A stretch of 55,800 nucleotides of DNA from Gammaproteobacteria bacterium (lineage in GTDB: Bacteria; Pseudomonadota; Gammaproteobacteria; Steroidobacterales; Woeseiaceae): NCBI GenBank assembly GCA_009937615.1, contig JAACFB010000023.1, positions 1 through 55,800 on the forward strand, in the 5' to 3' direction. Each line of letters begins with the position of its first letter. Position 1 is the stretch's first letter. Positions 1 to 55,800 of this stretch are shown in pieces. The notes beneath the pieces are model-generated. The model was not told where the DNA came from, ran no database searches, and was given only the letters and a program-made list of their open reading frames with translations. The position numbers were made by a program, and so were the translations under genes.

Positions 1-626
1 CTGCAAGCCGTCGCTTCTTCCGATGAGAAGATATAGGGCTCGCCGATCAGAGACGCATTGACTTGGCGCTCCGCGTTCAGTTCAAGATAAATCGCGAGCA
101 CAGTCGCTTCCAGCACGTCCTCTGCGGCAATAACCGAGCCGTGCGCTTTGAGCAGGGCGGCGCGACCCTCACCCAGCGTACCGGCAACTTCATCGGCGGT
201 TACCGGGTTATTGACGGAGCGCGGCGACGGGTAAACCGGGATGTCACCGAGCAAAGCGCCTTGCGCCATGGTCACGCGGTAATCCAGCCCCGCCGTCGTT
301 AGTAACGTTGACCACTTCGGGTGGCCGTGGACGACGGCATGCACGTCAGGCCTGGCCTGGTAGATGGCCGTATGCAGCGGCAGCTCTTTGGGCGGCGGTG
401 GTGCCGAGTCATCGAAATCGCCACCCGGTCCGACCACGACAAAATCCTGCGGCGTAATCGCACTGCGAACCGAACTTCCCGTGTTGATCAGCAGGTTTCC
501 GTCGGCCAGCCGAACGCTGAAATGACCGTTGAAGTCGATGATGCCGAGGCGCTCGAGAATCGAGATTCCCTGCGCCAGATGGATGCGAGCGTCATGCTCC
601 GCGTGCGGAGATAACGCTGCACTCAA
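1..626 (-). CDS. Class II aldolase/adducin family protein (3' end outside window)
   Basis: Reading the minus strand from 626 gives about 208 residues with no stop before the window edge. The protein has the class II aldolase fold pattern: an N-terminal FNGHFSVR segment, a TGSSVRS phosphate or carboxylate-binding loop, a PLHTAIY acid motif, the zinc-binding pair in VVHGHP, and a third metal histidine in LLKAHGS. Family members (fuculose-phosphate aldolase, ribulose-5-phosphate 4-epimerase, HMG or aromatic carboxylate lyases and decarboxylases) use a divalent metal to make or break a C-C bond; the substrate cannot be read here. The start is a TTG whose bases overlap the TGA of the upstream NicO-type gene, so the two are probably translationally coupled. 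The frame has a stop eight codons upstream and no early ATG, which supports TTG. Function is confident at family level only. Confidence 0.85.
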   Translation of the reverse strand, partial: MSAALSPHAEHDARIHLAQGISILERLGIIDFNGHFSVRLADGNLLINTGSSVRSAITPQDFVVVGPGGDFDDSAPPPPKELPLHTAIYQARPDVHAVVHGHPKWSTLLTTAGLDYRVTMAQGALLGDIPVYPSPRSVNNPVTADEVAGTLGEGRAALLKAHGSVIAAEDVLEATVLAIYLELNAERQVNASLIGEPYIFSSEEATAC

Positions 627-1330
627 AGGATACTCCAGCTGTGGCTAAGGAGATTGCTGCCGATGATGACCGCCAGGCAGCCGATACCGACGAACGCTGT
701 CGTGTTGACCCAGTTTGCGCAGCGTTCCATCCAGCGCAGAGGGTAGGAGACCACGAAGGTCAGAGTCGCCATTCCGATGATCGAGCCCGCACCGAATGCG
801 GCGACATAGGTGATCGCCTGCGAAATGGAATTGGCCGCGGCAGCCAGTATCAGCAGTCCGGCCGAACCGGCGGCGCCGTGCATCATTCCGACCATCAGTG
901 CATGCCTCAGGCCCAGGCTGCCATGTTCGTGATTGTGCGGCCTTATCGTATGCGGTTCCTTGCCTGCCGCATGAACGTGGACGTGCAGGTGCCGCTCACC
1001 CTCGCGATGCTGGTGAATATGAAAGTGTGGACGCTTCCGCCAAACCTTGTAGAGAACGTTTACGCCGAGAAAAACGATCATCGCGCCCACCGCAAACTCG
1101 AGCATCGCTTCAACGCGCGGCGAAATATTTTCCCCAAGCAGTAGCAGCGCGCCACATATGGTCAGTAACGTAATCGTGTGTCCGAGCCCCCAGACGCCGC
1201 CTCGAAGCATAAGCGCGCGCCGCGAGTTCCGTTCACGATTCAGCGTGGCGACTGCCGCCAGGTGGTCGGCCTCGAGCGCATGCTGCATGCCGATTAATGC
1301 GCCGAAAATAACGAGTGTGTATACGTCCAT
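623..1330 (-). CDS. NicO/UreH-type nickel-cobalt transporter-like membrane protein
   Basis: The 235-residue protein is mostly hydrophobic, with about six membrane segments. The first carries MQHALEADHLAAV, the HX4DH-type signature of NicO/UreH nickel-cobalt permeases. A central hydrophilic loop is very rich in histidine (HFHIHQH, HLHVHVHA, PHNHEHG), as in metal-sensing or metal-delivering permeases. A second conserved histidine segment is GMMHGAAGS. An in-frame ATG exists 28 codons further upstream, but the extra residues are polar and unlike the family. The ATG at 1330 begins MDVYTLVIFGALIG and has an AAAGGG element just upstream, so it was chosen. It is coupled by overlap to the class II aldolase, a metal-dependent enzyme, which suggests but does not prove metal supply to it. 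The transported ion could also be another divalent metal. Confidence 0.85.
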   Translation of the reverse strand: MDVYTLVIFGALIGMQHALEADHLAAVATLNRERNSRRALMLRGGVWGLGHTITLLTICGALLLLGENISPRVEAMLEFAVGAMIVFLGVNVLYKVWRKRPHFHIHQHREGERHLHVHVHAAGKEPHTIRPHNHEHGSLGLRHALMVGMMHGAAGSAGLLILAAAANSISQAITYVAAFGAGSIIGMATLTFVVSYPLRWMERCANWVNTTAFVGIGCLAVIIGSNLLSHSWSIL

Positions 1331-1674
1331 CAATACCCTTTGGTATTTGCCAGGCGGTACAGCGAAGCAATCGCGAAGTTTACCAGAACTCCTGATTACC
1401 GGGATTGTAAACACCGCTGTTTACTGCAAAGAAGTTCGTTTCACCGTTAACGAATTCGGCTGTCATGTTGTCATTGATCGTCCAGCGATTCTTCCCCACG
1501 CTGTGCGGCAGAACAGGAGGATCTGCCGGTAACGGTGCACACACTGCTGCGGCGATCGCCGCCAAAGTTGATACGCATGAAACGGTCTCGCCGGAAAGTG
1601 ATTTGATGCGCCAGAATGCGCTAGAGTAGAGCCAGACCTCGAAATTACAGAGCCCGTCGGGCTGGGGAAAACCG
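1331..1674. other. Divergent intergenic region between NicO-like gene and bicupin
   Basis: This is 344 bases between two divergent genes. No RNA gene or convincing -35/-10 pair was found. A GGGGA Shine-Dalgarno lies at about 1665, six bases before the bicupin ATG. A minus-strand frame ending at 1380 translates to a hydrophobic, alanine-rich start followed by a polar tail ending NPGNQEFW. It could be a small exported peptide, but start, ribosome site and codon bias are all unconvincing, so it is not called. Confidence 0.4.
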
Positions 1675-2802
1675 ATGACAAAAGATGCACTCGTTTCCGA
1701 AGAGATCGTCAAGAAATTCGCGAAAGAAGTGGAGACGCCTTATACCCGCTGGGTCAAAGCCGAGGGCCTCGACATCATTGACGGCATCTATGTGCCGGAT
1801 CTGAACGCTGTTGAACTCAAGCCCTGGCCGTCCCGCAACGGTCACGGCGTGTTCATCAACCATGACGCATCGAGAACGTCGAACGACTGCTATGTCTGCG
1901 AGATTGGTCCCGGAGAGGAGCTGGTGGCACAGCGGCAGCTGTACGAAGAAATGATAATGATCCTCAGCGGCCGGGGGTCGACCACGGTCTGGAATGATGC
2001 GGGGCAAAAGGTGTCGTTCGAGTGGCAGGCGGGTGCGCTGTTCGCGATACCTGTGAACGCGTGGCATCAACACTTCAACGGGTCTGGCGACGAGAAGGTT
2101 CGGTTCGTGGCCGTAACCAATCTGCCGCCCATCATGAACGTCTATGAGGAACCCGAGTTCATTTTCAATACGCCTTACGATTTCAAGTCACGTTTCTCGG
2201 GCGAGCCTGACTATTTTGCGCCGCGCGAAGATGTCAGTGGACTGCTGCTCGAGAGCAATTTCGTATCAGACGCCGTCAGTCTGCCGCTGATTGAAGCCAA
2301 GGAGCGGGGCGCCGGTGGCGGCCACATTCGCTTCAATTTTGCGAAGAGCTCAATGAACGGTCACATCTCCCAGTTTCCCGTCGGCACGTACAAAAAAGCG
2401 CACGCACATGGGCCCGGAGCTCACGTCATAATTCTGGCCGGGGAGGGCTACTCGCTGATGTGGCCGGAGGGTGAAGAACCCACGCGTTACGACTGGAAGC
2501 CAGGCAGCATGATCACGCCGCCGAATATGTGGTTTCACCAGCATTTCAATACCGGCAACTCGCCGGCACGCTATCTTGCGTTCAAGTACGAAGGCGTTGC
2601 CATTCGCAATTCGCAGGGCGTGCCGAAGGCCTGGATAAGCCGCCGCATCGGTGGGCACCAGATCGACTACGCTGATGAAAGCGAACTCGTGCGGACGATG
2701 TTTGCCGACGCGCTTTCCGAGCACGGGCTCGAGTCGCGCATGCAGGAGCCGTATGAGCTCGAAAAAGAGACGCTGCCGCCATTGCCCGAGTCGCGCCAGT
2801 AA
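1675..2802 (+). CDS. Cytoplasmic bicupin protein (gentisate dioxygenase-like fold)
   Basis: The 375-residue protein has two cupin domains and no signal peptide. The N-terminal cupin (about residues 60-155) ends in WHQHFN. The C-terminal cupin (about 230-310) has the full metal set: KAHAHGPGAH, then GEGYSLMWPEG and a closing WFHQHFN. This resembles bicupin oxygenases and isomerases such as the gentisate 1,2-dioxygenase group, although that exact activity is not shown. A GGGGA ribosome site sits six bases before the ATG. The gene is followed after 7 bases by tctC and is probably cotranscribed with tctCAB. An exported paralogue lies at 27769-28923, sharing the YKKAH...GEGYSL.WPEG block. Likely role, by inference: first intracellular step on the compound imported by the Tct system. 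Confidence 0.85.
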   Translation: MTKDALVSEEIVKKFAKEVETPYTRWVKAEGLDIIDGIYVPDLNAVELKPWPSRNGHGVFINHDASRTSNDCYVCEIGPGEELVAQRQLYEEMIMILSGRGSTTVWNDAGQKVSFEWQAGALFAIPVNAWHQHFNGSGDEKVRFVAVTNLPPIMNVYEEPEFIFNTPYDFKSRFSGEPDYFAPREDVSGLLLESNFVSDAVSLPLIEAKERGAGGGHIRFNFAKSSMNGHISQFPVGTYKKAHAHGPGAHVIILAGEGYSLMWPEGEEPTRYDWKPGSMITPPNMWFHQHFNTGNSPARYLAFKYEGVAIRNSQGVPKAWISRRIGGHQIDYADESELVRTMFADALSEHGLESRMQEPYELEKETLPPLPESRQ

Positions 2803-2809
2803 TCAGGTA

Positions 2810-3799
2810 ATGTCCTGCCGGTCGATCGGGGTACGCTGCTGCTTTTTGTTCGCGGCCTTGTCGTCGCTTTTGACTGGCTGCGATCCGGCCGGTGATCAGC
2901 AGCTCGATAATGCAACCATTGCGATAGTCATTCCGTATCGGCCGGGCGGCGGTTTCGATCGCACGGTGCGGGCGTTTGCACCGTATTTTGCCCGGCAGCT
3001 GGGGGCCGGCGTAACGGTACTTCCCGAAAACGTGCCCGGTGCGGGCGGCAGGCGCGGCGCGGCCAAGGTCTATCGCGCCCGCCCGGACGGTACGACGCTC
3101 GGCATCTTCAACCTGCCCGGCTTCGTGTTACCGGAAGTGCTGGGAGAGAAGGTCGACTATGACCTGCGAGAGCTCAGCTGGATAGGCCGTCTGGAATCGC
3201 AGGACTACGTGCTGCTGATATCCGCGGCATCCGAATTACAGAACCTCGACGACGTGAGAGCGGCCGATGAGATTTCGTTCCTTTCGACCGGCTACGGTTC
3301 GTCCGTGCTCGCGGCGACGCAGATCATTGCCGAGCGTCTCGCTCTCACTGACAAGAGCCCGATCTACCTTGCTGGCTATGCCGGTACGGCAGATTACCTG
3401 GTCGGGCTCATTCGCGGTGACGGCAACGTAGCGGTCGGACCCGTGTCCACCTCGCTCAAGTATATCGAGTCAGGGGATTTGCGGCCGCTGGCGGTCACGG
3501 GTGACGGCAGCAGCCTGCCCGGGGTGCCGACCTTCACCGAGCTCGGTTTTGCAGACCTCGCTGCCCTGGATCTGCAGCGGTCGATTGCAGGCCCCCCGGG
3601 ACTCGATGCGGAGCTCCTGACTACGCTTCGCGAGGCATTCCTGCGCGCTGTCGCCGATCCTGAATTCATTGCAACGGCGCGCAATGCGCGTCTTGACCTG
3701 AGTCCGCTCGCCGGCGCCGCAACCGCCGCTGAAATTGAAGAGAGTTTTACGTTCTACGAGACCTTCAAGACGAATCTCAAGAACCCGAACGCGCTGTAA
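2810..3799 (+). CDS. tctC: Tripartite tricarboxylate transporter substrate-binding lipoprotein (TctC/Bug)
   Basis: The 329-residue protein begins with a lipoprotein signal: hydrophobic core CCFLFAALSS, then lipobox LLTGC with the lipidated cysteine. The mature part follows the Bug/TctC plan: IVIPYRPGGGFD at its start (the PGG carboxylate-binding loop), a central STGYGSSV turn and a late PGVPTFTELGF segment typical of the family. The ATG at 2810 places the signal directly at the N-terminus; an earlier in-frame ATG would add 53 arginine- and cysteine-rich residues and destroy it. It binds a carboxylate in the periplasm and hands it to TctAB, encoded immediately downstream. The gap to tctA is 24 bases. 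Ligand is unknown; aromatic or dicarboxylic acids are common for the family. Confidence 0.93.
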   Translation: MSCRSIGVRCCFLFAALSSLLTGCDPAGDQQLDNATIAIVIPYRPGGGFDRTVRAFAPYFARQLGAGVTVLPENVPGAGGRRGAAKVYRARPDGTTLGIFNLPGFVLPEVLGEKVDYDLRELSWIGRLESQDYVLLISAASELQNLDDVRAADEISFLSTGYGSSVLAATQIIAERLALTDKSPIYLAGYAGTADYLVGLIRGDGNVAVGPVSTSLKYIESGDLRPLAVTGDGSSLPGVPTFTELGFADLAALDLQRSIAGPPGLDAELLTTLREAFLRAVADPEFIATARNARLDLSPLAGAATAAEIEESFTFYETFKTNLKNPNAL

Positions 3800-3823
3800 T
3801 CGTTTTGGCCGGAGCCGTGCCCG

Positions 3824-5317
3824 ATGCCTGATTCGTTATTCGTTGCCGCTGACTACCTGAGCCAGGGGGCCAATCTTGGCTACCTCGTTCTCGGCGTCGC
3901 GGTCGGTATCGTTTTCGGTTCGATCCCCGGGCTAGGGGGAGCGACGGCAATCGCGCTGCTCCTGCCACTGACCTTCGGCATGGAGCCCGACCAGGCAGTC
4001 ATACTCATGGGCGGCATAATGGGGGCTGTCTCCATTGGAGGCTCGGTGTCGGCGATCCTGTTGAACACGCCGGGCACTGCGCCGAACGCGGCCACCTGCA
4101 TCGATGGTTATCCGCTCACGCGTCAGGGCAAGGCCGGCCTCGCCATCGGGGCCGCGGCGACGGCGTCGTCGATCGGCGGCATTATCAGCCTCGGGATCCT
4201 TGTCGCGGTGCTACCGGTCGCCAGGACAATCGTGCTGTGGTTCGGTCCCCCGGCCTTTTTCATGCTGGCCGTTCTCGGGCTCACGTCTCTGACCGTTGCC
4301 AGCGGGAATCTCCTGCGCGGCCTGATCGCGGCCTGCATCGGCTTGTTTTTCGGATTTGTCGGATATGACGATATCGGTGGCACCGCGCGTTACACGATCG
4401 GCATCGACTTCCTCTGGGACGGGATTTCGATCGTGCCGTTGTTGATCGGCTTGTTCGCCATTGCCGAGATGATGAACCTCTATCGCACGGGCGGTCCAAT
4501 ATCGGCCAGCGACGACGGGGATACCGTGAAGGTTGTTGGCACTATGGATGGCGTTCGGTCCGTATTCGCGAATCTTCGTACGCTGATCAGTGGTTCCGCT
4601 ATCGGCACGGTCATAGGCCTCGTGCCGGGCGTGGGCGGCACGGTGGCGTCGTTCCTGTCCTATTCCTTCGCAGCCCAGACGAGCAAGAATAATGAGAATT
4701 TCGGCTCTGGGGACATCCGCGGCGTGATCGCACCGGAGGCTGCGAACAATGCGAAAGATGGTGGCGCACTGATTCCGACGCTGGCGTTCGGGATCCCCGG
4801 CAGCGCCGAGATGGCGATCTTCCTCGGTGTATTGATCTTGCACGGTATCGACCCGGGCCCGATGCTGCTGATAGAGCGCGAGTCGACGATATTCATGCTG
4901 ATCCTGGCGCTGCTCGTCGCCACGCTGATTAGCGGCGGCGTGATCCTGACCTCAGCGCGCCACCTGGCGCGCATTGCACACATTGATTCAATGCTGCTGA
5001 TCCCCTGCGTGATCACGGTGTCGTTCGTGGGCGCCTACGCGCTGCACGGCTCGATCGGCGATGTCTTTATCGCGGCGTTTTTCGGCATGCTAGGCTTTGT
5101 CATGATTCGCTTCGATTATCCGCGAATTACGCTCGTTATCGCGTTCGTGCTGAGCGGCCTGATGGAACGCAATTTTATTCAGTCGATGATCATGTTCGAG
5201 GGTGACTGGCGCCGGTTCTTCGGCGACACAACGACACTGGTTCTGTTTCTGCTGACGCTGTGCGCGTTGTTGATTCCGATTGTGAATCGCGTTCGGACGC
5301 GGCGGTCGACTCGATGA
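3824..5317 (+). CDS. tctA: Tripartite tricarboxylate transporter large membrane subunit TctA
   Basis: The 497-residue integral membrane protein has about eleven or twelve hydrophobic segments. The first repeat carries GSIPGLGGATAIALLLPLTF and the second VPGVGGTVASFLSYSFA followed by GVIAPEAANNA, the paired conserved motifs of TctA (DUF112). The length is normal for the family. It forms the sodium- or proton-coupled permease that takes substrate from TctC. The ATG at 3824 has GGAG nine bases upstream. Its TGA overlaps the tctB ATG in an ATGA junction, so the two membrane subunits are translationally coupled. Gene order is C-A-B rather than the commoner C-B-A. Confidence 0.95.
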   Translation: MPDSLFVAADYLSQGANLGYLVLGVAVGIVFGSIPGLGGATAIALLLPLTFGMEPDQAVILMGGIMGAVSIGGSVSAILLNTPGTAPNAATCIDGYPLTRQGKAGLAIGAAATASSIGGIISLGILVAVLPVARTIVLWFGPPAFFMLAVLGLTSLTVASGNLLRGLIAACIGLFFGFVGYDDIGGTARYTIGIDFLWDGISIVPLLIGLFAIAEMMNLYRTGGPISASDDGDTVKVVGTMDGVRSVFANLRTLISGSAIGTVIGLVPGVGGTVASFLSYSFAAQTSKNNENFGSGDIRGVIAPEAANNAKDGGALIPTLAFGIPGSAEMAIFLGVLILHGIDPGPMLLIERESTIFMLILALLVATLISGGVILTSARHLARIAHIDSMLLIPCVITVSFVGAYALHGSIGDVFIAAFFGMLGFVMIRFDYPRITLVIAFVLSGLMERNFIQSMIMFEGDWRRFFGDTTTLVLFLLTLCALLIPIVNRVRTRRSTR

Positions 5318-5799
5318 ACGGCGGCTCAACATCCAAAGTTGCCGCAGTCGTAATCGCGATCGTGCTTTCCGCGTTAGCCGTCTTCATGCTCGTGACGGCA
5401 TACACCTACAGCCGTTCCAGCGGAATATTCCCGATTTTCGTCGGCTGGATATTCGTAGCGCTCGCTTTGCTCGAGTCGGTCGTGCAGCTCAGGACATTGA
5501 TCGGCCGCGGAGCTACCGCGCCAGCGGCGAGCGAGGAGCCTGCTGCTCCCGGCGGGGAGGCCGCTTCACTGCGCGAGATCGGCGGGTTCCTGTGGTTGGG
5601 ACTGTTTTTGACGTTAATCTACTTTGCCGGATTCGTGATCGCGACACCGATATTTATCGTCGCCTTCCTGCGCTTGTCGGCAGGCCGAAGTTTTGTGCAC
5701 AGCGTTTCGTTTGCGCTTGCCGCCGCGGCAGTTGTCTACGTTGTTTTTGTATTTTTGCTCGATTACCAGTTATACCGCGGCACCCTGCTGGGGGCGTGA
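5314..5799 (+). CDS. tctB: Tripartite tricarboxylate transporter small membrane subunit TctB
   Basis: The 161-residue protein has four predicted membrane segments: VVIAIVLSALAVFMLVTAY, IFPIFVGWIFVALALLESV, a FLWLGLFLTLIYFAGFVIATP stretch and a C-terminal AAAAVVYVVFVFLLDY. This matches TctB (DUF1468), the small subunit of the Tct permease. A proline- and alanine-rich hydrophilic linker separates helices 2 and 3 in the cytoplasm. The chosen ATG lies in the ATGA overlap with tctA; an upstream in-frame start would add 18 charged residues. It completes the TctCAB importer, followed after 86 bases by amidohydrolase AH1. Confidence 0.9.
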   Translation: MNGGSTSKVAAVVIAIVLSALAVFMLVTAYTYSRSSGIFPIFVGWIFVALALLESVVQLRTLIGRGATAPAASEEPAAPGGEAASLREIGGFLWLGLFLTLIYFAGFVIATPIFIVAFLRLSAGRSFVHSVSFALAAAAVVYVVFVFLLDYQLYRGTLLGA

Positions 5800-5885
5800 T
5801 GCCCGGAGCAATAAACGCTAACAAATGTAATAAAGCGAGATTCGCCATCCCGGGTGTATGATCTTTTTTTTCAGAGGAGGGGACC

Positions 5886-7976
5886 ATGACGCAGCTCCGA
5901 AAGTTCTTATCCGCAGTCAGCCTTACTTTGGCGTCAGTTATACTTGCGTTGCCATCTGCCGCTCAGGACTTGCCGCCAGAGCTCATCTCCTGGCCGGACA
6001 CGATCTATACGAATGCGATCATCGTTACGCTCGACAACCACGAGCTGAACGATGATGCGGGTACGATCGCCGAGGCCATGGCCGTCCGCGACGGCAAGAT
6101 CCAGGCCATCGGCTCTGCAGATTACATCAGCCGAATGCGCGGCCCGAACACGAAGGTCATGGACCTCGCCGGCAAGATGGTCGTCCCCGGATTTATCGAA
6201 AGTCACACGCATCCGTTCAGCCTGTTCGACGCGAATCTGCCGGAACAGGAACTCGCGTTGCCCCACGTCACGATGGGCGTCATGGTTGAAGCAACCGCGG
6301 AAGAAACGTACAAAAAGATCAGCCGTTATGTGGAGGAGGCGGGTGTCCGGCCCGGCGAGTGGCTGCTGATCGAACTGATCCCCAACCCGGCCGCGGGTAT
6401 ACCGACAATCTGGGACATTGCCGAAGGCTGGATCGGCACGCGCTATACCGCTGACCAATCGTTTACCCGGGAGGGCTTGACCGGTGCGTTACCGAGAAAC
6501 CCCGCCAATGCCGGCATTCGCAATGCTCGCGAGGACGATGGTTTCGTGCGCCGGCACAACAGTATCGAGGACGTCGAACTGCTGCGGCAGCCGGCGGAAC
6601 CCGTCGTCAACAATCGCACCTATGACACCGAGGTCGCCGACAAGCTCGCGCACTGGAACCGTTATAACCAGGGACTGCAGGGTAGCCACGCCTTTATCGT
6701 CTTCAACGATCTTGGTTGGGAAAAGACCGCCGAGTACATGCCTGGCCTTGCGGAAACCGTAACAGCGCTGCGGCCGGATATCGAAAATGCAGGGGATCGC
6801 GGGATCCTGGGCACGGGATCGAAGAAAGCCTGGGTGCAGCAGGTGCTGAAGAAGCCCTATCCGACGCCGGTCTATGCGGAAGCCGTGAAAAAAGGTTTCA
6901 CCTACATGGCCAGGTCGGGCATCACGGCATTCGGGTCGCGTGTCGATTTTCCCCACCAGCTTTCCGCGTATCACTACCTGTTGCGCCGCGACGGGCGCTT
7001 GCCGATTCGGCACGCCTATACCTATGAAATGCATCGTAACCAATTGCACACGCCGTATTTCGTGAAGAACGTCTATCCGTTCATGGGCGCGCACTGGTCC
7101 AACGGCCCGAACAGCGGTAATGCCTGGTTGTGGAATCACGGCATCGGCTCGGAGGGTGCCTGGGATACGCCCGAAATCGCGTGTCTCGGTCCGGATCTTC
7201 CGGGCCTGCCGGATATGGCGGAACAGGCGAAGAAACGTGAGCGATGTGACTTCCTCGAGAATCGTACCCCCGAGGTCATCGGCATGCACAATGCGCTGAT
7301 GGCTGGCTGGCGAATCGCGGGTCTGCACGGAGTGGGCAGCCACGGCATGCGCCAGTTCATCCAGTACGTCGAGGAGGCCATCGCTTCGGGCAAGGTCTCG
7401 GAGCAGGAAGTGCGGGACATGCGCATACTGATGGCGCACGGCACGATGGTCGGCAAGCAGCCCGACGTCATTGCCGGGCTCAAGCGTTACAACATCATCA
7501 TGCCGTTCCAGATCCTGCGTGCGTTGACCGACGAGCCGCCGGTCATCGATACCTTCTATGGTCCCGAAGGCTACGAGTTTCTGGCCCCGGTCAAGAGCCT
7601 GATCGATGCGGGCGTGCGCGTCGCGGTGGAAACCCACAGTGCGGGTCCCCCCGACCTATTGTTTCGGCACATGCCGGCACTCGTGACGCGTACCGCGGCG
7701 GGCCGAACGTCCACGCCGGAAGAGGGCGTGGACCGCGTTGTGGCGCTGAAGATGTTCACGTACTCGAATGCCGAGTCAATGCTGGCGGAGGACTTTATCG
7801 GCTCCCTTGAGCCGGGCAAGTTCGCGGATTTCGCCGTGCTTCTCAATAACTGGCTCGAGGGCCCGGATTCCGAACTCGGAGTCAACAAGGTCATCATGAC
7901 CGTCGTGGGTGATGAGATCATTTACGAGGATCGAAACACGCCCTGGGAGTCTGGTGAGGCAACCGCGGCGCGGTAA
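5886..7976 (+). CDS. Exported YtcJ-like amidohydrolase AH1
   Basis: The 696-residue protein opens with a Sec signal peptide (KFLSAVSLTLASVILALPSAAQ, cut after AQ). Residues 38-100 are the composite beta-sandwich of the amidohydrolase superfamily (DTIYTNAIIVTLDNHE, AMAVRDGKIQAIGS). The metal motif is ESHTHP, with His107 and His109. Later landmarks are GLHGVGSHGMRQ, where YtcJ enzymes usually have an H..GD.A motif, MAHGTMVG, and a C-terminal EPGKFADFAVLL that closes the sandwich. The usual catalytic aspartate of the GD motif is replaced by serine. Expected activity is hydrolysis of an amide or ester in the periplasm. A strong GAGGAGGGG ribosome site precedes the ATG. It lies 58 bases upstream of MoxR operon 1, in the same direction. 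The C-terminal two-thirds is clearly related to the split enzyme at 51818-54009. Confidence 0.88.
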   Translation: MTQLRKFLSAVSLTLASVILALPSAAQDLPPELISWPDTIYTNAIIVTLDNHELNDDAGTIAEAMAVRDGKIQAIGSADYISRMRGPNTKVMDLAGKMVVPGFIESHTHPFSLFDANLPEQELALPHVTMGVMVEATAEETYKKISRYVEEAGVRPGEWLLIELIPNPAAGIPTIWDIAEGWIGTRYTADQSFTREGLTGALPRNPANAGIRNAREDDGFVRRHNSIEDVELLRQPAEPVVNNRTYDTEVADKLAHWNRYNQGLQGSHAFIVFNDLGWEKTAEYMPGLAETVTALRPDIENAGDRGILGTGSKKAWVQQVLKKPYPTPVYAEAVKKGFTYMARSGITAFGSRVDFPHQLSAYHYLLRRDGRLPIRHAYTYEMHRNQLHTPYFVKNVYPFMGAHWSNGPNSGNAWLWNHGIGSEGAWDTPEIACLGPDLPGLPDMAEQAKKRERCDFLENRTPEVIGMHNALMAGWRIAGLHGVGSHGMRQFIQYVEEAIASGKVSEQEVRDMRILMAHGTMVGKQPDVIAGLKRYNIIMPFQILRALTDEPPVIDTFYGPEGYEFLAPVKSLIDAGVRVAVETHSAGPPDLLFRHMPALVTRTAAGRTSTPEEGVDRVVALKMFTYSNAESMLAEDFIGSLEPGKFADFAVLLNNWLEGPDSELGVNKVIMTVVGDEIIYEDRNTPWESGEATAAR

Positions 7977-8034
7977 AACAGTGACGCCCGGTGCCCGATT
8001 GCCGGTGCGCGGATACAGCTAGGGACAATAGTGC

Positions 8035-9033
8035 ATGGCAGAGACGCGGGACGTCGTGCTGCAAAAAGTGCAGCGCCAGATCATCGACCTTGAAACCGAG
8101 GTACGCAAGCGCATCGTCGGCATGGACGAGGAAATGCGGCTGACGCTGATCTGCCTGTTTGCCGGCGGGCATGTGCTGCTCGAGGGCGTACCGGGACTCG
8201 CGAAGACTTTGTTCTTCAAAACGCTGGCCGAGGCGGCGCACGTGCAGTTTCGGCGCATCTCGTTTGCGGCCGACCTGTTGCCGAAGGACGTGGTGGGTAT
8301 TGAGCATTTTGATGCTGCTACGGGGAAGGTCGACCTGGTCGTCAAAGGTCCGCTGCACACCAACTTCCTGCTCACGGACGAACTCAACCGGGCGCGCACG
8401 AGCTCGAAAGGCTCTGTGCTTGAGCCTATGGAGGAAGGCCAGGTCACGACGGAGCTGGGCGGCACTTATAAACTGAGCCCGTTGTTCATGGTCATTGCGA
8501 CTCAGAACCCGGTCGAGGAGGAGGGTACGTTCGGCCTGGGGCGCGCCGAGAGAGACCGATTCCTGATGAAGGTGCCGATCGGCTATCCGTCAGCCGCTGA
8601 TGAAGAGGAAATCATTCGGCGCTACGGCACCTTGAGTGATGTCCCGGAGGTCAACCAGGTCATCAGCGAGGACAGTATTCTTGCAGATCGGGAGGCCATT
8701 AAGACCCATGTCCATGTCGAGGACTCGATCATCAAGAAGGTCCAGCGAATACTTGACGAGACACGCCCCGAGCGAACGAGTTTACAGAGTGTCTCGGAGC
8801 TGATTGAGCGCGGTGGTGGCGCCTCGCCTCGCGCCGGCATCGGCATTATCTATGCGGCAAGAGTCAATGCGGTCATGCAGGGCCGGGACTACGTGACGCC
8901 CGACGATCTTGTTGCCGTTGTCACACCGATTCTGCGGCACCGGCTCGTGCTCAAGCCTGGCGAGGTTCAGGAAGAGGAAATCGAACAACGCCTTGTCGAC
9001 ATCATCGACGAAGTCGTTCGCCAGGTGATGTAG
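8035..9033 (+). CDS. MoxR-family AAA+ ATPase, operon 1
   Basis: The 332-residue cytoplasmic AAA+ ATPase has Walker A GVPGLAKT (residues 51-58), Walker B in LLTDELNRA, sensor 1 in IATQNPVEEEGTF, and a C-terminal lid with the DRFLMK arginine region. This is a canonical MoxR (AAA_3) protein. MoxR ATPases act with vWA partners as chaperones that insert metals or mature enzymes (CoxD with CoxE, NorQ with NorD, RavA with ViaA are studied examples). It is first of five tightly packed genes, and the next begins 2 bases after its TAG. It is less similar to the MoxR proteins of operons 2 and 3 than those two are to each other, so operon 1 looks like a separate lineage. The substrate is unknown; AH1 directly upstream is a candidate. 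Confidence 0.93.
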   Translation: MAETRDVVLQKVQRQIIDLETEVRKRIVGMDEEMRLTLICLFAGGHVLLEGVPGLAKTLFFKTLAEAAHVQFRRISFAADLLPKDVVGIEHFDAATGKVDLVVKGPLHTNFLLTDELNRARTSSKGSVLEPMEEGQVTTELGGTYKLSPLFMVIATQNPVEEEGTFGLGRAERDRFLMKVPIGYPSAADEEEIIRRYGTLSDVPEVNQVISEDSILADREAIKTHVHVEDSIIKKVQRILDETRPERTSLQSVSELIERGGGASPRAGIGIIYAARVNAVMQGRDYVTPDDLVAVVTPILRHRLVLKPGEVQEEEIEQRLVDIIDEVVRQVM

Positions 9034-9035
9034 CG

Positions 9036-9932
9036 TTGGACGGCAAGCTGCTACTGCAGGAAATCCGCGGCAAGCCTATCGATCTTGTTCCAGGCAAAAA
9101 GGTTGTCAGCATCAATCCGGGGGAGTGGACGAGCTCGTTCGAAGGCAAGGGCTATGAGCCGCTCGGGTATCGTGACTTTCAGATTGGCGACAACCCGCGC
9201 CAGGTGCATTTGCCGACCAGCGCCCGACGTGGAATTCCAACCATTGTCGAGCGCGTTGCGTTACGCGACTTCAAGCTCATGATCGTCATCGACCTCTCCC
9301 GTTCGATGCGTGTCAGGCGCAAGGTCATGATCCAGCATGAGGCAGCTGCCGTGATGCTGTATGCGGCGTGGCAGGCCGAAACGACATTCGGCCTGGCGGT
9401 CAGAACCGAGCAGGGCGTGCACAGCATGGGACTGGGCATCGGATCGCGGCACTTTTATCACTCGTATCGCATTCTGTGGAGCCTGTGTGCGCCAGCAGAT
9501 CGTGCTGCGCCATCGGGGTCGCTGGTTCATCTGCGGCGCTGCCTGCCGCCGAACGCGATGCTGATTTACTGTTCGGACTTCCTCGATGCCGGGTTTGATG
9601 CAGCGGGGCTCGATCAGTTGCTGCGTGCCGTGGGTCGTTACGATTTCGTGCCGCTCATCATCCAGGATGAGCTCGAATACAGTTTCCCGTCTGCGCCTGA
9701 TGCTTCGCTGATCGCTTTCAGTGATTCGAAGACCGGAGCGTGCGAGGACCTCTGGGTGTCGCAGACGTCGGCGCGGCGAATCGCGGCCCTCAACGAGACT
9801 CGATTTGCCGCCATCGTCGAACGGTTCCGCCAGCGCGACATCAAGCATGTCCACCTGAGCAGTCCGGGTGTCAATACGACCCACGCCGCGATCAATACAT
9901 TTTTTCGCCGCCGGCGGAGACAGTCTGCATGA
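9036..9932 (+). CDS. DUF58 domain protein with vWA-like fold, operon 1
   Basis: The 298-residue protein starts at TTG two bases after the MoxR stop. Early residues contain EGKGYEPLGYRDFQIGDNPRQVH, the DUF58 hallmark that links the domain to the vWA fold. It is followed by VIDLSRSMRVR, a MIDAS-like DxSxS site. The rest is a Rossmann-like domain ending in an arginine-rich tail. DUF58 proteins almost always follow MoxR genes and are thought to be adaptors coupling the ATPase to membrane vWA proteins. No membrane segment is seen, so it probably sits at the inner face of the membrane. Its TGA overlaps the next ATG (ATGA), indicating coupled translation. Confidence 0.85.
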   Translation: MDGKLLLQEIRGKPIDLVPGKKVVSINPGEWTSSFEGKGYEPLGYRDFQIGDNPRQVHLPTSARRGIPTIVERVALRDFKLMIVIDLSRSMRVRRKVMIQHEAAAVMLYAAWQAETTFGLAVRTEQGVHSMGLGIGSRHFYHSYRILWSLCAPADRAAPSGSLVHLRRCLPPNAMLIYCSDFLDAGFDAAGLDQLLRAVGRYDFVPLIIQDELEYSFPSAPDASLIAFSDSKTGACEDLWVSQTSARRIAALNETRFAAIVERFRQRDIKHVHLSSPGVNTTHAAINTFFRRRRRQSA

Positions 9933-11635
9933 CGTGGCGTGAGCGACTCCTGGAGCGCCCGGCGTGGCTGACGCTGGTCCTGCCTGCCACGGCTCTGATC
10001 GTGGCAGCGGCTGTCCTGATCGTCATGTCCATGAGCGGCCGTGCAACGTTCGGATTTGTTGACGGTGAACCCGGCGACCTCGCTGCGGACGACGATATCA
10101 AAGCATGGGTATCGTTCGACGAGGCCACTTATCACCAGGGCGATATCGTGCGCTACCGGATGCGGCTCAACTGGCGGAGCAAAAAAGTTACTCCGGATCT
10201 CGAGTCCTTCGCGACCAGTATCAGTTTTCATCCGTTCGACAATCGTGGCGTTACCGCTGCCGAACGCCGGCTCGGCGGTGGCGTTCGTGAGTACGTTGCC
10301 GAGTATTTGCTGCAGCCGGTCAATGTCGAAACGCCGGCAAGCTACCAGCTCGATACGGCGACGGTGTACTACACGCGAGCCAGTGAGGACCATGCCGAGG
10401 TGCATGCGCTGCGTGTCAATCCCGCGCCAGTGCACCTCGGGGAATTCTATCCCTACGACATATCCTCGATCTCCCTGCGACCGCCAAAGCCACGCCTTGA
10501 TGACGCCCGGTCGTTGCGCCGGGTTCTGATGGCCCTTTTCGGTAGCTCGCTGCTGCTTATCGCGCTGGGTTTTCTCTGGCAGCGAGGCCGGAAACGCGCC
10601 TATGAGGAGCTGTCGCCCGCCGAACAGCTTTGGCGCGACCTGGACGAACTCCGGCGCGAGCCGAACAAGGATCGTCAGTACGTGGTTGGCTGTGAACGCC
10701 ATTTCACGCAGGTGCTCGAGTTGCTCAGCGGCATTACGCCAACCGAGTTCTGGTCGGAGCAGGCGCACGCTCCCGGAGAGTGGCACGACCTGGTCGCCGA
10801 AGCCCGTGAACTGTTCAGCGCGGCTTACCGGCCCGCAGCGCCGGCCGCCGCCGATGTCCAGCGTATCGCGTCGCTGATCGAGAGCATGCTGGTGCCGATG
10901 GTGCAGGAGGACCGACTGCAGCGCGAAGCGCATGGCAGCCTGGTTGACCGCCTGCGTCGTCAGCCTATCGCGTTTCTCGGCGGCAGCGCGCTGGCGGCCG
11001 CCGGTGTCGTTGCCCTGCTGCTGGCCGCCGTCCCGTCCGCGTGGCTGTCTAAAGATATCCGGGACTATAACGCGCTCGTCGGCCGGCTCGAGGCTAACGA
11101 GCTCGAGGCGGCCCTGGACGGGTTCCTCGACCTCGGTGAACTGGCGAGTGACCCGCGGGTCAGGGCAGCGTCACTCTATAATACGGGCACGCTGTTGGCG
11201 GATCCGCGCCAGTCGCGGCTTTCGCGTGCCCAGCACGATAACTTTCTTCGCGCGATCTATGTTCCTGAAATTACCTTGAGCAGGATGCTGCACGACATGG
11301 AGCTCGATGCGGAGTTCGAGTTGCTCACGCTGCTGACCGAACTGACGCGCCAGTATGTGCAGGCCGAAGCGGTTCTCAAAGGCGCCGTGCGGGCTGATCC
11401 ATTGAATTCGGACGCACGCCGGAATCTCGAATTAGTCGCCAAGATCCGGCGAGGAATTGCCCGCAGTCTCACGCAACTGATCAGCGAAGGGGAGCAGAAC
11501 GGCGGGACTCAGCAGATGCTCAATCAGACGGTCATAGACCTGAAACTGTTGATGGAAGCAGAGCTTCCCGAGGACTACGCGAAGCAGGATGAGGGGAAGG
11601 ACGATCGCGAGTACTTCATCCTGGAACGTTTCTGA
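9929..11635 (+). CDS. Fusion of BatD-like beta domain and TPR-like module, operon 1
   Basis: This 568-residue membrane protein has three hydrophobic segments: an uncleaved N-terminal anchor (about 13-35), one near residue 205 (LFGSSLLLIALGFLW) and one near 355 (AAAGVVALLLAAVP). Between the first two lies a periplasmic beta-rich domain; between the second and third is a cytoplasmic helical region (ELSPAEQLWRDLDELRRE); after the third is a helical, TPR-like periplasmic tail with RADPLNSDARRNLELV. In operons 2 and 3 the same parts are made as two separate proteins, on either side of the first vWA gene. The start is the ATG in the ATGA overlap with DUF58; a much longer in-frame extension upstream is antisense-like and was rejected. 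Likely a scaffold joining the cytoplasmic ATPase side to periplasmic clients. Confidence 0.72.
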   Translation: MTWRERLLERPAWLTLVLPATALIVAAAVLIVMSMSGRATFGFVDGEPGDLAADDDIKAWVSFDEATYHQGDIVRYRMRLNWRSKKVTPDLESFATSISFHPFDNRGVTAAERRLGGGVREYVAEYLLQPVNVETPASYQLDTATVYYTRASEDHAEVHALRVNPAPVHLGEFYPYDISSISLRPPKPRLDDARSLRRVLMALFGSSLLLIALGFLWQRGRKRAYEELSPAEQLWRDLDELRREPNKDRQYVVGCERHFTQVLELLSGITPTEFWSEQAHAPGEWHDLVAEARELFSAAYRPAAPAAADVQRIASLIESMLVPMVQEDRLQREAHGSLVDRLRRQPIAFLGGSALAAAGVVALLLAAVPSAWLSKDIRDYNALVGRLEANELEAALDGFLDLGELASDPRVRAASLYNTGTLLADPRQSRLSRAQHDNFLRAIYVPEITLSRMLHDMELDAEFELLTLLTELTRQYVQAEAVLKGAVRADPLNSDARRNLELVAKIRRGIARSLTQLISEGEQNGGTQQMLNQTVIDLKLLMEAELPEDYAKQDEGKDDREYFILERF

Positions 11636-11644
11636 GGCTGCGGC

Positions 11645-12706
11645 ATGACGCTCGCTGACAGTGCACGAATCGCGGCACCCTGGATGCTGCTCATCATGCT
11701 GCTGTTCGTGCCCGCGCTGGTCGCCGAACTGCGCAAGCCGGGCGCTCTGTATTCCGTGGCGATCGTCGGCGTCGACTTTTTGCGCAGCCGCCTGCCCGGG
11801 TTCGCAATGCGCAGACGAATTTACCGGGCCGTTGCGCTTGGCTTGATGGTCGTCATGCTGGGTTTCCTCTGGGCAAGTCCGGTGCTGCAGTCGCGGGAGC
11901 CCTTGTTGACGACCGATCAGCTGGCGCGGCAGAAAAACATCATTCTCGCCATCGATGTTTCGCGCTCGATGTCCGGCCCGCTGGAAATACCGGACAAGGA
12001 CGCACGGTTTGCCGCGTATGGCAAAGCACCTGACGAAGTCGAACCCCGGCAAACCCGCTACGAGGCAGCGCGGGACACGGTGTATCGATTCATTGAGCGG
12101 TTTCCGGACGCCCGGATCGGCTTGATACTGTTCAGCACCGAGCCGTTTCTTGCACGCTGGCCGACGATCGAGACCGGCGATCGCTTTGTCGAAATTCTGG
12201 AGGAAAACCTTCGCGATGCGTCACAGCTGCGGCGCTTCTCGTCACTGACCAATACCGACGCGGCGCTGGGTCTGGCGGGCGATGTCTTCGCGCAGCTCGA
12301 AACGAGTCGCGGTGGCGCCGTGATCCATATTTCGGACGCCGAGGATGAACTCGAGAACATGGGGCTGGCGATTCGTGCCCTCAGGGCGGAGGGCATCCGC
12401 CTCTACACGATCGGCGTCGGTATCTCCGAATCCATCGTCGAAAAATTATCCGGCCAGTTCTCAGGCGATGCGGGCTTTCGCATTTTTCGAGTTGACTCGG
12501 ATCAGGAAATGCAGGAGGCCTACCGACTCGTTGCCGAGCTTGAAGAGTCGCCCAGGTACACGGCAGCCGAGAAGTCATACGTGACTGAGCTTCGCTGGGT
12601 TATCGCCCTGATACTGATCGTCTATTCGCTGTTTGCCTACTGGTTTCTCGAAGTACGATTGCGCCGCAGCCATGTCGTGCACTCGCTTGAGCGGCGTACG
12701 GGGTAG
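11645..12706 (+). CDS. BatA-like membrane vWA protein, operon 1
   Basis: The 353-residue protein has two N-terminal membrane segments (WMLLIMLLFVPALVAEL and AVALGLMVVMLGFLWAS), a vWA domain at about residues 95-300, and a C-terminal membrane segment (VIALILIVYSLFAYWFLEV). The MIDAS metal site is complete: DVSRSMS, the threonine in SLTNTDAALG, and the aspartate in HISDAEDE. With membrane helices on both sides, the vWA domain is expected to face the periplasm, as proposed for Bacteroides aerotolerance (Bat) proteins. It probably pairs with the second vWA protein encoded next, and the MoxR/DUF58 pair acts from the cytoplasm. Nine bases separate it from the preceding gene. Confidence 0.88.
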   Translation: MTLADSARIAAPWMLLIMLLFVPALVAELRKPGALYSVAIVGVDFLRSRLPGFAMRRRIYRAVALGLMVVMLGFLWASPVLQSREPLLTTDQLARQKNIILAIDVSRSMSGPLEIPDKDARFAAYGKAPDEVEPRQTRYEAARDTVYRFIERFPDARIGLILFSTEPFLARWPTIETGDRFVEILEENLRDASQLRRFSSLTNTDAALGLAGDVFAQLETSRGGAVIHISDAEDELENMGLAIRALRAEGIRLYTIGVGISESIVEKLSGQFSGDAGFRIFRVDSDQEMQEAYRLVAELEESPRYTAAEKSYVTELRWVIALILIVYSLFAYWFLEVRLRRSHVVHSLERRTG

Positions 12707-12713
12707 CGAGCCG

Positions 12714-13697
12714 GTGATTTTTGCGTTCTCCAAAGCCTTTCTGTTGCTCATCTTGATCGTGCCGGCCGTTTTCGTATTTCGCCGGTCTGCGCGCCTTGGG
12801 CGAAAAACCGCCGCTGAGCTGCAGGGGCGGGCTCCCGAACCCGCCTACTTCACGACGCGGCTCGTCCTCGCCTGCCTGTTCATGGTCGCTCTGACCGTCG
12901 TGGCAGCGCGCCCCTACATTGCTTACGACAAGAGTGCGAGTTTCGTGTTTGTCGTCGATGTCTCGCGCAGCATGCAGGCCCGTTACTCATGCTCCGAACC
13001 GACGTTTCTCGAACGTGCAAAACGCGTTCTGCGGGATACAGTGCAGGCATTGCCGGAGGCGAGCGTCGGAATTTTTGCCTTCGACCGCTTCGCGTTTCCA
13101 ATTACTCAGCTGACCACGGATCGTACTTACCTGGCCGATGTAATCGATCACGGGCTATACGTCGGGCTGATGCTCGAAGCGACCCAGACGGAAATTGCCA
13201 ATGCGCTGTCTGTCGTTGCCGCAAAGAAAAGGCGCTTGCCGGAAATTTATGGCGACGTAACGCACGTCATTGTCTTAAGTGACGGTTATGTCAGTGGCGA
13301 TTACCGCCGGCGCCTGCGGACGCCATTCGCCGAGCTGGCTGACGCTGGAATCAAGGTGTCAACGGTTGGCATCGGCAATCCTGAAGAAACACCGATCGCC
13401 GATGTGATCTCGGGGCAGTGCGTTAACCAGCTGATCGAGGTCAACGGCGACACGGTAAAGATTCCGCTGCGTGCAGATATTCTAAAATTCATCGCGATCG
13501 AAACTGGCGGTGCGTATTACGCGGAAACTGAAACGAGCCGCCTGGTGCAGGATCTTCGCTCAGAGCTCGCCGTCGGCAGCGTTGCTGATTCCGGCTCGAC
13601 CGGGCCGCGCCGCGACGTCAGCAATGTCTTTCTCACCATAGCGACACTGGCGCTACTCGGCTTCGTGTATTTGCCCGTCCGGTTCGCGAAGCACTGA
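12714..13697 (+). CDS. BatB-like membrane vWA protein, operon 1
   Basis: This is the second vWA protein of operon 1, about 327 residues. It has an N-terminal membrane segment (FLLLILIVPAVFVF), a second at about residues 45-62, a vWA domain with complete MIDAS (DVSRSMQAR, a threonine in EATQTEIANAL, and VLSDGYVSG), and a C-terminal hydrophobic segment (FLTIATLALLGFVYLPV). The likely start is GTG 7 bases after the preceding stop; an ATG 42 bases further upstream would overlap the previous gene and add polar residues. Two cysteines in the vWA domain (at RYSCSEP and GQCVNQ) could form a disulfide if the domain is periplasmic. It ends operon 1: the next gene is convergent. Confidence 0.83.
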   Translation: MIFAFSKAFLLLILIVPAVFVFRRSARLGRKTAAELQGRAPEPAYFTTRLVLACLFMVALTVVAARPYIAYDKSASFVFVVDVSRSMQARYSCSEPTFLERAKRVLRDTVQALPEASVGIFAFDRFAFPITQLTTDRTYLADVIDHGLYVGLMLEATQTEIANALSVVAAKKRRLPEIYGDVTHVIVLSDGYVSGDYRRRLRTPFAELADAGIKVSTVGIGNPEETPIADVISGQCVNQLIEVNGDTVKIPLRADILKFIAIETGGAYYAETETSRLVQDLRSELAVGSVADSGSTGPRRDVSNVFLTIATLALLGFVYLPVRFAKH

Positions 13698-13714
13698 CGT
13701 GCGCAACGCCCGGC

Positions 13715-14146
13715 TCAGAGAATGACGGAAATTTCGCCCCGCTCCTCGGGGTGAACGGTACATTGAAACGGGATCAGGCCAAAGCCGTGGAATTCGGCGC
13801 CCCAGCGCTCGTCCGGACGAATAACGGCAGACGTATAGGCTTGTTCCATTTTATTGCCCGTGTCCGGCAGGAACACCAGCCTGTGGCTGTCGTCATCGAG
13901 ATTATGAAACATCACGGCTTCGTAAATACTGACGACGGTTTCGGTCGGCGACACCTTGCCGTCCTCGATCGTGACTTCCTGGACTTCGGACAGCAGCTGA
14001 CGTTTCTGGTAATCGAGCCAGCTAACAATGCCGAGATCGAGAATCGGCTGTCCGTCTGTTGCCATCACGGAACGCGCAGCCATGGCCATGATAATGAGCA
14101 GAACCAAACGCCAGTGGTTACGGCGAACAGGCAGCGGCTTGATCAA
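13715..14146 (-). CDS. Exported cupredoxin-like protein
   Basis: The protein is about 143 residues from a TTG start that has AAGGGG eight bases upstream. A signal peptide (LVLLIIMAMAARSVMA) precedes a mature domain ending in a type-1 copper-like site: His88 in DDDSHRL, then Cys129 and His132 in IPFQCTVHPEE. No methionine ligand follows, so this is either an axial-ligand variant or a degenerate cupredoxin. Its neighbour upstream on the same strand is a CopD-cytochrome c fusion, which fits copper handling or periplasmic electron transfer. A longer frame with an upstream ATG exists but adds 38 residues before the signal, so the TTG is preferred. Confidence 0.7.
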   Translation of the reverse strand: MIKPLPVRRNHWRLVLLIIMAMAARSVMATDGQPILDLGIVSWLDYQKRQLLSEVQEVTIEDGKVSPTETVVSIYEAVMFHNLDDDSHRLVFLPDTGNKMEQAYTSAVIRPDERWGAEFHGFGLIPFQCTVHPEERGEISVIL

Positions 14147-14195
14147 AACGATATCCCCTTTTAGTTGAGCCTGCGCCCGGGCATGCACTAAGATC

Positions 14196-14597
14196 TTGGT
14201 TTGCCCGAAACAACGACCCGGCGCGAAGCCCGGATCCAGGGCCGACAATATAGCACTCAATGAGCAAAGTCCGTTGATATCGTCAGCCTTCCCGCTGGTT
14301 CACAATACGCAGTTGAGAGCGCTCTGCGGCACGCTTGCGATCGTCGTGGCGGTCGGCTTGTTGATTGCCGGCGAAGCGAATGCAGTAGACGGAAATTATT
14401 CGTCGCCGTATGCGAGCCAGTGGGACACGCGCGGTGCCGGTGCGGCAGTTCCGAATGAGACGATTGTCGGTGCGCTGCTGCTGGTGCTGAATACGTTGGC
14501 GGCCACTATTTTTTCACTACGCGACAGGCGACGCCGGCGTCGCCAGGCGTCTATCCCGGCGGCGGGATCTCGTGGCGCAGGCTCCGCAGGAAATTAA
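14196..14597 (+). CDS. Possible small exported or membrane protein of unknown function
   Basis: This frame gives up to 133 residues. The central part looks real: a hydrophobic signal-like stretch (ALCGTLAIVVAVGLLIAGEANA), a short polar region rich in serine and tyrosine, a transmembrane stretch (VGALLLVLNTLAATIFSL) and a basic stop-transfer RDRRRRRRQ. The first ATG has no ribosome site; an in-frame TTG at 14274 would give a shorter, more typical protein. The 3' end overlaps the convergent CopD-fusion gene by 47 bases, which weakens the call. No family is recognised. It could be a by-product of antisense coding bias. Confidence 0.35.
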   Translation: MVCPKQRPGAKPGSRADNIALNEQSPLISSAFPLVHNTQLRALCGTLAIVVAVGLLIAGEANAVDGNYSSPYASQWDTRGAGAAVPNETIVGALLLVLNTLAATIFSLRDRRRRRRQASIPAAGSRGAGSAGN

Positions 14598-16275
14598 TCA
14601 CGGCCCAGTTATCGTCTGACGACAGTTCGCCCCCGAGAGCCGGCATGTCCAGCGAAGGAATGCCGTACTTGATCCACCAGAAGATCTCTCCATCCGTGTG
14701 CGAGTCCATGTGCGGAGAACTGAGGTCGGGAATCGAGCCGCGGTCTTCAATCGCCCAGGGACCGTCGCCGCGGCCGGTGACGCCATGACAGTCGGCACAG
14801 TGAGCCCGGTAGAGCGTCTCACCGTGCTGCACGACCTCGGTCGTAAACGGCTGCGGATTTACCCAGAAGCTGCTCGGATAGGTTTTTACGAACGTCACGG
14901 ATAAGACAAGGAATCCGCCCAGCATCATGTTGGCGAGCCCGGCCGGCATCATCCATAGCGGTGCGCGCTTTAACAGCGCAATGCGTATTGACCAGATCGC
15001 GGCCGCGACAAGCAGCAGCCCCACGATAAACGTAATGACGTTCGCCGGTGAGTAGCCAATCGTCGACAGGTTCAAATAGGCGCGCATATCGTTTTCGAGC
15101 GGCGGGCCGGGCAGCGTCACGCTGTACGAAGCAAGGATCACCTCATCGCCCGGCCGGTACAGCGCCAGGTCGAATCGCCAGTCCCCCGGCATTGCCAGCA
15201 CTGTCTCACCGAGAAACGCCGCGGGCCCTATGGGAAGCGCCTCGACGCCGGACCGACCCGCACCGTTTTCCGGTAGGGTCATCGAGAATAAGGCGCGGGT
15301 GCCCTCCGGAAAGCGGTAGCCCGGCACTGCCGCCGATATTTCCAGCCTGGCCTGGCTGAGGCGCCCGGCCACGGGCTGCAGCGCGACCGTCAGCGGAATA
15401 TCGTCGGCTTCGATGCTCCAGCTCTGCGGATTGAGAAACGGCGCGAGCCCCGGCGGCTTGCTTGTTGCCATGATGCCGGCAGCAACAATCATCCCCGCCA
15501 GCAGCACGGACTCCATGCTCAGCAAGCGGCGAAAACGTCGGAGCGCGCTGCGCAGATCATCAGCCGAGGCTGCCGCGCGGCACGCCGGCACGATCTTTAC
15601 CAGGTGCAGCGACACCGTGATAAGCAGGATTGACGCCAGCGCCATCTTGACCTTCAACACGGCACCGTATGCGCTTGTATTCATCGCGTCGGCATTGTGC
15701 ACGTGGATGAATGCGAGCAGCCCGCCAGACAGCGCAAGCAATGCGAATGCGGCAAATATCATTACAGCGTACCGTCTTGCGAGCGACTCGATGGCCTCGT
15801 TTTTTTCGTCGATATCAATGAGAGCCGACCATGGCAGCAGCATCAGGTGCAGCAGGCTTCCACCCCAGGCAACCGCCGCAAGCCAGTGCAGCGCGTTGCT
15901 GGTTATCGCCAGGCTGCCTGACTCGTCGGCCGCATGCGATGAGATGGCCTGCATACCGATCAGAACCAGTCCGGCGGCAAGAGCGACGACCTGCAGGCCA
16001 CGGGTGTTCATGCGCACATTGAGGCAGAAGGCGGCGAAGAAAAGTCCCGCCAGCAGCAGCTGGGCGGCGTCGAACACCGGCTCCTGCGACGCAGCGATGC
16101 CGGCTGCGATCGCCAAAGTCAGTCCAGTGGCCATCACGATCACCGTGCGTCGCGCGACCGCCGGCCGGGCGGCGCTCTGATCGATGAACAAAGGGGCCAG
16201 CAGGTATCGACAGGCGGCTCCGCCCAGCAGCAGAAGCAGCCCTGCAGATTTCACTGTCTCAACAAACCAGGCCAA
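14551..16275 (-). CDS. CopD-domain membrane protein fused to C-terminal cytochrome c
   Basis: The 574-residue protein starts with about eight membrane segments of the CopD/YcnJ copper-resistance family (HWLAAVAWGGSLLHLMLLPW carries the conserved H and W). A periplasmic beta-rich insert follows (about residues 285-400), then two or three further membrane segments (near 410-465), and finally a cytochrome c domain from about residue 485. The haem-binding motif is CADCH (493-497), with a probable axial methionine in SLDMPAL. A GAGGA element lies seven bases before the ATG. Joining a copper-import membrane domain to a haem domain suggests redox-linked copper handling or electron transfer to the cupredoxin-like protein encoded 405 bases downstream on the same strand. 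Confidence 0.85.
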   Translation of the reverse strand: MAWFVETVKSAGLLLLLGGAACRYLLAPLFIDQSAARPAVARRTVIVMATGLTLAIAAGIAASQEPVFDAAQLLLAGLFFAAFCLNVRMNTRGLQVVALAAGLVLIGMQAISSHAADESGSLAITSNALHWLAAVAWGGSLLHLMLLPWSALIDIDEKNEAIESLARRYAVMIFAAFALLALSGGLLAFIHVHNADAMNTSAYGAVLKVKMALASILLITVSLHLVKIVPACRAAASADDLRSALRRFRRLLSMESVLLAGMIVAAGIMATSKPPGLAPFLNPQSWSIEADDIPLTVALQPVAGRLSQARLEISAAVPGYRFPEGTRALFSMTLPENGAGRSGVEALPIGPAAFLGETVLAMPGDWRFDLALYRPGDEVILASYSVTLPGPPLENDMRAYLNLSTIGYSPANVITFIVGLLLVAAAIWSIRIALLKRAPLWMMPAGLANMMLGGFLVLSVTFVKTYPSSFWVNPQPFTTEVVQHGETLYRAHCADCHGVTGRGDGPWAIEDRGSIPDLSSPHMDSHTDGEIFWWIKYGIPSLDMPALGGELSSDDNWAVINFLRSLRHEIPPPG

Positions 16276-16420
16276 TGCCGAGTCCTCGGGTTCAAAATTG
16301 ATCGTGTCGCTGAGTGCGATTATGCCGTTATCGATCGCTCGTGTTTGCCTGTATTTGATTCAACTGAAACGGTAATTCGCTCCTTCCAAAACGCTTTGCC
16401 CCCGGAGGCTGTCGACGCGT

Positions 16421-16449
16421 TTGCTCGCATACGACGCGACTGCTACAGT
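16421..16449 (+). promoter_or_regulatory. Candidate sigma-70 promoter for the dehydrogenase-lig genes
   Basis: TTGCTC at 16421-16426 and TACAGT at 16444-16449 are 17 bases apart, a plausible -35/-10 pair. It lies 39 bases before the TTG start of the alcohol dehydrogenase, whose AGGAGA ribosome site is clear. By eye only. Confidence 0.3.
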
Positions 16450-16487
16450 CAAAAAAGTTACGCCAAAATTGCATTCAGGAGAAAGCT

Positions 16488-17591
16488 TTGACACAGCAAG
16501 TCGTTGCAGCCGTACGTACCGGCGCACACCAAACGGAGTTTCGCGAATTCCCGATGCCGGAGATTCCGGACGACGGTGCGCTCGTTAAAATGGAAGTCGC
16601 TGGTATCTGTGGTACCGACGTAAAGTTCTACGCGAAGCCACCGATCAGTGATCCGGTCATCATGGGCCACGAGAACATCGGCTACATCGCCAAGGCCGGC
16701 AAGCAATTCCAGGAACGCAAGAAAGTCAAAGAGGGCGATCTCGTATTCATCGAACATTACGTGCCGTGTTTCGCCTGCGAGTGGTGTCACAAGGGCGAGT
16801 ATCGTCTCTGTAATGCGACCGACTGGCGCAAGAATCCGGAAGCATTGCGTTACGGCTACACCTCGGCCGAGCGGGCGCCGCATCTGTGGGGAGGGTTTGC
16901 GCAGTACATGTACCTGCCCTGGAATGCCGTGCTACACAAAGTGCCGGACTCGATTACGCCGGAGCTTGCAGGCGTCGTGACGCCGATGGCGAACGGGATT
17001 CAGTGGGCGCTGTTCGATTGCGGCGTAGGCTACGACTCCACCGTGCTGATCCAGGGACCGGGACAGCAGGGCCTGTCACAGCTTGTTGCGTGCAGGCAGG
17101 CGGGCGCCTCGCTGATCGTGGTGACCGGAACCAACAAGGATAAGGTCCGGCTGGACGTTGCGAAGCGTTTGGGCGCCGATCACGTTATCAATGTCGAAGA
17201 AGAAGATGCGCTCGAGCGCCTTAACGAGATTACCGGTGGTGAGGGCGTCGATGTCGCGCTCGACTGCACGGCGGGTGGCGGGCTGGCGCCTGTGCTTTTC
17301 GGCATCGAGGCGCTGGTAAGAAAAGGTGGCACGATGCTCGTGCAAGGCGAGGTTGCCACGTTCCCGGATTTCCCCCTGGGCAAGATAGCCAACAAGTACA
17401 TTACGGTGAAAGCGGCTCGCGGTCACAACTTCGAATCGTGCGAGCTCGCGCTGAAACAGCTGTCGTCGGATCGCTTTCCGCTGGACCTGATTACAACCCA
17501 TCGCATGGGTCTCGAGGATACCGACAGCGCGATCAAGGCCGTCGGCGATGCTCAGGGCGTCATTCACGTGTCACTGATGCCCTGGGAGTAG
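16488..17591 (+). CDS. Zinc-dependent medium-chain alcohol dehydrogenase
   Basis: The 367-residue protein is a zinc MDR dehydrogenase. The catalytic zinc ligands are in AGICGTDVKF and MGHENIG; the structural zinc cysteines are in PCFACEWCHKGEYRLC. The NAD(P)-binding Rossmann motif is GPGQQG in LIQGPGQQGLSQL. The start is TTG with AGGAGA six bases upstream. It heads a run of same-strand genes that continues into the LigK-like aldolase after 40 bases, so it probably oxidises an alcohol or semialdehyde intermediate in the same aromatic or carboxylic acid pathway. The enzyme resembles threonine/sorbitol-dehydrogenase-type proteins; its substrate cannot be told from sequence. Confidence 0.9.
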   Translation: MTQQVVAAVRTGAHQTEFREFPMPEIPDDGALVKMEVAGICGTDVKFYAKPPISDPVIMGHENIGYIAKAGKQFQERKKVKEGDLVFIEHYVPCFACEWCHKGEYRLCNATDWRKNPEALRYGYTSAERAPHLWGGFAQYMYLPWNAVLHKVPDSITPELAGVVTPMANGIQWALFDCGVGYDSTVLIQGPGQQGLSQLVACRQAGASLIVVTGTNKDKVRLDVAKRLGADHVINVEEEDALERLNEITGGEGVDVALDCTAGGGLAPVLFGIEALVRKGGTMLVQGEVATFPDFPLGKIANKYITVKAARGHNFESCELALKQLSSDRFPLDLITTHRMGLEDTDSAIKAVGDAQGVIHVSLMPWE

Positions 17592-17631
17592 TCGCCGCCC
17601 TGACAACCAACAATAACGAGGAGCGGCCCCG

Positions 17632-18321
17632 ATGGGCGTAGTCATAGAGAACATCAAGCGCGCTGATTCCGAGCTCGTTGACAGGATAGCGGAGCTCGGC
17701 GTTGCAACCGTGCACGAAGCGCAGGGACGCAAGGGTTACCTGGATCCGTATATGCGGCCGATATATTCGGGTGCCCGTGTCGCCGGAACAGCGGTGACTG
17801 TCTCGGTTCCGCCGGGTGACAACTGGATGATTCATGTCGCGGTCGAACAGTGTCGTGACGGCGACGTGCTGGTCGTAGCGCCGACGTCGGCCTGCAGCGA
17901 CGGCTATTTTGGTGATCTGCTGGCGACCTCGCTGATGGCGCGCGGCGTCAGGGCATTGATAATCGATGCCGGTGTCCGCGATGTGGCGGACCTGACCAGC
18001 ATGGGGTTCCCGGTCTGGTCGAAATGCGTTTCTGCCCAGGGGACCGTCAAGGAAACGCTGGGCAGCGTCAACATCCCGATCGTCTGTGCCGGACAGCAGG
18101 TGAATCCGGGCGACGTTCTGCTGGCCGACGACGATGGCGTCGTCGTCGTGCGCCGGGGCGAACTGGAGGCCGTGCTCGAAAAATCGGTAAAGCGGGAGCA
18201 GCGCGAAGCCGCGGTGCGGACCCGGTATGCGAGCGGCGAACTGGGCCTGGACATCAACGACATGCGACCACGACTCGCCGAGAAAGGCCTGAAATACGTA
18301 TCCGATTCCTCGCAGGACTGA
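17632..18321 (+). CDS. ligK: RraA-like 4-carboxy-4-hydroxy-2-oxoadipate aldolase (LigK-type)
   Basis: The 229-residue protein belongs to the RraA/HMG aldolase fold. Landmarks are VATVHEAQG near the N-terminus, [13 protein letters not shown] with the Arg-Asp pair that binds substrate and metal, and the terminal [14 protein letters not shown]. Members that cleave 4-carboxy-4-hydroxy-2-oxoadipate to pyruvate and oxaloacetate (LigK, GalC) have this size. The gene directly downstream encodes a LigJ-like 4-oxalomesaconate hydratase, whose product is that substrate, which supports the assignment. A GAGGAG site lies ahead of the ATG. RraA itself, the RNase E inhibitor, is shorter and unlikely in this setting. 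Confidence 0.85.
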
Positions 18322-18362
18322 CGGGTGATTGCTGGGCTGGAACCATCACTGGAGATGTGTGA

Positions 18363-19385
18363 ATGATCATTGACTGCCACGGGCATTACACGACGGCGCC
18401 GGGGAAACTGCAGGCATACCGCGATGCTCAGATCGCGCATTTCGAGGACCCGAGCGTGCCGCCGGCGGAGCTGGTAGCGGTCAGCGATGATGAGATTCGC
18501 GAGTCGATCGAGGAGAACCAGCTCAAAGCGCTGCGCGCGCGCGGCGCCGACATGACGATCTTCTCGCCAAAGGCATCGGCGATGGCCCATCACATTGGCG
18601 ACGAGGCCGTCTCCAAAAAGTGGACGCGAATCAACAACGACATGATTTACCGCGTCACGCAGTTGTTTCCCGACAATTTCATCGGTGTCTGCCAGCTGCC
18701 GCAATCCGTCGGCATTCCGATCGACAACAGCATCGAGGAGCTGCGGCGCTGCGTGACCGAGCTGGGGTTCGTCGGCTGCAATCTGAACCCGGATCCATCC
18801 GGTGGCCGCTGGACCGGGCCGCCACTGACCGACAAGGCCTGGTATCCCTTCTTCGAGGCGATGGTCGAACTCGACGTCCCGGCGATGATCCACGTGTCCG
18901 GTTCGTGCAACCCCAATTTTCACGCAACCGGTGCGCATTACATCAACGCGGATACCACCGCGTTCATGCAGTTTCTGCAGGGCGACCTGTTCCGGGATTT
19001 TCCGGGGTTGCGCCTGATCATTCCGCACGGCGGCGGCGCCGTGCCGTATCACTGGGGCCGTTATCGCGGCCTGGCCGATATGCTGAGCAAGCCCGCACTG
19101 ACCGAGCACATCATGAAGAACGTATTCTTCGATACCTGTGTCTACCATCAGCCGGGCATCGATCTGCTGTTTCGCGTGATCGATATCGACAACATTCTGT
19201 TCGCATCGGAGATGTTCGGTGCGGTTAAAGGCGTCGATCCGGAAACGGGGCACAACTTCGACGATACGAAACGTTACATCGATGCACTGGACCTGTCGGA
19301 CGCCGATCGGCAAAAAGTCTTCGAGGGCAATGCCAGGCGCGTCTATCCGGGACTGGACGAACGTCTCAAGGCGGCCGGGCGGTAA
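18363..19385 (+). CDS. ligJ: 4-Oxalomesaconate hydratase (LigJ-type amidohydrolase)
   Basis: The 340-residue protein has the ACMSD-type amidohydrolase fold. It starts IIDCHGHYTTAP with the HxH zinc motif, and has PKASAMAHHIGD, LNPDPSGGRWTGPPLTD, a histidine in MIHVSGS, and LIIPHGGGAVPYHW. These blocks and the length match LigJ of the protocatechuate 4,5-cleavage pathway, which hydrates 4-oxalomesaconate to 4-carboxy-4-hydroxy-2-oxoadipate. The next enzyme in that pathway is encoded just upstream. It is cytoplasmic (no signal). GGAGATG lies shortly before the ATG. The ring-opening dioxygenase (LigAB) and the lactone hydrolase are not in this window. Confidence 0.9.
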   Translation: MIIDCHGHYTTAPGKLQAYRDAQIAHFEDPSVPPAELVAVSDDEIRESIEENQLKALRARGADMTIFSPKASAMAHHIGDEAVSKKWTRINNDMIYRVTQLFPDNFIGVCQLPQSVGIPIDNSIEELRRCVTELGFVGCNLNPDPSGGRWTGPPLTDKAWYPFFEAMVELDVPAMIHVSGSCNPNFHATGAHYINADTTAFMQFLQGDLFRDFPGLRLIIPHGGGAVPYHWGRYRGLADMLSKPALTEHIMKNVFFDTCVYHQPGIDLLFRVIDIDNILFASEMFGAVKGVDPETGHNFDDTKRYIDALDLSDADRQKVFEGNARRVYPGLDERLKAAGR

Positions 19386-19391
19386 CAGTCC

Positions 19392-20906
19392 ATGGCGCGG
19401 GCATGGGCGTTTATCGGTGTCATGCTGCTCAATGTCGGGTTTGCCGCCGGCGACGCCGGCGTTGCTTCGCTCGTCGATCGACTTGATCACCCGCTCTGGA
19501 CGGCGCGTCGCGATGCGGCGCAGGCAATCGCGGCTTACGGCCCGTCTGGCGCCGACGCAATTCCGGCCCTGATTCGTGCCCTCGACGACGTGGACGTTCA
19601 GGTGCGCCGCGCCGCGGTGCAGGCGCTGGCGGACGTCGGTGCAGGTTCGGACGCTGCGCTGCCCGGGCTCGTGCATGCGCTGAACGACGACGACTGGGTC
19701 GTGCGTCGCAGGGCGGCGCTGTCGTTCGAAGGCACCCAATCGGAATCCGCGGTGGCCGAGATTCGCGGCCTGCTGTCCAGCGAGACGACAGATGTCAGAA
19801 CGTCCGCTGCGCTAGCGCTGTCCGGCCTCGCGCCACATAGCCGCGCTGCCATGCCCGAGCTGGTTGCGGCCCTCGACGATGAGAATTGGCAGCTGCGCGC
19901 AGCCGCTACGCATGCCCTCGGCGCCATGGGCGCCGACGCGGCCGACGCTTCGCCCGCGCTGGCAGGATCGCTGCGCGACAGGGACTGGGGCGTCGCCGAG
20001 CAGGCCGTGGAAGCGCTGGCGAGAGTCGGCGAGCCCGCATTGCCCGCATTAATCGAGGCACTGCGGGACCCGAGTCTTGTCGTGCGCTGGGGCGCGGCGC
20101 GCGCGCTGGGACGGATCGGCCCGAACGCGCGGCCGGCTGTGCCCGCGCTCGCAGGCGTTCTCAACGACACGCAGCTGCAGGTTCGCTGGGCGGCCGCGAA
20201 ATCACTCTGGGCGATCGGCCCGGCCGCAGCGGGCGCTGCTCCGGAGCTGGCCAACGCGCTGAGCGATAAGGACTGGGTTGTCCGCTGGTCGGCAGCACGA
20301 GCACTGGGCGCGGTCGCGGCCGATCCGCATCTCGACGCGACCGTTGCGGCGCTGGCCGCCGCGCTCGACGATCGCGATTCGCGTGTCTGTGAGGCGGCCG
20401 CGTTTGCCCTCGAACAGATCGGCACAGCCGCCGCTGGCGCGGTGCCCGCACTGAGCGTTGCGGCGACCGGCAGCGGTGCTGCCGACCCGCCGTCCTGCCA
20501 GGTGATCGACGTTGTCCCGGCGGCCGAGCAGCTGCTGATGGAAAGCGGGTGGACCGTGCGCTGGGCGGCTTCTCGTGCCCTGGGCGTCGTTGGTCGCGGC
20601 AATCGTGATGCCCTGCCGTCGTTGACGCAGGCGATGCAGGACGAGCAGTGGCAGGTCCGTGGAGTCGCGGCTCTTGCGGTCGGGCAGTTTGGTGACCGAG
20701 CGACGCCAGAGGCCATCGCCGCGGTCGCGGGCGTGCTGCAGGACGAGCAGGCACCGGTGCGCAAGGCCGCCACGATGGCGCTCGGCGAAATCGGCCCGTC
20801 GGCTCGCACCCAGATCTCCGCACTTCGCGCCGCCGCGGACGATGAGGACGAGGCCGTTCGCGAAGCCGCGGCGGTCGCGATCGCCAGAGTGACGGGAAGT
20901 CCATAG
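19392..20906 (+). CDS. Exported HEAT-repeat protein
   Basis: The 504-residue protein starts with a short signal peptide (AWAFIGVMLLNVGFAAG). The rest is about fourteen HEAT/PBS-lyase-type repeats of roughly 39 residues, each with an aspartate-rich turn followed by a W/V-VR-AA-ALG helix (for example DDDWVVRRRAA, SDKDWVVRWSAARALGAV). One longer spacer near residue 360 holds a cysteine pair region. Such solenoids bind proteins. It begins 6 bases after ligJ but is more likely to belong functionally with the downstream envelope genes (SLH-like protein, FtsEX, coiled-coil protein). Location is probably periplasmic. No enzymatic motif is visible. Confidence 0.85.
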   Translation: MARAWAFIGVMLLNVGFAAGDAGVASLVDRLDHPLWTARRDAAQAIAAYGPSGADAIPALIRALDDVDVQVRRAAVQALADVGAGSDAALPGLVHALNDDDWVVRRRAALSFEGTQSESAVAEIRGLLSSETTDVRTSAALALSGLAPHSRAAMPELVAALDDENWQLRAAATHALGAMGADAADASPALAGSLRDRDWGVAEQAVEALARVGEPALPALIEALRDPSLVVRWGAARALGRIGPNARPAVPALAGVLNDTQLQVRWAAAKSLWAIGPAAAGAAPELANALSDKDWVVRWSAARALGAVAADPHLDATVAALAAALDDRDSRVCEAAAFALEQIGTAAAGAVPALSVAATGSGAADPPSCQVIDVVPAAEQLLMESGWTVRWAASRALGVVGRGNRDALPSLTQAMQDEQWQVRGVAALAVGQFGDRATPEAIAAVAGVLQDEQAPVRKAATMALGEIGPSARTQISALRAAADDEDEAVREAAAVAIARVTGSP

Positions 20907-20916
20907 GGGAAAGACA

Positions 20917-21792
20917 ATGAATCGACCAGGTCAGTCTCTCATTCGCGCCGTCAGTGCGCTCGCCGCAGGATTGATGCTGCTGTCCGGGAGCGTGCTGGCG
21001 CACATCAAGAACGAGGCAACCCAGTTTCCGGACATCGAGTTTTCGGATGCGCGCTTCGATATCGTGGTGCTCGTCGGCGCTGGGATTATCCCGGAGACGC
21101 CGGTATTCGAACCCGACAAAAGGCTCTCGAGACTGGAGCTGGCGACCTGGGTTGCCCTGGCAGAGGGCCTGCTCCCGGGCGGAGAGACGCCGGACATCGA
21201 TGCGCTGGCCGCGGCCGCGCGCGAACAGGGATTTCTCGAATCGCTCGAAGGGGACGCGAGTATCGCGGATCTCGACCGACTTTTCTTCGCGGGCGAACTC
21301 GACATGGCGGATGCGGAGCGCACCCCCACCAAAGCCGAAGCCGCGAGCCTGATCGCTACCGCGCTGGACAACGAGGCCGGCGCGGCTTTGCTCGAGAAGC
21401 GCAATCTCGCGGTCGGGGTAAGCGGCAAGGTCACGGCCGTCGGTATCGAGGAGGGTCATCACGGGGATGCGTACGTGATAACGATCGACGGCACGACGCT
21501 GCAAATGGATGCTCATGGGCGTGTTGCAAACGGGCCGACCGACCTGCTGCAGTGGGAAGGCCGCAGCGTTCGGCGTTCGTTCACTCGCGGCGGCGGCGAT
21601 CACAAGCTGTGGCTTTACCTCGAAGCCGAGCCGCCCGAGGCAACGGAGCCTGTCGAAACAACAGCGCTCGCAGCGCCGACCGAGCCGGTCGCGGAGGTCC
21701 CCGCAGCCGATCGCAGCTTGCTCTACTGGCTGATTGCGGCCGTCATCGTTCTTGCCGCTGTCTTGTTTTTCAAACGCCGTCGTAGTGACTGA
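20917..21792 (+). CDS. Exported SLH-like protein with C-terminal membrane anchor
   Basis: The 291-residue protein has a signal peptide (AVSALAAGLMLLSGSVLA), then a region resembling S-layer homology repeats: FPDIEFSDARFDIVVLVGAG and KRLSRLELATWVALAEGLL, which look like the F.D....W and R.E.A..L landmarks. A small beta-rich segment follows (GKVTAVGIEEGHHGDAYVITIDG), then an alanine/proline/glutamate linker and a C-terminal membrane helix (YWLIAAVIVLAAVLFF) ending in basic residues. This topology places the SLH-like part in the periplasm, tethered to the inner membrane. A GGGGAAAG ribosome site lies before the ATG. It is followed after 6 bases by ftsE, so it is a likely envelope-associated partner of that transporter. 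Confidence 0.72.
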   Translation: MNRPGQSLIRAVSALAAGLMLLSGSVLAHIKNEATQFPDIEFSDARFDIVVLVGAGIIPETPVFEPDKRLSRLELATWVALAEGLLPGGETPDIDALAAAAREQGFLESLEGDASIADLDRLFFAGELDMADAERTPTKAEAASLIATALDNEAGAALLEKRNLAVGVSGKVTAVGIEEGHHGDAYVITIDGTTLQMDAHGRVANGPTDLLQWEGRSVRRSFTRGGGDHKLWLYLEAEPPEATEPVETTALAAPTEPVAEVPAADRSLLYWLIAAVIVLAAVLFFKRRRSD

Positions 21793-21798
21793 CACGGC

Positions 21799-22521
21799 TT
21801 GCCGCCGACCGGAGGAATCGACATCGAAATTCTGCTCGAACATGTTTCCAAGCGCTACGCGCAGGCTGGGTACGCAGCGCTCGAGGACGTCTCGCTGCAC
21901 ATCGATTCAGGGAGCTGGGTGTTCCTCGTCGGCGCCTCGGGGATGGGCAAGACCACGCTCCTGAAGCTGTTGTACCGTGAAGAGCTGGCCGACAGCGGGC
22001 GAGTGCTGGTCGACGGCAACGATGTTGCGCAGATGCCGGGCAGCCGACTGCGTCGGTCGATGGGCATCATTTTTCAGACCTTTCGTCTGCTCGAGAAGAA
22101 AACGGCCTTCGAGAATATCGCCTATGGTGCCGAGGTCCTGGCCATGCCGCCCGACGAAGTGCGCAAACGCACACGCGAGATTCTCGAGCTGGTCGGGCTT
22201 GCCAACAAGGCGGGTCGGATGCCCGGAGAATTGTCGGGAGGCGAGCAGCAGCGGGTTGCAATTGGGCGGGCGCTGATCAACCGGCCCAAGCTGATCGTTG
22301 CCGACGAGCCGACGGGTGACCTCGATCCCGAGAACAGCGATCGCGTCATTCAGATACTCGACACGGTGCACCGCGAGCACAACGTGACGGTCCTGTTCGC
22401 CACGCACGCGGTCGACATCGTCAACCGGCTGCAGCGGCGAGTTGTACGTCTTGAACACGGCCGCGTGGTCAGCGACGCGCTGGGCGGTTACTGGGCGGGT
22501 AACGGGGAGGAGACCGAATGA
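21799..22521 (+). CDS. ftsE: FtsE-like ABC transporter ATPase
   Basis: An ABC ATPase of 232-240 residues, FtsE type. Motifs in order: Walker A GASGMGKTT, Q-loop IIFQTFRLL, signature LSGGEQQRV, Walker B LIVADEPTGDLD, and the switch histidine in FATHAVD. It overlaps ftsX by ATGA. The start is uncertain. The only standard start codon upstream is TTG at 21799, but a GGAGG sequence lies inside the reading frame at 21811-21815, seven bases before an ATC codon at 21823, where family alignment would put the first residue. It may belong to an envelope-remodelling FtsEX complex distinct from the division copy, because its neighbours are not the usual ftsY or rpoH. Confidence 0.9.
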   Translation: MPPTGGIDIEILLEHVSKRYAQAGYAALEDVSLHIDSGSWVFLVGASGMGKTTLLKLLYREELADSGRVLVDGNDVAQMPGSRLRRSMGIIFQTFRLLEKKTAFENIAYGAEVLAMPPDEVRKRTREILELVGLANKAGRMPGELSGGEQQRVAIGRALINRPKLIVADEPTGDLDPENSDRVIQILDTVHREHNVTVLFATHAVDIVNRLQRRVVRLEHGRVVSDALGGYWAGNGEETE

Positions 22522-23402
22522 AAGCGCTGAGCTGGTGGCCTGTTTACTATCGTCTCCGCGAAGCTCGCGAAGGCATAGCGCGCAACACGTGGGCCAGCCT
22601 GGCGACGATCGTGCTGTTGACGCTGACCTTGATACTCTTCGGCTGCTTTTTGTGGCTGAACGCGAATCTCAGTCAGATAGCGGAACTGCTCGAGCGACAG
22701 GTACAGGTGCGCGTCTTCGCCGAAGACGGCACGGCCGCGGCCTCGCTGATGCCGGAACTGGCGGCACTGCCTGGCGTGTCTGGCGTGGAATTGCTGGACG
22801 GAGAGGGCGTCTATGCCCAGCTTGCGCCCGTGTTTGGCCAGGAGACGCTGATGCGCGCGCTGCCGACCGACGCGTTTGCGGACAGCCTGTCGGTCGAGCT
22901 TATCGATCCGGATCGCGGTATGCAGGTTGTCGAGAGCATGCGCGCGGTCGCGGGCGTTGGCGACGTCATCTGGGGGCAGGGATTCGCGGAGGTGCTGTAC
23001 CGCATATCGAACGGCTTGCAGAAGGGCGGTGTCATCCTGATCGTGGGCTTTTTCATCGCCGCGTTCCTGATGAGCCTGACGTCCATGCATCTAGCCGTGC
23101 TTAATCGCGAGGTCGAGATACAGATCCAGCGCTGGGTCGGTGTCAGTCCGTGGGGCGTCCGGGCACAGTTCCTGATCGAGGCGTTCCTGCTGGGGCTGTT
23201 TGCTTCCGTCCTGGCCGGCGCCGTGTTTCTCTATCTTGGCGAGGTTATCCAGGCCTCGATAGCCGCGTTGGTGCCGTTCATGGCCGGGCAGCTGAGTTCG
23301 CCGATGCTGGTTATCGGCATCGTGCTCGTCACGGGACCCGCGCTGGCGCTGATCGGTGGCGGGCTCGCGAGCCAGCGCGCGATCGGAACCGGCGATAAAT
23401 GA
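22518..23402 (+). CDS. ftsX: FtsX-like ABC transporter permease
   Basis: The 294-residue protein has FtsX architecture: a cytoplasmic N-terminus with REGIARNTWASLAT, the first membrane helix (IVLLTLTLILFGCFLWL), a periplasmic domain of about 110 residues (VQVRVFAEDGTAAASL, FAEVLYRISNG), and three further helices. FtsX does not transport; it passes ATP-driven movement to periplasmic coiled-coil regulators of peptidoglycan hydrolases. Its ATG overlaps the ftsE stop, and its own TGA overlaps the next ATG, so three genes are translationally coupled. The exported coiled-coil protein encoded next is therefore the obvious partner. Confidence 0.9.
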   Translation: MKALSWWPVYYRLREAREGIARNTWASLATIVLLTLTLILFGCFLWLNANLSQIAELLERQVQVRVFAEDGTAAASLMPELAALPGVSGVELLDGEGVYAQLAPVFGQETLMRALPTDAFADSLSVELIDPDRGMQVVESMRAVAGVGDVIWGQGFAEVLYRISNGLQKGGVILIVGFFIAAFLMSLTSMHLAVLNREVEIQIQRWVGVSPWGVRAQFLIEAFLLGLFASVLAGAVFLYLGEVIQASIAALVPFMAGQLSSPMLVIGIVLVTGPALALIGGGLASQRAIGTGDK

Positions 23403-24442
23403 GGTCTTGCATTACAGCGTGGATGCTGCGCGCGCTCACCGTCGCTCTCGCGGTGTCGGCGGCGCCCGCGGCAGCGCATCTCACGGGCGTGTTCGCTCAC
23501 TTCGTCGAGGACATCAACGATCCAACGGCAAGCACGCGCCTGCTTCGGCAACAGCTCGACAGCGTCGGCCAGCGGATTGCCGCCTTGCAGCCCGAAGTCC
23601 AGGCAGCGCGCACGGCCTACGATTCTCAGGCCGAGACCGCCGTGCGCCGCATTCGTTTCTATGATATCTACGCGGGCAGCGCCCTCGGTGCGCTCTGGGC
23701 CGGCGCGCAGGATCCGATTGACGTCATCGCGAGCAGTGAGCTGCTGCAGCGGCGCCTTGGCGACGATCTGGAGGCCCTGGGTGAGCTGAGCCGGGACTAC
23801 GAGCAGCTGCAGCTGAAGGCGGCGTCACTGCAGCGCTATGCCGACCTGCTGATTCCGTATCGCGACTCGTCCGCCGCGCGTGATGAGCGGCTGTCACGAC
23901 TGCCGTCAGGTCTGGTGTCCCCGTTTGCCGAGCCCTATATCGCCTACCGTATTGCTGAAGATTGGGAGCAGCTGCGCGGCACGACGTTCGTTCTGTACTT
24001 TCATTGGGCCGCGAGACGTATCGCCGAGCGCGGGCTTCAGGACATTCTCGTCGCTGCTGATCAGTCCGGCGATGCGTGGCTGTTGCAGGAAGAGGTACTC
24101 AACGCGCTCGTCGGTGGCGACAGTTTTCCGTTTATAGAGGACGCCCGGTTTTACCTGCGCGCCGATCACGTCAACTTCTCTGCGCGGCTGACGTCGGCTT
24201 TGGACCAGTATGAATTGCTGACAGTCGGGCAGCTGGAGAGAACCGGGCCGAGCGGATTTCAGTATCGCATCGAGGCCATATTCATGGACGGCATGCCGAT
24301 AGATCCGTCGGATCCCGACGTTGAGCGCGAGGTCTACCAGGGAAGCCTGCTCGGCATCAACCTGAATACGGTCATGCCCGAGGGCGCGGCTGTCGCGACG
24401 TTCGAGCAACGCAACGGATCGATCGAGTTTCGCTTTCGATAA
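23399..24442 (+). CDS. Exported coiled-coil protein, EnvC-like position, no LytM domain
   Basis: The 347-residue protein has a signal peptide (ALTVALAVSAAPAAA) followed by a long helical region rich in Q, E, R and L at about residues 45-150 (RLLRQQLDSVGQRIAALQPEVQAA, DDLEALGELSRDYEQLQLKA), predicted to be an antiparallel coiled coil. The C-terminal half is mixed alpha/beta and ends FEQRNGSIEFRFR. It occupies the place where EnvC- or PcsB-type activators stand next to FtsEX, but no LytM, CHAP or amidase motif is visible. It may be a non-enzymatic activator. Coupled to ftsX by ATGA. No family name is recognised. Confidence 0.75.
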   Translation: MRSCITAWMLRALTVALAVSAAPAAAHLTGVFAHFVEDINDPTASTRLLRQQLDSVGQRIAALQPEVQAARTAYDSQAETAVRRIRFYDIYAGSALGALWAGAQDPIDVIASSELLQRRLGDDLEALGELSRDYEQLQLKAASLQRYADLLIPYRDSSAARDERLSRLPSGLVSPFAEPYIAYRIAEDWEQLRGTTFVLYFHWAARRIAERGLQDILVAADQSGDAWLLQEEVLNALVGGDSFPFIEDARFYLRADHVNFSARLTSALDQYELLTVGQLERTGPSGFQYRIEAIFMDGMPIDPSDPDVEREVYQGSLLGINLNTVMPEGAAVATFEQRNGSIEFRFR

Positions 24443-24546
24443 TGTGCGGGGAGCTATTTACCCAGATCCCGGGCCGGTTTCGTTGCGCAGGAAATCAATG
24501 CGTTATATTCCATAATTGGCAAAACCGTTGCGCCTGAAAGCCTTTG

Positions 24547-24575
24547 TTGTAGCCGATTGACTGGCGTAGTATCGT
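24547..24575 (+). promoter_or_regulatory. Candidate sigma-70 promoter of the TonB receptor gene
   Basis: TTGTAG (24547-24552) and TATCGT (24570-24575) are spaced 17 bases apart, 109 bases upstream of the receptor ATG. The intergenic region is otherwise unremarkable. By eye only. Confidence 0.3.
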
Positions 24576-24683
24576 TGCTGCAACGTGTCGCCGGGAAATT
24601 CGGCGCCTGCGGTCATCAAGCAGGCAGGCCGGCATCGCGCGACCGTACGATCGAAGTCTGACTTGTTTCACAAGGGGGGAACG

Positions 24684-27521
24684 ATGACCATCATCCGGGC
24701 TTTAACGAGAAAATCTGCGACAGCTCTTGCCGCGGCGACAATAGCTGTTGTTTTCATGCAACCCAATGTGCTTGTTGCGCAGGAGAGAGGACTGGCGCTC
24801 GAGGAGATCGTAGTAACAGCGCAGCGTCGTGCTCAGTCTCTGCAAGAGGTTCCGCTCGCGGTGGAGGTCTTCGCCGGCAGCGAAATCCGCAAGCAGGGCT
24901 TCCGGGATCTCGATGATCTCGCCAACTTTTCTCCGACCATACTGATCGAGCCGCGTGTCCAGGATCAGGACGTCGCGATCCGCGGCTTCGGGACGACCGG
25001 CAACACGCTGACGCATGACCAGTCAGCGCCGTTTTTCGTAGACGGCATTCACTTCGGTCGGCAATCGCAGGTCAAGCTTGCCTTCCTGGACATCGATAGC
25101 CTCGAAGTCCTCAAAGGACCGCAGCCGGTTTATTTCGGTCAGAACGCGACCGCTGGCGCATTCAACATCCGCAGCAAGCGACCGGGCGACACCTGGGAAG
25201 GTTATGCCAACGCGGAAGTTGCCAGCAATAGCACGAATGAGTTGACGTTTGGTATTGGCGGCCCGATCACTGAGCAGTGGGGTATCCGCGTGGCGGGCGC
25301 GCACGAAACGAGCGACGGCTACATGAAGTATGTTGCGACGGGTAAAACCTACGGTGCTTACGAGAACAACTCGGGTCGCGTGATGCTGACGTTTGAGCCG
25401 AATGATCGGCTCAGCGTGATGGCCAAGGTTGATAACATGCGCATCCGCAAGGACGGCGAGGTGTTCTACACCTGCCTGACGGAGGGTCCGCTTCTCTTCG
25501 GCCGCGGTGGTGCGGGCGATGATCCCTACGAGCCGCCTGGCGACGAGTTGAGCGTCTGGGACCAGGGAAGAACCGCTCCAAACGGAGACCCTGACTACAC
25601 GCCGTGGACCCAGCCGTTCCTGCCGCTGGATGACAGCACCGGCAACGGCTGCTTCGAGACGAATCGTGCGACGAGCCAGGGTGGGCCGTATTTCGATCCT
25701 GCGCCGGGCATCCGCCAGTACAGCGGTAACCGTGGATTCGTGGACATGCGTTCCGCTGCCGACGAGTTTACGAAGTCCATGGGCGGTAAAGGCATCCTCG
25801 GCTACGAGCGCCTCGACGGCGTCAACACCGCCTTCGAAGTCTTGTACGACTTCGGGAACGGGATGAATCTGGAGTGGCTATCCGGTACGTCGAATTACGA
25901 GAGAGACTACGCGCTCGACAATCGCAACGGCCCGTTTTTTACCAATCTCCAGCATCGTGAAGAGGACTTCGACCAGTGGAGCACGGAAGTTAGGCTGCGC
26001 TCCGCCCCTGATCGCAGGATCCAGTGGGAAGTCGGTGGCTTCTTCCAGAGCACGGAACTCGACGCGTTTTCGTCGAGCCTGCGCGCCAACGTGCGCCAGT
26101 CGCAGCGTTTCAACTACATCACCGAGGAAGTGGATTTCACCGCGTTCTTCGCTAACGTCACGTTTAACGTAACCGACACGTTTGCCATCGACATTGGCGG
26201 TCGCCACCAGGACGTGGATAAGTTTGCGACCGTCGAAGGTTATGGGGCGTCGTGGGTCTTTGCGGTCTGTCCCGAAGATCCGTGCGATACAGGCCTCACG
26301 CCGGTCACCGTAACTTTCGATCCGGCGCTGGACGGTTATGCCGGCTGCGAGGGCGAGAACGAACGCGGGGATGTCTACTGCCTTGTCGACCCGTCGTCTG
26401 CGCGACTGTTCCTGCCCGTGCCCGACGGGGCGCAGCTTTACGCCATGCCGTATCGCGAGACGCGCAACGTACCGCCGGCATGGAGCTGGGGCAACGCGAT
26501 CCCGGTCGGTCTGACGGCGGTCGACTACGCCGTTCGCGGTCCGGACGGCAGGGGCGAGGGTCCCTGGGCAGAGCCCTTCCAAGAGAGCGGCTTCAGCCCG
26601 CAGGTTTCGTTGCGCTGGAATATCCGCGACAACATTTCGGTGTACGCGCGCTATGCCGAGTCGTTCAAGATCGGCGGCTTCGACACGGGGCAGAGCTCTA
26701 TTCCGCGGGACATCGATGAGCTGACGTTCGCCACCGAGGATGCCGAGCAGATCGAAATCGGTATCAAGGGCACGATCTTCGACGGTCGGTTAAGCTTCGA
26801 TGCCGATATCTTCGAACTCGAATTCCCGAATCTGCAGACGTCCGTCTCGTCAATCGACCCGGAGCAGACATCTGCCACCCTCAACGCAGCTCAGCGCGTC
26901 CGTGGGCTTGAGTTCAATACGCGGTTTGCAGCTACTGAGAACCTGCTGCTCGGATTCAGTGGTGCGTTCATGGACGGCGAGATGACCAAATTCGATGATG
27001 TCGGGTGTACCGACACGGAGGTTTTCCGCGCAGTCGGCAACCCGGATGCTCGCTGTAAGTTCTATGAGGACCTTGACGCGTTTGTGGCAGGCACACCGAT
27101 CGTACCGACGACTGTTGATGAGGCCATCGACTACGTGGCCGTCATTAGTCGCACGGGCCTGGGCGCGCCGCGGACACCGGACTGGAAGTTCATCCTGACG
27201 GCGGACTACAACGTGCCATTCGGAGGCAAGTACGAACTCAACATCAACGCCAAGGGCTTTGTTTCCGATGGTTACCTGCTTGACGTCGAGGGATTCGAGG
27301 AGATTGTCAATTACGAACGGCACGAGGACCTTAATGTCATGGTTGGCATCCGCAATGTCGATGCGGGCTGGGGTGTCTATGGTTTTGCCCGTAACCTGCT
27401 CGAGGCACGGCCGACGTACCAGGCAGAGAACGACGTATTCCCGAACGGTACGGAATCCGCGTTTCTCGGCCCTTCGGCTTTTGCCTCCTACGGCGTCAAG
27501 TTCGAGTACGTATTCGACTAG
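24684..27521 (+). CDS. TonB-dependent outer-membrane receptor
   Basis: The 945-residue protein has a signal peptide (ATALAAATIAVVFMQPNVLVAQ), a TonB box in LEEIVVTAQRRAQSLQEVP, and a plug domain (about 45-165: GFRDLDDLANFSPTI, VAIRGFGTTGN, DSLEVLKGPQPVYFGQNATAGAFNI). A 22-strand barrel follows and ends in YGVKFEYVFD with the expected aromatic residues. It belongs to the large SusC-unlike, iron- or substrate-type TonB receptors common in marine and plant-polymer-degrading proteobacteria. Two extracellular-loop regions carry several cysteines (CLTEGP, GNGCFETN, VCPEDPCDTG, GCEGENERGDVYC). The chosen ATG has GGGGGAACG ahead of it. It probably imports a bulky substrate, not necessarily a siderophore, for the exported cupin and hydrolases nearby. 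Confidence 0.92.
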   Translation: MTIIRALTRKSATALAAATIAVVFMQPNVLVAQERGLALEEIVVTAQRRAQSLQEVPLAVEVFAGSEIRKQGFRDLDDLANFSPTILIEPRVQDQDVAIRGFGTTGNTLTHDQSAPFFVDGIHFGRQSQVKLAFLDIDSLEVLKGPQPVYFGQNATAGAFNIRSKRPGDTWEGYANAEVASNSTNELTFGIGGPITEQWGIRVAGAHETSDGYMKYVATGKTYGAYENNSGRVMLTFEPNDRLSVMAKVDNMRIRKDGEVFYTCLTEGPLLFGRGGAGDDPYEPPGDELSVWDQGRTAPNGDPDYTPWTQPFLPLDDSTGNGCFETNRATSQGGPYFDPAPGIRQYSGNRGFVDMRSAADEFTKSMGGKGILGYERLDGVNTAFEVLYDFGNGMNLEWLSGTSNYERDYALDNRNGPFFTNLQHREEDFDQWSTEVRLRSAPDRRIQWEVGGFFQSTELDAFSSSLRANVRQSQRFNYITEEVDFTAFFANVTFNVTDTFAIDIGGRHQDVDKFATVEGYGASWVFAVCPEDPCDTGLTPVTVTFDPALDGYAGCEGENERGDVYCLVDPSSARLFLPVPDGAQLYAMPYRETRNVPPAWSWGNAIPVGLTAVDYAVRGPDGRGEGPWAEPFQESGFSPQVSLRWNIRDNISVYARYAESFKIGGFDTGQSSIPRDIDELTFATEDAEQIEIGIKGTIFDGRLSFDADIFELEFPNLQTSVSSIDPEQTSATLNAAQRVRGLEFNTRFAATENLLLGFSGAFMDGEMTKFDDVGCTDTEVFRAVGNPDARCKFYEDLDAFVAGTPIVPTTVDEAIDYVAVISRTGLGAPRTPDWKFILTADYNVPFGGKYELNINAKGFVSDGYLLDVEGFEEIVNYERHEDLNVMVGIRNVDAGWGVYGFARNLLEARPTYQAENDVFPNGTESAFLGPSAFASYGVKFEYVFD

Positions 27522-27550
27522 ATGTGCAATTCAATGCGGTAAGCGATGAG

Positions 27551-27577
27551 CGGGGCACTTCGGTGCCCCGTTTTTTT
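27551..27577 (+). terminator. Rho-independent terminator after TonB receptor gene
   Basis: A perfect 8-base-pair stem CGGGGCAC/GTGCCCCG with a TTCG tetraloop is followed directly by seven T. It lies 30 bases after the receptor stop. Confidence 0.92.
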
Positions 27578-27768
27578 GCAGAATTTCCGCATATTTTCCT
27601 GGATGCGCGATCTGTTTCCAGGCGTTCTGCGTCTCGGAAAGTCGTAACTGCCGCATGCGTTCTTCGCTACAAACGAAACGATCGGGTAATCATGGACATG
27701 ACCGAATGAAAGTGGTTTTATTGGAGCCCGACTTCTTAGCGCATATTTATTTCCGGAGAGACGTTTTC

Positions 27769-28923
27769 ATGTGTAATAGATTGATGATTCTGGCCGCGGC
27801 AGCGGTCGCTTTCCTGGTGACTGCAGATGCAAACGCACAGCGCACGCCGGTCGAGGTATCGCAGCCGGAAGAGGGCGTCGACCTGGAATGGGTGGGCCCG
27901 ACGACGAGGCGAGTCAGCCCTGTCGGACGCAGTCCTTACGAGCACTGGTTCCAGGAAAACAAGGACAAGATGCCAACGTTTGAAGGCCTCGTAATCCAGG
28001 ACGCCCGAACCGAACCGCTTGCTCACTGGGAGGACATGGGCGTTGATGGCCTCTACATAAAAATGGCGGACTACCAGATCACTGACGGTTGGATCCTGGA
28101 GATTCCGCCGGGAGGCAAGACCAATCCGAAGCGCGAGCTTTTCGAAATCGGCATGTATTTCTTTGGTGGGCCCGGTCACATCATGATCCAGCAGGAAGGC
28201 AACCGTCCGCAGCGAGTCGACTTCGGTTACCGCACGCTGTACTCGGTGCCGCTCAACGTCCAGTACCAGGTTTTTAACGACAGTGACGAGCCGATTCGAC
28301 TCGTCGCCGTGACGAGTTTTCCGTTTACGATGAACTCCTTCGATAACGAGGAGTTTGCGCGAGCCAATCCGTTCCCGTTCCGCGATCGTTATGACACCGA
28401 AGAAGACTATACGACGGTGAGCGAACACACCGGTCCCAACGACACGGTAACGAATCTTGTCGAGGATGCCCTCGAGTTCGAACTGGACGCGTACGATCAC
28501 CGCGGCAAGGGAACGACGAACATGCACTGGCGGATGTCGGGCAACACGATCATCGACATGCACGTGTCCGAAATGCCTGGCGGCGTTTACAAGAAAGCAC
28601 ACCGCCACAGCAGCGATGCCTTCATCCTGCTGACATCCGGAGAAGGCTACTCGTTAACGTGGCCGGAAGGACGCTATGAGGATCGCGTGCGCGTTGACTG
28701 GCACGAAGGCACGATCTTCGTGCCGCCGATCTACTGGTATCACCAGCATCTGAATCCGCACCCGACGGATTCGGCACGTTACCTGGCGATCAATGCGCCG
28801 CCGATCGTAATCAATCTGGGGTTGCGGTTTAACAACCAGCTTGAAGAAGACCTGCCGCAAATCGAAGCGGAGTTCAAGTCCGAGGTCGAGAAGCGCCGCG
28901 CTGAGTACATGGCGACCCAGTAG
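27769..28923 (+). CDS. Exported bicupin protein
   Basis: The 384-residue protein starts with a signal peptide (LMILAAAAVAFLVTADANAQ), so this bicupin is periplasmic. The C-terminal cupin is complete (VYKKAHRHSSDAF, SGEGYSLTWPEG, YWYHQHLNPH), with three or four metal-binding histidines. The N-terminal cupin has lost them (YQVFN replaces the HQHFN seen in the cytoplasmic paralogue at 1675-2802), so only one active site is expected. CGGAGAG is the ribosome site ahead of the chosen ATG; an earlier in-frame ATG adds 38 residues without a signal. It follows the TonB receptor but is separated from it by a strong terminator, so it has its own promoter. Likely a periplasmic metal-dependent oxygenase or isomerase. 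Confidence 0.85.
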   Translation: MCNRLMILAAAAVAFLVTADANAQRTPVEVSQPEEGVDLEWVGPTTRRVSPVGRSPYEHWFQENKDKMPTFEGLVIQDARTEPLAHWEDMGVDGLYIKMADYQITDGWILEIPPGGKTNPKRELFEIGMYFFGGPGHIMIQQEGNRPQRVDFGYRTLYSVPLNVQYQVFNDSDEPIRLVAVTSFPFTMNSFDNEEFARANPFPFRDRYDTEEDYTTVSEHTGPNDTVTNLVEDALEFELDAYDHRGKGTTNMHWRMSGNTIIDMHVSEMPGGVYKKAHRHSSDAFILLTSGEGYSLTWPEGRYEDRVRVDWHEGTIFVPPIYWYHQHLNPHPTDSARYLAINAPPIVINLGLRFNNQLEEDLPQIEAEFKSEVEKRRAEYMATQ

Positions 28924-28978
28924 CGCGCCAGGCCTGACCTCTGCACCGGATCGTAATATCCGGAAACCTACAAGGAAC

Positions 28979-29001
28979 CCCCGGCTTATGCCGGGGTTTT
29001 T
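28979..29001 (+). terminator. Rho-independent terminator after exported bicupin
   Basis: A stem CCCCGGC/GCCGGGG with a TTAT loop is followed by five T. It lies between convergent genes and could also slow transcripts of operon 2 arriving on the other strand. Confidence 0.88.
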
Positions 29002-29065
29002 GTTAGAACTGCGTTCTTCGCTTGGGATGTGAATTTGACTATTGCAGCCGCGGCATGCGTTGTGG

Positions 29066-29818
29066 CTATTGCGCGTTCGCTATCTCGGCTTCGAAACGTT
29101 GCAGAAGCGTGCGCGCGAGTTCGCCGGTTCTGCCATCCGCGTAGCGCGCCGCGGCGGCATCGAGGTGCTTGCGGTTGAGTTTCGCGTAATGCTCAGCACA
29201 ATCCCGGTCGTCCGACGCTGAGCAAAGCCGCCAGAGATCGCGATAGTCGATCGCAAGAAACATTGCGACACGTTCGGCATTGCCGAACTCGGGATAGACG
29301 CGCAAAAAGTCGCTTTCCACGGCGGCCCGGGCGGCCAGCTCCTCGCGACTGTCGGTACTGCCCAGGTAAAAGCCCAATTCGATCAGCTGGTAGCGGCTAT
29401 TAGCCGCCTCGATGCCGTCGGGGACGATTGCCAGGTATTGGCGGTAGGCGCCACCCGTGTAGAAATATTGCTCGTGGTCTTCCGACCAGATGATTTCAGC
29501 GCCGAGTTCCAATGCCCGTGCAACGGCGGCATCGAGCAGCGCCTTCTGGTCGAATCCGTGCAGCTGGACCTCCTGGTTTAACAGCGTCATCAGCTTGCTG
29601 GCGGCGACCGCGGAGTCATAAAGTGCCGCGGCCCGATTGCCGGGCTCGGTCTCCTCGCTCACCGCTGCCTGGGCCTGTTCGATCTCTATGAGTGCGTCAT
29701 TGAGTATGTTTGGAGTCAGCGGGATATGCGCATGGGCGCTGCCGACACCGAGTAGATAAAGCGAAATGAGGCGATAGAGAAGCGTTGACGATGCCTGAGT
29801 GTGGCGGTTCCAGCTCAT
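29066..29818 (-). CDS. Exported helical-repeat protein, last gene of MoxR operon 2
   Basis: The 250-residue protein has a signal peptide (LYRLISLYLLGVGSAHA) and a mature part made of amphipathic helices (ALIEIEQAQAAVSEETEPG, AAALYDSAVAASKLMTLL, YRQYLAIVPDGIEAANSRYQLIELG), which resembles degenerate TPR repeats. A cysteine pair (LCSASDDRDC) near residue 205 could form a disulfide in the periplasm. The ATG overlaps the preceding vWA stop (ATGA). Operon 3 ends with a different exported helical protein in the equivalent place, so a periplasmic helical subunit seems to be a fixed part of the system while its sequence diverges quickly. No family is recognised. Confidence 0.75.
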   Translation of the reverse strand: MSWNRHTQASSTLLYRLISLYLLGVGSAHAHIPLTPNILNDALIEIEQAQAAVSEETEPGNRAAALYDSAVAASKLMTLLNQEVQLHGFDQKALLDAAVARALELGAEIIWSEDHEQYFYTGGAYRQYLAIVPDGIEAANSRYQLIELGFYLGSTDSREELAARAAVESDFLRVYPEFGNAERVAMFLAIDYRDLWRLCSASDDRDCAEHYAKLNRKHLDAAAARYADGRTGELARTLLQRFEAEIANAQ

Positions 29819-30792
29819 CGCAGGATCACCGCACAGAGCATCGAGACAACCGCAAACATGCCGAATGTCGATAACAACGCCGCATCGGGAACAGCGCTGC
29901 CGGCATCGGTGTCGACGGCGAACTGCAGCATTCGCTCGACGGTACTCGGCGTTTCGGCGCGGACATGGAGACCACGGCCGGCCGAAGCTTCTGCAATCGT
30001 GTTCATCGCCGCCACGTCCGGGACGGTATAGATTTTTCCGCTCATATCGCGGAAGCCCGTGAATTCGCCGACGCGGCCGTAGACCGGCAACCCCTCGTTC
30101 CTGTCGAGCAGTCCGGCCTGCAGAGCGATCGTGTCGTATGCCGCTTCCGCCAGCTCTTCCGTGGCGTAGTCGAACGACGATGCCCGCATCGTGTCCTCGC
30201 CGTCCGATACTATGATGACAAGTTTGCGGCTCGTGTCCTGCAGCTCTGCGGGCAGCATCGCGAAAACGTCATGCAGCGACTTGACCGCTGCCTCGATACT
30301 GGTTCCGGCGCTGCCGAACAGGTTCGGGGAAACGGCGTACTCGAGTATGTCCCGCACCTGCGCAATGTTCTGGTCCCAGCCCATGATGATATCGGCCTGT
30401 TTAGTGAAGCCGACGACCGAGACGATGACGGGTTCATGCTGTTCCTCGAGCGCGCGAAAGAACTCCTGCAGCACGGCTTTGCCGCGCTCGAACCGCGGCA
30501 GGGTTTGGCCGTCAAACTCCGGGTGGGGGATCGCCAGCATGCTCGGTGACAGGTCGAAAGCGATAGCGATAGCAATAGGACTCGACTGCCGTTCGAACGT
30601 GTACGCGGACCGTTCGAGCGAGACGGACCACAGGCACAGGCCGACCCCTGTCGCGATCAGGACAAACAATCCTGTCAGGGCCCGCGATTTTCCGGCAACA
30701 GACCTGCGCCGCTCCGGCTGCAGCCAATACAGCGCCACGAGCGCGGCGGCGACAACCGTCGCTAACAGGTAATAGTCGGCGCTTTCCTGCAT
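29815..30792 (-). CDS. Membrane vWA protein, second of MoxR operon 2
   Basis: The 325-residue protein has an N-terminal membrane segment (YYLLATVVAAALVALYWL), a second at about 45-62 (LFVLIATGVGLCLWSVSL), a vWA domain with a complete MIDAS (FDLSPSMLA, GSAGTSIEAAV, IIVSDGEDT) and a C-terminal segment (FGMFAVVSMLCAVI). It follows the TPR-like membrane protein with no gap (TAGATG). The MIDAS motif begins DLSPS rather than DVSRS as in operon 1. The late part PVYGRVGEFTGFRDMSGKIYTV is also present in the operon 3 protein (PVYDENNGFVGFEEVSGQIFSV), showing that they are true counterparts. Confidence 0.87.
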   Translation of the reverse strand: MQESADYYLLATVVAAALVALYWLQPERRRSVAGKSRALTGLFVLIATGVGLCLWSVSLERSAYTFERQSSPIAIAIAFDLSPSMLAIPHPEFDGQTLPRFERGKAVLQEFFRALEEQHEPVIVSVVGFTKQADIIMGWDQNIAQVRDILEYAVSPNLFGSAGTSIEAAVKSLHDVFAMLPAELQDTSRKLVIIVSDGEDTMRASSFDYATEELAEAAYDTIALQAGLLDRNEGLPVYGRVGEFTGFRDMSGKIYTVPDVAAMNTIAEASAGRGLHVRAETPSTVERMLQFAVDTDAGSAVPDAALLSTFGMFAVVSMLCAVILR

Positions 30793-31722
30793 CTAGAATT
30801 CCCCGGCCTCAGTCGCAATCGCACCGCGCTCACCCTCTCCCTCGCCGCTGCCCTCTCCCTCGAGCGGTGACACGTCAACTTCGGTTGCCTGCCTGTCGAC
30901 CGAGAGCAGGTACTCGAGGAAAAGCTTTGCTGGAGCATAGCCGGCACTGCCGCGCACGCTTTGCTGGGCATACTGCACCGCCTCGCGAAAATAAGCCTGA
31001 TCTTTTTCCAGCCGATAAGCCTCGTACTGCATGCGCGCCAGTACGAAGAGTACCCTCGCGGTTAGTGCGTCGGGTTCCCCGGCCTCGTCGGAGTCCCGGC
31101 GAAGCTCATCGAGGATTTCGACTGCCGCACTCGTGTCCCGCGTATGCATCAGGTAAAGCGCATGGTCGAAGGCCAGCGCACGGTTCTTTGTTCGGTCGTT
31201 GTTGAGAAAAGATGCCGTGGGCTGCAGGTACCAGGCCGGGTAAGAAATCCTCATGATCGCCGCGCCGAAGTGATCGGTGTACATGTTTTCGAGCTGTGCT
31301 GCGATCGGCTGTAAGGCAGCCAGTGCTTCCTGTTCCGGCACTGACCGCGACTCGAAACTGCTGACGACGCGCGCAAACTCGCGGACAGCTGCCGCAGGGT
31401 CTGCGCCGAAACGCTGCAGGACCGAATCGCGAAGCTCGAGAACCTGACGCCGGGTCAGTTCGTCGTCCGCGGACTTCCAGTAGTCCTGCAGGCTCTGCAG
31501 CGCCAGGTTCATCAGCCGGTTGTCGGGCACCTCCTGCTGCAGGATGTTGAGTTGCTCGTAGGCCTCGGCGATCAGCGGCGACGCCTGCCGATTGAATCCC
31601 CAGGCCTGCAGACCGGCAAGCAACAATACGATGCCTGCGATCCGCAGCGGCATGGCCCAGCGCCGGAGCCTGGACGCGGCAAGTGGGAGTGAGTCGAGAA
31701 GTCTGTTCAGAAGCCGGTTCAT
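30793..31722 (-). CDS. Membrane-anchored helical-repeat protein, MoxR operon 2
   Basis: A protein of about 309 residues with one N-terminal membrane segment (MPLRIAGIVLLLAGLQAWGF), then a periplasmic helical region (AEAYEQLNILQQEV, ALAFDHALYLMHTRDTSAAVEIL, AYRLEKDQAYFREAVQYAQQSV) with TPR-like character. It ends in a low-complexity tail rich in glutamate and glycine (PLEGEGSGEGEGERG). The operon 3 counterpart at 49204 has a shorter similar tail. The ATG is the ATGA overlap with the preceding vWA gene. This module is fused to the C-terminus of the third gene in operon 1. Probably a docking subunit for the vWA pair. Confidence 0.78.
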   Translation of the reverse strand: MNRLLNRLLDSLPLAASRLRRWAMPLRIAGIVLLLAGLQAWGFNRQASPLIAEAYEQLNILQQEVPDNRLMNLALQSLQDYWKSADDELTRRQVLELRDSVLQRFGADPAAAVREFARVVSSFESRSVPEQEALAALQPIAAQLENMYTDHFGAAIMRISYPAWYLQPTASFLNNDRTKNRALAFDHALYLMHTRDTSAAVEILDELRRDSDEAGEPDALTARVLFVLARMQYEAYRLEKDQAYFREAVQYAQQSVRGSAGYAPAKLFLEYLLSVDRQATEVDVSPLEGEGSGEGEGERGAIATEAGEF

Positions 31723-32783
31723 CGTCGTATTCCCTGGGCCGGTGTCGCAAACGTACGCCGGCTCGTGGCCGGATGGAAAATCGTGGCCGCGAGTAACAGC
31801 CAAATCAAGAATACGACCCGCGTCACCTTCAGCAGCGGGGGCGCCAGGTCGATCGTGCGGTGTCGGGTCTCTTCGTATCGATAGCCTTCCAGTCGGCTGA
31901 TTTCGTGAAGGGCATCCTGCATGTTATCGGGGTCCGGATCCCTGATCGTCACCACCGTACCCAGCTGCTCGGCGAGATCCAGAAAATTACTGGCGTCTTC
32001 CGTGGACAGGTCGTTCGTATCGGTTGTAATCCAGAGCAGGTAGAACGACAGGCCCGCGTTGGCGAGCCGCGCAAACTGCTGTTCGAGGTCCTGGGTGTAA
32101 CGCGTTTCCGCATCCGTCATCAGTATCAGGGTCCGCTTGTTGTCGCCGGGATAACGCTCGAGCAGGCTGAGGCTGCTCTCCATTGCGTCGGCAATATCGG
32201 TACCCCAGTTGACGTAATCGTCCATGGTCGCCAGCTGCTCGACGACGAAGCCGATATTGTTCGTCAGTGCCGATACCGGGTGAGCCTCATCATTGAAGTA
32301 GATCAAGGCAACGCGGTCTCCGGGCCGGCGTCCGGTCAGGAATCCAAACAGGCTCTCGCGGGCAAGCTCGAACCGGCCGACATAGGGCATCGAGTCGGGA
32401 TCGTCGACGGCGTCGGAGAACGCGCCAACGCGGCGGCGAAAATTGAGCTGGAAGTTGCCGCGCTCTGCGTCGGTGTCGTGGCGCATCGACCGGGACGTAT
32501 CCACGAGGATGACGAAGTCACGGGCGCGCTGTTCGATGCGCTCAATACGCACCACTGACGGGTGCATCATAATAACGATCAGAGCCAGTAGCAGCGCGTA
32601 ACCGGCAACCGGGACCAATCGATCCGTGATTCCATTCAGGCGGCGCGTCCGGGTGATGAGGCTCAAATCCGGAAAAACGCTCCGTCGCCTGAGATACCAG
32701 AGCGCAATGAGCAGGCATGCTGTCGGCAACGCCAGCCACGCAGGCCAGGTCTGCTCGAACTGCAGCGTCTGCCAGTCGATCAT
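31719..32783 (-). CDS. Membrane vWA protein, first of MoxR operon 2
   Basis: A BatA-like protein of about 354 residues: N-terminal membrane segment (WLALPTACLLIALWYL), a second (LVPVAGYALLLALIVIMMHP), a vWA domain with complete MIDAS (VDTSRSMRHD, WGTDIADAM, LMTDAETRY) and a C-terminal membrane helix (VVFLIWLLLAATIF). The ATG overlaps the preceding stop (ATGA). Between MIDAS motifs is an aromatic-rich segment FYLLWITTDT conserved in the operon 3 protein (FYLLWITADT), which is not typical of generic vWA domains and marks operons 2 and 3 as a shared subfamily. Confidence 0.87.
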   Translation of the reverse strand: MIDWQTLQFEQTWPAWLALPTACLLIALWYLRRRSVFPDLSLITRTRRLNGITDRLVPVAGYALLLALIVIMMHPSVVRIERIEQRARDFVILVDTSRSMRHDTDAERGNFQLNFRRRVGAFSDAVDDPDSMPYVGRFELARESLFGFLTGRRPGDRVALIYFNDEAHPVSALTNNIGFVVEQLATMDDYVNWGTDIADAMESSLSLLERYPGDNKRTLILMTDAETRYTQDLEQQFARLANAGLSFYLLWITTDTNDLSTEDASNFLDLAEQLGTVVTIRDPDPDNMQDALHEISRLEGYRYEETRHRTIDLAPPLLKVTRVVFLIWLLLAATIFHPATSRRTFATPAQGIRR

Positions 32784-33850
32784 GCGGGCTGTCCCGGCTG
32801 ATCGATGATCCGGACCTGCCCCGTCAGCTGCATGAGCTTGTCGAGGTATTCGTCGCGCCGTGCCGGCTCGATCCCGTGCTGCTGCAGGACATCGATGAAG
32901 AATTCGCGCCACTGCGCCTGCGACTGGTCGCCCGCTGCGGAATCGCTTGCGGCGGCGCCGAGCCACGCGTATGGGTTGTAACCGAGTTCGTCCACGCAGT
33001 ACCACGTCAGGCAGCGGCGTAACCGGTCGGACCATTCGTCATCTCGCAGCGATTCGTCGCGCAGTCCAACCAGGGCGTGTTCCCAGCGGGTGCTGGCGGC
33101 GTGCGGGCGTGCCGTGACGTGGGCCGGGTGGTGCTTCTGCAGGGACGCGAGATATCCCGTGGCCAACAGCAGTGCGCCGGCAACCAGGAGCAGGGAACTT
33201 GCGGACGTGACGTTCGGGATGGACAGCGGTTGCGCATAGGCGCCGCCGGGCAGGACATCGGTTATCTGTGTGCCGGGGCCCGGTTCACCAGCGATGCTCG
33301 CAGCCACGTTGATCGATCCGGGCCACGGCCGGAAGCGTGCCGAGCGGCTGTCACCTGCGGTGCCCTCGGAACCGGTCAGCTGGTAAGACACGGTCATGAC
33401 AGGCAGCTCATACGCCTTGTTGCCCGGGCAGCTTGCGGTGGTATCGGGGCAGTCGAGTATTTGCATGAGCCACCGGCCGGTAACCCGAACGCGGCCGGCT
33501 GCTTCTGACTGCGTTTCGATTTGCACCGGCCTGTAGAGCCGGACGCTGGGGATGCCGGCAAACGCGCGCTGAAAAACGTCTTCGCTGAGGTTTTCGACCT
33601 GCACCTGGCGTGCGTCGAAGGCAATGTCGATGATCAGCGTCAGCGCGTCACCGAGATGAACAGGCTGTGTGCCGGTTTCGCTTATACCGGCTCGGATCGT
33701 TACGTACTCGTCCTGATACACGGTTGGAACCGCGTGATGCAGGCCGGCGTCGCGGGATGGCGCGGCGTTCGCCGCAATCCCTGCCGTTGAGAACAGCGCT
33801 GCAAGAATAAGCGCATAGCCAGTGGCCTGTGATTTTAAGAGTTTTGCCAT
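32780..33850 (-). CDS. Exported beta-domain protein with membrane anchor, MoxR operon 2
   Basis: A protein of about 356 residues with a signal peptide (GYALILAALFSTAGIAANA), a periplasmic beta-sandwich-like domain (about 25-220) containing one probable disulfide (LDCPDTTASCPG), a membrane segment (SLLLVAGALLLATGYLASL) and a cytoplasmic helical tail (DRLRRCLTWYCVDELGYNPYAWLG). The operon 3 protein at 47103 matches in all these points (LGCPDEQATCPG, SLRRCLVWYCNDELAIDPFVWL). The periplasmic part resembles BatD-type proteins. The ATG lies just after the DUF58 stop. The conserved CLxWYCxDEL tail, facing the ATPase side, is a likely contact with DUF58 or MoxR. Confidence 0.8.
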   Translation of the reverse strand: MAKLLKSQATGYALILAALFSTAGIAANAAPSRDAGLHHAVPTVYQDEYVTIRAGISETGTQPVHLGDALTLIIDIAFDARQVQVENLSEDVFQRAFAGIPSVRLYRPVQIETQSEAAGRVRVTGRWLMQILDCPDTTASCPGNKAYELPVMTVSYQLTGSEGTAGDSRSARFRPWPGSINVAASIAGEPGPGTQITDVLPGGAYAQPLSIPNVTSASSLLLVAGALLLATGYLASLQKHHPAHVTARPHAASTRWEHALVGLRDESLRDDEWSDRLRRCLTWYCVDELGYNPYAWLGAAASDSAAGDQSQAQWREFFIDVLQQHGIEPARRDEYLDKLMQLTGQVRIIDQPGQPA

Positions 33851-33851
33851 G

Positions 33852-34763
33852 TCAGAACTTTCTGCGTCGTCGCACGCGTGCAAGCCGTGCTAGTTGTGGA
33901 TAAATGTCGCGCTGGTTCAGTATTGTCATGCAGTCCAGGCCCGCGGACCGGAAATGCCTTATGAGCCCGGCAACCCGCGTCCGCTCCTCGCGATTGATGC
34001 GGCGGATCCTGTCGCGCGTGAACCACGCAAGGCGGCGCGAGGGTCGCTCGGCATCGCTCAGCTTCATCAGGCCTTCGATCCCCGGTGGAAGCTCGAACGA
34101 AATAATAACGGGCACGATGTTCTGCTGAATCTCGTTGATCGCGGTACGCCAGTCGGCCTCGGGGTTGATGCCCGTATCGTCGCCCGTGACAAAATCGGAT
34201 ACCACGAACAGCAGATTCGAATGTCGGCGGCGGTCCTGGCGGACGAACGTATTGAGTACCGATGACACGTCGGCTACTGCCGGGGGATGCGGGCTGCGGA
34301 GTGCCGCTATCGTTTGCTGCATCTGGGCGCGGAGGTTCGCCGCCCGAATTTGTTCGCGAATCGCGGTGTCGAAGAAAACGATGCCGACACGATCGCCGGC
34401 CCGCCACAGGGAATAGAGCAGCTGCAGCATGCAGGCATTGCGAATCGGCGCCTTGATGCTGGATGCCATCGATGCCGAGCGATCGACGAGCAGCGTGATC
34501 GATGCCTGCGCTTCGTCCTCCCATTCCATGACCTGCAGGTCCCCTGGTGGGCTGAACTTGTCTATATCGCGCGGGTTGTCTTCGCCCGGAATGTATGGGC
34601 GCGTGCGCAGCAGCCGCATACCGTCGCCGGCCCGGCCGAGCGGATGCCGTCCGGGCAAGACCTTGACGGGATGAAACCGGATCGGTACGAGTACGCCCAG
34701 CGCGTGCAGGGACTGGCGATCGATGACTGATGCGTCGGTGTCAGGTACGGAATTCGTAAGCAT
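33852..34763 (-). CDS. DUF58 protein, MoxR operon 2
   Basis: A soluble protein of about 303 residues. The DUF58 core motif is RTRPYIPGEDNPRDIDKFSPPG, followed by a MIDAS-like LVDRSASM, then VVSDFVTGDD and a basic C-terminus. The start chosen is the ATG that overlaps the 3' end of moxR in a way identical to operon 3 (both begin Met-Leu-Thr); a GTG six bases further upstream is possible. Operon 3 has an almost matching sequence around the core motif. It is the likely adaptor between the MoxR ATPase and the membrane vWA proteins. The overlap of more than 20 bases with moxR implies coupled translation. Confidence 0.87.
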   Translation of the reverse strand: MLTNSVPDTDASVIDRQSLHALGVLVPIRFHPVKVLPGRHPLGRAGDGMRLLRTRPYIPGEDNPRDIDKFSPPGDLQVMEWEDEAQASITLLVDRSASMASSIKAPIRNACMLQLLYSLWRAGDRVGIVFFDTAIREQIRAANLRAQMQQTIAALRSPHPPAVADVSSVLNTFVRQDRRRHSNLLFVVSDFVTGDDTGINPEADWRTAINEIQQNIVPVIISFELPPGIEGLMKLSDAERPSRRLAWFTRDRIRRINREERTRVAGLIRHFRSAGLDCMTILNQRDIYPQLARLARVRRRRKF

Positions 34764-35745
34764 AACCACGCTCGGCCAGAACGACGTTCACGAGCTGCTC
34801 CATGTCGGCCGGAAAGCTGGTCTCCAGGCGATGATTGAGCATTGCGCCGGCCGTCGCAAAGACATCGTAGGGAACGACGTGACTACGGCCGTTATAGAAT
34901 GCATGCGCCCGCAACAGCGGTGGCCAGAAAGCGGTCGTCCGCGAACTCGCTCCACCCGCCATGCTGATAACGTCCCGGCCGAGGCCCGCGGACTCGAAGG
35001 CAGCATCGGGGTAAGACGGATCCGAGCGCCGGGTTGCTACCGTGACCGCATTCATCAGGTGCACCATCGCGTCCGACAGCTCGATTTCCTCGCGAATAAG
35101 ATTCTGTACGGCAAGCAGCTCATCGCGTGAAATCACGGGCTCGATGCGCTCGAGATTTTCCCTGAGGAAGCTGCGTGACTCGCGCGCAATCTGGAATTCG
35201 ACTTCCCGGGACGAAAACGTCCACTCGATTCTGACCAGAAACCGCTGTTTCGCCGCGGCGTCGAGTTCCCAGGTCCCCTCGTGCGACAGCGGATTCTGGG
35301 TTGCGATAACGTGAAACGGTTCGGGCAAAGGGTGGGAGCTGTCGCCGATCGTGACCTGGTATTCCTGCATCGCCTCGAGCAGCGCCGACTGCGTCCTGGG
35401 GTCCGTGCGGTTGAGCTCATCGAACAGGACGATGTTGTTGAAAATCGGTCCCTTGAGCAGCTCGAACGTGCGGCCGTCGCCGCCCGCAATTTCTGCGCCG
35501 AGAAGGTCGGACGGCTTCAGTGTCGGCTGCCCCGATACCCGGCCCGCGGTCATGCCGTCGATAGATGCTGCCAGGGCGCTGGCGAGCAAGGTCTTGCCCT
35601 CGCCGGGAACCGACTCGAGCAGCACATGCCCCTTGGCGAGAATTGCGATAACGAGGAGATCGACGCTGAACTCGTGGCCCTTGACGACCTGATGCAGGTT
35701 GGCACGTAGCCGTGTGATCGCCTGACCGGCGCGTTCTAAGTCCAC
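34741..35745 (-). CDS. MoxR-family AAA+ ATPase, operon 2
   Basis: The 334-residue MoxR ATPase has Walker A SVPGEGKT (residues 45-52), Walker B VLFDELNRT, sensor 1 IATQNPLSHEGTW and the KQRFLVRIEW arginine region. In Walker A the first glycine is replaced by serine, as in operon 3. The start is GTG with a GAGGA eight bases upstream. It is the first gene of a seven-gene minus-strand operon reaching 29066, with almost no gaps. It is divergent from amidohydrolase AH2, the two sharing a 291-base intergenic region. Confidence 0.92.
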   Translation of the reverse strand: MDLERAGQAITRLRANLHQVVKGHEFSVDLLVIAILAKGHVLLESVPGEGKTLLASALAASIDGMTAGRVSGQPTLKPSDLLGAEIAGGDGRTFELLKGPIFNNIVLFDELNRTDPRTQSALLEAMQEYQVTIGDSSHPLPEPFHVIATQNPLSHEGTWELDAAAKQRFLVRIEWTFSSREVEFQIARESRSFLRENLERIEPVISRDELLAVQNLIREEIELSDAMVHLMNAVTVATRRSDPSYPDAAFESAGLGRDVISMAGGASSRTTAFWPPLLRAHAFYNGRSHVVPYDVFATAGAMLNHRLETSFPADMEQLVNVVLAERGYAYEFRT

Positions 35746-36036
35746 GAATTTAGTCCTCGCAATGTGCGGCAGTGAGTCGAATCAAGGGCCAGCGGCTGTC
35801 GTTAACGGACATTTTGGCGCCGGGCCGTGAAGCTGGAAGTTTAGCAAGTTCGCGCGCTCCGACGCACACCCAAAATGCCGTCAAGCCGCTACAGATGAAA
35901 TGATTACTTCAGTCATTAACCCAATGATTTACAAGGTAGAAATTGCTTCCCGTTCAAATTGACAACATATCACGATTGCCTTAGCTTGACGCTTTAGACG
36001 ATCGCTACTGATAGCACGACGCCAGAGGATTTAGAG
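35746..36036. other. Shared divergent control region of MoxR operon 2 and AH2
   Basis: This is 291 bases between divergent genes. It is more AT-rich than its surroundings on the AH2 side. Apart from one candidate promoter at 35959-35987 no operator-like inverted repeat was recognised by eye. Confidence 0.5.
35959..35987 (+). promoter_or_regulatory. Candidate sigma-70 promoter of amidohydrolase AH2
   Basis: A perfect -35 hexamer TTGACA (35959-35964) is followed after 17 bases by TAGCTT (35982-35987), a weak -10. It lies in locally AT-rich DNA 49 bases ahead of the AH2 ATG. By eye only. Confidence 0.4.
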
Positions 36037-38004
36037 ATGATGGGTAAGTTAGTCAGGTTACTTTCTGCAGCAGTGTCCGTGTTCGTCGGGTTTTCGGTGA
36101 TGAGCCTGCTCGCGGCGACGGCGCAGGCCGCTCCGGCGCCTTATGCCGAGACGGTGATCCTTAACGGAAAAGTCATTACGGCGGATTCGGACGATCCGGA
36201 GGACATTACTATCGCCGAGGCGATAGCAATCTACGGCGACCGCATCATGGCCGTCGGCAGCAACGAGGACATTCGGAAGCTCATTGCCGACTGGACCGAG
36301 GTCATCGACGCCAAGGGCAACTCCGTAATCCCGGGCCTGATCGATACGCACAACCACATCTATGAAACGTCGACCGGTTTTCCGTGGGTTGTGAGATCTC
36401 TGCCCGAATTGCTGGAGATCGATGTACGTGCGAATACCGAGCAGGAACTCGCCGATATACTGCACAAAGCGGTCGCGGCTCGCGCCAACCAGGTAGACGA
36501 CGGCACCTGGATACGCATTCGGCTCAATCCCGCCGAAGTGGCCGTCAAGACCTTCGGTGACGAGGTGACCCGCAGCAGCCTCGATGAGGTTGGTCCGGAT
36601 AACCCGGTATTCGTCAGCACCCGGGGGGGCTCGGTCCTCAATACGAACGCGATCGAGGCGGTCGAAGGTCATTACGGCAATGAATTGCCGGCCGGCTACT
36701 GGATGAACGGGAAAGACATCGGCTGGTCCGGCGAATACACGGACTTTTCGCGCTGTATCGGCCTCGACCTGATCTCGGGTAAGCCCGAGGTCTTCGACAC
36801 GTACATCAAGGGTTATTTCGAAGTGATGCAGGCGAATGCGCAGATCGGCGTAACGACGCACAAGAGCCATCTGCAGTGCGAGAGCGGTTTCAGCGCATCC
36901 TCGCACCTCGCCCGCAACGGCCTGATGCCGATACGGCTGGCCTGGGGACATCGCTGGATGCAGCCCTTCAGCCCCTATATCAAGGAGACTTACCGTCGCA
37001 TTGGCGACTGGACCGGTTACGGCTCGGACTTCATGTGGAGTATTGGTAGCAGCGTCGGCGGTATTGATGCCGGCGGCGTCGGCTGGTGCACGTCGATGCC
37101 TGCCGACGACAACATCAAGGGCCGCGAGCAGTGTCCGCCAGCCCCCGAAGGTCTCGAGATCGACGCTATTCAGCCGATCAATACCGTGCAGAATCGCGCG
37201 AGGCGGACCGAGCATCTCGAGACGCTGGCCGCGCTGGCTGCCGAAGGCAGAATCTCGGGCATTCCGGGCTGGCACGTCTCCGGCGACGGTGCCCTGGATC
37301 TGCTGTTCAAGACCTACCAGGCATCCGGCATGTCGGACGAGAAAATCAGGACGCTGCGTATCGAGAGCGACCATTGCCACGCGGTTACCCAGGAGCAGGT
37401 TCAACTCGCTGCTCGCCTGAACCACACGTTCTCGTGCGACGCAGCAGACACGCCCACCCGGGTCATCAAGGCCGGGTATGGCGAGGAGTACCTGACCCTG
37501 AATGCGCCCGTGAACAGCATGCTCAAGGCAGGCGCGCGCGTCGTGATCAGTGAATTCGGCATCCAGGGAGAACTGCGTACGTCGCCGTTCGAGGACGGCG
37601 TGATGTGGCTGACGCGAAAGATCAATGGGGAAACCTGGGGCGTGCCCGAGGAAGCCGTTCCCGATCGTATGACGCTGATGCTGATGATGACGCGCTGGGG
37701 CGCCTATCCCCTGTGGCGGGAAAATACGATCGGGTCGATCGAGGTCGGCAAGCTGGCGGATATCGTCATCCTGAACGGTGACTACATGGCCGGACCGGTA
37801 GAGGATCTCGACAAACTGACCTCGATCCTGACGCTGATTGGCGGGCAGGTCGCCCATGAAACCAGTGAACTGCGCGGCAATACCCTCAACTTCAGTACCG
37901 ATACCGCCGAGTGGACGCTGGAGCAGAACACGCCGACAACGCTCTGGCGCTGGGACGAAGCGCCCGAGATACCGGCATTTTTGACCGGGGCAGCCGGCCA
38001 TTAA
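36037..38004 (+). CDS. Exported YtcJ-like amidohydrolase AH2
   Basis: The 655-residue protein has a Sec signal (SVFVGFSVMSLLAATAQA). The N-terminal sandwich is ETVILNGKVITADSDDPEDIT; the metal motif is DTHNHIY with His105 and His107. The YtcJ-type motif is canonical here (WHVSGDGALDLLF), and a histidine pair occurs in ESDHCHAVTQ. The C-terminal sandwich closes with EVGKLADIVILNGD. It is therefore the most conventional of the three hydrolases in the window, and only distantly similar to AH1 and AH3. Two adjacent ATG codons are available; AGAGGA lies upstream. Expected role: periplasmic hydrolysis of an amide, ester or lactone. It is divergent from MoxR operon 2. Confidence 0.9.
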   Translation: MMGKLVRLLSAAVSVFVGFSVMSLLAATAQAAPAPYAETVILNGKVITADSDDPEDITIAEAIAIYGDRIMAVGSNEDIRKLIADWTEVIDAKGNSVIPGLIDTHNHIYETSTGFPWVVRSLPELLEIDVRANTEQELADILHKAVAARANQVDDGTWIRIRLNPAEVAVKTFGDEVTRSSLDEVGPDNPVFVSTRGGSVLNTNAIEAVEGHYGNELPAGYWMNGKDIGWSGEYTDFSRCIGLDLISGKPEVFDTYIKGYFEVMQANAQIGVTTHKSHLQCESGFSASSHLARNGLMPIRLAWGHRWMQPFSPYIKETYRRIGDWTGYGSDFMWSIGSSVGGIDAGGVGWCTSMPADDNIKGREQCPPAPEGLEIDAIQPINTVQNRARRTEHLETLAALAAEGRISGIPGWHVSGDGALDLLFKTYQASGMSDEKIRTLRIESDHCHAVTQEQVQLAARLNHTFSCDAADTPTRVIKAGYGEEYLTLNAPVNSMLKAGARVVISEFGIQGELRTSPFEDGVMWLTRKINGETWGVPEEAVPDRMTLMLMMTRWGAYPLWRENTIGSIEVGKLADIVILNGDYMAGPVEDLDKLTSILTLIGGQVAHETSELRGNTLNFSTDTAEWTLEQNTPTTLWRWDEAPEIPAFLTGAAGH

Positions 38005-38082
38005 GTCACAGGTGTGCCAGAATACGAACGATGAGACACGGACTTTGCGACACTTCGTCGCCCATGACAGTCAAGGATTAGC

Positions 38083-38430
38083 ATGACCAAGTTAATTGCT
38101 GCATTGCTATGCCTGGGTTTGCTCCTGTCGGTGTTCTTCGCGGTGCCGGCCGACGCCGCGGACGAAGACACGCAGGCGTCGGTTTACCTTGTTTTCGATC
38201 CTGAGACCGGTGATTTCGTTACGGTCGACGACCCGAGCGTTACGGCACAACATGCTGCACAGCAGGAGCAGGAAGCAATCGAAGAGGGAACGATGGCGGC
38301 GGGCGAGGGCAGCCCGGAAACAGCCCGGGCTCCCGAGCGCCCCTCGATGCTCTTAGTCGGCCTCGTGGTCGCCGCGCTGATATTTGCCGGATTCGTCTGG
38401 CTTCGACGCGGACGGCAAAAGACCGCCTGA
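38083..38430 (+). CDS. Small exported membrane-anchored protein of unknown function
   Basis: A 115-residue protein with a signal peptide (LIAALLCLGLLLSVFFAVPADA), a short mature segment (QASVYLVFDPETGDFVTVDDP), an acidic glutamine/glutamate-rich linker and a C-terminal membrane helix (MLLVGLVVAALIFAGFVWL) followed by basic residues. It is 78 bases downstream of AH2 in the same direction and could be its membrane-linked partner. The layout (exported short domain, linker, C-terminal anchor) also occurs in the SLH-like protein at 20917. No family recognised. Confidence 0.7.
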   Translation: MTKLIAALLCLGLLLSVFFAVPADAADEDTQASVYLVFDPETGDFVTVDDPSVTAQHAAQQEQEAIEEGTMAAGEGSPETARAPERPSMLLVGLVVAALIFAGFVWLRRGRQKTA

Positions 38431-38444
38431 TCCTGACAACTGCC

Positions 38445-38473
38445 GGCAGGCGCGGCGTCCGGCCGCGCCTGCC
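38445..38473. terminator. Strong bidirectional hairpin between convergent genes
   Basis: A perfect 12-base-pair stem GGCAGGCGCGGC/GCCGCGCCTGCC with a five-base loop lies between the small exported protein and the convergent Rieske gene. No clear T-tract follows on either side, so termination would depend on the stem alone. Confidence 0.6.
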
Positions 38474-38495
38474 ATTTCAGTCATTCAGCTGACGG

Positions 38496-39776
38496 TTAAA
38501 CCGAGGCGTGTGGTTTGCCGGGGCGAACCTTCGTGGCGTCGCGCGCTCCCTTCTCGTAATCGTGATCGTGCGGCAGGAGGACCGAGGCGGAGCGAACCTT
38601 GTGGTCCTCGGGGTCGACGCCGGGCGGCAGCTCGCCTTTTTCCTGCAGGTTCTTAATCGCCTTGAATAGCTTGCGACGAGCCAGCATGATGCCTTTGTCC
38701 GTGGGTGCCAGCATTTCCTTGGTGCGATCACAAATCGGCCCCATGCTTTCCTGAAGAGAACCATCCTGAATCGCGATGCTATCGATACCGCTATAGAGGA
38801 GCCCGGCCTTCTGCGCTTTGCGATTCATTAGATAGTCGTTGCTCTTATTCGCGAGCGGCATATAGGTGCCCGGCACGTATTTGCAGTGAATGCCCTGGCC
38901 ATCTTCCATCGCTGCGCGTTCGATTGCGGTCAGATCGCGCTGCGATTTGTAGTCGAAGCTCCAGGCCCAGCAGTTCTCGTCATTGATAGGCACCCAAAAA
39001 TGGCCGTGCACCGGGTGATCGCCGCGCGGCGGAACCATCGTAAAGCACGGCATCACCCAGGGCGTGATGCGCCAGTAATACTGGTCCTCTTCGGCCATGC
39101 GCCGCGCCCCGATCAGCAGGCCACCGTCTGTGTCCGCTACCTCGAACACGGGTTTCATGTCGCCGAGGTTGTACTTGTTGCCGCCGGCTCCCCTGAACAG
39201 CGGATCCGTTTCGAGACTGGTGCTGTGCAGGAATGAAACATGGCTCGAGTCGATTCCGCCCTCGAGCGACTGCAGCCAGTTGCACTGCTGGTAGCGCTTG
39301 GAAACAAAACGCTGTTCGGGTGTCACATTCGCGAACTCCCACTCCGGAAGCGGGGGTTTCTTATCCGGGTCGCCCATGTAGGCCCACAGGATTCCGCCTT
39401 TCTCGATCAGCGAATACGCCGTTAACTTGATGTTCTTGCAAAATCCCGGGTCCTCGGAGGGAACTTCGATGCACTGGCCTGTCACATCGAATTTCCAGCC
39501 GTGGTAAGGACACCGTAGCCCGCTTTCTTCATTACGGCCGAACCAGAGAGACGCGCGACGGTGCGCGCACAGTTCGTCCATGAGCCCGAGGCGTCCGTCG
39601 GTATCGCGAAACGCGATCAGTTTCTCCGACAGCAATTCGACGCGGACCGGTGCGCAATCGGGTTCAGGCAGTTCCTCGGCCAGCAGCGCGGGCAGCCAGT
39701 AACAGCGGAACACGTCACCCATCGGCGTTCCGGGTCCGGTCTGAGTCAACAGGTCGTTTTTTTCTTTAACTAACAT
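38496..39776 (-). CDS. Rieske non-haem iron oxygenase, phthalate 4,5-dioxygenase-like alpha subunit
   Basis: The 426-residue protein has a Rieske 2Fe-2S domain with Cys70-Ala-His72 and Cys89-Pro-Tyr-His92 (ELCAHRRASLWFG, GLRCPYHGW). The mononuclear iron site follows in GGIDSSHVSFLHS (His179, His184). The N-terminus MLVKEKNDLLTQTGPGTPMGD and overall length resemble phthalate 4,5-dioxygenase and related monomeric aromatic ring hydroxylases or O-demethylases. It needs a reductase, which is not in this window. A 4,5-dihydroxyphthalate-decarboxylase-like protein is encoded at 41840-42784 on the same strand, which supports a phthalate-type substrate. Confidence 0.88.
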   Translation of the reverse strand: MLVKEKNDLLTQTGPGTPMGDVFRCYWLPALLAEELPEPDCAPVRVELLSEKLIAFRDTDGRLGLMDELCAHRRASLWFGRNEESGLRCPYHGWKFDVTGQCIEVPSEDPGFCKNIKLTAYSLIEKGGILWAYMGDPDKKPPLPEWEFANVTPEQRFVSKRYQQCNWLQSLEGGIDSSHVSFLHSTSLETDPLFRGAGGNKYNLGDMKPVFEVADTDGGLLIGARRMAEEDQYYWRITPWVMPCFTMVPPRGDHPVHGHFWVPINDENCWAWSFDYKSQRDLTAIERAAMEDGQGIHCKYVPGTYMPLANKSNDYLMNRKAQKAGLLYSGIDSIAIQDGSLQESMGPICDRTKEMLAPTDKGIMLARRKLFKAIKNLQEKGELPPGVDPEDHKVRSASVLLPHDHDYEKGARDATKVRPGKPHASV

Positions 39777-40115
39777 CGGTCAGGTTCCTTCGCCGCTCTT
39801 ATCCAGAATCATGATCTGAGCAGGTGTTGTAAAGTAAGTTCAGCGCTTGACTTTATCGCCCCTGCAGCTCAGGCGCATCTTCGATTACCGCAGAAACAAA
39901 AAATCTCCCACTGGATGACAATCGTGCCGTGCGTTTTGTATCGCAGCGCCGAGCTTGTGATATCGTTCATTTAAAGCAGCCCGATCGTTTCCAACGTAAT
40001 CGAAACGACGAACCGAGCGTCAACGCGACACATTGAATCGGGCAACGCCGGTCCGCAATAGGGAATTCCCGAAACGGCTTGCCGGGGTGAATGATCATCG
40101 GGATGGGAGTGATGC
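39777..40115. other. Divergent intergenic region between Rieske oxygenase and PanB-like gene
   Basis: 339 bases without a gene. It is AT-richer near 39880-39980. A weak -35/-10-like arrangement (TTGTAT at 39936, TATCGT at 39961, spacing 19) faces the PanB-like gene, but is not convincing. No regulator gene or clear operator was found nearby. Confidence 0.4.
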
Positions 40116-40943
40116 ATGGCCAATAAGGTGACGATTCCGCGACTTCAGCAGATGAAGCGTGACGGCGAAAAGATTGTCGGCGTCGTTGTCTGGGATTATC
40201 AGATGGCCCTGATCGCGGACAAGGCCGGCGTAGAAATCATGTCCGTGGGCGACAGTGTCGGCATCAACCTCTGGGGCCAGCCGAATCCGCTTGAAGTCAC
40301 GATGGAGCAGATGCTTACCGTGACGCAGGCCGTCCGTCGCGGCACCGAGCGCGCACTGCTCAGCTGCGATTTTCCCTACGGGCCGTTGCAGGAGGGGGTC
40401 GACTCCGCGGTTTCAGCGGCAATCCGCTTCGTCAAGGAGGCCGGCGTCGACATGATCAAGCTCGACGGGGCAGCCGACTATCCCGAGGCGGTAACCGCGC
40501 TGACGCGTGCCGGCATTCCCGTCTGGGCGCAGTTCGGGATTACGCCGCAGACGGCCATGCAATACGGCATCGAATATGCCGCCATGTCCGGTGCGGACGC
40601 GCAGGTTGCAGCCGACATGCAGGATCGCCTCGTCGCCGAGGCAAAGATGCTCGAGGCTGCTGGCGCAGCGCTGCTCGATTTCACTAACTCCGGTCCGGTC
40701 GTTGGTCCCGCCGTGGCCGAGGCGGTGAGCATTCCGGTGATTGGTGGATTCGGTGGAGGCCCGTGGCTGGATGGGCGAGTGCGCATGGTTCACGCCGCAA
40801 TCGGTTACAGCGCGAAACACCTGGACGGTAAGACCGAAACCTACGCCAATGTCGCGCAGACGGCGTTTGATGCGCTGACGGCTTTCGGCAACGACGTGCG
40901 TGCCGGCCGGCAGATCAAAGGCGCGCCGCCTGTAAAAAAATAA
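40116..40943 (+). CDS. PanB-like (ketopantoate hydroxymethyltransferase family) enzyme, altered active site
   Basis: The 275-residue protein follows the PanB fold in the PEP mutase/isocitrate lyase superfamily: GVVVWDYQMALIADKAG, SVGDSVGINLWGQ (metal aspartate), VRRGTERALLSCDFPYG (second metal aspartate), DMIKLDGA and GITPQTAMQ. Differences from true PanB are clear: the metal-ligand glutamate of the KIEGG region is aspartate (KLDGA), the catalytic glutamate of the ECVP segment is aspartate (LLDFTN), and the GIGAG loop is GGFGGG. With no panC or panD nearby, and an alpha/beta hydrolase 12 bases downstream, a different C-C bond lyase or aldolase role within the catabolic island is more likely than pantothenate synthesis. 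Confidence 0.8.
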   Translation: MANKVTIPRLQQMKRDGEKIVGVVVWDYQMALIADKAGVEIMSVGDSVGINLWGQPNPLEVTMEQMLTVTQAVRRGTERALLSCDFPYGPLQEGVDSAVSAAIRFVKEAGVDMIKLDGAADYPEAVTALTRAGIPVWAQFGITPQTAMQYGIEYAAMSGADAQVAADMQDRLVAEAKMLEAAGAALLDFTNSGPVVGPAVAEAVSIPVIGGFGGGPWLDGRVRMVHAAIGYSAKHLDGKTETYANVAQTAFDALTAFGNDVRAGRQIKGAPPVKK

Positions 40944-40955
40944 GAGAGCGAGCCG

Positions 40956-41816
40956 ATGCCTTTTGCGACAGTTGATGGAATTAGGACCCACTACGAGATT
41001 GCGGGCGAAGGTCCGCCGCTACTGATGTACTCGCCCGGTGGATTCGACGCGACACTCGATAAGTGGTCGACGCTGGGCGTGTATGCGCGTATCAGGCTGC
41101 TTGACCATCTGCCGGAAAAGTATCAGTGCATTGTTTTCGATCGTCGGGAGACCGGTCAATCCGGCGGCCGTGTCGAACGCATCACATGGGATGACTACAT
41201 CGAACAGGGCAGGGGCTTGCTGGAGCATCTCGGCATCGAAGCGGCACACCTGCTGGGCGGATGCATGGGCGTCTGTCCGGTCATTGCCTATGCCGTAAAG
41301 TATCCGGAGTCTGTGCTCAGCATGATTCTTTACTGGCCGGTCGGTGGCGCCGGGTTTCGCATCAAGGGACATGGACGCTTTGCCCAGCATCTCGCACTCG
41401 TGGAGCAGGAGGGGTTGGCCGGCGTCGTCGATCTTGCATTGAGCACCAGCGATGGTTTTGGCAAGGATCCCCGCATTGGCCCCTGGGCCCCGGTCATTCG
41501 CAGCGACCCGCGGTTTGCGGCGGCCTATGCCGCGATGGACGTGAATCGTTACAAGCTCATCGTTGCGGCAATGCCGCGTACCTTGTTAGACCGGGATACG
41601 GCGCCGGGGGCCGAGCCCGAGGACCTGCTGCAGCTCGACATCCCGACTCTGATCGTTCCCGGTAAAGACGTTGCGCACGCGACCTCGGCCGCGCGCTACC
41701 TCGAGGAATGCCTGCCAGGTTCAGAGTACTGGGACATTTTGCCGGCCGAACAGACCGAAGATAATGTCCCGGATCGACTGATCGATTTCCTGGATCGCGC
41801 CAGCGCCTCGGCGTAG
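40956..41816 (+). CDS. Alpha/beta hydrolase with cysteine nucleophile
   Basis: The 286-residue protein has an alpha/beta hydrolase fold: oxyanion region LMYSPGGFDA, VFDRRETGQSGG, then a nucleophile elbow LLGGCMGVCPVIAY in which cysteine replaces the usual serine (GGCMG). The acid position is present in VPGKDVAH. At the C-terminus, where the catalytic histidine is expected (GGHFP in the family), the sequence is LPAEQTEDNVPD with no histidine; the nearest is in DVAHATS. Cysteine-type enzymes such as dienelactone hydrolase exist, but loss of the histidine is unusual. It starts 12 bases after the PanB-like gene and is probably cotranscribed. Confidence 0.83.
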   Translation: MPFATVDGIRTHYEIAGEGPPLLMYSPGGFDATLDKWSTLGVYARIRLLDHLPEKYQCIVFDRRETGQSGGRVERITWDDYIEQGRGLLEHLGIEAAHLLGGCMGVCPVIAYAVKYPESVLSMILYWPVGGAGFRIKGHGRFAQHLALVEQEGLAGVVDLALSTSDGFGKDPRIGPWAPVIRSDPRFAAAYAAMDVNRYKLIVAAMPRTLLDRDTAPGAEPEDLLQLDIPTLIVPGKDVAHATSAARYLEECLPGSEYWDILPAEQTEDNVPDRLIDFLDRASASA

Positions 41817-41839
41817 GTTTTTACCTCGCCGGCTGACGT

Positions 41840-42784
41840 TCAGCCCGTCAGCGAGTGCGTCGCCGGGGCGAACAAAGATTCGACGGTGACAGGTTTCGTC
41901 AGGATTCTCTGCGTCATCGCATGCCCGATGAGCTCTTCGATGACCTTGCGATTGGGCTCGATGCCGTAGGGCAGGGGATCACCGCCCATCTCGGCTATAC
42001 GCGCGTGTAGCCTGTCCAGTGCGTCCGGATTTCCGAGCTCACCGCGAGTGAGCTTTTGCATGTATTGCTGCTTTGACGCCGCAAACGCGTTAAAGACAGC
42101 GGCAGCAACGCCGGGGTGTGCCTCGAGAACGTCGTTGCGCACGACAACGAGGTGATTGATCGGATAGTGGCCGCGACTCCGGAACGCGGCGAACCCGGCT
42201 TCGAGCGGTTCGGGAATCAGCGGCTGAAACTTCGGATTATCGGTCTTGATATTGATCGCGGCTGCGAGTTCGCCGGACTCCAGCTGATCCTCAATCGTCG
42301 CGCCCTCGGCAATCGAGACGACGTTGGGCGGGGCGCGATAAGCCTCGACGTGCTCGTCGCCTGACAACACCCAGGTAACCTTGCTCAGGTCGACGCCGTA
42401 TTCGTCCTGCAGTATGGCCCGCGCCCAGACCCCTGTCGTCACGGTATAGCCGCGGTTCACGCCGACGCGCTTGCCCTCGAGTTCTTTGGGGTCGCCGATG
42501 GCAAAATCGGTGTTCTGCAGAATCGCACCGTGGTGAAAACCGCGAACGAGAAATATCGGCAGCCCCGTGAATTTCACCCCATGTTCGCGCGCGCACATGT
42601 AGGTTGTCAGTGCCATCTCGCAGACGTCGAACTCGAGCTGCCGCACCATGCGGCGGAAAGCCTGCACTAACACCGGTACTTCCTCGAACTGAAGGTCGAA
42701 GCCTTCCGGGGTTACGGCCCCGCTTTTGAGCGCCGCGTTATTGCCCTGTAGTCGGGTCACGGTTTTGAGAACGGGTCGACTCAT
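41840..42784 (-). CDS. 4,5-Dihydroxyphthalate decarboxylase-like protein
   Basis: A 314-residue protein. It has features of 4,5-dihydroxyphthalate decarboxylase (Pht5), a family with a periplasmic-binding-protein-like fold: FDVCEMALTTYMCAREHGVKFTGLPIFL, VRGFHHGAILQNTDF, KELEGKRVGVNRGYTVTTGVW and YPINHLVVVRND. No signal peptide is present, as expected for the cytoplasmic decarboxylase rather than a solute-binding protein. The start chosen is the second ATG, which has AAGGAGG eleven bases upstream; an ATG seven codons earlier precedes that site. Together with the Rieske oxygenase it suggests conversion of a phthalate-type acid to protocatechuate. Confidence 0.82.
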   Translation of the reverse strand: MSRPVLKTVTRLQGNNAALKSGAVTPEGFDLQFEEVPVLVQAFRRMVRQLEFDVCEMALTTYMCAREHGVKFTGLPIFLVRGFHHGAILQNTDFAIGDPKELEGKRVGVNRGYTVTTGVWARAILQDEYGVDLSKVTWVLSGDEHVEAYRAPPNVVSIAEGATIEDQLESGELAAAINIKTDNPKFQPLIPEPLEAGFAAFRSRGHYPINHLVVVRNDVLEAHPGVAAAVFNAFAASKQQYMQKLTRGELGNPDALDRLHARIAEMGGDPLPYGIEPNRKVIEELIGHAMTQRILTKPVTVESLFAPATHSLTG

Positions 42785-42855
42785 CGCGTCGCTATCCTCC
42801 TTCATTGGTCGCGCAAAAGCATACGCATTCGCATTGTCGCCTGTCGAGCCCGCAG

Positions 42856-43317
42856 TCAGGCGATACCCGGGATCCAGCGCTTGACCCGCCGGGTGTAGGC
42901 CGAGTACTCCTCGCCAAAAAGTTCGCTGAGGCGGGCCTCATCCCCGATGACGCGCCGGTGGAACCACGGAATATGCAGCAGCATGAGCAACAAGCCGAGA
43001 TAGGATCGCAGGCACACGGCAAGGCCGGCGAGGAAGATCAGCAGTCCCAGGTACATTGGATTGCGGGTGTAGGCATAGATGCCGCTGGACACGATTCGCT
43101 CTGGCGGCTTGCCAAGACCCGGCCCGCCGCCGCCCAGCCGGGACCGGTACCGCCCGGACAGCCGGTATTGCAGATAGCCCCACGCAAGCAGCGGCAGACC
43201 CGCCAGCTGGAGCCGCAGTGCGGGTCCCTGGAGCAGCCATTCGACGAGCACCAGCAGCACCGGGTAGATGAGAAATACCCGGCTCGAAGTCGCCCTGACA
43301 AGCCGAATCATTTTCAT
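42856..43317 (-). CDS. Isoprenylcysteine carboxyl methyltransferase-like membrane protein
   Basis: The 153-residue protein has four hydrophobic segments. It matches bacterial ICMT/NnrU-like methyltransferases (PEMT-like): RIVSSGIYAYTRNPMYLGLLI, then FHRRVIGDEARLSELFGEEYSAYTRRVKRW at the C-terminus, the conserved SAM-binding E and R-P motif area. The ATG overlaps the stop of the upstream EutA-like gene (ATGA), indicating coupled translation. Bacterial members methylate varied small molecules or are of unknown function; the coupling with a EutA-like reactivase is unusual. Confidence 0.85.
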   Translation of the reverse strand: MKMIRLVRATSSRVFLIYPVLLVLVEWLLQGPALRLQLAGLPLLAWGYLQYRLSGRYRSRLGGGGPGLGKPPERIVSSGIYAYTRNPMYLGLLIFLAGLAVCLRSYLGLLLMLLHIPWFHRRVIGDEARLSELFGEEYSAYTRRVKRWIPGIA

Positions 43318-44924
43318 GCGACAGCGTCCCTCGCGTGGCCGGCGCCCGTTTTCGGATGGTGCACGAGCTCGCGACGGTGAACGCCGTCGATAACGTCATT
43401 GAAAATCAGCGACTTGATCGTTACGGGCACGGTATTTGAAGGCAATCGCAACTTGCCGATATCGACCGAGTCGAAGTCCCATAGCGCGACGCCATCGATG
43501 ACGAGGACCTCGCTGCCTACCTCCAGCTCACGATGAAGTATGGCACCGAGATTCATCGCGATGTCGGCATCGAGGATGATATAGATCGGCTGGCCCGTGG
43601 CGAAACGCGGCTGCAAGGCCGTAGCGATGCCCTCTGCCAGGCCGCGTATTCGCCGATAGGTCGGCGTTCCCTCCCAATGGAATGCAAGTACGAGTTCTTC
43701 ATCGGTGGGGGTTACTTCGAACATCAGCATGTGGCGGCGAATCGCTTCGACCAGGGCTTCGGCGTCAAAGTCCTCGGTGAAGTCGAAAGCCGGCCGCAGT
43801 ACTTTCAGGTTGCGGCGCGGCAACAGGAGATCCGGGTTGCTGATATAGCCCGTGTTGCCGCTCAGCTGTGCGGTGAATTCGGAACAGCCCAGGGCCGTCG
43901 AGCGAATCCCCTGGCTGTCCGGCAGTAGTTGCCAGGGTAGTGATCCTGTATCGATTCGTGCCCGCAGCGCCTGCCCGAGCTTCTTGCCGAGGTCGCCGAA
44001 CTCCCGATGCTCCCGCGCATAGACATACTCCGCCACGCCCCCGGAGCACACGATCGACTGAACGCCGTCGAGCTGCTCGATTGGATCCGTCAAGTAGAGG
44101 TCTTCTTTGTCCGCAGCGGACAATTCGCCGGTCAGCGCGGCGACAATATCGTCTGCCATCGACTCGGCGACGGACTGCAGCTCGTCATCGGCGATGGTAT
44201 CGCCCAGGCGCCAGTCAAAACCCGCTCGTGCCGCGTGCGTTCGCCCGGCCGGATCGATGCGCTCGAGCTTGTGATTCTCATCCATCGCGAGCAGCCGCCC
44301 GCCGACGTGAATTGCCGCAGTCGACAAGATCTGGCCATTGTCAATCACGCTGAGCTTCGTGGTGCCGCCGCCAATATCGATGTTCAGGACCCGCTCTGCG
44401 CGGTCATGCGACATCTGCGCCGCGCCTGAACCATAAGCGGCCAGCATCGCTTCCATGTGATGCCCGGCCGTCGCGCAGACCAGTGCCCCGCACTTTTCTG
44501 CCAGTATGCGTGCGATTCGCTCCGAGTTCTCCCGCCGCAGGGCCTCGCCGGTCAGTATGACGACGCCGGTATCGATGTCGTCCGGATGCAGGCGCGCATC
44601 GTGATAGGCCTGGTCGACAATCTCCCCCAGTGCTCGCGCATCGATACGGGTTTCACTTTCATAGGGAGTCAGGCTGACAGGCGATTCGAACAATGTTGTT
44701 CGCTCGACAACGAGATAGCGCGTTGACAGGTCAACGGCCTGGCGCTGTAGGTGGACGCGTGAAAAGAGGATCTGCGTGCCGGCTGAGCCGATATCGATAC
44801 CGACGCTGTTGAGTATGACGTTGTCGCGCTGCCAAAGCGGGTGCTCTTCGATCGGTCCCTGATAATCGGGGTCGACATGGTGGCCGTCGGGCGTGTGGTC
44901 CGGATCGGGGTGGTAGTGCTGCAA
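43314..44924 (-). CDS. eutA: EutA-like ethanolamine ammonia-lyase reactivating ATPase, orphan
   Basis: A protein of about 536 residues with the ASKHA (hsp70/actin-like) fold seen in EutA: GIDIGSAGTQILFSR near the N-terminus, LTGEALRRENSERIARILAEKCGALVCATAGHHMEA, NIDIGGGTTKLSVID (phosphate 2), IVCSGGVAEYV (adenosine motif) and IYIILDADIAMNLGAI. EutA frees damaged cobalamin from ethanolamine ammonia-lyase. No eutBC or other eut gene is nearby, so the client is unknown. A TTG start at 44924 has GGAGG five bases upstream; the alternative ATG at 44963 has no ribosome site. A histidine-rich N-terminus (HYHPDPDHTPDGHHVDP) is notable and could bind metal. Confidence 0.82.
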   Translation of the reverse strand: MQHYHPDPDHTPDGHHVDPDYQGPIEEHPLWQRDNVILNSVGIDIGSAGTQILFSRVHLQRQAVDLSTRYLVVERTTLFESPVSLTPYESETRIDARALGEIVDQAYHDARLHPDDIDTGVVILTGEALRRENSERIARILAEKCGALVCATAGHHMEAMLAAYGSGAAQMSHDRAERVLNIDIGGGTTKLSVIDNGQILSTAAIHVGGRLLAMDENHKLERIDPAGRTHAARAGFDWRLGDTIADDELQSVAESMADDIVAALTGELSAADKEDLYLTDPIEQLDGVQSIVCSGGVAEYVYAREHREFGDLGKKLGQALRARIDTGSLPWQLLPDSQGIRSTALGCSEFTAQLSGNTGYISNPDLLLPRRNLKVLRPAFDFTEDFDAEALVEAIRRHMLMFEVTPTDEELVLAFHWEGTPTYRRIRGLAEGIATALQPRFATGQPIYIILDADIAMNLGAILHRELEVGSEVLVIDGVALWDFDSVDIGKLRLPSNTVPVTIKSLIFNDVIDGVHRRELVHHPKTGAGHARDAVA

Positions 44925-45233
44925 TTTAGCCTCCGCAAGTGTCTCTGCATACGCCGCAGGCATCGTGAGATGGCGCTGTCGCGTTGACGGATACTAACTT
45001 GCACCGTGCTTTCGTTAACCGCAATGTTAATTGAAGATGTAACGGTTTTTCTGAGTCAAACTAGGCGCCCGGGACTCGGCGGAGGCCGTAGCCTGCGGCC
45101 CGGGAATGATGGCCGATTATTGGTTTGCATCGACTGACCGATTGCCGCATATTTTTGTAATCGTTTGCGGCGTAAGCAACGCTCGGCGCTGAAAACGTCG
45201 TTAGTGTTCATCAACCGATGAAAAGGTAGCCCA
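44925..45233. other. Divergent intergenic region between EutA-like gene and MoxR operon 3
   Basis: About 309 bases. A TTGACG at 44984 with a poor -10 at 17-base spacing (TGCTTT) faces operon 3. The middle part is AT-richer and contains short inverted pieces (GTTAACCGCAATGTTAA), not clearly an operator. No RNA gene seen. Confidence 0.4.
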
Positions 45234-46226
45234 TTGAATTTCGACGAAGCGGTAGAAAAGGCGAAGACACTGCGTGCGAATCTCGGGCGGATTGTCAAAG
45301 GACATGAAGCGGGTCTCGACGCGACAGTCATTGCAATCCTCGCGCGCGGGCACGTGCTTATCGAGTCCGTCCCTGGCGAGGGAAAGACGTTGCTGGCGAC
45401 GGTGCTGGCGGCGTCCATATCCGGAATCACGACGGGGCGTATCTCCGGACAGCCGACGCTGAAGCCCTCCGACCTGCTGGGTGCCGAAATTGTCGGTCGC
45501 GGGGAAGGGGATTTTCAGCTGATCAAGGGCCCGATCTTCAACAACATCGTGCTTTTTGACGAGTTGAACCGGACGGATCCGAGGACGCAGTCGGCCCTGC
45601 TTGAATCGATGCAGGAATTCCAGGTAACGATCGGCGGTACGCAACATCCCCTGCCATTGCCGTTTCATGTCATAGCAACGCAGAACCCGCTCTCTCACGA
45701 GGGAACCTGGGAGCTGGATGCGGCGGCAAAGCAACGGTTTCTGATCAAGATCGAATGGAAGCCGCCGGCGCGACACGTTGAATATCAGATAGCCAGTGAG
45801 TCGAAGGCGTTTCTCAAGGAGAACATCGAACGCCTGCAGCCGGCGTTATCGGTCGACGAACTGCGGGAAATCCAGGAGATTGCTGCCAAACAGGTTGAGT
45901 TGAGCAGCGACATCATTCACCTGATGAATGCGATAACGGTAGCGACGCGGCCGACCGATGAGTCGTACCCGGCGGCGGCGCTGGATGCCAGCGGCATAGG
46001 CAGCGAGGCGATCAGCAAGTCCGGCGGCGTCAGTTCCCGTGCGTCGAGCTTCTGGCCGCCACTGCTTAAAGCGCACGCCCTGTTTCATGGCCGGCAGCAG
46101 GTCGTTCCGTTCGATGTGTTTGCGACCGCTTACCCGATGCTGACGCACCGCATAGAGACAAACTACCCGGTGGACATGAAAGAGCTGATTCACCTGATCC
46201 TGCGCGAGCGGGGATATGCTTACTAA
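45234..46226 (+). CDS. MoxR-family AAA+ ATPase, operon 3
   Basis: A 330-residue MoxR ATPase, start TTG. Walker A is SVPGEGKT (45-52), Walker B VLFDELNRTDPRTQSALLE, sensor 1 IATQNPLSHEGTWELD. It is strongly similar to the operon 2 protein: long identical stretches such as SGQPTLKPSDLLGAEI and GPIFNNIVLFDELNRTDPRT occur in both. The first glycine of Walker A is serine, as there. It is first in a seven-gene plus-strand operon ending at 51590. The C-terminus overlaps the DUF58 start by 11 bases. Confidence 0.92.
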   Translation: MNFDEAVEKAKTLRANLGRIVKGHEAGLDATVIAILARGHVLIESVPGEGKTLLATVLAASISGITTGRISGQPTLKPSDLLGAEIVGRGEGDFQLIKGPIFNNIVLFDELNRTDPRTQSALLESMQEFQVTIGGTQHPLPLPFHVIATQNPLSHEGTWELDAAAKQRFLIKIEWKPPARHVEYQIASESKAFLKENIERLQPALSVDELREIQEIAAKQVELSSDIIHLMNAITVATRPTDESYPAAALDASGIGSEAISKSGGVSSRASSFWPPLLKAHALFHGRQQVVPFDVFATAYPMLTHRIETNYPVDMKELIHLILRERGYAY

Positions 46227-47127
46227 GCAGGACGAGTCGGCAGAGGCGATACTCGACAAACGTAAGCTGCAGACGCTCGGCGTGCTGTTGCCCATCAGGC
46301 TAAGCGCCCTGTCGTTTTTCTCGGGGCGGCACCCGCTGGGACGGGCCGGCGAGGGCATGCGTTTTCTGCGCACTCGGCCGTTCGAGCCCGGAGAGGACAA
46401 TCCTCGAGACATCGACAAGTTCAGCCCGCCAGGCCAGGTCTGGATCAACGAGTGGGAGGCGGAAGCCCAGGCTTCCGTGCTGGTCTATGCAGATGTGTCA
46501 GCGTCAATGGATTTTGCGCCCAAGGCGGGGTTGCGCAATCTCGCATTGCTGCAGCTGACGTACTCGTTGTGGCGAGCCACTGATCGCGTCAGGACCGTGC
46601 TTTTCAGTGCTGACATACGAGAAACTGTTGCGCAGCGAAACCTCAAGGGCCAGCTCGAGCGGCTCATGGACCGATTGAGTGCAACCGGCATGCGGCAGGG
46701 CCAGGACGCGATCGACGTGCTCAGCGCACATGCCGCGGGCATGCAGCCGGTTCGCGACGATCTCGTTTTCATGGTATCCGACTTCTGCCCGGTGGCCGAC
46801 AGGTCGCTCGACGAGGATGCGCAAACCTGGCGCCTGGCCCAGAGGGCGATACCCTGCGACATTGTGCCCGTCATCATCAGCTTCGAACTGGCCACTGAGC
46901 AGCATGGGTCGATTCGCCTGTGGGATGCCGAGCGGCGCAAACATCGCCTGACGCTGCTGACGCCTGCGCGGATTGCGCGAATCAACTCGGTGGAGGCCGA
47001 GCGCGTGGCCAGGCTCGAACACCTGTTTCGTCGGCTGGGCATGGATTACCTCAAGCTGAAGCAGGAAAAAGATGTCTATCCCGGCCTGGAGACGCTGGCG
47101 CGATGGCGCAGAAGGCGCCGCAATTGA
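46216..47127 (+). CDS. DUF58 protein, MoxR operon 3
   Basis: A soluble 303-residue protein. DUF58 motif RTRPFEPGEDNPRDIDKFS, MIDAS-like VYADVSASMDF, later VSDFCPVADR, basic C-terminus ending RRRRN. It is the counterpart of the operon 2 protein, with the same Met-Leu-Thr start overlapping moxR. The 3' end overlaps the next gene by 25 bases if that gene starts at its ATG. Likely the adaptor to the membrane vWA proteins. Confidence 0.88.
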   Translation: MLTKQDESAEAILDKRKLQTLGVLLPIRLSALSFFSGRHPLGRAGEGMRFLRTRPFEPGEDNPRDIDKFSPPGQVWINEWEAEAQASVLVYADVSASMDFAPKAGLRNLALLQLTYSLWRATDRVRTVLFSADIRETVAQRNLKGQLERLMDRLSATGMRQGQDAIDVLSAHAAGMQPVRDDLVFMVSDFCPVADRSLDEDAQTWRLAQRAIPCDIVPVIISFELATEQHGSIRLWDAERRKHRLTLLTPARIARINSVEAERVARLEHLFRRLGMDYLKLKQEKDVYPGLETLARWRRRRRN

Positions 47128-48134
47128 TCGGCTGCCGATATCGTCGTTTGCGCCTTTTTGCCGCTGTTGCGTCCTTGGCGTTGGCGAGTGCGGCGTGGGC
47201 CGTTGACGATTTTGCCGCGGAAGTATTTCGCAACGATTCAATAACGATCAACGCGGGTCTCGCCGTCGACAGCAGCCAGGTGGTGCATTTCGGTGACGTG
47301 CTGTCGATGATCGTTACGATCGCCTGGGACCCCGGCGCGGTCGCGGTGCCCGAGCCCGATGCCGGTTTCTTTACGGCGGCATGGCCGGAATCCGAAGGAA
47401 TTGTGCTTGCGGATTTTCGGGTACGGCAGAGCACGGCGCCAGGCCCCAGGAAAAACCGGCTCCACGCCCGGTATGACTTCCAGGTACTTGGTTGTCCGGA
47501 CGAGCAAGCGACCTGTCCAGGCGATACCGTGTATCCGTTGCCCGAATTCAGACTGGAGATTCGCCAACGTAACGCGGCAGATGCTGAGGCGGCAACCGAG
47601 CTTGTTCGCTTTCGCCCCTGGCCTGAACTGCTCACGGTCGTTTCAACCATGACACGTGATGCGGAAAACCAGCTTTATCCATTCGAAACATATTTCCCGA
47701 CCGGGGGCTACCCGGATCCGCTGACCGGGACGGACGGCACGCGCGCCTCCGTACTGACAGCCGGGATTGCATTGGCTATTTTGATCGGAGGACTGCTTAT
47801 GTGGCCGTTTCGCTCACGAGCGCAAAGAGAATCCGCGACGGAGACGCCGCGGTGGCAGAAACTTCTGCAGGACCTGCGGGACGACGACGGGGAGAACGAG
47901 GGCCGTTTCCTCGATTCGCTTCGCCGATGTCTCGTCTGGTATTGCAACGACGAACTTGCGATTGATCCGTTTGTCTGGCTGGACCTCGCCGAACCGGGCG
48001 ATGATACCCACGAGGACAAGGACCACGTCGAGCTGCGTGCCGTGTTTGTCGAGCTGCTGCACAGTCCGACGGGTCGCAGCAACGAGCTGATGAAAAAACT
48101 CGATGATCTTATCGGGCAGGGCGGGCGCGCCTAG
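47103..48134 (+). CDS. Exported beta-domain protein with membrane anchor, MoxR operon 3
   Basis: A 343-residue protein with a signal peptide (RLFAAVASLALASAAWA), a periplasmic beta domain with one probable disulfide (LGCPDEQATCPG), a membrane segment (VLTAGIALAILIGGLLMW) and a cytoplasmic helical tail holding SLRRCLVWYCNDELAIDPF. It matches the third gene of operon 2 in order, size and motifs. The start is uncertain: ATG at 47103 overlaps DUF58 by 25 bases, while an in-frame TTG at 47124 would sit in a TTGA overlap with its stop and give a tidier signal peptide. Confidence 0.8.
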   Translation: MAQKAPQLIGCRYRRLRLFAAVASLALASAAWAVDDFAAEVFRNDSITINAGLAVDSSQVVHFGDVLSMIVTIAWDPGAVAVPEPDAGFFTAAWPESEGIVLADFRVRQSTAPGPRKNRLHARYDFQVLGCPDEQATCPGDTVYPLPEFRLEIRQRNAADAEAATELVRFRPWPELLTVVSTMTRDAENQLYPFETYFPTGGYPDPLTGTDGTRASVLTAGIALAILIGGLLMWPFRSRAQRESATETPRWQKLLQDLRDDDGENEGRFLDSLRRCLVWYCNDELAIDPFVWLDLAEPGDDTHEDKDHVELRAVFVELLHSPTGRSNELMKKLDDLIGQGGRA

Positions 48135-48155
48135 GCGCGGCGAGTAACGACGCTG

Positions 48156-49211
48156 ATGGTCTTTTCCGGAATCGACGTGGGTGCCTGGTGGCCTCTGCTA
48201 CCTGCTGCCGGAGCTCTCGTCATTAGCTGGATCGCCTGGTCGCGCCGCAGCGGCGAATTGTTTCCCGACATTGCTTTGCTCAGAAACAGTGCGGCCGCGG
48301 GTGGTCTCGTGGATCGCATGCCGCTGCAGCTCGGCGTGCTGATCAGCGTGTTGCTCCTACTCTCACTGATGGAACTGTCGGCGACACGCTTGATCGAGGT
48401 CGACCGGCGCGCCCGGGATTTCCTCGTGGTTGTCGATACGTCCCGCTCCATGCGCGAGAATACGGCACTGCTTCGGGAACAGTTTCCCCCGACCTACGAG
48501 CGCAAGGCGAATCTCTATGTCGGTGAGGCCGAGGACCCGGCAAAAATTCCGAATCTTGCGCGTTACGAAGTCGCGCGCGAGAGCCTGCTGCACTACCTTA
48601 CATCGCGCAGCGAAGTCGACCGCGTCGGCCTGATTTACTTCAACTCGATGATCTACCTGATGTCGGGTTTTACGTCGAATTTCGACTTCATCGAACAGCA
48701 GCTGGCAGAGATGGACGGCTACGTGACCTTCGGTACCAACATGCGCTGGGCGCTGGAACAGGCGTTGAACCTGGTCGAGCGATACCCCGGGCGCAATCGG
48801 CGCGCCATTATTCTGCTGACGGACGCTGAGGCCCGCAATACGGATTACCTGCAGCAACAGCTCGACCGGCTCCGCCGGCTCGACATCGCTTTTTACCTGC
48901 TCTGGATCACGGCGGACACGGCAGACGGCCAGTCGGCGCTCGCCACGGAATTTCTGCGTACCGTACGAACCTTCGGCAGTGTCTTCACGATCGACGATGT
49001 GAGCGAGGGCTACCTTGACGAAGCGCTTGATGAGATTGCAGAGCTCGAGGACTACGCGTACCGGGAGGGCAGTCATAAGCGTGTCGATCTCTCCAGGTAC
49101 ACGCTGCTGGCCGCTCAGTGGCTCATGTTGCTGTGGATTCTGCTGGCCGGAACGCTTTGGCTGCCCCTGACGAGGCTGAAGCTCGCCGGCGAGGGCGCGC
49201 CCCGTGATTAA
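48156..49211 (+). CDS. Membrane vWA protein, first of MoxR operon 3
   Basis: A 351-residue BatA-like protein: N-terminal membrane segment (WWPLLPAAGALVISWIAW), second (LGVLISVLLLLSLMELSA), vWA domain with complete MIDAS (VDTSRSMREN, FGTNMRWALEQ, LLTDAEARN), then C-terminal membrane segment (WLMLLWILLAGTLWL). The FYLLWITADT segment matches the operon 2 homologue. GTG of the following gene overlaps its 3' end by 8 bases. Confidence 0.88.
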   Translation: MVFSGIDVGAWWPLLPAAGALVISWIAWSRRSGELFPDIALLRNSAAAGGLVDRMPLQLGVLISVLLLLSLMELSATRLIEVDRRARDFLVVVDTSRSMRENTALLREQFPPTYERKANLYVGEAEDPAKIPNLARYEVARESLLHYLTSRSEVDRVGLIYFNSMIYLMSGFTSNFDFIEQQLAEMDGYVTFGTNMRWALEQALNLVERYPGRNRRAIILLTDAEARNTDYLQQQLDRLRRLDIAFYLLWITADTADGQSALATEFLRTVRTFGSVFTIDDVSEGYLDEALDEIAELEDYAYREGSHKRVDLSRYTLLAAQWLMLLWILLAGTLWLPLTRLKLAGEGAPRD

Positions 49212-50091
49212 TTATCTGGTGACTCACAAGAAGCAGCTCGGCAGGAACTTCCTGCTGGTATTGCTTGTCGCGGTCTTTATAGGTGGCTTGCAGGCCGCGA
49301 TGTTTTTCAATTTGTTCTCGGCGCGCGTTGCAGAGGCGAATGTCCAGCTCTTCGAACTCATGGTGGAGAATTCGCAGCGTACGCTGTATCGCGAGATTGC
49401 CGCGCAGATCGAGTCTCTCGACGTTGCCCCACCGGAGACGGATGATCAGGAAAGGTCGCTTGGCGACGCCTGGGATGACTTCCGAAGTCACTTTGCGACC
49501 GCACCGCGCGAGGCTGTAGCGGCACTCGCCGACGAACTGCCCGCCTTGACGGCGGCAATGGGTGCCGACAACCAGAAAGTCACGCGCATTAGTGCGAACC
49601 TTGAACGCCTCGGACAAATCTACGCCGATTCGTACAAAACGCTGCTCGCCGAACTCGACCGTCCGCCCGCCTACGTCTGGCCGGTGGCCGTTGTGCTCGC
49701 CGAGCGCTCAGGATATCGGCAATCCGTGCGATTGAACCGTGCTCTGTACCTCGCACAAACCGGCGACATCGGTACTGCCCGGGTAATGCTGGCCGGCCTC
49801 AATGCGTCGGTCGACGATCCGCGGATCCGCGCAACGATCTACTACCTGCTGGGCCGCCTGCAGTTCGAGTTGTTCCGCGCCACGCCCGAAGTGGAATATT
49901 TCACGCAGGCACTGCAGTACCTGCGCCAGAGCCTGCAGGCAGACCCCGAATTACAGCTGGCGAAGAGACTGCTCGATTTTCTGCTGTCCTTGCCCCAGTC
50001 GGCAGCCGCACCGCAATCCGCAGAGGGCCGGCCCGAGACGCCATCCGAAGGCGAGGGCGCGGCGGTCTCTGCGGAAAAGCGCGTGTTTTGA
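49204..50091 (+). CDS. Membrane-anchored helical-repeat protein, MoxR operon 3
   Basis: A 295-residue protein with a GTG start overlapping the preceding gene. One N-terminal membrane segment (FLLVLLVAVFIGGLQAAMFF) is followed by a periplasmic helical region with TPR-like features (ALYLAQTGDIGTARVMLAGL, YYLLGRLQFELFRATPEVEYFTQALQYLRQSL). The C-terminus is a low-complexity tail (RPETPSEGEGAAVS) resembling the glutamate/glycine tail of the operon 2 protein. It is the counterpart of the gene at 30793. Likely a scaffold linking the two vWA proteins. Confidence 0.78.
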   Translation: MINYLVTHKKQLGRNFLLVLLVAVFIGGLQAAMFFNLFSARVAEANVQLFELMVENSQRTLYREIAAQIESLDVAPPETDDQERSLGDAWDDFRSHFATAPREAVAALADELPALTAAMGADNQKVTRISANLERLGQIYADSYKTLLAELDRPPAYVWPVAVVLAERSGYRQSVRLNRALYLAQTGDIGTARVMLAGLNASVDDPRIRATIYYLLGRLQFELFRATPEVEYFTQALQYLRQSLQADPELQLAKRLLDFLLSLPQSAAAPQSAEGRPETPSEGEGAAVSAEKRVF

Positions 50092-50101
50092 GCCGGCCAG
50101 C

Positions 50102-51040
50102 GTGTTTCTGATAGTCGCACTCCTCGTTGTATCCGCGCTCGCCGGCTACTGGTTTTGGCTTCGCCCCTGGGCGAGCGTTGTCCATCGGCATTCGACGTTC
50201 GCGGTATTGCTCGTGATGGTGCTGCTGCTCGTCTACACGGACCGGGGCGGGGATGGATTCTCGGGCCCCGGTGGGCCGGTCATGGTGGCGGTTGCAGCCG
50301 ACGTCTCTCTCAGCATGGGTACACTCCCCGAACCCGCGGCCAACGGCGATATCGGCACGCGGCTCGAGCGAGCGCAGGGTGTGCTGCTGCCGCTGCTGGC
50401 GAACCTGGGCGCAACCGCGCGCCCTGTGATGATCAGCGTGACGGCATTCACCTCAAAGTCCGAGACGATACTTGCCTGGGACGATGACCTGTCGCTGGTT
50501 CGCGAGATCGTTGAATACGTGCTTACTACCGGTTTGATCACAGAAGCAGGTTCTGACCTGGGAGCAGCATTGAATGGCGTAATCCCGTTGATTGACAGTC
50601 TTCCCGAAGCATACCGCGGGCCCGAGTACACAAAGTTCCTGATCCTGCTGTCCGACGGTGAACAGACTGTTACGCGCGCAAACAGTGCGACAGCGATCGC
50701 CAAGCTGCACGAACTCGGCGTACGAATCATCGCGCTGCACGTCGGTTTACCGGATGTCCCGGAGGGGCTGCCTGTCTATGACGAAAACAACGGCTTCGTC
50801 GGGTTCGAGGAGGTAAGCGGCCAGATATTCTCGGTCCCCGATCCCGACGTTATGCGCCTCGTCGCGGGCGAGGATCCGGCGCGAGGCTTGTTTGTCCGGG
50901 CCGAAAATAGCGACGCCTTGGCAACAATAACCGATTACATTGGTCTACAGACGAGTAGTTCGGCTGCCGCTACATTGCGAGTCGTTGCACTGGTTCTGCT
51001 CTGGGGATTACTCGTGTGGACTCTGCTGCGTTGGTTCTGA
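50102..51040 (+). CDS. Membrane vWA protein, second of MoxR operon 3
   Basis: About 312 residues from GTG at 50102. Membrane segments: FLIVALLVVSALAGYWFW and FAVLLVMVLLLVYT at the start, and LRVVALVLLWGLLVWTLLRW at the end. The vWA domain has MIDAS AADVSLSMG, a serine in AGSDLGAAL at the usual threonine position, and LLSDGEQTV. The PVYDENNGFVGFEEVSGQIFSVPDPD block is shared with the operon 2 counterpart. Longer in-frame starts upstream overlap the previous gene in an arginine-rich antisense-like region and were rejected. Confidence 0.84.
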   Translation: MFLIVALLVVSALAGYWFWLRPWASVVHRHSTFAVLLVMVLLLVYTDRGGDGFSGPGGPVMVAVAADVSLSMGTLPEPAANGDIGTRLERAQGVLLPLLANLGATARPVMISVTAFTSKSETILAWDDDLSLVREIVEYVLTTGLITEAGSDLGAALNGVIPLIDSLPEAYRGPEYTKFLILLSDGEQTVTRANSATAIAKLHELGVRIIALHVGLPDVPEGLPVYDENNGFVGFEEVSGQIFSVPDPDVMRLVAGEDPARGLFVRAENSDALATITDYIGLQTSSSAAATLRVVALVLLWGLLVWTLLRWF

Positions 51041-51050
51041 GGAGATACTG

Positions 51051-51590
51051 ATGAAAACGTCGCGAATTCAGCGAATGGGACAACGTACAGCGATCACAGC
51101 GGTCGCATGCTTAATGTCGGCCGGCGTTTACGCGCACGGCGGCGGCAACTGGAATGCGTTTCGAATCGACGGCGTCAACGACAATGCGCGAGCCCGCGTA
51201 ATCGCAATTCAAAGCATCTTCGGTGAGATCATTCGCGGCCGGTCCGGTGCCGACCAGTGGCCGGTTCCGGCACTCCGCGAAACGCGCGACACGTTGATCA
51301 CCGCCAAGGAAGAGGTCGACGAAGTTCTGGAGCATTACGTGATTGACGGTATCAATATCCAGGTGTTTTCGATCCTGCAGGCCGAACCGAGGGCCGGCAG
51401 GACAGTCGCTGCAAGCCGGGCGCTGGATGCGGGAATTGCACTGATAGATCACGCCGCATCGTTTGATAGCGCTGATGATTTCATTGCTGACTTCTATGCT
51501 GGAGGACTCGCCGCCCGGCTTTATGAGCTTCTCGAAGCGCATGGTGAACGCATGGATTTGTACAAGCTGCTCACGCCAGTCGCGGAATGA
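51051..51590 (+). CDS. Exported helical protein, last gene of MoxR operon 3
   Basis: A 179-residue protein with GAGGAG ahead of its ATG and a signal peptide (TAITAVACLMSAGVYAHGGG). The mature part is helical (RARVIAIQSIFGEIIRGRSG, RDTLITAKEEVDEVLEHYVID, DDFIADFYAGGLAARLYELLEAHGERMDLYKLL). It occupies the same terminal position as the exported protein of operon 2 but shows no obvious sequence similarity, so it may be the client-specific part. The split amidohydrolase AH3 begins 227 bases downstream in the same direction. Confidence 0.75.
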   Translation: MKTSRIQRMGQRTAITAVACLMSAGVYAHGGGNWNAFRIDGVNDNARARVIAIQSIFGEIIRGRSGADQWPVPALRETRDTLITAKEEVDEVLEHYVIDGINIQVFSILQAEPRAGRTVAASRALDAGIALIDHAASFDSADDFIADFYAGGLAARLYELLEAHGERMDLYKLLTPVAE

Positions 51591-51817
51591 TTGCGCAAGA
51601 GCGATTCATTTCTGAAGTAACAGATTACGGCGCTGTTCAATGTTCTGAACACCTTACGTGCACCGTTGCCGCCACATGGGGCGCCGCGTTGATTCGTAAG
51701 AGGCTTTTCGATGTAATGAATCGCAGTTTTGTGTCCCATGCCGGCGGCGCTGACTTTCACGGAAATGACTGCTTTAAGCCTGGGTCTTTGCAACACGTTC
51801 TGTTCGGGAGGACGGAA

Positions 51818-52594
51818 ATGAGAGATCGACGAAATGTAGCGGCAAGCTTCGTAACGCTGCTCGCGCTCATCTTTGGTGCGAGCGCTGCGGCGCAGACGAC
51901 AGTTGCCAGCTTGCCACCGCAAATTTTGCTGTACGCCGACACGGTGTACGTGAATGCCAAGATCGTGACGCTGGATGAGCATGAAATGAATGCGGACCCG
52001 GGGACGATCGTGGAAGCGATGGCCGTGCGTGATGAAATCATAATTGCGCTGGGCAGCGATCGGGAAATGCGCGCGCTCGCCGGGCCGGACACCAGGATCG
52101 TGGACCTCCAGGGCAAGACAGTGCTGCCAGGGTTTGTCGAGAGCCACGTGCATCCGATGGGTGAATCCGAGCGCTTCGCGAGAGAGCAGTATGGATTGCG
52201 AACGACCCCGGAAGGCTATGTCCTGCTAATGGACGTTGGCGCAGATTCAGATGACACGATGGCCAGGGTCGCGCGCGCGATGGACCTGCTGTTGGCGCAT
52301 GCAACACCGACGCCTGACGAATGGCTCAACATTGAGCTCGCGCATGCGCCGGAGCTGGGTTTCGCTACGCCGGCTTCGGTATCAACGTTGATGAGTGCAC
52401 CCCAACTGTCGGACGTGCGAATTACCAAGTCAGACGTTTCGGAAATCGTGCCGAATTATCCGCTCGTGCTGTCAAGTGCGACCGGGATCATGGACGCGCC
52501 CAAGAAGAATATCTGGTTTCACGTGACCGCAGGTCCGGACGGACGGCCGGTAACCACGGAAGTCGTCGCACTGGATGGGAGCTTTGACCAATGA
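51818..52594 (+). CDS. N-terminal half of split exported amidohydrolase AH3
   Basis: A 258-residue protein with a signal peptide (VAASFVTLLALIFGASAAAQ). It contains only the N-terminal portion of a YtcJ-like amidohydrolase: DTVYVNAKIVTLDEHEMNAD, AMAVRDEIIIALGS, and the metal motif ESHVHP (His110, His112). It ends VVALDGSFDQ, with no C-terminal sandwich or catalytic core. These residues align with about the first third of full-length AH1 (DTIYTNAIIVTLDNHELND, ESHTHP). GGGAGGACGG is a good ribosome site before the chosen ATG. Its TGA overlaps the ATG of the second half (ATGA), so the halves are made together. Loss of the rest would make it inactive alone. Confidence 0.85.
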   Translation: MRDRRNVAASFVTLLALIFGASAAAQTTVASLPPQILLYADTVYVNAKIVTLDEHEMNADPGTIVEAMAVRDEIIIALGSDREMRALAGPDTRIVDLQGKTVLPGFVESHVHPMGESERFAREQYGLRTTPEGYVLLMDVGADSDDTMARVARAMDLLLAHATPTPDEWLNIELAHAPELGFATPASVSTLMSAPQLSDVRITKSDVSEIVPNYPLVLSSATGIMDAPKKNIWFHVTAGPDGRPVTTEVVALDGSFDQ

Positions 52595-54009
52595 AATTAC
52601 TCCATAAGAAAACCTTGATCACGAGCACCGTCGCATTGCTCGCACTCACCATCGGAGCGCCGTCTGTCGCCAGTCATCGCGTCATTCTGTTTAATGAAAA
52701 GGCAATGGAAAAGGTTCTCGACATGTGGCCGGACTTCGTTATTGCCGTGAATAATCAGGCGCGCGGGGTCGACGATCCGGGCGGCAGGGGGATCATCCTG
52801 CAAAGTCCGTTGCGGGCTCATTTGAACCAGCTTCTGCGTGAGCAGCCAACGCCGGAACAGTACGGATTTGGTTTCAAGCAGCTGGTCAGTGATTATTACC
52901 ACCGTGCCGGTATGACCACGTTCGGTTCGCGACTCAATACCAAGGACCAGGTGACTGCCTATAATTACCTGTTGCGCAAGGACGGCAAGCTGCCGATTCG
53001 CTTCGCGTACAGCTTCGATCTCGCTCGTCAGCCGATGGCGACGGTATCCGCCGCGGCATTTTATGAGTCGATGGGCTCGCTGTGGCAAACCATCGAGTCA
53101 AACCCGTGGCTCTGGATGCACGGGATGTCCAGCGAGGGTGACTGGGACGCGCCGAATCGCGGCTGCCTTGGCGAAGATCTGCCGGTTAAACCCGGGGTCG
53201 ATGAACGCCAGGTCAAAGAAATTCTCGAAACGTGTCCGGACTTTAATTCTGCCACCGTGCAGGCGCTGATGCGCGGGCTGCGCTCGGGCTGGCGATTTGC
53301 CGGCGTGCATGGCGTTGGCAGTAAGGCGTTGCGAATCTTCGTCGAGCAGCTCGAAGAGCAGATGCGGAGAAACCCCGGCCTCTTGACCCCGGAGTACGTG
53401 CAGGACATGCGTAACGGATTCGCGCATGGCACGCTAACCGGGGCACTGCCGGATGTGTCCGAACAACTCGTGAAGTACAATCTGTATCTGCCGGTCAACG
53501 TCCGCCGCTCGCTTGCGATCGAGCCGACCAACATCGAGCAGCACTACGGCGAGCCGGGCTACGCGTTTCTCGCACCCGTAAAGACGTTGATCGATCAGGG
53601 TGTCCAGGTTGTTGGTGAGGCAGAGATAGTGCTGCCGAACCCGACTACCTATCTGGGCCTACTGGATATCCACGTTAACCGCGAAATCGGCGACGATGGC
53701 CAGGTTCCGGCCAAGGCCGGCGAAGGCACCGTGTACGTTGCGGACGAGGGTGTCGATCGCGTTGTCGCACTCAAAATGTTCACGTATCGTTCCGCGGAAT
53801 TTCTTTACGCCGAATCGAAAGTGGGCAGCCTCGAGCCGGGCAAGTACGCCGATTTCGTCGTGGTCGAAAATGATTATCTCTCGGGACCGGATTCGGAAAT
53901 CAAGAACAACAAGGTCATCATGACGGTTCAGGCGGATGAGACCGTTTACCAGGACGATGCGTATAAGCCCGAGGTGACGGAGGCTCGCTACAGCGCGGAC
54001 TCTCGTTAG
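52591..54009 (+). CDS. C-terminal half of split exported amidohydrolase AH3
   Basis: A 472-residue protein with its own signal peptide (LITSTVALLALTIGAPSVAS). It continues where the first half stops: RVILFNEKAMEKVLDMWPDF matches AH1 FIVFNDLGWEKTAEYMPGL, and it then follows AH1 through MTTFGSRL, YNYLLRKDGKLPIRFAYS, GVHGVGSKALRIFVEQ, FAHGTLTGALPDV, GYAFLAPVKTLIDQGV, DEGVDRVVALKMFTYRSAE and EPGKYADFVVVENDYLSGPDSE. It lacks the HxH motif, which is in the first half. The AH1 residues VGSHGMR and ETHSAG are changed to VGSKALR and GEAEIV. A separate signal peptide and a coupled start argue against a simple frameshift. Confidence 0.85.
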   Translation: MKLLHKKTLITSTVALLALTIGAPSVASHRVILFNEKAMEKVLDMWPDFVIAVNNQARGVDDPGGRGIILQSPLRAHLNQLLREQPTPEQYGFGFKQLVSDYYHRAGMTTFGSRLNTKDQVTAYNYLLRKDGKLPIRFAYSFDLARQPMATVSAAAFYESMGSLWQTIESNPWLWMHGMSSEGDWDAPNRGCLGEDLPVKPGVDERQVKEILETCPDFNSATVQALMRGLRSGWRFAGVHGVGSKALRIFVEQLEEQMRRNPGLLTPEYVQDMRNGFAHGTLTGALPDVSEQLVKYNLYLPVNVRRSLAIEPTNIEQHYGEPGYAFLAPVKTLIDQGVQVVGEAEIVLPNPTTYLGLLDIHVNREIGDDGQVPAKAGEGTVYVADEGVDRVVALKMFTYRSAEFLYAESKVGSLEPGKYADFVVVENDYLSGPDSEIKNNKVIMTVQADETVYQDDAYKPEVTEARYSADSR

Positions 54010-54031
54010 CGCTGGCGACCCGCGATTCAGT

Positions 54032-54994
54032 GTGATTGCTCGTTCTATGGCCTTTCGCCGAGCGTTGTTGCTAGCTGCCGTATTGGGCGGCCCTGCCTGG
54101 GCGGCTGGCGGCAGCGACGTCGTCATTGAGCTGGGTGATACCGCCGTCACACGCGCGCAGGTGGATCAAAGCTTCCAGATTGCGGCGCGGTTGCTGGCGC
54201 TTCGACAGGGTGTATCGCTGGCCGATCAGGACTCGTCCGTGATCGAAAAGCTCCGAATTCAATATCTGGATAAGTACGCAACTGAGCTGGTCCTTCTTCA
54301 GGAAGCGGCGCGGCGGCAACTCGATGTATCCGACGAGCAGGTTGACGCGTCGCTCGGTGAGCTGTTCGCGGACGAAGCTGCCGAAACCGCAATGCTTGCT
54401 GATACCGGCATCGCCGCGACGGCCAGGCGCGAACAGTTACGGGGAGTGGTACGGAATGAGAAGCTTGTCGAGCTGCTGACCGAGCATATGCTCCAGGAAA
54501 TTCGGATTCCTCCCGGCGACGTCATTACCATGCATCACGACGTGAAGTACGCTTTAGCAACCCCGGAAGAAGCGTGTGTCCGGCATATTCAGACCGAGAC
54601 TGTCGAAGCCGCTGCAGAGATCCTGGCCCGGCTGAAAAAGGGTGAGGATTTTGCGGCGCTTGCCTCGGCACGCAGTTCGGACGAGGCATCTGCGGCACGT
54701 GGCGGTGACCTGGGGTGCTTTGAGCGCAAGGCATCGGCAACCAACACCGCTTTTGAGAAAGCCGTATTCACCGCAAGGGAAGGCGAACTGGTTGGTCCCG
54801 TCGAGTCGCAGTTTGGCTATCATGTACTTGTTGTTTACGAACGCAGGGAACCACGCGAGCCGACCTTGAACGAAGCGTATGCGCAGATCGAACGGGAGTT
54901 AGCGATGGAGCAGCTGCCGCAGCGCATCAAGGCACTGCTCGATAACAGTGGTATCCGTACGTACCCGGAAAAGTTCTCGGCGGCGACCGAGTGA
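54032..54994 (+). CDS. Exported PpiC-type peptidyl-prolyl isomerase
   Basis: A protein of about 320 residues with a signal peptide (AFRRALLLAAVLGGPAWA), an N-terminal helical SurA-like chaperone region (about 30-160) and a parvulin domain (about 180-280): VRHIQTETVEAAAEILARLKKGEDFAALASARSSDEAS, RGGDLGCF, FTAREGELVGPVESQFGYHVLVV. Residues match the family blocks GGDLG and Q.GYH. The start is either GTG at 54032 or ATG at 54047; neither has a clear ribosome site, and the ATG gives a more usual signal. It folds exported proteins. It follows the split amidohydrolase by 22 bases and may help its halves assemble. Confidence 0.88.
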   Translation: MIARSMAFRRALLLAAVLGGPAWAAGGSDVVIELGDTAVTRAQVDQSFQIAARLLALRQGVSLADQDSSVIEKLRIQYLDKYATELVLLQEAARRQLDVSDEQVDASLGELFADEAAETAMLADTGIAATARREQLRGVVRNEKLVELLTEHMLQEIRIPPGDVITMHHDVKYALATPEEACVRHIQTETVEAAAEILARLKKGEDFAALASARSSDEASAARGGDLGCFERKASATNTAFEKAVFTAREGELVGPVESQFGYHVLVVYERREPREPTLNEAYAQIERELAMEQLPQRIKALLDNSGIRTYPEKFSAATE

Positions 54995-55004
54995 TGGAGA
55001 CGAA

Positions 55005-55298
55005 ATGAAAGTAACAATGCAAACACTGGCGGTGGCATGTGCGCTGTTCATTGCAACCCTGATCATGCTGCCGAGGGCCGATAGCCAGGAAGCCTTCCCG
55101 GACGAGCCCGGGCGGGAAACGCTGCTGCTGGCCTGCACGCAATGTCATTCGATCGGCAAGATGGTTACCGCCGACCTGACCGCCGATGACTGGCAGTTCA
55201 TCGTTTATGACATGATCGCGCGCGGCGCGCCCGTGCACCAGGAAGATATTGCAGATTTGACAACCTACCTGCAGAACAATTTCGCAGCCGACGAGTGA
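55005..55298 (+). CDS. Small exported c-type cytochrome
   Basis: A 97-residue protein with a signal peptide (LAVACALFIATLIMLPRADS) and one haem motif CTQCH in LLLACTQCHSIGKMV. The fold is a small cytochrome c of about 75 mature residues. A likely axial methionine is in IVYDMIARGAP. It starts 10 bases after the PpiC gene and just before a Tat-exported thiamine diphosphate enzyme, suggesting electron acceptance from periplasmic oxidation. Confidence 0.85.
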   Translation: MKVTMQTLAVACALFIATLIMLPRADSQEAFPDEPGRETLLLACTQCHSIGKMVTADLTADDWQFIVYDMIARGAPVHQEDIADLTTYLQNNFAADE

Positions 55299-55375
55299 GG
55301 CGGTTGTTGACGAGCATTAATCGATGGCGCGCGCAAGAACAGCGCGTTGCCGTCTGAAATCCGGGGAAGAATGGT

Positions 55376-55800
55376 ATGCGCAAATTAGTCGATGATTTAA
55401 TCAGTGGAAAGATTTCCAGGCGCGGGTTCCTGACGGGCATGGCGGCCGCCAGTTTCGCGCCGGCTGCGGCGCGGTCCGCGCTGGCTGCCGTCGAGCCGCT
55501 GGTGCCGGGAGCGCCGCTGCCGGAGGGTTTCGCGAGGTCCTTTACGGGTACGGGCGCGGACCACATGGTTCAGCAGATCAAGGAGACCGGTGCCGAGTAC
55601 CTGTTTGTGTCCAACGGCTCGGGCGTGGGCCCGATTTGTGATGCGCTCGTCGACAATCCCGAGCTACAGCTGATACAGGCAACCCAGGAAGGCCAGGTTG
55701 TGTCAATCGCTGACGGCTACGCGAAAGCCTCGGGCAAACCCGGGTTCGGCATGTTCAGCCGGGTCGGCCTGCCGCACTCGAGTTCCAACATGTACAACGC
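55376..55800 (+). CDS. Tat-exported thiamine diphosphate-binding enzyme (3' end outside window)
   Basis: The frame is open for 141 codons to the window end. The N-terminus is a Tat signal: a hydrophilic start, twin arginine SRRGFLTGM, then hydrophobic AAASFAPAAARSALAA. The mature part starts the Pyr domain of acetolactate synthase/benzoylformate decarboxylase-type enzymes: GADHMVQQIKETGAEYLFVSNGSGVGPICDAL and ATQEGQVVSIADGYAKASGKPG, where the glutamate of QEGQ is in the position of the catalytic ThDP-activating glutamate. Tat export implies folding with cofactor in the cytoplasm. GGGGAAGA is upstream of the ATG. Most relatives are cytoplasmic, so export is unusual. Confidence 0.85.
   Translation, partial: MRKLVDDLISGKISRRGFLTGMAAASFAPAAARSALAAVEPLVPGAPLPEGFARSFTGTGADHMVQQIKETGAEYLFVSNGSGVGPICDALVDNPELQLIQATQEGQVVSIADGYAKASGKPGFGMFSRVGLPHSSSNMYN

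Follow-up and report, generated by a model that had tools for sequence, protein, structure and literature searches.

A predicted two-chain amidohydrolase: an Amidohydro_3-type barrel divided between two overlapping genes with export-like signals beside a MoxR/DUF58/vWA module

Near the end of the window, by which we mean the whole 55,800-nucleotide stretch of DNA that was analyzed, an amidohydrolase-type protein is divided between two genes, A and B, and the question raised by this locus is whether these are a broken gene, two proteins with separate partners, or two chains of one enzyme. In the classical amidohydrolase superfamily the entire barrel lies in one chain. Gene A (51818–52594; coordinates count from the first letter of the window, and A, B, their neighbors from 45234 on, AH1, AH2 and module 1 lie on its forward strand) encodes 258 aa with a predicted signal peptide, the N-terminal sandwich, barrel strand 1 with an HVH motif and the start of an inserted segment, while gene B (52591–54009) encodes 472 aa with a predicted signal peptide, barrel strands 2–8 and the C-terminal sandwich. 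Both reading frames are open, and they share the ATGA at 52591–52594, in which the start of B overlaps the stop of A. A matches positions 1–48 of the Amidohydro_3 profile (PF07969) with 27.3 bits, just below the cut-off of 29.7 bits, and B matches positions 119–472 with 70.8 bits, above it. The frames and profile matches thus confirm the preliminary description of the locus, which had read it (as AH3) as two ATGA-overlapping genes with the N-terminal sandwich and HxH motif in the first and the remainder in the second. The frame of A is also open from further upstream (51587), and we set its start at the ATG at 51818 because of the Shine-Dalgarno-like GGGAGGA read directly at 51806–51812 and the signal-peptide-like sequence that follows; the first A-frame ATG of two related loci, L001 and L002, matches this choice. 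For gene B, a GGGAG (52577–52581) sits nine bases upstream of the ATG, within the reading frame of A. It reads GGGAG, AGGAG and GGGAG across the three genomes in which the locus was found, and the ATGA overlap is identical in all three. The last residue of A was considered as a marker of the overlap in the wider family, and was discarded as too weak, since most residues fit.

The split is a family trait, far beyond chance. The preliminary description had proposed a search of databases for separately encoded halves with the same split, and such halves were found, both in a protein collection and in two other genomes. At E ≤ 0.001 the collection gave 223 B-like and 228 A-like matches, the best 120 of each being listed; in the B search the 7,998 candidates with the most words in common with the query were scored, and some entries (P0121 and P0241, and probably P0002) represent proteins of the window itself. 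The listed B-like proteins are 399–484 aa long, although the search could return lengths of 260–826 aa, and the 120 listed of the 228 A-like proteins are 211–285 aa long; the named sources of B include Woeseiaceae and Gammaproteobacteria MAGs. The motifs of the two sets are complementary: SHxHP occurs in 120/120 listed A and 0/120 listed B proteins, and the strand-5 His motif in none of the 120 listed A proteins. Fifteen exact longest-contig sizes occur in both lists, where a jitter control predicts 0.89, which makes it probable that the two halves share a contig. A side observation from the same lists is that several sets of different B homologues have one longest-contig size each (P0076/P0101, P0075/P0096, P0081/P0084, P0068/P0083, P0071/P0073 and P0087/P0093/P0102), which suggests that more distant relatives carry the split enzyme in tandem copies.

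At the DNA level, scanning species genomes turned up L001, 85% identical to B, and L002 and L003, 81 and 79% identical, in which B is cut by contig ends. A lies immediately upstream of B with the identical 4-bp overlap in L001 and L002; in genome G031 B is cut by the contig end. A scored above the level of AH1-like proteins (see below) in 3 of 73 genomes of the genus, and a draw from the order gave A in 3 of 396 genomes, the same three, with no more distant AB locus at the DNA level. Two draws from the class gave the window's own genome only (1/369 and 1/379). The split family is thus patchy among the genomes searched.

An intact relative of A plus B, AH1, is encoded in the same window (5886–7976) and was identified by sequence alignment; it is 37% identical to A and 42% identical to B, with the same pattern of His and Glu residues, and like A and B it has a signal-like start and an adjoining MoxR module. 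Unlike A and B, proteins of the AH1 type are single chains, of 596–715 aa in 56 of 57 cases (the exception, P0300, has 444 aa and is possibly a fragment). In a FastTree phylogeny of 233 sequences, all 121 B sequences fall in one clade (support 0.978), which adjoins the 57 AH1-like sequences (support 0.856), and B and AH1-like proteins together are separated from 54 distant amidohydrolases and AH2, a second intact Amidohydro_3 protein of the window recognized by profile match (36037–38004), with support 0.998. A aligns to residues 5–206 of AH1, and residues 28–465 of B to AH1 267–692. The junction had been described as corresponding to one point in AH1; it falls instead within some 60 residues of low conservation, AH1 207–266. 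The same is seen across six intact relatives, in which the match to A ends at 206–234 and that to B begins at 267–289, and one of the intact relatives, P0298 (693 aa), has a low-complexity linker at the stretch where the split falls. A single origin of the split is likely, at the variable region that separates strands 1 and 2 and in a common ancestor with the AH1-like proteins.

Both halves carry an export-like signal. The predicted Sec signal peptide of A covers approximately residues 1–26 (51818–51895), with a hydrophobic segment at 6–24 and a cleavage site placed by eye, and that of B approximately residues 1–28 (52591–52674), with a hydrophobic segment at 8–26. By a simple hydrophobicity score (Kyte-Doolittle values, threshold 1.6; not a trained predictor), a hydrophobic N-terminus is present in 116 of the 120 listed A-like and 113 of the 120 listed B-like proteins, as well as in the three genomes. 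The preliminary description had named a second signal not conserved in any relative as evidence against its reading, and what we find is conservation. Four A and seven B proteins fail the score; six of these B proteins start inside the mature part or just ahead of it, and the seventh, P0099, with an extended start, scores 1.59 against the threshold of 1.6. As a control we took 59 AH1-like proteins and counted the 47 with the anchor motif, including the shorter P0296 and P0297: none of the 47 reaches this level of hydrophobicity in the 35 residues preceding the point that matches the start of B. Across the three genomes the N-terminal 27–28 residues of A and B are only 36–54% identical and still hydrophobic, and the mature parts are 82–88% identical (B 85–88%), with a low dN of 0.075–0.112 and a dS of at least 1.4, which is partly saturated. 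Together this supports the view that B acquired an export signal and keeps it, as far as can be judged from sequence. The family-wide split and the conserved second signal segment bear out the earlier suggestion that the split is kept by selection and is not a plain frameshift or nonsense mutation.

The barrel is divided such that strand 1 with the HxH motif lies in A and seven further strands in B, by our inferred strand numbering, and this division places the predicted metal ligands on both chains. The HVH motif of A (H110 and H112; 52145–52153) is invariant in 83/83 aligned rows. In B, H240 at the end of strand 5 (53308–53310) and H279 in strand 6 (53425–53427) are predicted metal ligands, both present in 121/121 B and 57/57 AH1-like sequences and in 52/54 and 54/54 distant amidohydrolases, respectively, and E343 just past strand 8 (53617–53619), a predicted acidic ligand or base, is kept in 121/121 B and 57/57 AH1-like sequences. 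Structure prediction folds B well on its own. The metal-dependent hydrolases 3icj and 3igh of Pyrococcus are the top structural matches of B and the second and third of A, and they are matched by the two halves over separate, non-overlapping ranges; unlike A and B they are single chains, and identity over the aligned residues is 18–24%. Sequence searches of the PDB gave mostly short matches close to the two ends.

The predicted site is not a classical one. The classical active site of the superfamily combines HxH at strand 1 and His at strands 5 and 6 with an Asp at strand 8, and with a Lys at strand 4 that is absent in some members. No Asp occurs in residues 341–347 in any of the 121 B or 57 AH1-like sequences; two alignments put the classical Asp column one residue apart, and neither column has Asp. 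No Lys occurs in residues 173–181 of the same sequences, and the distant set is without a clear Lys column there (K in 5/54 at 175). As HxH and the strand-5 and strand-6 His are present while the strand-8 Asp is missing, we claim homology but not classical catalysis. The altered strand 8 predates the split, since it is found in the 57 AH1-like proteins too. Two substitutions relative to AH1 had been put forward as changes of core residues. The change from VGSH to VGSK does not indicate catalytic loss, as the column concerned, position 245, varies freely among the 121 B sequences (H 56, K 42, N 17, D 5, M 1), and we rejected K245 as a mark of lost function on this ground. In the change from ETHSAG to GEAEIV the residues do differ, as stated, but the glutamate is retained as E343; two residues past it stands a His in 54/57 AH1-like proteins and a Glu in 107/121 B proteins.

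Upstream of A lies a gene module encoding a MoxR ATPase with DUF58 and vWA proteins (module 3; 45234–51590). It begins with a MoxR AAA+ ATPase (45234–46226; PF07726, 145 bits), followed by a DUF58 protein (46216–47127; PF01882, 34 bits), a membrane protein without a Pfam match that has two hydrophobic segments and relatives in genomes G012 and G031 (46920–48134, the limits of the ORF, the true start being likely later), a first vWA protein (48156–49211; PF13519), a membrane-anchored 295-aa protein without a Pfam match (49204–50091) and a second vWA protein (50111–51040; PF00092 on the ORF 49802–51040). A 216-aa ORF just upstream of A (50940–51590) is possibly exported, from a signal-like start seen by eye only; it has no 19-residue hydrophobic window above 1.6. 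Immediately downstream of B are a PpiC/SurA-like foldase (54032–54994; PF13616 and PF13624; its signal-like start likewise seen by eye only), which was not found in the AH1 and AH2 stretches L062–L064, a small c-type cytochrome-like protein with a CxxCH motif (54948–55298; SorB-like, below the cut-off) and a thiamine diphosphate enzyme (55376–55800; PF02776) that is cut by the window end and has a full copy of 632 aa in L001. The window, G012 (contigs C59 and C102) and G031 (two contigs, B cut) all show this order, and the 216-aa ORF, the foldase and the cytochrome hold their positions. A EutA-like homologue of ethanolamine ammonia-lyase reactivase (43314–44963) is divergent from module 3.

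Three MoxR/DUF58/vWA modules are present in the 55.8 kb, each beside an Amidohydro_3 gene: module 1 (8035–13697) directly downstream of AH1, module 2 (29066–35745, reverse strand) divergent from AH2, and module 3 upstream of A and B. Modules 2 and 3 are paralogous and collinear, with MoxR proteins 66% identical, and module 1 is more distant (MoxR 31–35%). AH1 and its module recur in G012, and AH2 and its module in G031 and G049. We surveyed PF07726 in ten genomes of the genus, four with known modules and six picked for completeness. The 47 matches comprise 8 of this subfamily (146.8–152.7 bits), 28 others (166.7–217.7 bits) and 11 weak matches below 25 bits, which were dropped. Seven of the eight have an Amidohydro_3 match within 7.5 kb on the same contig, and the eighth, on C59 of G012, ends at the contig edge inside the first vWA gene; this edge and the beginning of the A/B contig (C102) share an overlap of 131 bases with one mismatch. 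Among the matches listed, none of the 28 other MoxR genes has an Amidohydro_3 match within 10 kb, and 12 share a contig with one, the nearest at 10.6 kb. Around a MoxR gene of intermediate score (G110, contig C23), a tblastn search of 16 kb with the module and amidohydrolase proteins of the window had the MoxR as its sole match.

Known systems offer partial parallels. Urease (UreABC) has an amidohydrolase fold, several chains and accessory maturation proteins, and is cytoplasmic; unlike A and B, its catalytic subunit has the entire barrel in one chain. Methanol dehydrogenase is an exported two-chain PQQ enzyme with the accessory genes mxaRSACKL, and resembles A and B as a two-chain exported enzyme whose neighbors, in comparable order, include MoxR, DUF58, vWA and small membrane proteins. 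The target there is a PQQ enzyme and not an amidohydrolase, and the likeness considered is one of gene order. The genes mxaA, C, K, L and D are mentioned together in a reference listed in PMC10409515. According to other reports, MoxR proteins with vWA partners serve metal insertion or remodeling (PMC13036017; PMC9976466; PMC11432383), the MoxR ATPase and vWA partner NorQ/NorD are required for metal insertion into their target (PMC13036017; PMC9976466), and NorD is most likely cytosolic (PMC9976466). That target is nitric oxide reductase, and in contrast to NorD the vWA proteins of module 3 each have two hydrophobic segments. In the titles and abstract openings that searches of an open-access library brought up, we found no split amidohydrolase and no link between MoxR and an amidohydrolase; the homology of B to Amidohydro_3 is clear.

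We consider it probable, on the evidence of the sequences, that A and B are separately exported chains that pair in the periplasm, where they form one metal-dependent hydrolase whose maturation is served by a MoxR/vWA module of its own. Ribosomes ending A would re-start at the ATGA and so make B in matched amounts, each chain would cross the Sec pore unfolded, and the PpiC/SurA-like protein could aid folding and pairing of the halves. A would contribute strand 1 with HVH, and B strands 2–8 together with the other ligands predicted. Metal loading or remodeling may be driven by MoxR, acting with DUF58 and the vWA proteins anchored in the membrane, in the way known for NorQD and nitric oxide reductase, and the docked AB pair would hydrolyze its substrate via a site built from both chains. 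Somewhat short of probable, in our estimate, is a wider proposal: a TIM-barrel metalloenzyme that receives strand 1 and HxH from one exported protein and the seven remaining strands from another would be put together and supplied with metal across the membrane by MoxR/DUF58/vWA and PpiC, and modules of this type, three of them in the window, would load metal into periplasmic amidohydrolases in general.

The absence of a strand-8 Asp in every B sequence, together with the score of A below the Amidohydro_3 cut-off, could be taken to mean that the pair is without hydrolase activity and forms an exported two-chain binding or regulatory protein. We regard this as unlikely: the HxH of A and H240, H279 and E343 of B do not vary in any set that we examined, where loss of ligands would be expected in some lineages if there were no metal site, and the change in strand 8 is shared with the AH1-like proteins and is older than the split. 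Less likely still is that A and B are separate proteins with different partners and no joint enzyme, for which it speaks that each half has its own export-like signal and that B alone folds well in prediction. The complementary motifs and the overlap and order kept in three of three genomes argue against such independence, and the predicted ligands of each half would have no clear use alone.

Intact homologues such as AH1 speak for a last alternative, a usually undivided gene that was broken here by a frameshift, a nonsense mutation or an error of assembly. We give this reading almost no credence, as the split is common to the 120 listed B-like proteins and two further genomes, and the hydrophobic N-terminus of B has no counterpart at the matching point of the 47 AH1-like proteins counted; a sequencing error or recent pseudogene is ruled out by the family-wide split, the conserved signal segment and the B clade.

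If A and B do form one enzyme, it would be a natural TIM barrel split between strands 1 and 2, in which barrel folding and closure could be tested, and its metal site shared by two exported chains would be a natural split-enzyme scaffold. For the MoxR ATPases, a family that is poorly understood, the association with amidohydrolases, seen for all eight modules of this subfamily in the ten genomes, offers a target that can be put to the test.

Among the other genes of the window, one for a TctA-type tripartite tricarboxylate transporter (3824–5317) lies shortly upstream of AH1, and a 504-aa HEAT-repeat protein (19392–20906) is encoded between an Amidohydro_2 gene (18363–19385) and an ABC/FtsX transporter. 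The Amidohydro_2 gene and those for an RraA-like aldolase (17632–18321), a TonB receptor (24585–27521) and a LigXa-type Rieske oxygenase (38496–39776) resemble genes for the catabolism and uptake of aromatic compounds and lignin derivatives. As a lead only, the LigXa-type, RraA-like and Amidohydro_2 genes point to aromatic compounds as a possible substrate of A and B.
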